A DNA stretch of 64,000 nt from Cliona cf. orientalis. Taxonomy: Eukaryota; Porifera; Demospongiae; Clionaida; Clionaidae. Where the stretch lies: assembly GCA_963930775.1 (NCBI GenBank), contig OZ005704.1:7502001-7566000 (forward strand). The letters run 5' to 3'. The translations under genes and the position numbers were made by a program. Shown piece by piece: positions 1 through 64,000 of the stretch (positions are counted from its first letter, which is position 1; each line of letters starts with the position of its first letter). Below the pieces are notes generated by a model. It searched no databases. It had not been told where the DNA came from and saw only the letters and a program-made list of their open reading frames with translations.

Positions 1-6
1 CTCTAG

Positions 7-943
7 CTCTGTGCTAGAGTTGAGCATATTCACAAAGGTCATGAGGTCAGGCTTGACCATCAAGAGTCAGCAGAGGGGTGAGCCTGATCTGACACAGGAA
101 CAAAAGCTTGAAACACTCCGATCTCTCTTGCATGAAAAACCAGGTGCCTTCTTGATGAGATTTGGGAAGGTTCTGGACGATAAAGACTTGACATGGTTTG
201 ATAACTTTTCATCTGGCACAGCGGATTTCGAGGTCGATTTCAGAGTGAAAGAGCTGCGCAAGAGTCTTGCGATGAGCTCAAAATCTCGTGAAAATGTGGT
301 CAAGAATCGTCGATTTGAATACCTTAAAGAACTCATGGATAGCAGCAGCTATTTTTCTGAAGAAGAAATGCGCAACAGAAACCCTCTTCTCTACGAACAC
401 TACATCGGTCAGTACCTCAGCGAAGAGGAGAGACAACTTCTGGACAACAATATCACATCAGATATGACACTCTCTGGAATGATCCTGAAGAAAATGGAAC
501 TAGACAGAAGGTCTGAGTTACTCTCACGACAGCAGGAGGTGGAAGCTGGTCAAATAGTCGAGAGTGATAGCTCAGACTCGAGTGAGAGTGAAGACAATGA
601 AGATGAGAGAGAGATGGAAGAGAATCTTGGAATGAAATTGAGCGCAGATCCAATTGCAGCTTGTAGAGAAAAGGAAATGTTAAAGGAAGAATTTCTCAAA
701 GCAATGCAGCTGAGGTTTTTGAATGGGGAAGAGAGAGACTTTGATTACTCAAAAGTTGATTCGAATGAGAAATATGACTCCATTGATGCAAGACAACGAG
801 ATGAAGAGGATGATTATTTTGATACAGAGGAGCCTTCTCAGTGTGAGGAGTCTCATTCCAATGATGGAATGGAAATGGAAGTAGAGAGCACTGGAATGGA
901 CTCAGAACCTGATGACTACATGACTTATGAACCACCCAGCTGA
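7..943 (+). CDS. CCDC97: CCDC97 homolog, 3' part
   Basis: The open frame enters from the left edge; a splice acceptor (CTCTAG) at 1-6 suggests this is the last coding exon, so the N-terminus lies outside. It runs to a TGA stop at 941-943. The protein carries the CCDC97 family signature: a GEPDLT block near its start, a LLYEHYIGQYL block around residue 130, acidic serine stretches near residue 190, and the family-typical RFLNGEERDFDYSKVD followed by DEEDDYFDTEEP. CCDC97 proteins are nuclear and have been linked to the SF3b part of the spliceosome; the role here is inferred from the family. No odd stops or frameshifts are seen. Confidence 0.85.
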
Positions 944-1369
944 TATTAAAATTTAATTATTATGCTTTGACAGGTGTATTTTTATTCATGCCCTAATGCA
1001 TAGTGTTGTTTCTACCAGCAGGCTGCATTACTGTCACCTTGCTGAGCTCAATAGTCAACTATAGGTGGCAGCGTAGTCCACCATTGTCCATAGCAAGCCA
1101 TCCATCTTGCTAGCATGCAATGATGGCCCTCTTTTTGATATATAGTAGATATCCACCATGATATTGTTGTGGAAGCTTTTCAGCTAAAAGTTTGCTAATG
1201 GAAATGGCATAGAAAAACCTGCTGTTAAAATGATTGATGCACGCAGTGTACAGTAAGTGAATGAATAGAACACATCAATTGCATGTCTATCATCAATTGG
1301 AAATCCGATCCATTAATGGCAAAATGAACACAAAAGTATAATACTGCAGTTATACAAGAATTTTTAACT
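944..1369. other. Intergenic, convergent 3' ends
   Basis: This gap lies between the CCDC97 stop and the stop of the minus-strand PTR-like gene. I see no coding exon or RNA gene in it, only AT-rich sequence expected to hold both 3' UTRs and poly(A) signals. Confidence 0.6.
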
Positions 1370-3563
1370 TCATATGTGGTTTACAACACAAGAGGTGAAG
1401 TATTCCTCAATCAAAGTCACCTCATTGAACACGTCATCTCTCTTTCTCCTTTTGTACTTCCATGCAACCACCCAGTAAAATGCCAGGCCAAGTACAGACG
1501 CTCCAATGGCCACCAGAAAGAACCAAAACGCACATGTCTGACCTGTCTTTCCAAGAAATGGATAGCTGTAGACGCCCTCGGAGGAGAAGGTGAACTGTAG
1601 GAGGGAGGAGGCAAGAGAGAAGAGACCTTGGACAGAGTAGAACACACCAATGAGTAGTCCACGCATGTTGTATGGGCTCTGGGCACATATGAACTCAAAA
1701 CCTGCAATAATAGTACACGTGTTCATGAGGTGTTGTAGTCACAGATTATTATACATTAGATTGCACACACAATTTTTTATGTGCCCCCAGTACTGTACTA
1801 GCTATACAACAATCACATACTGGGAATGAAAATGAATATCTCAGCAACTGTCACAATGAGTAAGGATGGGAGGAGCCAGTAAATGTTGACAGCGAGTTGT
1901 ACCGGTGGCCTCTGGTCTTCGCTGAACATACACGCTGCATCTCCTCCACCACTCATGACACCCTTGTCGTACGATCCCATGACCTCGATGAGAAATAGAA
2001 TAAACATACTCATCACGGCTAGCGCAGCTCCAAAGCCAAGTCTCTTCAAGATGCTGGGATTGACGGTGGTGTACCTCAGAAATGGTACAAGGATGAGATC
2101 TAAAAGTGGTATGAGTGTCAGGAGCAGCGCAGCACTTATGCTGTCAGAGAGAGCTATGTTGACGTGGCACACTGCAGTTCCAATGTTGAGCTGAGCCAGA
2201 GAGCCAGACATGTGATGGGACATTACTTCAATTGCTCCAAATACCTGAAAAAAAAAAGAAATCACTAGCTATACATAGCCTGAGCCAGATCACTAATTTC
2301 ATTTGTATGGGCCAAATTTAGGGGGGGGGGGATAATTTTATAAAGACTTACTGTATTGTACGAGAAAAGTGGGAATCCAATGCTGAAGAGAACCAGTAGC
2401 ACACGAAAGAACGTCCTAACATCCTCCACCTGCTCTGTATCAAACTCTCCTCCATATCTCTTCTTTATGCTGTCCATACGACTGAAATTACACATGTCGA
2501 CTTCATGTCTCACTGTGCTTGGCACTAGTAAAGTGTCTGGCTTTTTCAACTTGGCCGCTCGCCTGAGAACCGACACAATCTGCTTGAGTGGATTATTTTT
2601 TCTACAGGATGGCTCAATCGTAAGCCATTCCTTCAACAGAGCATCGAGAATAATAGCCAGTGAGATACATACTAAGCCTATCCCAGCCTGTACTAGAATG
2701 CTCAACTCAATCTTGTCCTTGCAGAAGTTTGGAACGTGGAAAATGGCTATTCCGATGTTTAGAGTCCAGTACCACCAACTGAAGAAGGAGCTGAAGTGAA
2801 GATGCGAGGCGCCCTGCAGCTGGTCCAGGCCAAAAGGTATGATATTGGGCACGAAGAAAACATAGGCGATGCTAAGCAGGAGAAAAGTTAGCGGTAAAGT
2901 GATGTATCTATTAGCTAAACCGACGTGATTGTTATAATTGTCCAGGGAGAAAGCCACACTGAGAATGGCGAACCCAAACCATGCCATCCAGAGACTGAAT
3001 CGTATCACACTGTGCCTCCTGACGTAAGTGTCTGCTATGTGTCCAGCTATAGGAAACAGTATCGAAGTTACTCCATGAAGAATGATGATTCTTGGTAGGA
3101 TGATTTCTGTTCCGAGTATGATCTTCAGTATTTCTGATGTGACTCCATAGATTGCTGCTGAGAAGAGGGCGTTTATCAGAAGCACCACAATTACACTCTT
3201 GCGACTGATGAAGCGTTCACGATACAGTACCGTGTCGCAGCGAAGCCCGCGGCCCACGCTGTAGCGACACAGCATCTGTCGGAGCAGCAATCTTTCGCGC
3301 CATAGATCACAGCACTCGTGTACCTTGGCCTTCAGTAAGCTGCCGGTCCCGTCGCTCGACAAGCGTAGAGTGGGTGGCGAGCGTGGACGTGGAACGTGTT
3401 TGTTCGTCACGGCGTCTCGTAAGACCTCCCAGCTCTCCAATTGGCATATCTGAGACTCCACCGTGGTAGCTGCTGATCCATAGGAACCCTGCATCGTGTC
3501 GATTGTCTCGATCCCAGATCTGCCGGCGCGGTTAGATCTACCGCGCATGCGTACTAGATCCAT
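1370..3563 (-). CDS. SLC15/PTR-like transporter (PTR1)
   Basis: Three exons: 3563-2352, 2244-1821 and 1701-1370, together 656 codons including stop, with phases that close. The first 110 or so residues are hydrophilic and Arg/Ser-rich; then come about 12 hydrophobic segments. The GHIADTYVRRHSVIRF stretch matches the PTR2 loop motif (G-x-x-x-D-x-x-x-G-R-x-x-x-I) but has Arg where Gly is usual. The C-terminal FEFICAQSPYNMRG block matches the EF-x-Y-x-Q-AP-x-x-MR region of the family. Family members are proton-coupled oligopeptide or histidine carriers of plasma or lysosomal membranes. The ExxER proton motif of helix 1 is not visible, so the substrate and coupling are uncertain. It is a paralog of the gene at 14187-16236 and starts 82 bp from ligand gene A on the other strand. 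Confidence 0.75.
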
Positions 3564-3645
3564 ATAGCGCGTATACCCTGCGCGTGATTTCAGAACACCA
3601 GAATCGGGGAAGCTAAGCTGTGCTACTTAGCTATAATATACAAAG
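3564..3645. promoter_or_regulatory. Divergent promoter PTR1 / ligand gene A
   Basis: Only 82 bp separate the PTR1 ATG from the ATG of ligand gene A, so both promoters and 5' leaders must share this stretch. A CGCGCATGCG palindrome lies just inside the PTR1 coding start near 3541-3550. No TATA box is obvious. Confidence 0.45.
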
Positions 3646-6582
3646 ATGTACTTTAGCTACCGAATGCTGCTCGTACTATTTCTAGCTGTAAGTTCCCTAT
3701 AAAATAGCTATACTATAGCTAGCTACTTTTCATTATCAGACTCATAAAAAATAATAATATAATAATTATTATTATTAGTCTATGTCTTTCACTCATAGAG
3801 GTTGATGGTGAGTGGGAGGTACTCTGTTTCCATCACTCTGCACTCTTACAGCAACCTGCAGCATACATGTGTAAGGTGTAATACCTATTGCTGCGACGAG
3901 CGTAGAACTGGAGAGTGCACAGGAAGTTCCAGGTGTGATACATTGTTCAGCTTCTGTCTGGTACGAGAAGGGAGCTTTTCTTCCAACCCTCCCATCCGCT
4001 GTAATGGTCCCAGCACTAACACAGATACCCAGTCTAATAGTGATGGAACTATCAATTTCGCTCTTGGTGCAGTGCTTGGGATCACCAATCCCTTTGTACT
4101 AGATGGGATTTCAAATTTGTGGACGGTGAGTTAACGAAATCCAATTAAAATTAATGTCTATATTGATAGTGTTTCAGTTTGCACATGAATTGATATTAAT
4201 TTTTCACAGCTAAAGTGGTAATTGTAGCATATTTTCAGAATGCAGCTGAGAGGGAATTCATGAATATTATTTACTCCTTTCATGTCTAGGGCGTCCAATT
4301 TCAAGCCACCATCTGGGATATAGATACCACCACTTCAGATGATGGCATTGACGTCATCCAACTTGATATAAACGATTCCCCTGGAATTCCACCCGAGACA
4401 GTGATCAGAACTGGATTCTATAACATTGCCACGTTGAATTTCAGCTACCAAGTGAGATGTGACCCAAGATTCTATGGAGACTCCTGCCAGCACTTCAACG
4501 ATTGCCCAAGCGGAGATGTGTGCGGATTGAATGGTACTTGCATTGATGGACAAGACTCCTGTTCCTGTCATTGCGATCCCGGATTTACAGGAGAAAATTG
4601 TGAGATTGAAATTCCAACAGAAACAGAAATTCAATTTCGTGTAGTAACTACGGATAGCCCATGTGATCCGGGCTACACTGGAGCTCAGTGTACAGTCAAC
4701 ATTGATGATTGTGTTGAAGTAAACTGCAGCGGTCGAGGGCAGTGCATGGACGAAGTGAATACCTTCACTTGCTCCTGTGAACTGGGCTTCACTGGTGCAA
4801 ACTGTCAAATAAATATTAACAACTGTCTTGAAGCAAATAACTGTAGTGAGCACGGCCAGTGTGTCGATGGAGTGGATTCTTTTACCTGTGAGTGTGATTC
4901 TGGCTACACCGGAGAGCTCTGTGACTCACTAGTAGCACCAGACTGCTCAAGCATGCAGTGCGTCAATGGATCTTGCAGTCTTAATGAAAGCAGTGAATCA
5001 ATATGCAGCTGTGATCCAGGTTACACTGGAGAAAAATGTCATATTGACATTGACGATTGTTCTGGAATAGATTGTGGTGATAATTATCGCTGTGTGGACG
5101 GGGTAAATTCATACGACTGTGTCTGTGACTTTGGATATGCTGGAAATTCTTGTGAATTATCTAATGAAGGTTGGTCTGGCTAGCTATTAATTGCGTGGGC
5201 GTGAGCGTCAGGAATGGCTAATTCAATTAGCGAATCGTGAAGGGGCGTGGCCGAAGAGGCCATACGAGTGCTTTTGGTCGAAGGTGGGCGTGTCCAGAAT
5301 CGGCCAGGGATGATTATGCGCGTGTAATTAGCGACCGGAAGTGGCCCCTGAAGAAAAGGCCGGTAATTGCCCACATCAAAGCAAGATCAAAGCATTCTTT
5401 CTTAACTATTAACCGCAACGACTTAAAAAAAAAAAAAAAAAAAGCTTATTAGGCCTAATTAAGCATGTGGGCGTGTTCCTGGCACTGTGTGGAGTGTGTG
5501 CGTGTGCGTTAATGCAGGTTTTATTGCTTCCGATTGGGCGTGGCTTCACGGGCCAGTGCTTGGACGTACATCGGCGCCTGGGACTTGGCCTCGGCGATAG
5601 GTGGGCGTGTCCCGGCTGCGGTGGTGACCTTTGAACCCCGCGAGGAGGCTTTGGGGGCGTGGGTCAAAGGTGAGGCCATGTCTGTTAATGAGGCACTGTG
5701 GATCGAGGGGCCTGTACGGCTGGACGGAAGCTGACGATGGTTTGAAGCGGATGTGGTTGCGATGACGTGTTGTTACTCCGCCCACACAGGAAATGAGGTG
5801 AGCTCTTGCGTGGGCGGTGTGGCAGAACGGCCTCCAAGTGTTTGTGTGTGTTTTGGCCTTGAGGAAGCTGTGTGTTTTAATTGCGATTGATTGTGGGCTT
5901 CCGGTGGACATCCGGTGGTTAGTAGGCACTTGATTGAGAATGGTGGTCCTTGGGGAACAGGGTGGGGCTGTTTTGGGCGTGGCCTGACCCCTCCCTTCCG
6001 GCTCGGCTTCCGGTCCATGGAGGATATTAAATGAACACTTCCGGCTCTAGCAGCCACACCCCTGAGACCTGTGCAATTAAAAGGGCGTGGTTACACAACA
6101 TGCACCTCACTAATGACTTTGATGTGGTTTAGGTGTCATATCCCCCACCTCACGCCCACGCAATTTAATGGTACCTTAAAAGAGAGGGGAAGGGTTTATA
6201 GCGATTGCTGGCCAGACTAAGATCTGATTCTACACTAATGTAATGTGGTTAAATTTTTATTCATAGGTTCTGATACTAGTCGCCTGCTGGGCAGCTAACA
6301 AAACAGCCAAAGACAGGACAAGTGATTCAAGGAGCACTTCAAATTATTTTGTCAGCTTTAACGGTTAGTTTACAATAGAGACGTCTCAGTGGTTTAATAT
6401 CATTATACTCTATTTAATATTCAGCCAAGGCACAATCAGTTGAGTCCTCCGAAGCCTTTGACTTGTCAGTCAATGTTGGATATGGAGTATTGGGTACTCA
6501 CTGTAGCCACAAGGATCACCCAGAAGGATGCAGCCTTGAGGAAGGATATGAGAACGATAATCTCACACACCATAAGTTTTAA
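3646..6582 (+). CDS. Notch-ligand-like EGF protein A
   Basis: Exons: 3646-3687 (signal peptide MYFSYRMLLVLFLA), 3799-4125 (Cys-rich MNNL-like domain starting VSGRYSVSITL), 4290-5169 (rest of the N-terminal domain, a half DSL motif with VRC and FYGDSC, then five EGF repeats plus one incomplete EGF), 5453-5517 (tentative), 6267-6363 and 6425-6582. The last two give the end of a membrane helix and a tail containing NVGYGVLG, shared with gene B. Exon 3 ends in phase 1 but exon 6267 starts in phase 0, so an intermediate exon is needed; 5453-5517 fits both phases, is hydrophobic, and yields 522 residues overall, but its acceptor has no pyrimidine tract. The DSL motif has only its first two cysteines before an EGF takes over. 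The family signals to Notch on neighbouring cells; that role is inferred here. Confidence 0.65.
5170..6266. other. GC-rich intronic block with GGGCGTGG repeats
   Basis: This stretch lies between exons of gene A and is much richer in G+C than the surrounding AT-rich introns. The octamer GGGCGTGG or its one-base variants recurs about nine times (for example near 5236, 5285, 5467, 5534, 5600, 5655, 5974 and 6083). An 18-19 base A-tract sits at about 5425-5443. Long ORFs here on both strands are Gly/Arg/Pro-rich and look like composition artefacts. The only exon candidate I could support is 5453-5517. Confidence 0.5.
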
Positions 6583-6655
6583 ATAATTTCACCACAAACA
6601 TTACTGTTGATGAACATAATTGCGATTGTTCGTTTCTTCGCGTTGTCATTGGCAT

Positions 6656-6667
6656 TGCGCATGCGCA
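6656..6667. promoter_or_regulatory. NRF1-type palindrome upstream of gene B
   Basis: A perfect TGCGCATGCGCA palindrome lies 68 bp before the gene B start codon. It matches the known NRF1 (alpha-Pal) consensus. Binding is inferred from the motif only. Confidence 0.5.
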
Positions 6668-6734
6668 ATATGATCGCATTTGCAGCAGCGTTATAATTAT
6701 AGCGATCAGTGCGTGATAAAAGCTTGCCCACAAG

Positions 6735-8616
6735 ATGACCAATTTCCAACTACTCCTCACGACGTTCTTGCATTTGAACTCTCTCGTAAGTTTTCACGAG
6801 ATTTTGTATGCTCATGCAATCTTTGGCTATTAATTAAACAGTGTCTCAGTAAATAAGATTAATTTTAATGTGTGATAACTACTATCAACAGGCTATGAAA
6901 ACCTAAATTTAATGATTTCTCCTACTAATAACTATTCAACAGATCTTGGTGAGTGGCAATTACACTCTAAACATCACACTGGTCTCCTACCTCAACTACA
7001 ACAACTGGTGCTCAGAGTGTTCCGATGACGAGCTTGGTTGCTGTGACAACTACGACAGTACAGAGTGCACCAGGTCATTCCGATGTGATACATATTTTGA
7101 GTACTGCCTGCTGCCGGTGGAAACAGTCATCACTAGAGACCGTCTCCAGTGCAATCCAGTTGCCACTAGCACTGTGTTAACGGACGACGGGCCTATTGAT
7201 TTTACTCAGAGTGTTGTGCTCGGACTGAGCAATCCTCTACAGTTGAGTGGCACCTCTAACACTTGGACAGTAAGCAAGTAGCTAACAGTGTCAGAATAGA
7301 CCATTTTAAATAAAATTAATAGTTAGTATGGGCCATTTTTAATTATGTATAAATGGCCCTTGCAAGTTCCTTATGAAGTTGTTTTTGGAATGTTAATAAC
7401 GTTGCTTGGCAAATTTTGCACCGTTTGCAAATTTATCCACCTAGTGTTTATTAATTATTTCTTATCAAAGGGAACCCTGCTTCAAGTCTCCACCTTAGAC
7501 TGGGACGGTTCCAGCTCCTATGACCTCATTGATGTGTTTCACCTAAGAATCGACAACGAGGTTGGATCAGTCGTAATTGCCGGGTACCACAACCTTACTC
7601 AAATGGACCTTGCTTATCAGATCGTGTGCAACGATGGTTTCTATGGCGATGCCTGTCAGTTCATCAACGATTGTCCAAGCTTAGATGCGTGTGGTGAAAA
7701 TGGTGCATGCATTGATGGAAACAATTCGTACTCCTGTCGGTGTGATGATGGCTATAAAGGTGACCACTGTGAGTTTATCAATCACTGTCTTGGAGTAAAT
7801 TGCAGTGGTCAAGGCCAGTGTACAGGTGACGAGAATTCATACACTTGTCTCTGCTATGCCGGCTCTACTGGTATGAATTGTGAGATTAGCTTTGATGATT
7901 GTGCTTCTGTGAATTGCAGTGGACAAGGAGAGTGTATGGATGGAAACAGTTCCTATGCTTGTGCCTGCAATCCGGGCTTCACTGGTGATGATTGCGCTAT
8001 CAATATTGATGACTGTGTGAACAATAGCTGCAGTGGAAAAGGAGACTGTATTGAAGAAACAAACTCTTTCAGATGTGAGTGTGATCTCAGCTACACTGGA
8101 GAGCTATAATAATAATTATAATATTATCGAAAAATATCAGGGAGCCTGAAAAATGCTCTAATATTATTATTATCTCTACAGTTTAATTTGATATGCATCT
8201 TTCCCTATTCTTAGGTAATGGAGAAGCTGGCATAGTGCAAAGCAGACTTGTATTAATTATCGGGGTTACGCTTGGTGGCTTCAGCTTCCTCTTGTTTTTG
8301 TTGATTATGTTTCTCACTATTGTGATAACTTTGTGCAGAACAGCTCATTGGACATCAAATAAAAGCCAAGGTACTAATTTATAAGAATACCGCCATTAGC
8401 ACTCAAATTATGTGAATATCTGGTAAATTTTTCCCAGTAACTGAATCAGCACTCAAAAGACATGAGAATTTTAATCTGACCGGCAACATTGGATATGGTG
8501 TGGTTGCAGAACAAGCTAATGAAGGACATTGCTATGATGAGATTGGTCCCAGACAACCAGCTGCAGTCTGCAGAGGTGATATGGAGTCTCATTCAATGAA
8601 TGACTATGTACTTTAG
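6735..8616 (+). CDS. Notch-ligand-like EGF protein B
   Basis: Five exons: 6735-6785 (signal peptide MTNFQLLLTTFLHLNSL), 6943-7269 (MNNL-like, same 327 nt as in gene A), 7471-8074 (end of the N-terminal domain, half DSL motif with FYGDAC, three full EGFs and the start of a fourth), 8215-8370 (membrane helix LVLIIGVTLGGF and onward) and 8438-8616 (tail), giving 438 residues. The donor at 8075 (GTGAGT) cuts the fourth EGF after four cysteines; the intron still begins with readable EGF sequence (ECDLSYTGEL then a stop). The tail has NIGYGVV, CYDEIG and ends NDYVL. Signal peptide, ectodomain, single helix and short tail fit a Delta-like ligand. Reading through the donor would give a secreted form ending at 8109. 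Confidence 0.75.
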
Positions 8617-8710
8617 CTAAAGTCCCAAAAACTGAACTGAATATTAATTTTAGATCTGCATTTATGGCACTAATAATATTATTTTTGCCCGGTTTGGCCA
8701 AATCACATAC

Positions 8711-8747
8711 TGCGCATGCGCATACGGGACATATTAGCGCATGCGCA
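8711..8747. promoter_or_regulatory. Two NRF1-type palindromes upstream of gene C
   Basis: TGCGCATGCGCA at 8711-8722 and GCGCATGCGC at 8737-8746 lie 70-107 bp before the gene C start codon. The layout resembles the promoter of gene B and, in decayed form, gene D (TGCGCATGTGCA at 11528-11539), so the promoter seems to have been duplicated with the gene. Confidence 0.5.
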
Positions 8748-8817
8748 ATAGCAATTGGCCCAGTACTCAAAATCTGGGCAATAGCTACTCACGTTCAGAT
8801 CTACGTTATCACGCACA

Positions 8818-11215
8818 ATGAAAATCCTTCTACTGCTCCTTGCGACACTGTCAAATTTGGTAAATTTCTATCTATCATGATATTTATAGCTACTAATAAT
8901 TACTATTCTTACGATAAATTGCCAGGTGTTGGTGAGAGCAAACTACAACCTTAGCATCACATTGAACTCGTACACAAATGTCAACAACCTCTGCATAGAT
9001 TGCGTAGATCAAGGCATTGGATGCTGTGATGACTTTGCAGGAAGAAGGTGCACTACTCCTAATCGAGGATCGAGATGTGATACTTACTTCGAGTACTGTC
9101 TCCTACCACTGAACACCGTCGCTAGCAACGGACCAGTTTCGTGCATAGTTCGAGCGCGAAGTAATCCGGCAACGGACGATTCGGCCATTAATTTTGCACA
9201 GAGCACGGTGCTAGGGTTGAGTAATCCCCTTGTGCTGCGGGAACCCTCAAGCGCCTGGAACGTAAGCTACGTGTGCATAGAATCTCTCAGACTCCTGACC
9301 TTATTAAATTTTATTGTCCAAGATATCAGAAAAATTAGCAATGTGGGCTACTGCTGTAGTTTTACCCACTGGTGAGTAAGAATGAAAGTCCTGGCGTAAT
9401 ATGTCGTAATAATTTTTGGCAAAATTTAGCCTCATGCTTGTCTAGAGAATTCAGTGCCCCAGATGTACTTATACTAAGTCTTATAAAAGCCCAGAGATGC
9501 CTAATAAATAATCTTATAACAAGGCGATAATGACATTCACTAGATTTCACACTCTCTGACTGGTTATCACCTGTAGAGCTGTTGCCTTCTCCTATGTAGG
9601 GAATCCAATTGCAAATCACTGCCGTGGATGATGACTCCAGTGGTAATGATGACGTGATTAGACACAACGAGGATGAGAGAGACTCTAGATCTGCTGATGA
9701 TAATAATAATAATAACCCCAGTGGTATCAATGATCTCATTGATTTCTTCCAACTCAACATTAACTCCGGTGACATCAGTGGATCTTTGAATCTTAACGGA
9801 ATCTATAGCATTGCCCGGATTAGTCTCAGCTACCTGGTGGATCTCAATAACTGTATTGGAATAGACTGCAGTGGACGAGGCCAGTGCATAGATGGACGGA
9901 ACTCTTACACTTGCGTGTGCAACAGTGGCTTCACTGGCATGAATTGTGAAACAAACATCAATGATTGCGCTGGAGTGACATGCAGTGGAAGGGGTACATG
10001 TGTCGATGGCATAAATTCCTTTACCTGTTCATGCAACCTGGGCTTCACTGGTGCAAGCTGTGAAACAAACATCAACGACTGCGCTGGAGTGACGTGTAGC
10101 GAAAGGGGTACGTGTGTGGATGGTGTTAATTCCTTCACCTGTTCTTGTGACCTGGGCTTCACTGGTGCACAGTGTCAGACAAATATCGACGATTGTGTTG
10201 GAATAGACTGTAGCGGTAATGGTCAATGCATGGATGGCGTCAATTCATACATTTGTACGTGTGATGCTGGCTTCACTGGAGCAAATTGCGACATCACAGT
10301 AGTTAACTGCAATGGTGTAACATGTAGTGGAAATGGCCAGTGTGTGGAGAGTATGAACAGCTATACTTGCTCCTGCAACAATGGATTTACTGGTATGTTA
10401 TGTAAGACCAATAATATCTGATTCAATGACTCTATTGGTGTAGGCTATAGCGGTTGGGATCGTATGGGGACATCAATAATAATAATATTATATTATGTAC
10501 ATGTGTTTGTGATTTGGGCTATACAGGGGACAGCTGCCAATTTGAAATCCAGCAGGATGCCTGCTCAGGAATGAACTGCAGTGACCTCATTGTTAATGGT
10601 AATCGTTGATTCAGAATTAATGCATAGCATACTTTGTCTATAGAACATGCAGCCTCATCTTATGCATAGACGGTTGAAGCTAGAATTAATGCAATGTCAT
10701 ATCAATTTATGCCCATTTCCAAATTTCATTGAAATGAGCAGAATCTCTAATATCACAATAATGTATTAATTTTACTGAATTTTGTATTGCAGATGGCAGT
10801 GGATCAGGTCTGGACTCCATCTCACTGATCTTCATCATTGGAGGGACATTGGCTGGATTCATCTTGATCATTCTGATTGCTGTGATCATTGTATCCACCT
10901 TATATCATACATTAAGGACTAAGCAAGGTAACAACTACTTACACCTTAATTAATTTAGTTTGCAACATATTGTTGTTGGCAGCAACTGAGCCTGAACACC
11001 CATCCAAACGACAGCGCCTCGAGAGTATGGAGATGGCAGAGAATATTAACTATAATGGACCATCAGACTTCACAGGGGAGGAAGTGATTTATGATGAAAT
11101 TAGAACTGGAGCTGTTGGTACCCTTGGCTGTAGACGCCACGGAGTTTATGCGTTTAACAACGAAGAAATGAATGAAATGGAACCTTATAATTCTGTCTAT
11201 GACGTGGTGCTGTAG
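8818..11215 (+). CDS. Notch-ligand-like EGF protein C
   Basis: Six exons: 8818-8859 (signal peptide MKILLLLLATLSNL), 8926-9261 (MNNL-like domain, 112 codons), 9600-10392 (rest of that domain, then EGFs directly), 10527-10598, 10793-10927 (membrane helix) and 10983-11215 (tail), giving 536 residues. Unlike A and B, there is no FYG-x-x-C half-DSL motif: SYLVDLNNC leads straight into EGF 1. There are four full EGFs and a fifth built across the 10392/10527 splice. EGFs 2 and 3 contain CSGRGTC and CSERGTC, fitting the O-fucose consensus C-x4-S/T-C, and many contain the C-x-D/N-x4-F/Y-x-C-x-C hydroxylation pattern. The tail holds IYDEI and ends YDVVL, a possible class II PDZ ligand. It is a recent paralog of gene D. 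Confidence 0.75.
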
Positions 11216-11630
11216 TTAGTGTACTATCACCTGAAATCACACTATGTACACACTGGAACTATATAAACTGTACAGCTACTATATACAATCATAAAAAAGC
11301 AATGATGCTACCCTTTTCTTATTATTCCATTAGCACAGTATAATGATTATTAAACTATTAATGTCCTTCAATGATCAACAAATTGAAAATCTTATTTCTG
11401 TCATTCTTTGGCTCCTCAAGGACTGTCTGCTCCTAAAACTGAACTGATCTATTTCATGACGGCATTAATTTTTTGTCATATCCACTCCAAAACGTCAAAA
11501 ATATGGGACTTCAGCTGGATGATATACTGCGCATGTGCATACAGAAATGGCACATGAGCGCGTGCACAACGTATGTACCTAGTTAAAATCGGGAAACTCA
11601 CATTCATTCACGGTAGATTTACGTTATCCG
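11216..11630. other. C-D intergenic with duplicated promoter
   Basis: The right half, from about 11433, aligns by eye with the 8620-8817 region upstream of gene C, so it is a duplicated promoter. The left half is AT-rich and holds a transporter-like fragment described separately. Confidence 0.55.
11350..11432 (-). pseudogene. Relic of PTR-like transporter C-terminus
   Basis: Read on the minus strand, 11432 downward gives EQTVLEEPKN-like sequence that matches the C-terminal EQTVLEEYYEPKDN of the PTR-like gene at 14187-16236. At DNA level 11406-11430 aligns to about 14229-14260 with a short gap. No other part of the transporter is present here, so it is a non-functional remnant, probably left by the duplication that made genes C and D. 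It could also have been captured as a small insertion. Confidence 0.5.
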
Positions 11631-13967
11631 ATGGCACGTACGATGAACGTCCGTCTACTGTTCCTTGTGACACTCTTACACTCAATTTTGGTAATTTTCT
11701 ATCTATCACGATAATTGTAGCTTTTAAACTAGTATGATTATTGCCAGGTGTTGGTGAGAGCAAACTACAACCTTAGCATCACATTGAACTCTTATACAAA
11801 CGTCAACAACCTCTGCATAGAGTGTAGGGATGATGGCGTTGGCTGCTGTGACGACTTCGAAGCGAGAAGGTGCACTACTCCAAATCGGGGATCGAGATGT
11901 GAAACTTACTTTGAGTACTGTCTCCTACCACTGAACACCGTCGCTAGCAGTGGACCAGTTCCGTGCACAGTTCGAGCGCGAAGTAACCCGGCAACAGACG
12001 ATTCGGCTATTAACTTCGCACAGAGCACGGTGCTAGGGTTGAGTAATCCCCTTATGCTGCAAGAACCCTCAAGCGCCTGGAACGTAAGCTATAGATCTAA
12101 AATCTCTCAGTCTCCTAATACATCTAGCAGTAAGTTGAGCGAATATTAATTTTATGCAGTAGATTTACCTACTTGCAGAATGAAAGGCCTAGCTACAACA
12201 AGTATTGTTTTTATTCAAGTATCATGCAAAATCTTGTTTGATGGTCTCATGCACCCATTAAGAATTCAGTGGCCCCATTCTTTAAGCCATAAATAATGTT
12301 GATCATGAGTCCCATGCATACAAAGATGCTCATGATCAAGGGCTAATTATCTTGATAAAGCGATAATAAAATTCAGTAGATTTCACACTCCATGGACTGA
12401 TTATCACCTATAGAGCTGCTGCCTTCTTTTATAATAATTATTTAATATAGGGAATCCAATTGCAAATCGCTGCTGTGGATGATGACTCCAGTGGAAGCGA
12501 TGATCTCATTGACTTCTTCCAACTCAACATTAACTCCGGTGACACCAGTGGATCTTCTAACCTCAATGGATTCCACAGCATTGCCCAGATTAGTCTCAGC
12601 TACCTGGTGGATCTCAATAACTGTATTGGAATAGACTGCAGTGGACAAGGCCAGTGCATAGATGGACGGAACTCTTACACTTGCATGTGTAACAGCGGCT
12701 TCACTGGCACGAATTGTGAAACAAACATCAATGACTGCGCTGGAGTGACGTGCAGTGGAAGGGGTACATGTGTCGATGGCATAAATTCCTTTACCTGTTC
12801 GTGCAACCTGGGCTTCACTGGCGCAAGTTGTGAAATAAACATCAATGACTGCGCTGGAGTGACGTGCGGTGGAAGTGGAAGGGGTACATGTGTCGATGGC
12901 GTGAATTCCTTTATCTGTTCATGCAACCTGGGCTTCACTGGTGCAAGCTGTGAAATAAACATCAACGACTGCGCTGGAGTGACATGTAGCGAAAGGGGTA
13001 CGTGTGTGGATGGTGTTAATTCCTTCACCTGTTCTTGTGACCTGGGCTTCACTGGTGCACAGTGTCAGACAAATATCGACGATTGTGTTGGAATAGACTG
13101 TAGCGGTAATGGTCATTGCATGGATGGCGTAAATTCATACATTTGTACGTGTGATGCTGGCTTCACTGGAGCAAACTGCGACATCACAGTAGTTAACTGC
13201 AATGGTGTAACATGCAGTGGAAATGGCCAGTGTGTGGAGGGTATGAGCAGCTATACTTGCTCTTGTAACAATGGATTTACTGGTACGTTATGTTCAATAC
13301 TATAATATTATCGATAGTTAAGAGTTGATGTGCATATTGTTTGTGATTTGGGCTATGCAGGGGACAATTGCCAATTTGAAGTCCAGCAGGATGGCTGCTC
13401 AGGAATGAACTGCAGTGACCTCATTGTTAATGGTAAAATTAATCTCTGATAGTCTGAATTAATATTATTGAGATTTGCTTCATATAGATGGTAGTGAATA
13501 CATCACACTGATCTTCATTATTGGAGGGGCTTTGGGTGGATTCATTATCATGCTAGTAGTGTTTGCTATGATCCTCGCTGCAATTTTATTTTGTCATGCA
13601 TCAAGGACTAAGCAAGGTATAATAATATTATTATAGCAACACCTAACTTAACTTGTAGCCTACTTAAAGTGCCAAAGCACGGTATTATGATAATACTAAC
13701 GACTTGCATTGTTTTTTTTTTTTAGCAACTGAATCTCCACGATCACGTCACAGTGCAGCCCAACGACACCATCATGATAGCTATGATCTGACAGAGAATA
13801 TCAACTACAATGCCGGGCCATCAAACTTCACAGGAGAGGAAGCAATTTATGATGAAATTGCGACTGGAGCTGGCATTGGCTGTAGACGCCATGGAGTTTA
13901 TGCGTTTAACAACGAAGAAATGAATGAGATGGAACCTTATAATTCTGCCTATGATGTGGTGCTGTAG
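11631..13967 (+). CDS. Notch-ligand-like EGF protein D
   Basis: Six exons: 11631-11690 (signal peptide; a second ATG at 11643 is also possible), 11748-12083 (MNNL-like), 12451-13282 (EGF array), 13361-13432, 13488-13616 (membrane helix, LIFIIGGALGGF) and 13726-13967 (tail), giving 556 residues. Same architecture as C with one more EGF; that extra repeat carries a two-codon insertion (CGGSGRGTC). As in C, the half-DSL motif is missing. The tail shares IYDEI, CRRHGVYAFNNEEMNEMEPYN and the YDVVL end with C. Exons 2 and 3 are nearly the same as those of C at DNA level, so the copy is recent or kept alike by conversion. Notch binding is inferred from family and may not hold without a DSL region. 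Confidence 0.75.
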
Positions 13968-14186
13968 TGCTACAGTTAATGTGCTATCGCCCAGAATCAC
14001 ATAATACTGCATTGCAAACTTTATAGCTACTATAATTACAAAAAGTTACAGCAATTGTCCAAAAATTAAATGCCATCCACTACACTTTATGCACACGTGC
14101 TGGTATCAACTTTCCTACAATGTAGCTACTCCATACACACGGAGTAAATACAATAGATTTAAAAATTCATGACATTGTATACTCAG

Positions 14187-16236
14187 TTAACAACAAAGTC
14201 TAATTTTTTTGGTTTTCTTATTGTCCTTTGGCTCATAGTACTCCTCAAGGACTGTCTGTTCATTGATCATGTGACCACCTCTCTCCCGCTTACTGTAGCG
14301 CATAGCAGCAACGACATACACGATAAAACCGATAATTCCAATCCCGATACCGATACTCAGATACCAGGATCCACAAGTGAGGTTGCCTAGCAACCGATCT
14401 TGAGCTCCCTTTATACTGAATGCTGCTACGATAATTCCCATGAGCAAACCGATCAGTGATACAAATATCGCTTGTGATGCATAGAACAGACCGATGAGCA
14501 TCCCCCTCATGCTGAAAGGAGATTGGGCACAGATGAACTCAAAAGCTGGATTGGGGATATGAAAGTTACAATAATTACTTTATGATAATAGCTAACTATA
14601 ATGCTATATACTTACTTGGCACTGATATTAGGAATTCCCCCAATGACATCATAAAAATGATTGGCATGAAGGATGTCGCTTTAAAGGATATTGGGCTCGA
14701 AGACGTGAAGTTGACATTGAAAAACATACAGTGCTCGCTCCCATTCACAATGCTTGTATCAGTTCCGTTCACGATATGCATACTTCCTCTGTGACCAAAA
14801 ATATCTATTAGCAGAATTCCCATGGTACCGATGAGGGCGAGAATCATCCCCAGTCCTATCCGGCGAAGGATTCGTACGATGTAACGTCGAAAGAATGGAT
14901 AAACAATGAACTCATAGATGGGAATAACGAGGATGATGGTGGTGTTCGGGGTGAGGTGTGAAATAGAAAATTCACTGATACACTGGCTAAAAATGATTGG
15001 CACTCGCATATGTTTAATGAATATGCCGTAAATTGAGTATCCCTGCATTTTCAAATGAAAATTAATCATTGATAAGGAACTTATATATATACAACCTATT
15101 AAGCTTACCTGGTATATGATGAACACTCCACAGAGACCAACCGCAAATATAAAGCCGAGAATTCTCCAAAATGTGTGCACATCTTCAACATCATCTTCGT
15201 CAAATGGACCCCCATAAAGTCGCTTGGCAAAGTCCCACCTACTGGGCGGAGCGTCGTATGTGAAGGTAATCGCCTTACGTCGTCCAACCAGCTGCTTGTT
15301 TTTTTGGATGAATCTCGAAATCTTCCATATTCTTCTAAGTGGATAGTGCGTCTTAGGATCTTTGTTCAAATACTTCGGAGAAAATATGAAATCGATGCAC
15401 AGAGCAGCAGTTAAAAATGCACAGTCAAACACTAAGGGGATGAATCCTAGGCGAAAGAAATATTCCTGATTGTAAGGATTCGGATTTCTCGAGTTTGGAC
15501 CAAATAAAAATTCTTCGTTGCAATATTCATGTTTGGCGTGGACTATGAGCCAAATCAGTACACCAAAACTCAGTTTTCTCGTCCAGTAGTACCAGTGTAT
15601 GAATGCACTGTGCTGTTCCGTGGAACCATCCTCCATTTGATCGAGCCCGAATGGAATAATGTTTGAGTGAAATCCGGCTATACCGATAGAGTTGAGAATA
15701 TACACAAGGATAGCCAAAAGCAGTGTGACAACTCTCACTTTTCCGTATCGGTGATTGACATTATGTTCATACATATCTGGGGAATAGACCACGCTATATT
15801 TCAGCAGTGCAATGAGAAGGAGGAACACGGAGCCCAACCACATGAGGAACAGGCTGAATCGTATCACCTTGTATCGGCCCACCTTTGCGTCTGCTATCCA
15901 ACCAGCCACGGGGTATAGCAAATTGGGGAGCACTTCTTGGAGAAATATGGTGCACAGTGCGTTTTTCCAGGCCTCGTGTAGGCCAAAAAAACCCTGCAGG
16001 CTATTGAAGACGGTGAACTGGTGGCTAAATACCAACAAATTCCATAGCAGCACGAGGAGAGCCCCCCGGCTTTTCAGTTGTCTCACTTGGTAACGTCTGC
16101 GCGGCTTGTTCTTCTCCTTCAATCGCCGCTCTCTTCTCAGACGCGAGGCCACGAGCGTTGCCGTGATCGAGGAGGCACTCGTGGTCTCCGTCTCGCTGAT
16201 ATCGGGATTATTCACTCCGTAGCACTTTCTCTCCAT
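14187..16236 (-). CDS. SLC15/PTR-like transporter (PTR2)
   Basis: Three exons: 16236-15109, 15042-14616 and 14545-14187, together 637 residues with closing phases. The short intron 15108-15043 is in frame, so read-through would not stop. A basic N-terminal stretch (RLRRERRLKEKNKPRRRYQ) precedes about 12 hydrophobic segments. GWIADAKVGRYKVIRF is a good PTR2 loop motif, and the third exon begins with FEFICAQSPFSMRG, equivalent to the family's QAP region. The helix-1 ExxER motif is not visible. The same three-exon structure as PTR1 marks them as paralogs. Proton-coupled peptide or histidine transport is the family role; substrate is not readable. The final residues read KKTKKIRLCC. Confidence 0.78.
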
Positions 16237-16424
16237 GTTGATGTTTAGTAGCTACCGGTACAGGAAAGCCTCCCTACTCCAACTGCAAGGTCAAACTGGG
16301 CGGGGCTCGTCACGCGCGGTTAATTAATGCGTGGGAGGAATAGGAATTAGCCAAATTGGTGGTGCAAAGTAATGGTAATCGTTGATACAGAAAAATGATG
16401 ATAAAATACATCCCATTAAGATAG

Positions 16425-17230
16425 CTAGGTTTTCTTCTGCTTGGTTTTAGCTTTGGATTTATGTCTCTGTTTCTGCTGCAGTCCTCCGATTAGCTCCGCC
16501 TTCCAGACGTTTTCTGGGACCACCTGGGCCCACGGAGGTTGTGAGCCGAGGGGTAGGGAGAACCCTGCCATTGCCTGCTTGATTGCCTCCACTTGACCTG
16601 AAGATAAAGAGAAAGAATATCATGTCACCATTTCCTAGTGCAGACTGAGGCATTGATTACTTTGGAATGAAGAATCAATAATTTGCTTACAATCTGTCAT
16701 ACTTCGAAATTTCCATTTCACAACTCACTATCCTCCATCAGTGATGCTGCCTTGACCTCCTCAGCTTGCTGAATACTTGCACCCTGACCTTCCCCTTCGT
16801 CCTCCTTCTCTCCATCTTGTCTCCCTTGCAGAGGATGGCCGCCAGTGGCCGCCTCGCTCCACTTCTCTCTCTCTTCTCCCTCTTCATCTTCATCACTCTC
16901 TCGTGGATCCTGGGGGAGGGGCTCGTACCAATTAGCAGCGAAGTTCCCTTCGTCGTCTGATGAAGTACTTTCTGAATTATGATCGTTGTGAGTTGGATCT
17001 TTAGAGTTTGATGTAATTTGCCCATCTCCTACCCAATGAGTGTCTACAGAGCTACATACGTCATCACTCCTGGTGTCCGTTTGCCTCTTATTTCCACTTG
17101 TTGAACCCTCTTTCAGAGGATCTGAAGTTCTTAATACTTCTCCATTACAGTTCATCTTCTTTTCTCTCTTCCCTACATTGTCCTCAGCTCCTTCTGGCTG
17201 CAAATCGCCCGAATTTCCTTCTGACATCAT
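16425..17230 (-). CDS. MEA1: MEA1 homolog
   Basis: Two exons, 17230-16729 and 16597-16425, 224 residues. I chose the MMSEGNSGD start; an in-frame ATG at 17275 would add 15 residues that look like leader sequence. The protein is mostly acidic and Ser-rich, with WYEPLPQDP in the middle and a C-terminal AGFSLPLGSQPPWAQVVPEN block followed by a Lys-rich end. Both blocks match male-enhanced antigen 1 (YQPL-x-QDP and AGVSLP-x-x-x-x-x-PAWA). The molecular role of the family is poorly known. The gene is head to head with TOMM20, 112 bp apart. Confidence 0.8.
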
Positions 17231-17342
17231 CAAAATTAGTGTACTAAAATTTCTATTTAATGCACACCTACACATCGTAAACTCTCCGTAAATTCATACA
17301 CCCACGTGGCTTGTTGCATCACAGAGCTAGCTAGCTGCAAAT
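17231..17342. promoter_or_regulatory. Divergent promoter MEA1 / TOMM20
   Basis: A 112 bp gap between two start codons. It contains a CACGTG E-box at 17303-17308. Confidence 0.4.
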
Positions 17343-18014
17343 ATGAGTGGTAAGTTTGTGACCCTGTGCGTCGTGGGGCTGCTCGGCTCTCTCTTCGTCG
17401 GATACTGTGTCTATTTCGACAAGAAGAGGCGCAGTGACCCCGACTACAAGAAGAAAGTGGTCGCAAGTAAGCTTCTTAGCTTCGATTCTTTAATAGTCTT
17501 CAGCAGTGTACAGGCTCATACAGTACAGTGTGTATCAGTGATGTACAGTTTAGGAGGTAAAGACACTTTTTTTTGTATTCATAGGGAGGAGAATGAGAAG
17601 ATTGGCTGCAAAGAAAAACACCATCGACCTTCGCGACCCCAAAGCACGGGAGGAATTCCTCATGTCGGAAATCATGAAGGCAAACCAAAAGATGGCAGAA
17701 GGTATGACAAAATCATCGAAACCATATTGGTGTCACATGATCCCCCCCCCTTCGCTATATAATATTATTATGCAGGCAATATAGAAGATGCTCTGCCACA
17801 TTTTGTCAACTTCATACACTTTTCTGGGAACCCTAACGCCTCGCTGATGACACTCCAGCAGAGCATGCCAGCCCCTCTCTTCAATCTCATCTACCAGGCT
17901 TACGTCGCCATGAGACTGCAAGGGGCTAAGCTAGCCGCGGGGAAGAAGGGCTCCACTGCTGCAGCGGTGACAGGAGCAGCTGCCGCTAAGAAGGATGAAC
18001 CGGAGGTAGACTAG
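17343..18014 (+). CDS. TOMM20: TOM20 mitochondrial import receptor
   Basis: Exons 17343-17466, 17585-17701 and 17776-18014 encode 159 residues. An N-terminal membrane anchor (about residues 5-24, ending FVGYCVYFD) is followed by KKRRSDPDYKKK, closely matching the animal TOM20 segment YFDRKRRSDPNFK. The cytosolic domain contains the LTLQQSMPAPLFNLI helix pair region seen in the family's LQQTLPPPVFQ. TOM20 sits in the mitochondrial outer membrane and recognises presequences. The C-terminus has an Ala/Lys-rich tract and ends with acidic residues, as usual. It is convergent with the GCC2-like gene. Confidence 0.9.
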
Positions 18015-19004
18015 CTGAAGACAGTGTATGTGTGCACGTAGCTGTTTAATATGGGATCAACTGTCAATGCAATTTTCTTTGTATTTAATATCTCCCTACT
18101 TTTGTGAAAATTTAAGAACTAAAGTAGACCTAGTGACAACAAATATTAATTTTGTGCTTTGCCGACTGTTGATGTATAAGTTGTTGTTACTGCACCATTA
18201 ACTTATGATTATGCACTTTTTGGTATCATTCATAATAACCTCATACAAGTATGTTTGATGTAACAATGATGGGATAATGTGCATGAGTTATTCACAGTAA
18301 TTCCTTCCAGGTATTAAGGAAACTGATAGTCTGAAAAATATTTTTCGTTAGATTATGAGCTACATTTTGGTCTTTGTTCCAGCTCCATAACTATTACTGT
18401 TACCGAAATACATTTTTTTGGTCCGAGTGTAAATGATATTATTATAATATTATGTGACAATCATACATGTAAGGTTGTCTTTGAAGAAGCTTGGTATGTA
18501 TACTATGGTATAGTCTAGCATGTTCATTTTTGGCCACGCCCACATTGTTGCCGCGAACGAGACAAACAGCCCGAGATGTCAATGGAACCCGACGTTTTCA
18601 TCGTACAAACAGGTTTTTAGCTATATTTTGTGTCAGATCAAGGTTCATTGGTTGAAGGGAGGGTGGCAAAGTTGGATATTGAGCCAAGCACAGCAAGCTG
18701 GTACAAGATATTCAGGCCTGGAAGGGGGGGTCATCTGCCCCCCATGACCCCCCCCCCCCTGGATCCGCCACTGCATTGGTGGACACTACCATGGCCAGTT
18801 ACTGTATCGCAGCCAAGGGGGGACCATTGGTGAACATTACCGCAGCCACTTACTGTATCGCAGCCCAAAGGGGGGACCATTGGTGGACATTACGATAGCC
18901 AGTTAGATTTCTAGTCATGGTCAAGTGTTCATAATAATATTAATTACACAATTTTTTTTTAAATACAGATGATTTGATTCTAGCTATACTATAGGTATGA
19001 GTGG
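18015..19004. other. Intergenic with repeat debris
   Basis: This 990 bp gap separates the TOMM20 and golgin 3' ends. The left part is AT-rich UTR-like sequence. From about 18530 to 18905 it changes to G-rich sequence with a run of C near 18750 next to TGGATCCGCCACTG, typical of transposon debris, and a short tandem repeat. I see no gene. Confidence 0.5.
18775..18905. repeat. Tandem repeat, about 60 bp unit
   Basis: About two and a half copies of a unit starting ATTGGTGGACATTAC and containing ACTGTATCGCAGCC and a G-run ending GGGGGACC. Copies differ by a few bases. Its role is unknown. Confidence 0.65.
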
Positions 19005-22000
19005 CTAGTACCCTGTCCACCTGTGGAGGTAGCCAGTCCAGCCTTTCTTCTCCCCAACAATGTCCTCCCCGCCAGCTCCTGGCAGATCGACAGCGTTGCC
19101 TGCATGTCATGTGACCAATAGTGTAATGTCACCATAGCAACCACATGCATAACAATCTGACCTTTGACCGTTTCCTGGAGGTATTTGATTTCCTGTGGGC
19201 TGAGTTGGAGTAGTTTTGTCACAATGGGTATGAGGCCAGACCTCTCTGGACCTTGGGTGTGGAGAAACTGAAAAAGAGAAAAATTAATAATTATTATAAT
19301 ACCATATAGCCGGAAAATTTGGCAGGAAATTAAATTTGGCAGTTTGGCGGTCTATAATTATTACAACCACCAAATTAAAATCCGCCAAAATTTCACACTC
19401 GCATATACATGTATACATGTGGCGGTCCCATACCGAACAGACAAATTTGAATCCGCCAATATTCTTGCAATAGCGATTTTGGGCTCAACCGCCAAATTTA
19501 ATTCCCGCCAATATTTCCGGCTATATGGTAATGACCGGGAGTTGCGGGGAGGGGGGTATATATATTAGACCTTTAAGACAATATTCTTGAGATATTCCAA
19601 ATTAGAGACTCCCTGCTCTCGTTCCTGGTTTCTCTCAAGCCTAGATGAATTTTTAGGAATTTTATTTGCTCTCTCATAATTATATTGTACAGAGAGAGGA
19701 ACAAAATTTAAGTGATAGTGCTTTACCTTCTAATCTCCTCTTTGAGCAGCTTGGCTTGGTCTCCTAGTCGAACAGAACTGGCCTCACTCTCCCTCAACAG
19801 CTCTGTCAGGTGCTCTATCTTCTTCATGCCAGCCTTCAGCTGTTTGTAGAGCTTCACCTCGTTCGCTGACAGCTGCTTCTCATTGGTTGATTCCGACTCG
19901 ACAGTGCTTAGCAACCGCTCAAAACTGACACTAGAGTCCTCTCGAGACAACTGTGTGTGGCATATATAAAAATCATGTGACATCAAAGAATTGGTCACAT
20001 GATGCATATTATTCAGGAATAAACTTACTGGTGTTGGAGGGAAGCTAGAATCAAGTTCTGACTGGTCCATTCCCTAAAGAAATTGTAATATAAGTGCAAA
20101 TGCTGAGTATTGAAGATTCCAAAAAAAAAAAAAATACCTCTCCAGAAGATCTCTGTTCAACTGGAGGAATTTTGACCTCGAGGCTAGTCGTTGCCTTGTT
20201 GGCCACGCCTCCAGCTCCTCCCCCTTGCCTGCCCGCCTCGTTATTGGCAGCCCTGGCCAGTACTTTAGCATCAGCCTCGTGTTGCAGTCGATTCAGCTTG
20301 GTTTGTGCCACACTAAGCTCCTCCTTCAAGCCATCCATAACCTGGAATGTAGAATGGGATTCTGACTGATATAATGATCTATAATATATTATACGATTGT
20401 GGAGTCAACCACATGAATCTTAGCCTTGTCCCCAGGCAACTCCCACTCCTCAACATCGTACACAGAAAATTTGGGATTTACCTGGGGAGGAGGCTACAAA
20501 AATTTTTGCAGCCTCACTTGCAGCTTTTCAGCATAGTTGAGCAAAGCTACAAAAATCTCTCTAACTTACCTTGTGGTGATCTTCTTGCAAGCTGTGTAGC
20601 TGATTCTTGAAGGCATTTGTGACGTCTTCTATCTCCTGCCTCAGCTGAGAGATGAGCTCTGACTGCTCCTGCCTCTGAGAGGAATGGCGGGCCTCCTCTG
20701 TTCTCAGCTGCCGTTGGAGGTCCTCCTGCGCCCCCTCGCTCTCCTGGAGCAGCTGTTCATGACGAGACGACAGCTGGTCGTGCTCCACCAGTAGCTCCTC
20801 GTGGTCGGCAAGGGTAGTGGAGAGACGGGCACTGAAAAGTGGGAAGAGTCAGGAAATAATAACAGAAGCTTAAAAGCTTAAGTTAGAGTTCAGCAGTAAC
20901 GATATTATGTACAATTTGCTGTATAAAAATTATAGCACGGGGCCAGGGATTTATGGCAGTAAACCGACCCGAGTCCGAGGGCGTAGCCCGAGGACAAGGG
21001 CGGTTTACGTTGCCATAAATCCCTGGTTATTAGTCTCAATTAGTGCGTGTGTGTTTCCGTGTCTGTGTAAACAATGTCTGCTGCCTATATACATAACAGT
21101 GTATGCAAACCATAGGATACAAGGCTGATCAGGATATATTATATTATATCCCACCTGATTGGCTAAAAGTCACACGCACCGTAGTCTACATGCATAGCAA
21201 CAACCGTTCTAACCTAGCAACAATAGTTCCGAACAGAAAGAGTTACACAGTAAAAACAAACCAGCAAAGAAACACCCGATGACGGATGGCTTGAGTCACG
21301 GAACCATGGCTAGTTGAATCAATCAGTGCTTCAGCTTTCCGTGAACACTGAGAAGACAGTCAGGTAGCTTCGAAAACAAATAGAATAGTTTCACTGTTCA
21401 ACAAACTCGGGCAATGGCTACTGAGACTTGGACTAGCAGCTAGTACAGTTCACTTGCAGTTGAACTTGCCACGTGGTAGAACTGCCAGATCGAGTGATAG
21501 CTAATTGGTTCCTGATTAGTGTCAATTAGTGTGCGTGTGTTTCCGTGTCTATGTAAACAATGTCTACTGCCTATGTACAGTATAGTCTGTGTGCAACCAT
21601 GGTGCAATGAGAAGTAGCACTGTGCTGAGCACACGCACATATAGTAGGTATGATGATATGACTGCTTGTGTGAACTAAACAATGGCTCTGATTGGTCAAG
21701 GTCATAGCCAGAGGGAGGGAAATATGGATCATATTTTCCCTTGTACCCCTCAGGGAGGGAAAATATCCTAGTTATACCCCGGCTGATATAATACTTAGGT
21801 ATACTTAGGTGGGATATATTATTAGTTAGTTCATTTCACTGACTTTGTATCCTTGAGCTCTGACTGTAGTCTACCCAGCTCACTCTCATAATGCTTCCTG
21901 AATTATGAGAAAAAAAAGACAATAATTATTTATTTTTCCCCAGAATCACATAAATTTATGCTATCAACACTAGTGATTTCTAGCCACTAACCAGGTCCTT

Positions 22001-25000
22001 TTTCAACGTTTCATGACTCAGGAAAAAATCAGTACGTGTGAAACGTTGAAAACAAGGGAGGGCCTAGGTACAAGGAGGCTATAGCTAGCGACTTTCTAAA
22101 TGTTTATCACGTGGTTCTCACTTCAGCTCGTTGCTGAGATCAGACTGAGCCGGGGCAGATGACTTCTGCTTCAGCACACTGTGCACTCTCACCTGAGATA
22201 GTAAAATCGTACGGACAATACGGATAATTAGATCAACAGTAGTATAATAATTATTATGGTCCACTCACCTTGTATTGCTCGTACTCCTGTTGTGATTGTG
22301 CCAGAGCGGCCTGGGCGGAGCCTAACTCTCCCTGGGCCACGCCCAACTTATGCTCCAAAGTGCGTATAGTGCGATGGAGAGTTTCCACTGACGACTCAGA
22401 CTATCAATACAAACATAAAAAAATTTAATGTATAATTATTAGTAGTTAATATTGTATTCTTGGTCCCACTGAACACACTTTGGGGGGATGATGGCTACAT
22501 GTACGCGTAGGATGGCTTTCTGGTTACGATGATTTAATGGGAAAGCATGACATTGTGTTAATTGTCATGTCATGTCCACAATAGGTACAATGGGTAATAG
22601 CCGTATCATGTGATATCAATTAGTGACATATACTATAGTACATTCCTTGCATAATCCCTTAAAGTCTTCCAGGGCATTTAATTATGGCTACAGTTCTAAG
22701 CAATGAAAGGAAATATAGAGCTACATAGCTGGTATAGTATTTTTGACGTCTGCATTTTGCTTCTATAAAGGTTGGGTGACTTCATTGCTAACTACAACTG
22801 CAAACTAAAGTTAGTTATATAGTTCGTTAGTTAGTTCATACAATAATCTATAGCTATACCTATACTTGCATCAAAGTGATTTTAGGAATGAAGTTCGTTC
22901 ATCTCTTCTCTCTACTAAGTTTACAATTACGCTGCTTGAGCGCAGCAAAGAGAGAGTCAATTCTTATCATTGCACTGCCTCAAAGTGATAGTGAAGTGTC
23001 AGCCAGCTGGGAGAGAGGGGAAGAGATCCGGCCTGGTGCTCTTGCAGCAATTGAAGAAGCAAATAATGACTCTCTTTCATTCAATGTATCCCTAGTTGAG
23101 GCTACCAGTGGTCCAGTAAGTAGATATGACTTCCCTTATTCAGGAAATGTGCTGGAAATCATTGCTAATCTCACCTGGCAGGAGAGATCTTCAGACATCA
23201 TCGGTATTGCTGGAGTTTTGCATCCCAATGTCCTGGCGGTTATCAGTAGATTTCAGCTACCAATAATTTCTCTCACTCACTTCGACCCTGGCCCACATAA
23301 TATTAGATCTAGTGTACAGTACATGACAGCATCTACTTCAACACTCACTGACTCAATCCTCACATTCATGAAAGAAATACAGCCAAGGAAAATTAAAATA
23401 ATAACTGAAATCAAACAGCCATATTGGAAAGTTTCAATGCAACTGAGTACAAAAGCTAACATTTTGTTGGACACTGAAATCATCGACAAATATCAAACAT
23501 TTCTGTCAGATATCGCTAACAGAGTTTATGCCTCCAATACACATGTTGTTCTGCTGAGTGTGGGTCCCTCTACTGCTGTACCAATGTTGTGTGAGGCCTA
23601 TAAAATAGGACTGACATGGCCATATTATGCTTGGATGTTACACAGCTACCGATTTGAAGATTTGCTAAACAGTTTGTCATATAATGAAGAATGCACTGCA
23701 CAGAAGATCTTGGAAGGTGTTTTCATCTTTCAGTTGACTGAGGAGCAAAATGATCTTGATTCAGAAACTATGTGGGGTAACCCTTACGCCGATCTTCTTC
23801 ATGATTCAGTTAGGGCATTGATTTCGTCAGTGGACAATAGCTCATCTGCCCATTCAAACGAATCATCTTCAATGCCATATTTCAGCCCTGGCAGCTCCCA
23901 GGTCTATATCTATCACAACCTGAATGGCACGGTGAGTCTTACTGGTACTTATGATGGCACATCACATACTCTCACAAAGTTTAATGCAAGTGAGATTTTC
24001 ACTGATCATGACCTTCCTCAAATTTACATACCAATTTTGTCTCTTTACATACTTCCCTTGCCTATCCTTTCTTTCCTCTTCAATACTGTATTGTTGGTTC
24101 TCTATATCGTTTTTCGCAAAGAAAAAAGTGTCAAATCCACTAGCATCTCTCTCAGCATGTTATTGTTCACTGGATGCTATCTTATGGCCATCTTTATCAT
24201 TCTTGATATACTATTTGATAGATACAGGATTGATCAATGCATGCTTCTTTATACTCTGAGTGCTCTGGGACTTTCTTGGCCACTTATTCTTGTAGTACTT
24301 CTACTGAAAATGCTGAGAGTATACCGTATCTTCACAAAATTCAAAGTATTTGGTAAAAGCAGAAAATACAAAGACTACGCTCTCCTTTTCTATACGGTAC
24401 TTCTCTTATTGCCCCAAGTTACTTTGCTGATAATTCGGACTGCGGTCGATCCAAGCCATAGGGTCGAAAATCACACAGAACAATCTGGAGTCATCATGAT
24501 AGTTGGCGTCTGTATTAGTGAACACTGGCAAATTTGGTATTGGGCCGCATTTCCTTATTATTGGACATTTCAAGGAGCTCTCGTTTTTGTCGCGATCAAA
24601 ACAAGAAAAATTAGATACAAAAATTTTAAGGACACAAAAAAAGTTAATTTACTAATGTTCCTTATCTTGATGATTGGTGTTTGTGGTATAGCTTATGTAA
24701 TTACTTTTTTCACACTTGGTCTCTATTACCACACTGCTATACTCACTATTATCATACACACTCTCATACCTACTGCTTGTCAATTTACGTTGTTTGTCCC
24801 AAAAATTTGGCCCCCACTACAAAAAAAGTTATCATCAAAAATCTAATGCATTAATCACTTGATTTTTTTTTTATCAACTATTCCATGTACAAACTATATT
24901 CTTTTCATACAATGTATGTTATCTGATATGATATAATGATTATGTGATCACATATTAATATATGTGAATGCATCAAGTAAAAAGGAAATTTTAGGCATAA

Positions 25001-28000
25001 TAATTTATACCTGGCATAATATACCTGGCATGATTATAATATTATTGACCAGCTATGAGAAAAGGGACTGTTCGCATGCATGCATGGGATTGTTTCGTTT
25101 GTACATGTAGTATGTATGTATCATGCAATGTACTGTTACAGTTGCAGTATGCCTCGAGCTCTGTGTTTATGGCTAAAGCTACACTGGTCTGCTACAAGTA
25201 CACTCATAACTACATTATAGTGGTAGTTTGTAGTATGTGGTGACTTCAATACAAGCACAATTCCAAGAATTGCAATCAAGTGAATTTTCAATTAAAGATA
25301 CCAAATCCCATGTGATATAGGTATTATTACTACTAATAATTATTGTTATGAGTACTCCAATTATTAATACAAATAGAATTGCAAAGTGGTAATTAATTAA
25401 TGCATACCATGTGTGTATGGCAGCACGTATATACATAATTATTATTGATATTATTCTAAGACTACGATAACTATACCGGTATGCATAAAATTAATCATGC
25501 ATGCATGCATGGGGGATGTCCATGCACAGCCTACAAATGGACTGCTATGCATGCGGCATGGTTCAAGTTTAAAATTCCAACAAGACTAAAGGGTATGCAT
25601 TCACGTTTGGGACACTGAGCCTGCCTGCATGATCAAGCCCTTCATGAGTATGTTACACGAGAAATCATGCAGTGCATGTATACATTTATTTGTGTGTGTG
25701 CATGGCATTGCATGCGTGGTCTTTTGTTGGTAGTTGCCTAGCAACCAAAGTTTTTATGCCAGTTATGGGAAGGGGTTGGGTCATCATAAAGTAGGCCAAT
25801 GATGAACAGAGGTCAACTACCAACAAAATAGTTATCTGCCAGTAATTGGGATGCATTCGACCATGTATGGGAGTATTGATACTCACTTGGCTTTGTAGTG
25901 ACTGAATTTTGGCAGCCATTTGAGATATTTCCACCTGCAGAGGTATACGCATACATACACATTACTATTTCTCTACAGTGTGCACATGGGGTGGGGGTGG
26001 GGGGGGGGGTGTGGAGGATGACTCACTTTTGCTGACTCAGCCATCTGTTTCTCGGCCTCCATGTTTGAGTGGAGCTGGTGGATGGTTTGCTGTAGTTCTC
26101 CCTCTCTCTTCTTTGACTCGCCCAGCTCCTTCTTTGTCCTTACCAGCAGCTGCTTCAGCTTGCTCACTGTCTCCTCGCTCTGGCTCCTCTGCTCGTCCAT
26201 CAACTCTAAAATGACAAAAAAAGTAACGATGATGCACACACACGAGTGATATTATGAGGTAGTCACTAAAAAAATTATCAGAAGAAAATTATATTTGGGC
26301 CTCAGAAGAGAAGATTACTAGCTGATAAGTAAGGCTTATATTTCAAAAAAATGGGGTACATGTACATGTGCCAAAATATGCACATGACATTGTACATTTT
26401 TCATGTACATGTACGTGTATATGACTAGTACATGTAATACTGCGCTGGCTACCTAGTTCTTTCTTGATCTGCATCATGGCGTCTTGTTGTAGCTGACCAT
26501 CCTTCCTCACCCTCTCCAGCTCGCTGCTCCTGGTGGTCAGCTGCTCCTCCAGGCTCTTCATCGACCTCTGGTAGTCCTCCAGTTCAAGGTTCATCACTGC
26601 CGACGACTTCAATTCCTTCTCTGCAGCTGCCAGCTTCTGCTTGAGATCCTCGCAGCTCTGTCTCTCTCTAGCTAGCTCCTCCCTCACTGACTGTAGCTCA
26701 GACTGGGTCTGTGAGCAGTGTAACAATATCCAATATGAATATAGTGATTTATAATACTATGGTATAATGGTTTGTAGCTCACTTGGAGTCAAGCGCAAAA
26801 AGGCAAAATTATGGGCAAAATTATGGGCAGACCACTATACATGCCACGTAATAAGTGAGATATTTTGCCTAACAGAATGTTCCTAAAATCCACTATACCC
26901 CATAGCCTATATGTATATGTAGTTGACCTTGTCTGCTGTCAGTTTATGAGTGTTGGCAAGACTGTTAGCAGTGGCTAGGTCAGACTGAACACTGGCCATC
27001 TCTGACTGGAGTAGCTCGTGTGTCTCTACCAGCTGCCTGAGCTTCGAGGCCGCCTCATCTCTCTCGCCGATCAACTCCCTCTCTCTCTCTGCCGCTTCTT
27101 TCTCACTGGACTCCTGTTTAGCACCTAGTACCTTTGGAGATGATGTAATGATGACATAATCATAATACAAAAATTAAGCGTTGGTATTAAAGGCACAGTT
27201 GGCATGACAATATGCATTGACAGGTTGACAGGATCATGAAGATTACCTCAATTTGTTTTTGTAACTCGGAAATGTGTTCCTGTTCTGCTTTTCTTTCAGT
27301 GATACTGTGAAAGACAACATGACAATGAATATATAAACACTTCATCAGCATTCCCAACCAGCATACTGTTGTATCTGTCACCGCTATCATTCACAATGCA
27401 CAAATACACACTCATTGATGCTTGTATATATGTCACCCACCCACCTCTGTTGCTGTGTTTCCACGGTGACTGTCATTTGTTGCAGCTGTTCCTTGAGTCG
27501 TTGCACCTCAGCACTAGCAGCTGACTGCCCTCCCTCTAGCTGCTGCCTCAAACCAGATTCCTGGAATCAACCCCCCAAAAAAATTTTTTTTTTCTGAATC
27601 TACCTCAATTAATTATTGGAGCGTACCCTTTCTTTAGTTTCAGAGAGCTCTTTCTTCATCTTCAAGATGAACGCTTTGAGTTTCTTACTCTCCTCCTTGT
27701 GGTTACTTGTCAGCTCTTCCAAGCTGGCCTTCATTTTATCTCTTTCTTCACATACCTTACCCAATTCTCCCTTCTCTTCCGCCAGCTGTCTGCACAAAGC
27801 TTCTTTTTCGGACTGTAACGATTCCACCTGTTTTTCAGCGAGGTCTAACTTTGTAGCCAGGGATGCTGTAGCGTCATCTTGGCCTGACTGTAGCTGTTCA
27901 TTGTCCTTTGCCAATGTGTTGTACTTGATTTGTAAGGAGTTGAATTGGCCTTCCAAGCCAGCAAGTTTTGTTTTTAATTCGCTTTCATTAGACTTGAAGG

Positions 28001-30962
28001 CCTCATGCTCTGAACTGTGCCTAGCCTCCTGTTCATCAGCTGTCGACTTAAGCTGTTCTAGCTCGGCTTTTACCAACTCCAGCTCTTTCTCTCTCTCCTT
28101 CAGTTGTGATTCAGAGTCCCTCAGTCGTGATGTGAGCTCCTTGCCCTCGCTCGACCTGCTCTCATTGCTCAGCTCCACGGCACTGTTGAGATCAGAAACC
28201 TGGTTCCTCAAGCGCTCATTCTCATTCCGTAAAGACCCAACAATGTCTTCAAGCTCTTTGTTCTTCTTTGAAAGCCCGTCCAATTCCGATGTTTGAACTT
28301 CCAGTTTTGATTCCCACTCACTCGCCTTCTCCTTGACTGAGGCCCTGACTAGCTGTAGTTCAGCCATCTTGTCCTTCAGCTGTGACTCTGCCTGTCTCAG
28401 TTGGTGTACGACCTCACTACTTTCATTCGACTGATCTTGACTAGTTCTCTCCAGCTCCCTCAAGCTGCTACTGAGTCCTGATACCTCTCTCTTCAGTGAC
28501 TCACTTTCATTCCGGACAGCCACCATGGCTTCCTCTAGCTCCTTGTTCCTCTCTTGCGAGGCCTCTAGACTCGACTGGCTGTTCTCTAGTTTACCCTTCA
28601 ACTCTTTCAGCTGCCTCTCGAGCTGAGTCCGCTCCATATCTGCTTGACCTTTACCCTCTACTGAGCTGGCTAATAATTCTTCTTTCTCTCGTTTTGCAGT
28701 TTCGAGTTCACTCCTCATCTCGTTCATGCTCCTCTCTAGTCTTCCCACTTGAGCCTCCAATTGTCCACGGCTTTCTTTCAATTTGGTATTCTCAGAGTTC
28801 AGCTCCTCTATACTTGCCTCTCTGCTGTGGACCTCTGCCTCCAGCTTAGAAGCTTCCATTTTTACCGTGGCTACCTCCGACTCAAACATAGCTTTAGCTT
28901 CTCTTTCCTTCTCCATACCCTCTTTCTCTCTTCTCAGCTCTTCCTTTAGCTTGGCTATGTCACCAGTCAGCTGTCTATTCTCACTTTTTAGTGACTCCAT
29001 GTCCCCTTTAAGGGCAGCTTTTCTCAAATCAAGCTCTCCCTTTAGACCTTTCACTTCATTTTTTAACCGTTCAGTATCCTTCTCCAAATGTAACTTTTCA
29101 TCAGATATCTTTTTCTCGATCTGTTCCCACCGTGTCACCTCCCTCACTCTCTCATCTTGGCACTGCTTGAGTTGTTCTTTGAGGGAGGCCAGTTTCAGCT
29201 CGAGTTGTTCAGAGTTGGTTTTCTCCCTTTCCAGATCAGCCGTAGCCTTCTCTAGCTTTGTGTCCGCCTCACTCGAGGAAGATCTCCCGTCTTCCAGCTG
29301 TCTCTGTTGCTCCTGACAGAAATCTTTTAGCTTTGAATGAGCATCTTGTAAAGCTTTGTGACGCTCACTGAGCTCCTGTAAACGATGAAAATTGCATAAA
29401 TTTTTCAGCCAGAAACCGATCATTTGCCTCAAACCAATTCTACCTCATTTTCAGTGTTGCATGCATTGTAGCATGCAGAACTGAAATCTGGGAATGGATC
29501 TTGGGGATAAGGCACATGTATCACAGAATTTCTTCCCTTCATGCACAAGAATGCGGAGGAAAAAGATATTATTGATCCAAAAAGTCTATTGATATCAAAT
29601 ATCCAACGTTATGGGTAGACAATGGGCAAAAAATGACAAAAATTTGGACACAAACTGCATGCATAGCACCGTACCTCAGTCTCCTGCTCCATGAGGGAGA
29701 GAGACTGCCTCAGAGTCTTCTCCTCCCTCACAGCTCTGTCTCTCTCACTCCTCACCACCTGCAGCTCCTCCATTAACCCATCACTACCCCTCCCGCCATC
29801 GGCAGCAGGAGTCTTCGTCCCACCATCAGTGGCTTCCCCGCCGGCTGACTTCTTCAGCTTATCCTTCTCCTTAGAGAGCTCTGTAGTCAACCGGAACGAA
29901 GAAAGTGTAATCATTACAGGGGTTCCCCACACTATAGCCAATTATTAGTATTGTTCTGGCTCTCAGTGTAGACATACCCCCAACAATCACTCCTGTACCT
30001 ACACCCTGAAATGGTTAGCTCCTTTCTTACCGTCACATCTTGCCTTTGTCTTCTGTAAGAGTAGTGCTTGCTTTCTGACATACTTGACAAGATCTTCTCG
30101 TGAGAGGGAATCTAGCTAAAAATTAATTATACAGTTGCATCAAAACTGCTAAGCTACAGTACATGCATGTATCATAATGAGAGACAAATTGTCACCTGTG
30201 ATTTTCCAGCTGCCTTTGCTGGTGTTGAGCTGGCTAGTGGTGACTTTGGTTGGGCAGTTGGTGTCTGGAGATTGGCAGCAATGTCTGGGACGGAGGCAGT
30301 GGGGGTACCACTCTCCCCTGGCTTCGAAACAGGTCCTCGTGTCCCCCCTGTACCCATCTGCCCCTGCTCTAACGAGGTAGATGGGGATCCACCCCTTGGC
30401 GAGCGAGAGGGTGACTTCACAGGTACCTACATATTAAGTATTCTGTCAAATTTCAGATTACGAAGGTATCCTAATTCAGGATGGTTTATTATTATTGGCC
30501 ATACACAACCATTTAATTATCATCCCTTATCGTCCCAATATTCTGTATTCGGCCATAACATACCCCTCCCCCATACACACGCATACACACCCCTTGATTC
30601 TTTGTCTTGGCCGCCATCAATGGCTGATTCTCCCACTGGTCTCCCCATCCTCCATCATTCAATGACCCCTGACCTCTCCACTGGCCGGCACCAGTCGGTG
30701 GTGTGGCGTAGAGAGACGACTGATCTCCAGTACTAGCCGGTTCAGGAGATCTTGAGCTCGAGGGAGTCGCCTTTACGCCGACCGGGGTAGCTGAAGCGTC
30801 GCCCTGCTCCTTTAGAGGGCTCGTGGTGGCCTTGGGGTCTTCATTCGATTGGGAGGAATCGAATGTTTTGCTGATTTCTTCTCCCAGGGAGTCGTAGGCC
30901 TTCTTCAGCCCGGAGAACAAATCCATGCTTGCCAGTGATGCCAAAGCATTGGAGGTGGGCAT
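19005..30962 (-). CDS. GCC2: GRIP-domain golgin, GCC2 (GCC185)-like
   Basis: I assembled 21 coding exons totalling 1585 residues: 30962-30591, 30426-30196, 30115-30031, 29880-29675, 29375-27627, 27560-27445, 27304-27247, 27131-26928, 26708-26453, 26205-26027, 25934-25887, 22400-22269, 22192-22122, 21897-21844, 20831-20570, 20341-20138, 20073-20029, 19950-19727, 19631-19571, 19267-19162, 19099-19005. All phases agree. The N-terminus is disordered and Pro/Ser-rich, followed by LSREDLVKYVRKQALLLQK, which resembles the GCC2 motif. A long Glu/Lys coiled coil spans most of the rest. The end has NLEYLKNIVLKFL, IPIVTKLLQLSPQE and GWTGYLHRWTGY, a GRIP domain for Arl1/Rab-dependent trans-Golgi binding. 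Human GCC2 has 1684 residues. The last acceptor (19100) is one of two possible. Golgin-245 is the main alternative identity. Confidence 0.8.
19300..19530. mobile_element. MITE-like element, copy 1
   Basis: A 231 bp element in a golgin intron. It starts TACCATATAGCCGGAAAA and ends with the near inverse, TTTCCGGCTATATGGTA, and carries repeated CCGCCAAATT motifs in both orientations inside. TA at both ends fits insertion at a TA target, as in Tc1/mariner-type MITEs. No coding capacity is seen. A second copy lies at 37080-37292 in the opposite orientation. Confidence 0.75.
20943..21026. repeat. Inverted repeat, possible transposon end
   Basis: The arm 20943-20966 (CCAGGGATTTATGGCAGTAA and so on) is the inverse of 21001-21026 with one or two mismatches, separated by a GC-rich loop with GGGCGTAGCCCGAGG. 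It sits in a golgin intron that also holds a direct repeat pair at about 21035-21093 and 21523-21581 and a palindrome-like stretch near 21715-21775. Together these suggest one or more decayed DNA transposons. Confidence 0.55.
22401..22887. other. Left flank of the nested gene
   Basis: This is golgin intron sequence and the likely promoter and leader of the nested receptor. TTTTAGGA just before the start could be a splice acceptor for an untranslated first exon. No clear promoter motif is visible. Confidence 0.4.
22888..24846 (+). CDS. Intronless class C GPCR, GABA-B-like
   Basis: One open frame gives 652 residues from the ATG at 22888; an ATG at 22876 would add four. The chosen start gives a good signal peptide (MKFVHLFSLLSLQLRCLSA). 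Residues about 25-380 resemble a Venus-flytrap periplasmic-binding fold (ESILIIALPQSD, DIIGIAGVLHPNVLAVISRF, PIISLTHFDP). Seven hydrophobic segments follow from about residue 387, with LLLKMLRVYRIF after helix 3 and CQFTLFVPKIWPP after helix 7, both typical of GABA-B-type receptors. There is no Cys-rich linker, which also favours GABA-B over glutamate receptors. The gene lies within an intron of the golgin on the opposite strand. Ligand is unknown. The lack of introns among intron-rich genes suggests retrocopy origin. Confidence 0.8.
   Translation: MKFVHLFSLLSLQLRCLSAAKRESILIIALPQSDSEVSASWERGEEIRPGALAAIEEANNDSLSFNVSLVEATSGPVSRYDFPYSGNVLEIIANLTWQERSSDIIGIAGVLHPNVLAVISRFQLPIISLTHFDPGPHNIRSSVQYMTASTSTLTDSILTFMKEIQPRKIKIITEIKQPYWKVSMQLSTKANILLDTEIIDKYQTFLSDIANRVYASNTHVVLLSVGPSTAVPMLCEAYKIGLTWPYYAWMLHSYRFEDLLNSLSYNEECTAQKILEGVFIFQLTEEQNDLDSETMWGNPYADLLHDSVRALISSVDNSSSAHSNESSSMPYFSPGSSQVYIYHNLNGTVSLTGTYDGTSHTLTKFNASEIFTDHDLPQIYIPILSLYILPLPILSFLFNTVLLVLYIVFRKEKSVKSTSISLSMLLFTGCYLMAIFIILDILFDRYRIDQCMLLYTLSALGLSWPLILVVLLLKMLRVYRIFTKFKVFGKSRKYKDYALLFYTVLLLLPQVTLLIIRTAVDPSHRVENHTEQSGVIMIVGVCISEHWQIWYWAAFPYYWTFQGALVFVAIKTRKIRYKNFKDTKKVNLLMFLILMIGVCGIAYVITFFTLGLYYHTAILTIIIHTLIPTACQFTLFVPKIWPPLQKKLSSKI
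24847..25886. other. Golgin intron downstream of the nested gene
   Basis: AT-rich intron sequence with several GCATGCATGC-type palindromic runs near 25490-25560. It should hold the receptor's 3' UTR. No further gene is seen. Confidence 0.5.
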
Positions 30963-31371
30963 TAATTAGAATTTCGAGTGAAAGTGGTTAAATTTTTGCA
31001 CCTCGCGTGAAAAGGGTTAACATTATTAATAATAATTATTACGAAACCAGCAATAATTAATTTTTGCGTATGATGAAAAATAATTAACTGCATAATAGAA
31101 GCAAACAAAGAAAAACCAACACATTAGGCCAACACAGCTATAGTCATTCTGAGTCCACAGTGGATAATTCCTTCTCTCTCACGTACATAATTAATATGCA
31201 AACATGACACATAATAATAAGACCATGCAAACAATAATAATTAATAATAATAAGTTATTAAATGTACGATTTTTTAGTATTTTTTATCAGATGCAACAAC
31301 GAGTAAAGGGATTTGGCCGCAGAGTGCCAAGCTAAACGAAAAAAAAAAGGAAAAAAAAATCGCACAAAGTC
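30963..31371. other. Golgin promoter / Rab1 3' region
   Basis: AT-rich gap between the golgin ATG and the Rab1 stop, both on the minus strand. It should hold the golgin promoter on the left and the Rab1 3' UTR on the right. No coding sequence is seen. Confidence 0.45.
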
Positions 31372-35426
<4,055 letters not shown>

Positions 35427-35795
35427 GGCTGACGTCGCGTTCCTGGGCAGGGGTGGCTACTTTCACACAACACACGCACAGCCAAACAACGGGTTTTTCG
35501 GGGGATCTTCAGACGGTAAATTCGCGAGCCGTGAACCTACTGAGAGCGCCTGGACACAGATGAATAAATTGTTAAATCGCTGAGAGAGACTCTGGCTGAT
35601 AAACCTCAAAGCGGTGACCCCACTTGAAACGTAACACAGGAAACAAGATGGCCGTACCGTAACGTCAGTGTCTTGACCCAATTGCGCACGCGCAGTTTGT
35701 AATAGCCAACCGTCACATGACTGATGAATCATATTCAGTGTTCTCTATTTAGAATTGCGTGTTCGCAGACGTTTATCGACAGCCGTCAGCATACA
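35427..35795. promoter_or_regulatory. Divergent promoter Rab1 / MEMO1
   Basis: The 369 bp between two start codons is richer in CpG than the flanks. It holds TGCGCACGCGCA at 35683-35694 (exact NRF1 consensus), AAGATGGCC at about 35645 (YY1-like) and GTCACATGAC at 35712-35721 (E-box of the MITF/USF type). These are motif calls only. Confidence 0.5.
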
Positions 35796-37704
35796 ATGCC
35801 CACTAGGAAAGCTCTTCACGCTGGGAGCTGGTACAAAAGCAATGGTATGTATATGATAATTGATTTTTAATGTGTCAGAGGGTCTAAAAGTATTTATGTT
35901 GTCTAAACGTGCAGGATCCGAGTTGAAACGTGAGCTGGATGGGTGGTTATCCAAAGCCAATGTCTCTCACTCCCCAGCTAGAGCCATTATAGCACCGTAT
36001 CCTCAAATCAAAAAAAAAAAAAAAAATTACGCACTTCTCATCTGAGTATTAAAAAATTATCAGTTCAATAACCCTTAACATTTGTTTGCATAGACATGCA
36101 GGCTACTCGTACTGTGGCGCATGCGGTGCATATGCCTATAAGCAGGTGGATCCCAGCAATATGTGAGTGCAGTGCTGATGCAGCAAGACATCAATTACTA
36201 CCATTACCACATGTGTAGATGTTATAGATATTCACACTTTGTAAGTAATAGTAATCTTATAAAATTTAATTATATTTTTATTGCAGTAAACGTGTGTTCA
36301 TCCTTGGCCCCTCCCACCATGTCTACCTCCCCGGCTGTGCCCTCTCCTCCACCTCTCACTGTGAGACACCTCTCTACAATCTCGAGATCGATAAAACAAG
36401 TATGCCCAAACACCTGTTTAGTTCTGTCTACATGATGAAAATTTGCACCATAGCTGTTCTTAAACCAATCTCAACTGGAAAATTCATGTTTAGTTGGTTG
36501 TTTCATTGGATGGGAACATTTATATTCCTGGTGTACAGTTTAACAGTATAAGGAAGGCAACATAATGGTACCTCTATTTGATATTGCCATTAGTTACACT
36601 ATCCCTATTCTGTTAGTAGTATTACTATTACATTTTTACTTCTCTCTCTCCCGCAGCCTATTCGGAGCTGGTAGCAACAGGCCACTTTGAGGAGATGTCT
36701 CAAACTGTTGACGAAGAGGAGCACAGTATTGAGATGCATCTGCCCTACGTTGCCAAGGTGATGGAGAGTAGGCGGGGCCACTATACCATCGTGCCCATCC
36801 TGGTGGGTGCACTCAGCGAAGAGAAAGAGATCCTCTATGGGAAAGTGCTCAGCAAGTATCTTGCTGATCCAGAGAATTTATTTGTCATCTCGTCCGACTT
36901 CTGTCATTGGGGTGAGGGATTTATAAGATTGAAGTTGGATATTTTCACACTTAGCTTGAAGTAGTGGCTGTTTCTTAACTTTTTTCTCAGGGAAGCGGTT
37001 CCGGTATACCTACCACAATAAGGCAGATGGGCCCATCCATGCTTCCATTGAGAAACTGGACTTCGCCGTGAGTTCTATATACTGTATAGCCGGAAATATT
37101 GACAGGAATTAAATTTGGCGGTTGAGCCCAAAATCGCTATTGCAAGAATATTGGCGGATTTAAATTTGGCGGTTTGGTACGGGATCGCCATACGAGAGTA
37201 TGAAATTTTGGTGGATTTTAATTTGGCGGTTGTAATATAGACCGCCAAACCGCCAAATTTAATTCCCCACCAAATTTTCTGGCTATACGGTATATTCTGT
37301 ACATCCCTGTCCACTGATGTGGCTGTTGTACTGCATGACCTTTTGATTGTCTGTGTTTGTTTGTTTGTAGGGAATGGAGAGTATCACTTCACTGGAACCA
37401 AAAGCCTTCACAGCTTATCTCTCAGACACACACAATACTATCTGTGGGAGACACCCGATTGCTGTACTCTTAAATGTAAGTATTCAACAACAGCAGTCGC
37501 AAAAAGATGGGTTTTGTCCAGAATATTGATGAAGATTTTTTTCTTTTGCTCTGATTTTAGGCAGTGGAAGATCTTCGATCGTCGCAGGCGAACTTGGAGT
37601 GTTCTCTGAAATTTGTTCAGTATGCTCAGTCGAACAAGTGCAAATCAACTTCAGACAGTTCTGTCAGTTACGCCTCAGCATCTTTAATAATCACCTCAAA
37701 ATGA
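35796..37704 (+). CDS. MEMO1: MEMO1
   Basis: Eight exons: 35796-35844, 35915-35996, 36094-36162, 36287-36399, 36657-36911, 36991-37067, 37371-37475 and 37561-37704, giving 297 residues, the same length as human MEMO1. Family landmarks: [10 protein letters not shown] at the N-terminus, [30 protein letters not shown] and SSDFCHWG, which include the conserved His, His and Cys of the active-site-like, metal-binding pocket. MEMO1 acts in cell motility signalling and has been reported to bind copper or iron. The intron 37068-37370 contains a MITE-like element. Confidence 0.95.
37080..37292. mobile_element. MITE-like element, copy 2 (inverted)
   Basis: A 213 bp element in a MEMO1 intron, starting TACTGTATAGCCGGAAATAT and ending GGCTATACGGTA. 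Its interior matches the reverse complement of copy 1 at 19300-19530, including AATCGCTATTGCAAGAATAT. TA flanks both ends. The GT at its left edge is just 12 bp from the exon 6 donor. Confidence 0.75.
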
Positions 37705-38081
37705 CGCACACTTCGTGAATTTATAATTCACGACATGCCTTGACTTGGTGTATCATAGGACTATTTATCTACAGACATACATGTTGTGCCATGTATACAG
37801 TACAGTATTGTGACTCCTAGTTACATTAGGAACATCCTATATATAGCACTTGGCAATTATGTCATTGGTTAGTAACTCAAGTGCACTATATTATAGGAGT
37901 GATAATTTTTACAACTTATTTATTCAATAAATTTTTTTCATTCATTGTAATATTGTGTAAGCATTCTTCACACAATCGGATACTGTAATATGATTAAGCC
38001 ACACACTAAGGTTAAGGTAATTATAGCCAATTCATAATAGCTTTCTCCACACATCATAATAATAATTTGTCTATTAATTTT
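37705..38081. other. Convergent 3' region MEMO1 / AMT
   Basis: AT-rich tail-to-tail gap with an AATAAA signal near 37925. No coding sequence is seen. Confidence 0.5.
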
Positions 38082-41000
38082 TCAAAGCTTCTCTTCATCA
38101 GACTCCTCCCCCTCCTCATACGGTGGGTCATCGGAGAGCATATTGCTGGAGTTGGGTGCCCCATTCCTCCGAAAGGCCACCCTAACCTGGCTCCCCCCGC
38201 CACCGGAAGACGGGGGGCCAGAGCTGCGAGTGGAGGCCGTGTAGGTTCGGGTATTGGCGGGGGTCACCATATCCTTGAAATTGGAGTGCGTCCCAAGATG
38301 GCTCCTCCGAGTTGCCCCGTAGCCTCGAGCTCCCTGGTTATCCTCATCCTGCAGTCAACAAAATTTGAAATTTTGACCCTACATGTATAATATGTGAGTA
38401 AAAATCAAAAATTCGTTACACTTCGACATGGGAATTGGCCTAAATGCCATGAAAATGCAACAAAATCATAATGATCCCCTAAGTTTAAGAATGTGAATTT
38501 CAAATTCTCTGAAACACAATTTGCACCTATTCCCAACTTTGTGGGGTGAACTGGCAACGAATGGTTGATTTTTACTTGAGGTGTTCACATATTATTATAC
38601 TGATGTGAAGAGACTATGTATACGTAGCATTGAATGTTGGTTCCAAGTAGTATAAAACTATGATAGAAAATTAATGAAAAAATACTTGATTGTTCATACT
38701 GACCTGGATATTGACCCTAGAGCCAGTTAGGTGGTCAGTGTAGCTAGTTCGATCAGGCTCAATACCCGGCATGGGCGCTAGCAGGGTCCCAGTCTGACCG
38801 TACTCCTCCTCTGGGCGAGTGAGCAACCAGCTGCCTCCCTTGTAGACACGATGGAGAGGCATCTGTGGGAAGCCTTCTTCATTCTGACGATTCAGACATA
38901 GCAACCTGAAGAAGATAAATATCATTATCGGTTAATTTTAGGCATTATAGATATATAAATTATTATAAGACTGTGGCCACTGGATCTTAGCTCCATGTAA
39001 ACACTATATAAAAATTTTGTACTTTTCAAAAATCCAGGCAATTGGACTAATGGGTAGTAGGTAGAGAATGAAATAGGTGATGAACGCTCCAACTCCTCCG
39101 ACTCCGATCATGATAAGAGCACCTATGAACTGGGACAGCAGCCGCTCACCATAGTTCTGTATCGCAATAACATTAAATTACTTTTTGAGACTGCATTATT
39201 ATCATTAATGTCACAATTACCAGTGGAGGGAGTCTGAGAATGCAGTAGCATAAACCCTCGAACGAAGCGTGGAGATTACATTCGGCAGTACGGCCGACCA
39301 GAAACAGGGCAGTTGCAATGATACTCCACAAACCACTGCGAAATTAATTATCAACACAAAAGGATGATGATAAAATTAATAATATTATTATGATGCTGGA
39401 GACAACTCCTACCAAACAGCATGTACAGGGACCACTCGAGCCGTGTCCTTGATGCTAAACTTGTACTCCAGCCAACAGCCAACGTGATAGAATACCACAC
39501 CAAATGCTGCAGAATGTCAATGAATGATTTCACCAATACACTCTTAAGCTTGGCATTGCTTAATATGACTAAGAAACACGAGCTATTAGTGACATACAAA
39601 ATATACCTCCAATGAGACACGCCCCCCAGTAGTCGACGAAGGGGCAGCCAGCTGTGATGGAGACAAGAGCCGAGAGCACTCCATTGGCTATTTCATTGGC
39701 GTTGACCGATTCGGTCCGATATCGCATCTAAATGCATGAGTATGCAAAATCATCTATAATAATATTATACTGCGTTATATCTACAAAAACTGTCACCATT
39801 AATTTTGTACTCTGAGTAAACAAACTGTTATAATTATTATATATATACAACGAAAAATATTTTTCAGAGCGACAATTTTCTTATATAGTCCGTGTCATTA
39901 CATGAGGGCATGGATACGCGTCTTGGAAGCGCCCGGTTGCTATGAACGCGCGGCGCGGGCAGAGAGAAAGTCCGCACTACAAGGCTCAGGATTGGTCAGA
40001 ACTGTAGGGCCGTGTGCACAAAGAAGAGTGGCCTTAATGCCTCGGGCCTGTGCATGCGCACGGTACTAATGGGATATGTTTGTGAGCATGTACTGTTATT
40101 AAATACATGATCATGCATGCTAGCCACATTATCCCATGATTGTTACATTAAACATACTTGTACACATGTATATATATGTACACTCAGCGGCATAATTTCT
40201 AGCACTGACCTGTGCCCAAGTAGCAATAAGGATGGCAACAATTCCACCCGACGCCCCAGCGAGAATCATATTGACAGCAATCACTGAAGGAACTCCATAG
40301 TAGGGAAACTGATTCTTATGTGAATCAGTGATGTTAAAACCAACTGTTTGAAGAGGAAGAGAGACATAATTATATTATAGCTAAATACAAATGTTGTTAT
40401 AATAGTATAGAATCAATCGATCTACCTTCCACGCTCTCAGTTGATCCACAATTAAAGGCGAACCTATACAACAATAATAATTATTAAAATCTAACATGTG
40501 AGATGAGTGATCGAAAAGGTATCTACAATCCAATCTTTCACCAAAATTTGGCTGCTACATTGTACACTGAAGATAAATGTAGCGTTATTGTTTATTTGAA
40601 TGACGGTTTGCTTACCAGCAGAACCAGAGTATGAAGACACCGAGCGCAGCCTCTGATACTGTCTCCTCTCCACCATGCACAGGGTACATCCAATCCCAAA
40701 ACCCTCTGAAACAAACAAAAGGTGTAAATTTATTAAAACGATAGTATAATTATCAGCGCCCATAATGTACAAAGTTTATAAAAAAAACATAGCAGAGTAT
40801 CATGACAGAAATAAAACTGAAAGCAAAGTTTGAGGGCATTATTTCCGCTGAAAGAACCCCCGGATTGGAAAGAACATTGCAAGTGATAGGTGTATGGTAG
40901 GTGTCTTACTTTGGCTCAACATCTTCTTGTTCTTCTGCACCAGTAAGCGGAGCACCATCTGCCTGACCACGCCCCTGAAAATCAATCATTATCAGATGCA

Positions 41001-42420
41001 CAGTTACAATAATATTATTATAGCATGATGATGTATCATTAACTTTGCTTACTAGTGGACGACGCTTGCTCTTTTTATCCCACCACTCCTGAAATCTAGC
41101 GAATAGGCAAACCATCAGGCCAGCCACGCCACCTGGAGAACAACAACTTAATAGTGCTCTCAATTTGAATACCACAAAGCCCACGAATAAAATTGAATTA
41201 TAGCAGGAGTGTAAAATTACGTAAATTTGTGCTTACCAAGCAGGTGAACTGCCCCTCCCCCAGCAAAGTCCAGGACATAGAGCCGGTCGGCTAGGGGCAG
41301 TGTTTCGCTGCAGTTGTGACCACAACTTTGGTAGTGCGTGTTGTAAAAGTTGCAGAAACGATAAGGAGAGAGGGATTGGCAGTCATCTGACCAGATGATC
41401 CGAGCCACTATTGGGTGAAGTATACCCTAATACATGATGTAGTGTATAATAGGGTCACATAATAATATTATCTTTTCCAAATAATATTATCTTATTTCCG
41501 GCTATAAAGTATACAATAAATTATACATGTACACAGTCAAGGATAAATAAACTCTTACACTGATAACAAAGGCGCTGATGAAAGCAGCTGGGAGCCTCAG
41601 TTTGTAGCGATTGGTGACTAGACAGCCACCAACAATGGTGGCCGCATTGCTGGCAAATGTGAACTGCAGCACACAAAATTGAATCATCATAGTACCCTAC
41701 TGGCACATGTACCCTAGTACCCTGCATATAAGGCAGTTATAATGTATTGGCTATAACAGACCTTGAAAAACCAGAGCACTGGATCAGTGAGTGCAAAAAA
41801 TTTGCGCCCAATGTTGATAGGAGATCCATACTGAGAAATTGCATCAAAACCAAGGAGGAAAAATCCAAATGCACTTGCAAATGCATCCTGGTGTTTCTGC
41901 AACCACAAGAAAAGTTATAGTTTCAAATTATACTGCGATAGTAACCAACTTTGCTGAAATTTAATATGGAATACTTTGAGCTCACCAGGACGATAACGTA
42001 TCTCTTCTCCTTAGGAGTCCTTGCAAAAGCAACCTCAAGAAGCATAAATCCTGCTTTCTGAACATACAACAAAAAGTATGACTTGAGTAAGTGGGTGAGG
42101 TTCGAGTCTAGGTAGATGGCACTCATTGACAGTTTATTACCATAAAGAAAACGATGATGGAGGCAATCAACACCCAGGCTGCGCTGCCTTCAGTATAGCG
42201 AACATTCTCGTGAAGATCATCAATCGCGCAAGGTCTCTGTTGAGCAGCGCATGCATGAAATTTATGCAAATTGAACTCAAGATTCTTTTTTTTTCCCCTG
42301 TTCACTCACGTATGAAAAATGGCAATGGTCGTAGTCGTAGCACCATCCTTTCTCCTCCACGCCACCGCCACTGTCGTTGCCGAATAGCCTACTAACGAGA
42401 CCTGCGTCTAGGTCAGCCAT
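38082..42420 (-). CDS. AMT-type ammonium transporter
   Basis: Seventeen exons, 682 residues: 42420-42310, 42236-42141, 42057-41986, 41896-41762, 41663-41559, 41426-41237, 41132-41053, 40974-40910, 40705-40616, 40463-40426, 40343-40210, 39727-39607, 39506-39413, 39335-39221, 39156-39023, 38905-38704, 38348-38082. Phases close throughout. About 11 membrane helices are present, with AMT landmarks: AGFMLLE early, [11 protein letters not shown] (first pore His), GWFAFN-like CWFAFNCGS, and [13 protein letters not shown] (second pore His). The DFAG-x-G-x-VH form separates it from Rh proteins. The C-terminal tail is long, hydrophilic and acidic at the end (SDEEKL), making the protein longer than usual AMTs. 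Expected role: ammonium uptake or release at the plasma membrane. Confidence 0.88.
39890..40070. promoter_or_regulatory. CpG-rich patch in an AMT intron
   Basis: Within intron 39728-40209 the sequence turns GC- and CpG-rich (ACGCGTC, GAACGCGCGGCGCGGG), with an inverted CCAAT box (ATTGG near 39990) and TGTGCATGCGCAC near 40052. This looks like a promoter but no start of a known exon lies next to it. Confidence 0.3.
41488..41514. repeat. Possible solo MITE terminus
   Basis: ATTTCCGGCTATAAAGTATA resembles the terminal repeat of the MITEs at 19300 and 37080. No partner end is found nearby. Confidence 0.35.
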
Positions 42421-42686
42421 TGGTCTGCAAAAAGCACGAGCTCAGCTAGCTGCAGGTTCGCAGAGGTCAAGTGGGTGGGGCTTGTCCCGAAAGCGAAGCT
42501 AGCGCACGTGATGACCATGTGACTGTCACACGCACGAACGGAATCCGCATAGCAGCACCGACCATCGTAGTGGACGTGGTGACAAACTTCGAAGATTCTA
42601 AACGTACACGAAAGAAGCGCGGCCACTGGGAGAAAGGCTAACAGTTCTATCGTCTCGGACACTCCCTCTCACCTCTACGTAGTGCC
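42421..42686. promoter_or_regulatory. Divergent promoter AMT / striatin
   Basis: The 266 bp gap contains CACGTG at 42505-42510 and CATGTG at 42516-42521, two E-box-type sites, and several CpGs. Confidence 0.45.
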
Positions 42687-45671
42687 ATGGACGTCGAAGG
42701 CCCTGGAAATCCTCGGGCCGGAGGCAATGCGGCTCTCGCTGCCACCTTCCCGTCGAACGCGGGACCGGGAGGTCCCGAGCAACTATCGGCCACTACAAAC
42801 TACACTATTCCCGGTATTCTGCACTTTATAAAGCACGAATGGAGCCGTTTCGAGAAGGAAAAGGCGATGTGGGAGGTAGAAAGAGCCGAGTTACAGGTAC
42901 GTATGAAGCGCCTCCCTCCGGCACCGTAATTATCATCTTTAGGAGGAAATTCCCCCCCTAGGGGCACCCGCAGTAGGTTTCTCGCGCCCCAAGGCCCAGA
43001 ATAGGACACATACCTTTGATACTGGCTAGCTTATTGCTACAGATAAAACTTTTTTTGACACAAATTTCATGACAAGTGTCATAAAAGTTAAGGTCTGTTA
43101 ATAGTGTTTAGTTGTTCCAGTGTAAACTCGCAGTGGGAGGGTCTGGCCCACTATACTTTTAACCTATAAGCTATACCCTTTTTGTATCTGCTAGCGTGGC
43201 TACTTTCTCTGCTGACCAATTGGATTAAAGACGTCACTGGTAGATAGATATTGCATCACCTCCATAGCTAAGATTAGTGTAGGGGATGTGGATGTTTATT
43301 TCGATGTTTATTGAATTATATTGTAGGCAAAGATAGCATTTCTTCAAGGTGAGAGAAAGGGGCATGAAAACATGATGCACGACCTCGTCAGACGGATAAA
43401 GATGCTCGAGTATGCTCTGAAGGCAGAAAGGTCAGCCCCCCCCCCCTTTCTTCTCTCTCTCTCTCTCTCTCTCTCCCCCCTCTCTCTCCTCCTTCCTTCC
43501 CCCTTCCTCTGTTTAAGTGTGTATCGTGTATGTATCTGAACATCAGATAGATGTCAGTGTATCAGACCGACCCCAGCCGGCCAGATATGCTCTGTGAGCT
43601 TGGTTTTATATTTCCTCTCACATTTCACTGCATTGTTATCCACGTACATGGTTGTGATAATAATTATTTATGGTATTCCCACAACATCGTGTGTGCGTGT
43701 GTATACATGTGCAGTAGTAGTATGGGTCTAGTGTGGAGGATTGGATATTATACTTGTGTAGATTGACTTGGAGAGCGTGTGTGTATGACCCTTGAGTGAA
43801 CCTAGTGGCTATTGTCCTCATGTGCATGTATGTCTGTCTGTACTATATATACTGTGCTGTCTGTCGTATACCCTACATGCTTCACATGCATACTAGACAG
43901 CATTAATTTTGTAACTGTGGAAATGAAGGCAATTTTTTTTGGATATACAGCGTGTGGTGGTCATTAATTAGAATAGAGACGCTGGTGCATTACACTTTGT
44001 TTGATAGGCTCCAAGTCATTTACGTGACATGTACACACCCAAACACTTACACTGGGGAAGCTTAAGACGGTAGTAGCCTTGTACTGCCGTGTGTACGTGT
44101 ATGTATTATTGTTGTCATGTGCGTGTGTGTCTGATGGTACATGGTGTGTTGTCACTTGATCAGTGTCATTCAGGTAGATACCTGTTACTTGTACTCGGCA
44201 CTCTCTCCCTTTCTCTTCCTCTCTCTCTCTCTCTTTCTCTCTCTCCCTCTCTCCCTCTCTCTCTCTCTCTCTCTCTTCTCTCCCCCCTGTATTTTTTCTT
44301 TCTCATATGATTTTTCTTTCAAATTCAGGGCGAAACTGTACAAGTTGCAGCATCCCGGTAAGGAGCTTATGTTCTCAGACATGAAGCCACCAGTGATTGA
44401 ATCTGAACAGCAAGGTAGGTCTACTTTGTCACATCAAAGCACCAGCCATCATGGATCAATTCTTGCGTCTGTAGGTCAAATGGACATGAGTACCGTCACT
44501 CAACAGAAAGAAGAAAGTAGAAAGATCCTCAGAGAGTAAGATCAACACGACTCTGATAGTGTTGGGTAGCATTTATAACAATGTAGACGTACACAATCTA
44601 CACTCCCTATGTATATATACGGTACATAATTACACATAATAATAATATATGAGACAGAGACGGTTATGAAAGATACACATAATCATTGTTCTCTTTCTTC
44701 ACTGTTTAGGTATCTACGAGAGGTTGGTTTTCCTGACAGCGTTCTCGAAGCGAGGCTGTCGAGAATCGCGGCCTACAAGAGCCTCTACGCTCAGAATCAC
44801 ACCACAGCCACCGAAGACTCGAGCAGAATAGAATCACCTAAAGTTACAGTAAGCAGAGAGGGAGAGAGGGGGGGGGGGGAGGGGGAGAGAGAGAAGAGGG
44901 AGTGTGGGAGAGGGGGGATATGAGTGAGAGCGTGTGTATATATGTGCATAAGAAAGTGTGTGTTTGAAGAAAAAATATGTCGTCCATGTACATGTGTAGC
45001 AGTGTGGGTGTTAGGCGGTGGAGACAATCTGAGATGGGGCATGAAGTCTGTGCTATGCCAAACATGACGAGAATTCAAATTTTCACCTCCCAATGAACTG
45101 CGTGTACATAAACTCTAGACGACCTCACCATAGTACTATACTATTCATCACACATGCACATGTACATGTACATGTGTTATTAGTATCTTATAGTGTTGCC
45201 TATGGTTAGCCATACTATCACTCTGATCAAAGCTGCTGAATTGTAGAGGTGGTTCTGAGTACACTGCCACTGAATACCGGAGATTCTTGACCCCAGCACT
45301 GCCTTCCACATCTGTCTAGTATCTATATATGCAGAGTACATGCAGCACACATGTACATGTAGTTCACATGTACATGCACACATGCATCTGTACATGTACA
45401 AGGTGATGTGCTATAATATTATCTGCCTCTCTAGCTCTGGTTTGGTTACATTGCATGCATGTATACATGGTATATTTTAGCTGTTTTGTTGTGGCTTGGA
45501 AACCTGGCCAACGGCTGTGGTTTAATTTAGTACTCGCACACAATATATCATCCTGTGTTCTTATGATTGGTGGCCGTTGTTGGCAAGCGAAGACCTTGGG
45601 GCGTGCTCTTCCTGGAAATAAGGGCTTTGTGGTTTGAACCCCTATCCTTGTCTAGTGCCTATATTATGTGT

Positions 45672-45744
<73 letters not shown>

Positions 45745-46767
45745 CTGTCTATCTGTCTGCATAAGTATGTGAGTAAATATCTTCATGGACCTGATTTCCA
45801 TGTTGATTGTAATGTAGGAAAGTGGGAGCCGTCTGTTGAGATACATGCAACCTAAGTGTTCGTGTAATTGCTTCACCGTAGTATTTGTATAGTAACGATT
45901 GTTCTGTCTTTTGCTGTTAAACATAATAATATCTGTATCTATTTTGACCACCACTGTCTCTCCCTTCTCTCTCCTCCCTCCCTCTTCTCTTTAGCGGTCT
46001 GTGACTCCACCCTATCCCCCTCCCCCTTCGCTGCCCCTGGCTAATGGACCCATTGCTAATGGCACTGACATGCAAGTGCAGGGCTCTAACGTACATCCAG
46101 GGGGGAGCCCCATCTCGTCAAATCAGTCACCGGATGATTTTGAAGTGGAGGCCAAAATGCCACCTCAGATGTAAGCATGATTATAGTACCCATTGTATTG
46201 TATTACAATATCAGATACCCAAACTAGAAGTTTGCTTGAATAAAGTTTTTTTTATTCTCCCCAGTCTGTTGAGGAGGGGGGGGGGGGGGGGGGCCTGATA
46301 TTCTGTAGGTGTTGATGCGTCCACTAAGGGCCTAAGAGAAAAATCCTCAACCTACATGTAGTTAGCATGGAACAGTGCTGTATAGTTTATGAACTCAAAG
46401 GTTCACCTGATCCTCTGTATTGTACTATTCAGACTCAGTTAAGCTTTCAGGTTGGATTACACATGTACACAGATGTCAGATTACACATGGTCCATTAGTT
46501 CTTCACGTCGCTCGTTATGGAGAGCTCAAGTTCCTTTCCAGCCTTTACTAGCTCTATGAATCATCTTTATGAAAATTATTGACTAACTTCTAAATTTTTG
46601 TTAATGTGGTATGTAGTGAGCCTCGAGGTGGTGAAGGTGGTGATGAGGAGACAGTGCTGAACTCGTTTGGTTTCCTTGACGACGAGGACAGCGATGAGGA
46701 CGATAATGAAGATGAAGATGAAGAGGGAGGAAAGGGATTCTACCAGCAGGACCTGGCATCTGTGAGT

Positions 46768-46804
<37 letters not shown>

Positions 46805-49800
46805 GATCACTATACCCTTGTTTGACTTTATAGGATGACAGTTCAGGAGTTGAGGTTGACATTAACAGCACAGAGAAGGTCTCACTGGATGAGTTTGAGT
46901 TCTCCAAAGAGGTCAACAGGTACACACAGAATAAGCAGAAGAAGGCTAACAGAACACGTGAGTCACTCAACGCAGCGGTAGTATATATACAGCCCTGGGG
47001 CTGTGTGTGATTTTTTTGCCTTTTTTTGCACCCCAGGGCCTGGTCGCAGTGAGCTGAAGCGTATGGAACAGTACATCAACCAGGCGGCCGAGGACCAGTC
47101 GTCCCCACCTCCTTCCTCGTCCAATCAGCAGCAGTCCTCTCCCTCCCCTTCCTCCTCCTCCTCCTCTTCGTCTAAACCATTTGGTAGCTTAGGGATGATG
47201 CGTATGCCTGGGCGTGGCGGTCGCAGAGTGGACCCTCGGCTGGTCCCTGGGGTGGGGGATGAAACCATCGAGGCATCCCTGCTCGGAGATCTGGCTGTCC
47301 TCACCATTACAGATGACTCCCACCAGGTACACCATATCACTGTATGTGTGTGTGTATTTAGCTCGGGCCCATAGCTATTTAGCGTTGAATATTTCTTGCT
47401 GAAAAGCTAGGAATGAGCTTGGAGATGAGTCTATGATTGATCAAGGATTATAGAAGCGATTATGATAGATTTTAAGCCTAGAAGCTTATTGGGTCACTAG
47501 TACATGTGGATAATTTCTTCTTTTTTTTCTCTATAGAACCCTGTTGAGTCTATGAAGAAATGGGACAACAAGTACACCATGAGAAGGTACACACAGCCAC
47601 AGTACTGTTTGAATATGTGCGTCACACAATATTATGGTTGCCACAGCTGCTAATTAGCCCATTACACACTGCCTGAAATTTGAGATATCGTATACTTTTA
47701 TTTTGTAAAATTTGTTGTTTTTTTTTGTTCTGTAGTCACTTTGATGCTGTGACATCAGTTGCCTTCCACCCGTCTGACCCTGTCCTGGTCACAGGCTCTG
47801 AGGACTGCACCGTCAAGGTCTGGAACCTACAGAAAGCCAACCAGTCAAAAAGGTCAGAGCAACAAGAAAATCCCACTCATTATCAACTGATAAGAATCAC
47901 ATGTACCATGAATACTATAATACTCATTCTTTGGCCCTTGATGTTTCATTGTGCGATTGACTGTAGTGTACTTGTTGTCACTGTTTCCCCCGCAGATCGG
48001 CCATAGTGGATGTGGAGCCACTGCACACCTTCAGAGGGCATAGGTAAGTGTTTCATAGAGAAGGGGGTGGGAGCCTCCTCAGGCTTTGCCGTGTATATAC
48101 TTGTATTATCCCCTCCCTCCCACAAAGTGGCATCATATCCTCTGTGTATCTTGTATGAAACATTGAAGAGTACAGTATAACTGCTTTTTGTAGATGAGTG
48201 TATATGTATTATGTGTATCTTCTACCATTTCAGTGGTTCTGTTCTGAGTATTGCTGTTAGCCTGAATGGGGAGCTGTGCTTCAGTGGCAGTGCCGACTCC
48301 AGTATAGGAGTGTGGCAGCTTCCTGGTGACCTCAACGACCCCTTTGACGTATACGGTAAAAATCCTTTTTTTTTAACGTTTCTATTGGCGTAAAACCATA
48401 ATTTCTGGGAGTGATACTTGCAATTATTTTCATGCTCTCTGATGGCTTTGAACTTCTCCTATTGTACTATCCCCCTACAGACCCTCAGTTGAGCATGAGC
48501 CAATTGAAGGGCCATACCGATGCCATATGGGACCTATCAGTCCACCCGACCAGTGGCCTCCTCCTCTCCTGTGCCTCTGACGGCACCTGTCGACTCTGGA
48601 ACCACCAAGCAACCAATCCCCAGATCAAGCTATACCAGGCCGAAGAAAGTTAGTGCAAAAATTTAATGTGAATTTTTATCTGTTCTTCACATACAACTAA
48701 GCTCTGCATTTCGATTATACTCCATAATATTATTAAATTGTGAAGGCTATTACATATTGGGCAATGCTGACTATCATAGTATGAGTGAAATTTGCCGTAA
48801 TATAATATTATACTAAAATCAAAATTTTATAGCGATTATGCCGATTTTCCTTCTTTCTGTAGGATTTGGCAACCCTACGTCAGTGGATTTTGTAGCCACC
48901 GACCTTCACCAGATGGTGGCCTCCTATGCGGCTGCAAGGACAATCATCTTTGACCTCGAGACAGGCAAGGCTGTGCTCAATCTGGACAGTGCCACTACCT
49001 ATGGTAAGGCTCAGCATTCTAATTAGAGCCCACCTCCCTCCCTTCCTGGAGTGAATGGCATTTTGTGTGTTTGTTTTTATTATGTTATTCATGATGTCAT
49101 CTCCCACTGAAAGTTGTTCATGGATGAATAGGTGTTGATAATTTACCCCTGTATGTGTGTATATTATATTATTGGCTGCCCAATGACCCAAAGCACTTGA
49201 ATACCATCTCCTTACACAGACACATGCATGCATAAGCACACACATACATGCACACGCCAGCAGCTAGAGATCAACCGAACCATCACACAAACATAATATT
49301 TGATTCAACACCTCCAAATGTTGAATGTTGCGTGCATGCATGCATGTACACGTATGGAGACATGTGTATTGATAAGATTGTGTTCTCTTTCACAGATGGT
49401 ACCCCAAACACTCAAATCAACAAGATAGCGTGTCACCCGACCCTGCCCATCATCGTCACTGCCCATGAAGACAAGTACATCAGAATGTACGACTCAAACA
49501 CAGGTACACAAGTAGTCTTCAGCCAAAAATTATCAATATTTGATAGCCATTTCATGACTACACATGCACAGAATTTGTAACTCGTTTGTACCACTTGTTT
49601 CTCTACTGTCCTTATGTTTATATAATGTAATCGTCATGGCAACACTACAGGGAAGGTGATCAACTCGATGACGGCTCACTTGGACTCTGTGACCAGTTTG
49701 GCTATTGATCCTCATGGACTCTACTTGCTATCCGGAGGTAGGGGGGTGACGAGTGTGTGTACCCATTCAGCAATATGTGTGCAAATTTGATGTGACTCCT

Positions 49801-50069
49801 CTCTTTCTCTCCTCCTCCCCTCCCCCACTCTCTCTCCCCCCTCCCTCCGTCTCTCTCTTTCTCCTCCCTCCCTCCATCTCTCTCTCCCCATAATCATAGG
49901 TCACGACGGTTCGTTACGTTTCTGGAGTATGGACTCGAAGATGTGTATCCAGGAGATTACTGCCCACCGCAAACGCTATGACGAGTCCATCTACAACGTT
50001 GCCTGTCATTTGACCAAGCCCTACTTTGCCAGTGCTGGGGCCGATGGTATAGCAAAGGTCTTCGTCTGA
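42687..50069 (+). CDS. STRN: Striatin
   Basis: Eighteen exons, 781 residues: 42687-42896, 43327-43430, 44329-44414, 44475-44535, 44710-44848, 45995-46170, 46617-46761, 46834-46957, 47037-47326, 47537-47586, 47736-47852, 47996-48043, 48234-48355, 48481-48648, 48863-49003, 49396-49503, 49651-49737, 49900-50069. Human striatin has 780. The N-terminus has the caveolin-binding/coiled-coil segment [18 protein letters not shown] and [12 protein letters not shown], then an acidic linker ([16 protein letters not shown]), a Ser-rich tract, and a C-terminal WD40 propeller (for example [36 protein letters not shown]). Striatins scaffold PP2A and GCKIII kinases in the STRIPAK complex, which restrains Hippo signalling. 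The boundary of exon 4 may be off by a base. Confidence 0.93.
45674..45740. repeat. (CT)n microsatellite
   Basis: More than 30 CT units in a striatin intron, the longest simple repeat in the window. Confidence 0.9.
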
Positions 50070-50975
50070 CGATGATGATGAAGGTTGGCCACTCCTCTAT
50101 CTTGTGGTGCGTGCAAAATTTTAATAAATATTGTGAACACTCTTCTCACCTCACGAAAAAAAACCTGCCTAGCTCTTTTCATGATCACCTAATTATTAAC
50201 TGATGCCCCTTGTATTATTGTATCGTTGTAGTGTACACCTCTCTCTCTCGAAGAAGTGCATCTTGAAAAATGAGATGCCAATCACTATTATTTTACTTTC
50301 TCTCATATTATTACGGATGGTCTAGGGGCAAAAATTATATTATTTGTCTGTGTGTGTGTGTGTTAGCTGAATGTGTACATGTAAGGGTCAAGTATTACTA
50401 TGATTGTGTAGAATGTGTCCTAGGGTTTATTAATGTTATGTATAATTCTCACAAAATTATCGCATTATTATTATAACTGGACTAATCATGATATTATGCC
50501 TCTCATGCACCTGATTACTATTATGAGTACAGTAGTTAGAATATTATGCAGTCTTCTCTTTTTTCCGAGCATATTATATCAGATCCTCTTTTTTTGTTCA
50601 TAAATGAGGTGAATTTTCACCTCGATCATATCCTCTCATGGTTTGTCTAAAACACAAAAGATTATACATTCTTTGATGATTATTACATAAGATTGTAATT
50701 ATTATTATTATTATTATTATTATTGCACTACATTGTATCACATTTTCGACCGTCTTTCGTTTGGTGTGTACATGTACGAGTTGTACTGTTTGCAGTGTGC
50801 ATTGTTTGAAATGCTAAGTATTATTTATTGGAACATGTTACAGCAGTGGAGTCCACATGGTGCATGTGCATAAGGCTGCCAAAACACACAATAATATAGC
50901 ATGCACATGAAATTGCCCATTCTGTTATATTATGAATCGGAAGTACATTAAAAGATGTTAATAAGAATCGGCAGT
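50070..50975. other. Convergent 3' region striatin / DPY30
   Basis: AT-rich gap of about 900 bp with a TTA microsatellite near 50698-50723 and AATAAA near 50122. No coding exon is seen. Confidence 0.5.
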
Positions 50976-51513
50976 TCAAGGTAGTGACTCTGGCTTATAT
51001 TTTGGAGTGTACTTTTCTTTGTTCTTCATGAGAAATGCAGCAACATATTCAATCGGATCAGGAGGTCTGGAAACAAGAAAAGACAAATATTATAAGAACA
51101 CTTACTTTTTTCATAAGTTGCTCTAGTGTACATCGTTAGTGCAACCCCTTTGACCAGACCCTTTCTTGCGCATGCATGAAGGGGGCTGGGCACGAGATTA
51201 GTCATACACATGCACAGAGAACACCTCCATACTAAAAATTGTGTCCAGAGTCAATTGAAACTTGCCTAGTTCTATCCACAGCAGTCATAGCATCCAATAG
51301 AATAGGCACCACGGTATAATCCAGGTACAGTCTAGTGGGCATGGCCTGGACCTCCAGCCTGGTGTGCGGAAGACCTATGTTCTTCACTTGATCTTCATAG
51401 TCTAAAACCTCTTCCATGGCCTCAGTAAGGCCAGTCTTTTGAGAGCCGTCTCCAGAAGACCTCGCGGCACCGCTACCAGGCTCACTCTTCACTTTTACCT
51501 CGCTCTCTGCCAT
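50976..51513 (-). CDS. DPY30: DPY30 homolog
   Basis: Two exons, 51513-51266 and 51066-50976, 112 residues from MAESEVKV; an upstream in-frame ATG at 51576 would add 21. The C-terminal dimerisation motif is clear: MPTRLYLDYTVVPILLDAM then RPPDPIEYVAAFLMKNK, matching human LPTRAYLDQTVVPILLQGL and RPPNPIEFLASYLLKNK. DPY30 is a core subunit of SET1/MLL H3K4 methyltransferase complexes. The intron donor must be GC (GCAAGT) rather than GT for the frame to close on RPPDP. The N-terminal half is acidic and not conserved. Confidence 0.9.
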
Positions 51514-51710
51514 GCTTGCCTCTGAAAAGTTCTGGATTTGGGGAATAATGGGTACGGGGTCGATATGGGTTGGCATTAGCAACCTGAATTCCGACAACAA
51601 AGGGTTAAAAAAAAGTGATCACGTGCCCCTGGTCACGCCCCCAAGCCGGAGTACGTTGATAGAAAGTAGGTGGGACGTAGAGTTTGTCTGACTGGTTTCT
51701 GAGCAGAGTA
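51514..51710. promoter_or_regulatory. Divergent promoter DPY30 / SNX
   Basis: A gap of up to 197 bp with CACGTG at 51620-51625 and a CACGCCCCC box just downstream of it. Confidence 0.45.
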
Positions 51711-54618
51711 ATGATGGTAAGTTGACCTAAATTTCCGCTATATAAAATTTAAGGTGTTAGGTAGCGACAAAAAGCTTTGAAAAAGAGAGGGTCTTGCATG
51801 GGGTTCAAAGTACATCATGGAGAAGCTACTTCCGGGTATTTACAAGAATACTGCGCAGCTTTATCAAGGATATTAGAAGATGACATAATTTGGATGCCCC
51901 TGATAATTTCATGAATTATTGCCTACACAGGATGGCACTGACGATCAACCCCCTCAGCAAGCCGCCAAGGCAGAGGGGGAGGAGCCTAAACCGAAACCGA
52001 AGCCTCGTTCCGGCACCGTGGACCTTGAATTGGACACATCGCTACAGGTCGAGATATCTGATGCCCTCAGTGAACAGGACAAGGTCAAGTTCACCGTGCA
52101 CACAAAGGTTAGTAATAATTTAATAATTGCAATTCGCGGCCCATCAGATGTGAAACGCTAATATTATTGGAGTGACCTGATTTTTTATGTTTGTTTGGTT
52201 GTTGTAGTCGACGTTGAAAGTTTTCAAGACGCCTGACTTCACCGTGGTGAGGGAGCACGAGGAGTTTGTGTGGCTTCACGACAGATTCGTCGAGAACGAG
52301 GAGTATGCTGGAGTCATCGTGAGTCAATCAAAAATAATATTATTATTTTATGTACGTGATCCGTCTTGAATATTATGCTGATGTGACCTCTCTGCTGCAG
52401 ATCCCTCCAGCGCCTCCTAAGCCTGACTTTGATGAACCGAGGCACAAACTGGCCAAACTCAGAGAAGGTACATTTTTTAAAAAGGAGAATTTATCTAATT
52501 AAAAGAAAAATTCTTTATTAATTTTGTATCTCGTTTCATAATGATGTAACAATAATATAGGAGAGGATGCCATGACGAAAGAAGAGTACACCAAGATGAA
52601 ACAGGAGCTTGAAGCGTAAGTGGCCACAATTCTCATGAGCTGCTGATAGTAGTAAGGTATTACATACATAGCCTCGTCCCTCCAGGCCCTCCTCCCAGAT
52701 TTTCAGTATATTTGCGTGAAGCATTGAAAAGTTGGGAGGGGTGCCTATATAGGGATGTAGCTGAGCAGTATGGAATTATCATGATTTCCGTACATAGGAG
52801 AGATGTAGCTATTTCACACAAAAATAATGTTCTAATGGCTTTATTTCGTTCGTTTCCTGTAGGGAGTATCTGGCCACCTTCAAGAAGACGGTAGCCATGC
52901 ACGAGAACTTCCTGAGGCGATTGGCAGCTCACCCCACTCTCAGAAACGACCACAACTACCAGGTGTTCCTTGAGTTCAGTGGGGACGTAAGTCAGCTTGT
53001 TACTCTACTACAGCGATTTATGTGTTGAGTTGTATGTGTACATACGATCATAGTGGGGGAACTGCTACACGTACATGTAATTTTTGTGTTTCAGGCTAAG
53101 TGCACCGTGCGCATGATATTAGCTCAGTAGCCTGTAAGCAGATTAATTCCAAATTTCCAAGTCTATTATGATTCCAAATCTATTATTATAGCACCTAATT
53201 CTATACCTTTGTGTGTTATCTTGTACTCCACTGTCGTTATAGGATGTGAATATTATGACATTTATAGTGATTGTTATTAGATATTGGTCAAATTATTATC
53301 AAATTGATAGTGAAAGTTTACAGTTTTTGCTGTTGTATATTATTTCCAGTTGAGTGTACGCACCAAAAGCACTCGGGAGAGACTGGGCTCTCTCTTTAAA
53401 GGCTTCTCCAAAAGTATTGACGAGTCAATCGTTCTCAAGAACCAGAAAGAAGTGGACCCTTGGTTTGAGTCAGAGAAGAAGTTCCTTGATGAATACCATG
53501 TGAAGTAAGTGAGGGAGGGGGGAGAGAGGGAGAGGAGAGAGAGGGAGAGGGAGTTAGCCATTGTTCCCTTTCCTCAGAGTTCGAGATGCCACCAGACAGG
53601 CGGATAAGATGACCAAGAGCCACAAGAGGATTGCTGACTCTCTCATTGGAGTGGCCACCTATGTAGCTCTCATTTCTGCGGGGAAAGAGGACCCCCTTGC
53701 ACCGTAAGTCTCCAACTAAATAAATGGTACATCTAGTATACTAGTGACTTATTGCTAATTTTGTGTAGGCTCTATAAGAAGAGTAGTGATACATATGAAA
53801 AGCTCAGGGTAAGTTGAGCAGATTTACAAATGACCATCATGGATCAAATTGTATGATTTTATGGTTTTTGTGTCCAGAAACTCGAAGGTAGAGTAGCATC
53901 AGATGAAGATCTCAAACTGTCAGATCTGCTCCGTTACTACGAGAGAGATTCACAGGCTGCCTTGGTGAGACAAACAGACACACACACACCAACACAATGC
54001 ATGTACAAGTAATCCTACCCACAACAGGAAGATCCCTACAATGGAGAGTCCAGCTGACATTTCACTAGTGTATAGTAATTATTATTAACAATACCCTCAC
54101 ATGTGCAGGATCTTCTTTATCGTCGCACGAGGAGTTTGGCCAACTATGAGAGTGCCAATAAGAAGCTTGAGACAGCAAAGGCCAAGAGCAAGGGAGTCCA
54201 CGACGCTGAGGCTAACCAACAGACATGCAAGGAAAAGTTTGACAAACTCTCTGAAGTTGGCAGAGACGGTAAGACAGATGAAGCTTAAGTGATGTTAGAG
54301 GAAGATATGTGATGATAATGGATCCATTCTCTTTTAGAGCTAAAGTCTTTCAAGGAACGACGGGTTGCCACCTTTAAGAAGAATCTGGTGAGTTTTGTGT
54401 CCAAGTTAGTTGGTAAGGGGTCGTCTTACGTATACACACATCACACCACTTTTTCTTTCTTATAGGTGGAATTGTCTGAGCTAGAAGTGAAGCATGCTAA
54501 GGTAAGTAGATGGGTATCTTAAGTGTTGAATCAATCACTCTTTCCCTCTGTATACATGATTATGCAGTCACAGGTGGCGATACTGAGGGTAGCGCTGGCA
54601 GCCCTCAAGGAGATCTGA
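51711..54618 (+). CDS. Sorting nexin, SNX5/SNX6 type
   Basis: Fourteen exons, 414 residues: 51711-51716, 51931-52107, 52208-52318, 52401-52467, 52561-52615, 52863-52986, 53350-53504, 53578-53703, 53769-53808, 53878-53964, 54109-54268, 54338-54387, 54466-54501, 54568-54618. The first coding exon is just ATGATG. A PX domain ([52 protein letters not shown]) is followed by a helical BAR domain ([34 protein letters not shown]). Order and wording match vertebrate SNX5/6/32 (about 404-406 residues). These pair with SNX1/2 in endosome-to-Golgi coats. Which of the vertebrate paralogs it is cannot be told. Confidence 0.92.
53095..53133 (+). other. Candidate poison cassette exon in SNX
   Basis: A 39 nt segment inside the intron 52987-53349 has a good acceptor (TTTTTGTGTTTCAG) and donor (GTAAGC), keeps the phase, and carries an in-frame TAG after 11 codons. 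Inclusion would end the protein after the PX domain. Confidence 0.3.
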
Positions 54619-55198
54619 GGGGGAAGTGGTCAGCTCACACTGACACTTTTATACGATATAACTCACTAATTCTGTTCTGGTTACTCAGTACAATAGCCTT
54701 TAGTGCCTGTATACATTGTAGTTACGTATGTTGTATACTATGCTAGCTGTCACACTATTGTGCTTTGCGTATTGTGATTGACAGTGGTTTTGTGTTCCAA
54801 TGATCGTTTTCACAAGCTAGGGCTCTTCAAATTAACTTTTAATAGTGTGCATGGTGCTACACTATACAACTCTTTAATAATTATTATTAGTGATCTTTCT
54901 TGATCAAGATGCACGGTATGGATGGCATTGTAAAACAAAAAAATTTGGACAAGTATATAAAACACCACATGCACATGCATACATAAATCAATGACAATGC
55001 ACTCCATTACAGTCATGATACTGGCCTGTAGCTTAGTAGCAGTACTAATAGAATGTACATGTATGCAGAGACAAAAAGCACAGCACAGTATAGAAGAGCG
55101 GGGAGAAATGTATACTGACAAAAGAAAAACTCTATTGCATCATCACAATAATAATAATAATAATATAGCTGCTGTATGAAGGGGAAAAGGACATTATA
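54619..55198. other. Convergent 3' region SNX / 902-aa gene
   Basis: AT-rich gap with no exon that I can support. An ATAATAATAATAATAATA run lies near 55145-55165. Confidence 0.5.
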
Positions 55199-58198
55199 CT
55201 AGTTCTTGCGAGGAGTATTGGATTTTCTTGACTTAGTTCTCGTCCACTTCTTACTGGCCGAACGTCTCTTTCGTTTTTTACCAGAGAGTGGCGGACTTTT
55301 AGACACCGCTCGACTCAGCTGTGCCAAGACAATGTTTGATATTCTCAGCTCGTACGGCGCCGACTCGATCTGCTTCAGAATATCTTCAAACATTTCGTCA
55401 CTTTCGGTGCCGTCCTCATGGTTCACTACTACCCCGCTGTTCTTTCCTTCTCTCCCCACTCCTCCATCCACGGCCATCGCCATTCTCTCCATCATCTCCT
55501 CTCCCCCTCCTCCTCCCTCTCCCATACCTACTCTTTCTTTCCCTCTACCTCCTCCTCCCTCTCTCCCTCTTTCTCTCTCTCCTTCCCTTCTTTGCTTCTC
55601 TTCAACAGAACTTATAGTCCCATCGCTTTCCTCTCCAGACGGTGTGCTATATCCCGTGCTCAGTGAATTCATCGCGCTGGTGGTAATGATCACAGTCTCG
55701 CAGGAGATGTCTTCAGCCACTGCCATATCCGGTGCTCCCCGTGGTCTCTCGGCTGTAGTTACAGTACTGCTCCCTCCGCTGAATTCCGTCACGTCTGTCA
55801 GCTCCATAGTCGACGCCGTGACCTCACAACCGATCGTTATCGATTCTCCCGATTCGTTGCAGTCTTCGAGGACCATGTCCGCATCGGGGTTTTGAATTGG
55901 AACGTCTTCCTCAATCGGTTTAGGCTCCTGTTGAGGTGGGGACAATGGAGGTGGTTCGTCCTGCTGTGTGACTACCGTGTACTCTACGGGCATGGGGACG
56001 TCAGATTTGGGCTCGATCACAGCCACCTCCAGCACTTGGTCTTCGATGATTGTCGGTAGAAGGTCGACGGGATCATGGAGTACCTCCATGGCTCCTCCCG
56101 GATCAGGCACGAGGTTTTCGATGCTCATTCTGCTGGTGTCGTCACCTTCCACAGCCACTGTAGAGTGATCGAGGACTGGAAAATGACCATTGACCTCACC
56201 TACAATATTATTGGGGTGTTCCTCCTCATTTGGCATCAAAATTCTTTCTTGTATTACTGTCCCGGTCTCATCAAATACCTGCTGAGCGTGGCTGGGGACT
56301 TCCTGTGGTGGAATGCCCCTATTCGTTTGATCTTCATTAACTTGTGAAGAAGACTCCTCCCCCCCACTCTGTGGTGGTGCCGGTGCCGGCTGTCTGACAT
56401 CACTACATGTATTCTGAGGCTCAACCATAGCGTAGCTGTGCTCAGTCCTAGTCCTAGCTTCGTCACCTTGCTGGGAAACACTAGTTAATGTCGCCTGCTG
56501 GTGTACGTGTGAACCAGCACTTTCTCCCACGTTGACAGTCGGTGAACTCTTGACAAACGTCGTGTTGAGATCTCTTTGAGGCTGTGGTGAGACTTCGCCC
56601 TGAACGCCACCAACGGATGAGGAGAGAGGTAGGGGTGAGGACTCAAAAGCTGACCCCTCTATGCTCATATCGACAGGTAGAGAAGGGTGATCACTGACTG
56701 GTGCTGGTAAAGGGTGACTAGCGATGGGTAGAGAAGGAGGGTGACTGTTCTTCGTAGCTGTGGTGGTCGTGATGGCGGCAGTGGAAGGGCTAGGTAGTTG
56801 TTGAGGAGAGGGATTCAAGGCACTAATCGTTGAATTCTGTTCAGTGTTCGTTCCAACATCATCTTTCATGAGAATGGCGGGAGGTAAAGCTTCTGCAGCA
56901 CTCACACTTGTTATGATGCTATTATTCGGGGTAATTACAGGGGCCAGAGATTCTCCCCCAGAGCGGGAAAATCGAAGGGGCACAGAATTGGTCGATAATC
57001 TAACATTGCCGTACGTCTTGGTTAGTTCTTCGGGACTGCCTTGCATGTCCGAAGTCTCAGGGGTAGATTTTGCGATCTCCTTATTGCCATGACTACCAGA
57101 TGCCCCTTCCATTACTGAACTTTGACCCTCCACCGGCTCCGCTGACTTCGGGTCTCGACTAGTGCTATCCTTGGGAGCGGTTGTCGATTCCATGGGAACG
57201 GGAACAGAGGAGATGGGTGTGGCAATGTCCCGACAGACGTTCATTGGTAGGCGGGGCGGCTGGGGGCGTTGTGGGTGTGGCAATTGTGGTGTTGCGTTCA
57301 TTAGCCCGAGGCTTGCGTCGAGGATGTTGCCGGTGAGTGTCCGGTTGTGAAGGGGAGGGAGGCGAGGGGTCATCGTCTGCTTCATCTGTTGAATACGTCT
57401 CAGCGTCGAGGCTTGCTCCAACACAAACTGCATCTCCTAAAAAATATGGATAGGACAAGAATTATTTTTGATAGCCCACCTGCTATAGATAATCTCTGAG
57501 AACGTAACGATTTTCCCCCCATACCCCTCTCATTGTGGCAATAAATTGAAGTGTGGATGAATACTCAAACAGATGTGATGGGCGTGTACTTACGGCTATG
57601 AGTTGGTCCGGCTGTTCCATGGAGTGCTCCCTCGGCTGAATGGGCGGTACCACATTCTGCTGACTCAGCAAACTAGCTTTGAATTCATCCTGAGCCACCT
57701 GCAGTCTATGTGACTGCATTGTGTGTGTACATGAGGATATTTCAAGGTAAAATAAGTACACAAAACTAAAAGCTAGACCTACTATTGCCTCCAGGTAGTG
57801 TTCCCCTTTCTCTGTCTCCTGTTGTCTTGCTATGCCAAAGGCTTCTTGCCTTCTTCGAAAGAGGCCATCTTTGAGGCCAATCTGTGTGTCTTCAATGGTC
57901 TCTTTCTCCTGTCTCAGTTGGTGGTCCACAGGTCTATACGCTGCGGTAGGACAGCAATCAACTGCGTAAGTCAACTTGTTGATTTCTGTAAATTTGGTAT
58001 CTCACCTGGCTTAATGGCTTCTAAGTTTTGTTTTTTCCGCCATTTTCGCTTTCTTTTGCTCAAAACCTTCGCAATTTTCAGACATTTGGATTTCTTCGGT
58101 ATAGATTCTTCTAACCGCCGCGAAATTAGCTTGACAATCTCTTCTCTAAGCCTAGCGCTCTCCGAGCAAAACTCTTCAATTTGACCTTCAGCCGCCAT
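55199..58198 (-). CDS. Uncharacterised disordered protein, 902 aa
   Basis: Four exons: 58198-58006, 57940-57783, 57713-57594 and 57436-55199. I do not recognise the family. Residues 1-150 are helical and charged: an N-terminal EEFCSESARLREEIVKLISR stretch, a basic patch SKRKRKWRKKQN, and then heptad-like sequence up to about residue 170. The remaining 730 residues are low in complexity, rich in Pro, Ser, Thr and Glu, with a Gly/Glu/Arg block near residue 800. The C-terminus is strongly basic (GKKRKRRSASKKW, TRTKSRKSNTPRKN), suggesting a nuclear, nucleic-acid-associated protein. I considered PDCD7 and BRD8 but found no decisive motif. It starts 125 bp from GPATCH11 on the other strand. Confidence 0.7.
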
Positions 58199-58323
58199 TT
58201 TTTTGAATTTTCTAAATAAATTGCCGAGTAAAATTTTTTTTATCTTCCCGCTCGGGTAACGCCTACCTAAACGTCACATGACCTAATGAATTTCGTGGAT
58301 AAGGGGTTAAAATTCAAAATCCA
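58199..58323. promoter_or_regulatory. Divergent promoter 902-aa gene / GPATCH11
   Basis: A 125 bp gap with GTCACATGAC at 58273-58282, the same ten bases found in the Rab1/MEMO1 promoter. Confidence 0.4.
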
Positions 58324-59338
<1,015 letters not shown>

Positions 59339-59524
59339 TATTGATCAACGCAAACTATGCAAGTTTGCTATAGTACAAGTGGATATTCAATAGTATGGTG
59401 ATGACGATGTACAGTACAGGTGCAATACTATACATGGTGGACTATACTGTACTTGAATGAATTATCCTGAAAGTCCAGTCCAAAATAATAAAGTTTTGAA
59501 GTTTTGATCTCTGTATAAACATCA

Positions 59525-59844
59525 TTATCTCAGTGTTGTTTCATCTGTGGCAAAAATAAAGAAAATATTTTGTTTATGCTATTTTTTGTGATTGTGTATT
59601 CAACACTATTAATGGTCTTCTTTTACTTACATTTCTGTTGAAAATGTCTCCGTTTTGCTAACTCGTGTAGTTCCAGCTTGTCTGGCTTAGTCTCTTTAGC
59701 CCAGGCCATTCTCCCTTCCGAGGTCTTGGCCGTGTTCTCCTCAAACACAGAGCTCTTCAGCGCATGCTCGTAGTGTCTCCTCGTCGCCCTAGTCCACTGC
59801 TGGTTGGAGCTGCCTTCCACCTGACACCATGACTCGGTGTTCAT
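59525..59844 (-). CDS. Orphan small protein, 77 aa
   Basis: Two exons, 59844-59631 and 59544-59525, give MNTESWCQVEG to the end KYETTLR. It is hydrophilic, has no membrane helix, and holds two Trp, with an RRHYEHALKSSVFEENT stretch and an ARRHFQQ-like end. I do not recognise the family. The second exon supplies only six residues and rests on phase and a good acceptor (TTTTTGCCACAG). A perfect RFX X-box lies 75 bp upstream of its start codon, suggesting, but not showing, a ciliary role. Confidence 0.55.
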
Positions 59845-60083
59845 CGCTGGAGCTGGCGCTTGCCAAGTTTCAAAGCCTAGAAGCTGCGAAGCTAGCTCGC
59901 TGCTTGCCCTGGAGCGTTGTAGTCATGGAAACCTGGCGTGTACGTGTACGCATGCGTGGAACATTGAATGCGCGCGCGGACTGTTTAGGCGGGAGTTTTG
60001 AAAAAGCGCGGTTATCTGCAGCTGTCTACTTAAAGCGTGCTGCATGAAACGTTTATCAACAGAATTGGAGTCAGCAGCGCAGC
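59845..60083. promoter_or_regulatory. Divergent promoter orphan / MAJIN with RFX X-box
   Basis: The 239 bp gap is CpG-rich (CGCGCGCGG near 59970). GTAGTCATGGAAAC at 59919-59932 fits the RFX X-box consensus GTHNYYATRRNAAC at every position. ACGCATGCGTGG follows at 59949. Confidence 0.5.
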
Positions 60084-61464
60084 ATGCAAGTCAACATGGA
60101 GGATGTGAAGCTACCTGGCCCCCATACAAGGGTGGTACTCTTTGATGAGAACATCTTCAAGCTCAAATTCAAACTCAGGTACACATACTACCAGATAACA
60201 TAGCTACTTGCATGTAGCAGCTGACCTAAGCTAGTGGCTGCTTCATACAAATTGTAACACTATTTAGTATTTTATTATTCTCTATATAACTAGTGGTGGT
60301 GACCTGTCTAGAATTGAAGAGTCTCTCTATACCAACCAAATACTTCAAAAAGATATCAAGGTTTGTGTGAAATTTGAAACTGAAATTGATGCAAATTCTA
60401 GTAATCATTATTCCACAAGTGTATGCATGTATTAAGGTTTATTTATTTGCGCTATCTATTTCATAGGAGGCCACAGCTTCTATCCTTGCTCATATCTGCA
60501 ATACAGGAACACCAATAGCCGTGAAGACAAGGCACATTGTTGTCTACCCAGGCTGCCTCCCGTGGAAGAGTGCCGTCTACAATAAGCTCGAGTTCTCCCA
60601 TGGAGAGAGGCAGCTCAAGCCACACCCACAAGTCATCTTCCTGCTGATACACATCTATGAAGCGCCACCACCATCAGCACCACCTAGGAATGGTAAGCAG
60701 AGAGCTTACTCATCTCTAATCTTTATATTAGCTATCCCTAATTCTTTAGAGTACAAGCTGATACTGGCTTGTATCTTACAGTCTGAAACATACGAACTTA
60801 GGGAAATTTTTTCTCCTTGCTTATGTGTGCCATTTTTGGTACATTTGCACATGCCATTTTTGGTTAATTTGTATACCACTGATGTAGCTACAGTAATATA
60901 TGCCTAGCAAATTTCAATATTTTTAGTGTGTATCTGTGCAACCTTTATTCAGGTGGGGCTTGTATGGAAGGTGACATGAGGTTTACTCTTGGAAAGCATG
61001 TACGCTCTTCACAAGATTCCATTCATGGAGAGACTGAGCATGCTCAGCCTGGAACTACCAGGGTACCATCAGCGAGAAAGAGACTCAAGATGGATGCTCA
61101 GGATTTTACAGCCACTCTACCATCAGCAGCAAGTGATGCAGCTCTCCCCTTGCCTACTGAGCATGCTCAGATGGATACCCCTGCACCAGCTACAAGTACA
61201 GGAGCCAGGAAATACGAAATGGGAGAGAAGGAAGCACTTCCTGGTGCTGAATGGGACGAATCGAATGATAGAAAGGAACCTCTGTCACTGACACATCGGA
61301 TTGTGAGGTGAGTGCATCCGAATTGGAGTTAAATCATATTATAAAGGGGGTACCTCATTCATTGTTATAGTACAGTAGGGGGTTGCTGTTGAGATTCCGG
61401 ATAATTCTTCGCTTAATTTGTTTTCAGATCGATAATGAGTTTTATTGGTTGGGACTGGAGTTAA
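60084..61464 (+). CDS. MAJIN: MAJIN homolog (meiotic telomere protein)
   Basis: Five exons: 60084-60178, 60294-60360, 60467-60692, 60953-61307 and 61428-61464, 259 residues (human about 254). A second in-frame ATG at 60096 is possible. The N-terminal domain aligns with MAJIN: HTRVVLFDENIFKLKFKL, then HIVVYPGCLPWKSAVYNKLEF, HGERQLKPHPQVIFLLIHIYE, equal to the human ETRFLHAG, FKIRYG, HFIVFPYKSKWE and HLKFKHGE blocks. A disordered, basic middle (ARKRLKMD) follows, and the last exon ends with IMSFIGWDWS, an amphipathic stretch in place of the human hydrophobic C-terminus. In mammals MAJIN ties telomeres to the inner nuclear membrane with TERB1 and TERB2 in meiosis. Confidence 0.75.
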
Positions 61465-61689
61465 ACGATAACCAATATCAAGATCAAAGTAATAATGAGA
61501 TTGGTGACTAAAATTAATGTACAAGTTCAGATAATATATAGAAAAAGACAGTGGAAGATACACTACTTTAGTATTGCCAAACACAAATATAACACACAGA
61601 CGTACATGTACATAGATGCAAAAGTATTGTCACGCTGTTTGGTACAAAAGTTAAGAAAGTATAGAGTGAAGAATATTAAATTAATGTGA

Positions 61690-63931
61690 TCATGTGATGA
61701 TGTGGTGGTGTCGGTATGTGAGTTGGTCCTCCCGGGAGCTGGTCACGCAGGCCTTTTTGAGTTCACTGATCGTGGTACTGTCCAAGTCACCAACGGAGAA
61801 TACACCAAAGTCTAGCGCCGCTTCAGTCCACAGTGCTGCGTGCTGCGCTACGATGTCTGCATTACAAAGAAAAAGAGCGTCATACATAAAGAAATAAAGA
61901 GCCACACAAGCCTAGAAGCCTATGACACAATAGTTTATTGATCTCAAGCTTATATAGAAGCTCAACATTTCATGAGATTCTAATGACATTGGTTAATGTC
62001 AGGGGTATCTCCTTACAGTGGAAAGACAACACTAGTATGATCATTTATATGGCCTGAAAATTAGCTTGGAATTACTATAACATACATGACTTGTACAAAA
62101 TGAGCAGCTGATGCATACAGATATACAGACACTTATACTTACAGTCAAAGAGTGAAATGTAGTCTGGTACACCATAGCTTGTGGAGTGGAAAAGGTTGTT
62201 AAGCTGCGGCTGGGATGGCCTGCGGACGATACATGATTCACCTGCTGTCTTGAGCCCCAGCTGGAGGAGGACGGAGGCTAGCTGGTCGGGAGGAGAGTCA
62301 ATGTTTGTGAGGAACACACGAATGTCCATGTAGCGATGGAGATGATCGTCTTCGCAGAGGTCAGACAGATAGTCTGTAAACCACTGTAGTGAGTGGTGGT
62401 CAGCGTGTGTGTGTGTGTGGGGGGGGGGGGGGGGAAGGGGGGAGTAAATAATTATGTATTGTGTCAACAATGTTGTAAATAGTACTCTAGATCGATGTAG
62501 TAAGGGGATTTATTCCTTACCTCAAAATCGTTACCACTGGGGATGACCCACACCAAATAGAGCTTTGAAAGAATGGGTTGGCATCTAGAGGGGGGAGAGA
62601 GGAAAGAGAGAAGATGACGATAATTTTGGAGATAGAGTAAATAGGACACTTAGTATTAGAATGAAACCTGCTACCACAGAAATCATTGCATTAGAAAGGA
62701 AGAAGGAAACAGGGCACCCTATTTCAGCAATACTGCTCCCATTCTTACAACATCCAGGGCCGTATTGCAACTATTGAGGGCCACTACTGCACACACATGG
62801 ACGTTTATAGACGTTTGTGTACGTGCTAAGGTTACAGATTTCAAACTGCGGGTTGCTGCGAGGCCATACATTTTGAATTTGTTGCCGTGAGGCCTTATTC
62901 GGAGTATTCTCGCCCGCTATGGTATCACAGGAACTTAGGTGACCTATCGGAGTGTGAATTGGTAATTGCGATATTGTAGGTGGACAGTTGCAGGTGATAG
63001 TGAATCACATTTAATTATGTATTCTATTAGTGGGCCACCTGGACCAAGTACAGTAATGCTACAAATCTAATGTAGCAGGGAGACTCGCTAAGCTAAACTA
63101 TGGGCTACCACTTACCCACAGTGACAGACGGCACCCTTTCTGAACTCGAGAAACTTCTTGACAATGGCTTTAGCTACGTGTGGACCATCTCCTCCCCCAC
63201 ACACTAGAGTTGAGACCTTGTAGTCATAAATCATCATAGAGATGTCTTTTGGCCCATACCTGCAGCAAATGTTTAGAGTCAAACAATGAAATGAAAAGGT
63301 GCTCTCTATTGACAGTATACAGACGTGATGCTTATAAATGGTTGTTGGGTCAACTCCGCTACGCATCGTACTCGCTTTGTTTACCATTTCCTTAAAGAGA
63401 GTAGCTTCTTCCCTCGAGAAGCCAGCCCTTCTTTTTGCAGAGATGAATAGCCTTGCAACCACAGCCATTCGATTCAGACCCCAAACTAACTAATCAAAAC
63501 ACAAGCCACTTGCATTCAAAGTATGGCCCTTGCGGAAAATGGGAAAATTGAATGTTGAAGATGAGCGAGAGCTGCTGAGCACATGCTACCCTTCCTGTTC
63601 CACTAAGTTTGGTAGTATACAGTGGGTTTTACAACCTATGTGATCTCGGCTTCGTAAACAGGATGTTATGAGGACCTTTTTCCCTTTCTATGTTGGTTTA
63701 ATTGTAGCCACTTCCTAGATACATGCAATTGTGGATGACTCACGGTCCTGAGAAGGAGACTGGTTTCTTCTCGGCTGGGTGTCCTTTCTCCGTTTCGATC
63801 CTTGTCTTCTCTCCTCTCTTGCCGTTTCTGGTGGGCACGGTACGTGGCATGTTGTAGGGATGAACCTTGAGCTGGCTGAAGGCATTGGCAAACCATGGAT
63901 TGCCAGAATGAGGGATGTACACTGTCAATTT
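61690..63931 (-). CDS. NADPH oxidase/ferric reductase-like, C-terminal part
   Basis: Five exons in order 63931-63744, 63259-63116, 62584-62521, 62383-62143 and 61856-61690; upstream exons lie beyond the right edge. The readable part is the cytosolic FAD/NAD(P)-binding half: VYIPHSGNPWF, HPYNMP, VSFSGPYGPKD (pyrophosphate-type GPYG loop), YDYKVSTLVCGGGDGPHVAKA (nucleotide-binding Gly-rich strand) and KLYLVWVIPSGNDFEWFTDYL, as in ferric-reductase NAD-binding domains. The final strand reads FGVFSVGDLDS where the family normally has a CGP. NOX or FRE-type transfer of electrons across a membrane would be the parent function. Family choice between NOX and other ferric-reductase-like proteins is open. 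Confidence 0.55.
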
Positions 63932-64000
63932 CTGTAAAAAAAAAAAAAAAATCAGCCACAGGCAAGAGTGATAAATATGGGATCTTCATTCAATTTCTAT

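Follow-up and report, generated by a model that had tools for sequence, protein, structure and literature searches.

Notch ligands are defined by their DSL domain. DLK1/DLK2 and other non-canonical ligands belong to the Delta line and are membrane proteins with an EGF stalk but no DSL, and the DLK proteins are not known to have the C2/MNNL head. C2 domains of the synaptotagmin type are cytosolic and are not known to be accompanied by EGF repeats. In the published criteria, the DSL is identified by six cysteines and the YYG motif (PMC2770060), and a Notch ligand requires both the MNNL and the DSL (PMC6040629). In sponges, Delta-type genes occur in several copies, as exemplified by AmqDelta1–5 of Amphimedon. 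As described in the parts of PMC3482393 dealing with their domains, all five genes have the DSL domain, the software finds the MNNL in only one of the five, and the tails contain predicted SH2 or PTB sites. Here, we describe four genes of Cliona cf. orientalis, A–D, which appear to be Delta-derived but not canonical Delta ligands. They resemble the Delta, Delta-like, and Jagged proteins in their signal peptide, N-terminal MNNL (C2) domain, and EGF repeats, and in the single membrane helix of B–D, and they share the CDxYF...CL core of the MNNL (C2) with Jagged-1. In contrast to these ligands, no six-cysteine DSL was found in A–D, and the Notch-contact stretch is absent. The DSL domain present in the five Amphimedon genes is likewise not intact in any of A–D, while the retained C2/MNNL head distinguishes them from DLK1/DLK2.

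The analysed window is a 64,000-nucleotide stretch (contig OZ005704.1, positions 7,502,001 to 7,566,000), and all coordinates below refer to it. The four genes lie head-to-tail on the + strand (3646-13967), with GT-AG at the exon boundaries. Each has the signal-peptide exon, the cysteine-rich exon 2, which measures 327 nt in A and B and 336 nt in C and D, and the EGF exon; in B–D, these three are followed by the membrane-helix exon and the tail exon. The intron phases are 0, 0, 1, then 1, with one further phase-1 intron in C and D. The skeleton that a sequence-only reading had ascribed to all four genes is therefore correct as to the array, the exon lengths, and the phases, but its membrane-helix exon is not intact in A. 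Accordingly, while EGF repeats are present in A–D, the one hydrophobic helix that follows them in a type-I single-pass protein is found in B, C, and D and not in A. The exon-2 alignment of A–D has 33 invariant columns, and in a tree of 36 rows the four genes group as a single clade (support 99/97), with A as a long branch. This clade supports the tandem duplication from one ancestor that the same reading had proposed.

Gene A starts with the signal-peptide exon (3646..3687, +), which has an ATG and a GTAAGT donor in phase 0. Exon 2 (3799..4125, +) encodes the N-terminal part of the MNNL/C2, and exon 3 (4290..5169, +) encodes the rest of the C2 and then five EGF repeats, as counted by pattern. 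Between the C2 and the EGF repeats, exon 3 keeps the first DSL cysteine loop, CDPRFYGDSC. Intron 3 accommodates an insert (5189..6165, unstranded) with 17-nt perfect terminal inverted repeats, located some 100 nt upstream of what remains of exon 4. The insert is a multi-copy repeat with at least 46 matches in the genome, one of them the copy in the window and another a piece of 219 bases; the scoring covered 40 of 1743 candidates. The other full-length copies among the matches listed are 96–98% identical. In the membrane-exon remnant (6267..6363, +), the phase-1 frame hits a stop after 10 residues, while another frame reads VLILVACW... with a 21-residue hydropathy of 0.2. The tail-exon remnant (6425..6582, +), in which NVGYGV resembles by eye the NIGYGV of gene B, lies out of frame once the exons are joined.

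Gene B consists of the signal-peptide exon (6735..6785, +), the MNNL/C2 exon 2 (6943..7269, +), exon 3 with the rest of the C2 and three complete EGF repeats by pattern (7471..8074, +), the membrane-helix exon (8215..8370, +; 21-residue mean hydropathy 2.7), and the tail exon (8438..8616, +), which contains YDEI and ends in NDYVL. Exon 3 again keeps the first DSL cysteine loop, here CNDGFYGDAC. Where C and D have their exon-3 donor, the homologous site of gene B reads GAGAGC in place of GT. Therefore, we infer that its EGF exon must either use the donor 24 nt upstream (7471-8074), which truncates the last EGF repeat, or reach a stop.

Genes C and D have the same exon order. In gene C, the signal-peptide exon (8818..8859, +) and the MNNL/C2 exon 2 (8926..9261, +) precede exon 3 (9600..10392, +), which encodes the rest of the C2 and five EGF repeats by pattern, with no DSL. 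The corresponding exons of gene D are located at 11631..11690, 11748..12083, and 12451..13282 (all +), the last also without a DSL and with six EGF repeats by pattern. Relative to D, the acidic loop of C has a 27-residue insertion in exon 3. On the 3′ side of the EGF exon, both genes have a 72-nt exon (C, 10527..10598, +; D, 13361..13432, +), followed by the membrane-helix exon (C, 10793..10927, +, 21-residue hydropathy 3.0; D, 13488..13616, +, 2.9) and the tail exon (C, 10983..11215, +, with VIYDEI and C-terminal SVYDVVL; D, 13726..13967, +, with AIYDEI and C-terminal SAYDVVL). A genome search with the tail of D matched D and C only. The dN/dS between C and D is 0.20 in exon 2, 0.20 in exon 3, and 0.33 overall, and is higher elsewhere: 0.45 in the membrane and tail exons, and 2.58 in the tiny signal exon, where it reflects one silent and six coding changes. 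The pairs B/C, B/D, A/B, and A/C, with dS near or above 2, were left out of these estimates. The ratios in exons 2 and 3 and overall indicate that C and D are under constraint, with purifying selection acting on the pair.

Which domain does exon 2 encode? In the whole spliced proteins, Pfam detects neither the MNNL nor the DSL at E<=1, and generic EGF models score instead (EGF_Teneurin, EGF_TEN, or EGF first). When exon 2 is searched alone, the MNNL is the sole Pfam family in all four translations (E 0.015, 0.0039, 0.041, and 0.0054 for A, B, C, and D, respectively), each match failing to reach the curated cut-off (22.5 bits). Among 27 window-type exons, 19 match the MNNL at E<=0.1. Moreover, with a profile of the A–D exon 2 alone, seven of the eight places that carry a Pfam MNNL match in the same genome outrank all 2000 shuffles (E 4.6e-6 for the best place and 0.0022 for the seventh, against 0.012 for the best shuffle); the eighth, L014, is missed (rank 156, E 9.4). 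This test is fairer than an earlier one (8/8 above 2000 shuffles), which used eight full-DSL exons that the A–D profile had itself reached. Those same eight exons were compared, profile to profile, with the 27 window-type exons, yielding a score of 114; none of the 30 column shuffles scored higher than 16, and the reversed profile scored 12. One further profile comparison was not used because it is circular, as profile A6 holds rows of A5.

The structural database provided a further comparison. Profile A5, which comprises 21 reduced exon-3 starts and no full-DSL row (C, D, L033, L040, L044, L046, L048, L054, and L075 were left out), matched Jagged-2 at E 4.6e-4 and a Delta-like protein (4xl1) at E 0.004. 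Between them, at E 0.0032, was the C2 domain of Synaptotagmin-7, in which the profile matches the acidic calcium loop. The broad exon-2 profile A3, from which L044, L046, and L075 were left out, had no match in the PDB at E<=10. In addition, both kinds of gene share a phase-0 junction between exons 2 and 3: an AG acceptor could be assigned to the start of exon 3 in 6 of the 8 full-DSL rows and 25 of the 26 reduced ones. By these comparisons, exon 2 of A–D is a divergent MNNL (C2) domain, which shares its ancestry with the MNNL exons of the intact MNNL+DSL genes in the same genome. The MNNL-like character assigned to it beforehand is thus upheld. The sequence-only reading had also proposed that missing MNNL and DSL matches, together with better matches to another EGF family, would speak against it; half of this is the case for the whole proteins, but the exon-2 and profile evidence contradicts it. 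A fibulin or fibropellin origin was rejected, since exon 2 matches the MNNL only and the EGF parts match generic EGF models.

The DSL has a different fate. Exon by exon, Pfam finds it only in exon 3 of gene A, at E 0.8, and an intact domain with six cysteines and the YYG motif was found in none of A–D. A and B retain two of the six cysteines, forming the first of the three loops, and C and D retain none; the proposal that A–D are canonical Notch-ligand genes is therefore not sustained. The possibility that C and D hide a DSL exon was rejected, because their C2 and EGF repeats are joined within one exon. Among 36 loci, the DSL is full in 8 (with a short middle loop in C16_7361), mini in 19, half in 4 (A, B, and two loci on C9), absent in 2 (C and D), and not readable or irregular in 3. 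The mini-DSL relatives have four of the six cysteines, and this region matches EGF_laminin in 13 of 21 members and the DSL in 6 of 21. In Jagged-1, the Notch-contact residues F199, R201, R203, D205, and F207 form one face of the DSL, according to the structural description in PMC3415683. The cysteine spacing in a Delta-like alignment places these residues between DSL cysteines 2 and 4, a stretch that is missing from the mini-DSLs and, by the same placement, absent from A–D. With this DSL/EGF11 contact (site 2) unusable, a protein of the A–D type would not be a canonical Notch activator.

The array belongs to a wider family. About 30 window-type exon-2 places (A–D included) on seven chromosomes match gene B at E<1e-6. 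The 36-row tree of the C2 region separates the 8 full-DSL rows from the 28 others, including A–D, with 98/95 support; on the 28-row side, the DSL state is readable in 25 rows, none of which is full and 19 of which are mini. L013, L014, L015, and L024 (no exon-2 match with profile A1), L046 (a near copy of L044), and L075 (a broken exon 2) were left out of the tree. The genome also contains the full-DSL paralogues and the LNR repeats of a candidate Notch.

Next, we considered the C2 head and the tails. In Jagged-1, Asp72 and Asp140 bind calcium (PMC3888931). The Asp72 position is aspartate in 26 of 27 rows and glutamate in gene D, and the D-x-D of the acidic loop, whose match to Asp140 rests on the alignment to Jagged-2, is kept in all 21 rows (A and B included); C and D read DDD. 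Acidic residues at the predicted calcium-ligand positions are thus retained in two apical C2 loops, together with the EGF stalk. The C2 domains of Jagged-1, Dll-1, and Serrate bind phospholipid, and Dll-1 bound liposomes with calcium, as reported in PMC3888931; in contrast, PMC5538765 states that the calcium sites are lacking in Delta-like 1 and 4. In the tails, YDEI is present in B, C, and D, and NPxY-type motifs are present in the likely tail exons of the relatives. One full-DSL gene of the same genome has a tyrosine/NPxY tail as well, and therefore the tails do not separate the roles.

We consider it likeliest that A–D are tandem Delta-derived type-I membrane genes (A now having no intact membrane exon) in which the DSL has been reduced (A and B) or removed (C and D), and that their role is a C2-headed one in cell contact; this explanation as a whole has a probability of roughly 0.6. 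As judged from sequence features, the proteins most likely either act in cell contact in a manner dependent on calcium and lipid or dampen Notch, the lipid and adhesion roles being carried over by analogy from the Jagged/Delta C2 domains. In the proposed mechanism, the DSL was worn down or lost in the descendants of Delta-type ancestors, while the C2 head and the EGF stalk stayed. The calcium-binding C2 head on its stalk would most likely act at cell contacts, the tyrosine-motif tail could recruit SH2/PTB proteins, and a weaker, modulatory Notch contact through C2 site 1 may persist.

If this last contact were the main function, A–D would be Notch decoys or cis-inhibitors, in which site 2 is gone and the site-1 scaffold and EGF stalk allow weak Notch occupancy that would not pull the receptor open, and would thus damp signalling in a DLK-like manner. 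This is a possible, though clearly less probable, explanation. C2 site 1 contacts Notch EGF12 (PMC5538765), the two cysteines matched by inference to the disulfide of the site-1 loop are present in all 27 rows, and the genome contains the full-DSL paralogues and the candidate Notch LNR repeats. However, Notch binding by site 1 of A–D is putative, and F207A in the DSL alone drops the Jagged-1/Notch binding to background (PMC3888931), so that site 1 by itself may not bind strongly enough.

A role as self/non-self or microbe-recognition receptors is doubtful. The many places on seven chromosomes would suit an expanded multi-locus family of EGF-stalk proteins with tyrosine-motif tails, as would the YDEI and NPxY-type motifs and the variable acidic loop with its insertion in C, but the low C/D ratio in exons 2 and 3 speaks against diversifying selection there. 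Similarly tentative is a related scheme, in which a Notch-ligand lineage would have turned into a receptor family: with the DSL cut out, the C2, EGF, and tail regions would recognise membranes (e.g. exposed phosphatidylserine) and signal inward, like Draper/MEGF10. It is still less likely that A–D are ordinary Notch ligands that activate Notch through a DSL merely too divergent to recognise. The FYGD motif is kept in the half-DSL of A and B, and the AmqDelta ligands, as characterised in PMC3482393, are also without the conserved essential bilaterian DSL contact sites; however, 19 relatives have only four of the six cysteines, and the C2 of genes C and D leads directly into the EGF repeats inside exon 3, which leaves no room for a DSL. 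Finally, decay as pseudogenes after tandem duplication is highly improbable and plausible for A only: A has no intact membrane exon and B is without one splice donor, but long open frames persist in both C and D as well as in the ectodomains of A and B, and the dN/dS of 0.20 in exons 2 and 3 rejects this explanation for C and D.

Searching this genome with the Pfam models for the DSL and the MNNL recovered none of A–D, and therefore such searches may undercount the Delta-derived genes of sponges. Among the titles and abstracts listed in literature searches, none dealt with DSL-reduced sponge Deltas, which is no proof of their absence. In this one genome, the same C2–EGF skeleton occurs with a full, a mini, a half, or no DSL. 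This natural series allows us to ask what the C2 head and the EGF stalk do alone, and which job is older, cell contact or Notch signalling.

The four genes A–D, which follow one another in the same orientation on the + strand (3646-13967 of the window, G000:C16:7502001-7566000, in a 216.8-Mb genome), are Delta-derived, DSL-reduced C2–EGF membrane genes. The sequence-only reading had called them Notch-ligand-like; the Delta derivation holds, but the genes fail on the DSL, and the name "Delta ligand" is unwarranted. The exon 2 lengths that it reported for A, B, C, and D (327, 327, 336, and 336 nt) were borne out. With GT-AG splice sites, the proteins of B, C, and D comprise 438, 536, and 556 residues, and all three genes have intron phases 0, 0, 1, 1, with an additional phase-1 intron in C and D. 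In gene B, GAGAGC stands at the position of the C/D exon-3 donor, and the donor used in our model lies 24 nt upstream. Unlike gene D, gene C has 27 acidic/Asn-rich residues inserted into the calcium loop of its C2 domain (window 9600-9800).

Gene A has an ectodomain of about 416 residues, and its membrane-helix exon is, contrary to the earlier reading, not intact: in the phase-1 frame, the fourth exon reaches a stop after ten residues. A roughly 1-kb element (5189-6165), whose inverted ends match perfectly over 17 nt, terminates about 100 nt upstream of this exon. The element is a genome repeat, with at least 46 matches (counting the window copy and a 219-base fragment; 40 of 1743 candidates scored), and it is 96-98% identical to the other full-length copies among the matches listed. 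It is a multi-copy element that was probably active recently. It might conceivably have caused the exon loss.

What is the origin of exon 2? The earlier reading had proposed checking the spliced proteins against the Pfam MNNL, DSL, and EGF models. The whole A–D proteins matched mainly EGF families, with no MNNL and no DSL match at E<=1; MNNL emerged exon by exon, as the sole Pfam family common to all four exon-2 translations (E-values of 0.015, 0.0039, 0.041, and 0.0054 for A, B, C, and D, all under the curated 22.5 bits). Among 27 exons of the A–D exon-2 type in the same genome, MNNL is recognised in 19 at E<=0.1, with a lowest E-value of 3.2e-6; one relative, at C2:4376077, exceeds the Pfam cut-off and also matches gene B at 9.3e-18. 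When a profile was built from A–D only, seven of eight Pfam-MNNL places taken from the genome outranked 2000 shuffles, and the eighth, locus L014, ranked 156th; an ORF search using this profile with the HMMER filters on reached five of the eight, missing L013, L014, and L015. Moreover, the profile-versus-profile score was 114, as compared to at most 16 over 30 column shuffles and 12 with the reversed profile. The broad exon-2 profile had no match in the PDB, which speaks against the homology. A profile of exon-3 starts, built from 21 reduced genes and zero full-DSL members, found Jagged-2 as its top PDB match (4.6e-4) and a Delta-like protein at 0.004, with synaptotagmin C2 domains between and after them. 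In addition, the phase-0 exon 2–exon 3 junction is common to the full-DSL and reduced genes (AG acceptor placed in 6/8 versus 25/26 rows, with exon-2 donors chosen manually among phase-0 GT sites). We regard the homology of exon 2 to MNNL as well supported.

The DSL domain is reduced to different extents. A full-DSL paralogue, L012, reads CTANFYGSNC-ATHC-VPRDDSQGHYSC-GSNGERIC-LSGWSEPVSDC. A and B retain the first loop alone (CDPRFYGDSC and CNDGFYGDAC, respectively), followed by an EGF repeat, and the C2 domains of C and D, which end in ISLSYLVD, pass directly into the EGFs. A four-cysteine "mini" DSL occurs in 19 of 36 loci, e.g. CAENFGGSNCTQCVPGFTGPDC. According to PMC3415683, consecutive DSL cysteines are paired, and the Notch face consists of F199, R201, R203, D205, and F207. 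By spacing in a Delta-like alignment, these five residues map between DSL cysteines 2 and 4, the part missing from the mini form; with the same pairing, this form would retain the outer two disulfide loops and lose the middle one. Alternatively, the mini form could derive from a laminin-type EGF, as EGF_laminin matches 13 of 21 members (best 3e-4) and DSL matches 6 of 21 (best 0.03).

The family extends over the genome. At E<=10, the B and C sequences gave 51 and 60 matches, respectively, counted per exon with the window included. At E<1e-6, B matches about 30 exon-2 places, including the window's four, on C1, C2, C3, C9, C13, C15, and C16. A mini-DSL query gave 36 matches at E<=0.01, part of which are full-DSL genes or single EGFs, and three new places on C14. 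Pfam searches at E<=0.001 found 44 DSL and 13 MNNL places in the genome, and zero matches inside 3646-13967. Part of the 44 DSL places form further DSL-exon arrays (C12:6551932-6733629, C14:6920934-6963659, C9:723502-737452, and C17:1500740-1537008); in comparison, five Deltas are described for Amphimedon in PMC3482393.

A 36-row tree of the C2 region only, with the DSL excluded, separates eight full-DSL rows from the 28 others (support 98/95). The DSL state is readable in 25 of these 28 (19 mini, four half, two none); C2_4376 and C1_14756, which are not readable, lie outside the 25, as does C15_7262, a row near the base of the tree with a shrunken irregular DSL (CADGYYGPDCSWLCTENC). A–D form a clade (99/97), with gene A as a long branch, which adjoins two half-DSL genes on C9 (92/91). 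A second clade of 21 rows contains the 19 mini-DSL and the two unread members (85/94). Since the Delta genes of other animals have a full DSL domain, we take the reduction as the derived state.

The C/D dN/dS ratio is 0.20 in both exon 2 (dS 0.29, dN 0.057) and exon 3 (dS 0.135, dN 0.026), 0.45 in the membrane plus tail region, and 0.33 over the entire coding sequence, indicating that C and D are maintained without a DSL; the signal exon gives 2.58, from 14 residues and 7 changes only. Silent sites are near saturation in the A/B/C-D pairs (dS 2.0-2.8), and these duplications are therefore old.

Two POT-family (PTR2) transporter genes on the opposite strand flank the array, at about 1370-3626 (-) and 14187-16251 (-), with PTR2 frames at 2265-3626 (E 1.2e-6) and 14596-16251 (E 1.8e-10) and outer limits taken from adjoining frames. 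Further along are 17343-18014 (+), which by eye we take to be a TOMM20-like gene, and a class-C GPCR open frame at 22831-24846 (+; 7tm_3 E 5.2e-24, ANF_receptor E 3.5e-4). A 745-aa open frame at 55199-57436 (-) has no Pfam match at E<=0.001.

How might these proteins function? Most EGF repeats of A–D lie inside one long exon, while the full-DSL gene at C16:7411 has many EGF repeats downstream in separate open frames (L085, C16:7412700-7416200). By consensus, A, B, C, and D contain 3, 2, 4, and 5 EGF hydroxylation-type motifs and 1, 0, 2, and 2 O-fucose motifs, respectively. The tails of B, C, and D carry YDEI, and NPIY, NPLY, and NPVY occur in open frames downstream of two relatives (C16_7382, C9_2438) and of a full-DSL gene (C17:1500), which are putative tail exons; these motifs are presumably SH2/PTB sites. 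LNR repeats are found on C7 and at C13:5860853-5861062, the latter a candidate Notch locus.

According to PMC3888931, calcium is bound by Asp72 and Asp140 of Jagged-1, whose C2 head attaches to liposomes without needing the DSL; F207A abolishes Notch binding while retaining lipid binding. In PMC5538765, site 1 (C2), with its loop fastened by a disulfide, touches Notch EGF12, site 2 (DSL) touches EGF11, and the C2 domains of Delta-like 1 and 4 are described as without calcium sites. The Asp72-equivalent position, anchored by N53 and K65 of the Jagged-1 sequence, is D in 26 of 27 rows and E in gene D; the acidic-loop D-x-D is present in 21/21 rows, and the two cysteines that we matched to the site-1 loop in 27/27. 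Therefore, the family has kept the acidic head and the scaffold of site 1 and has lost site 2. A–D may act as weak Notch modulators.
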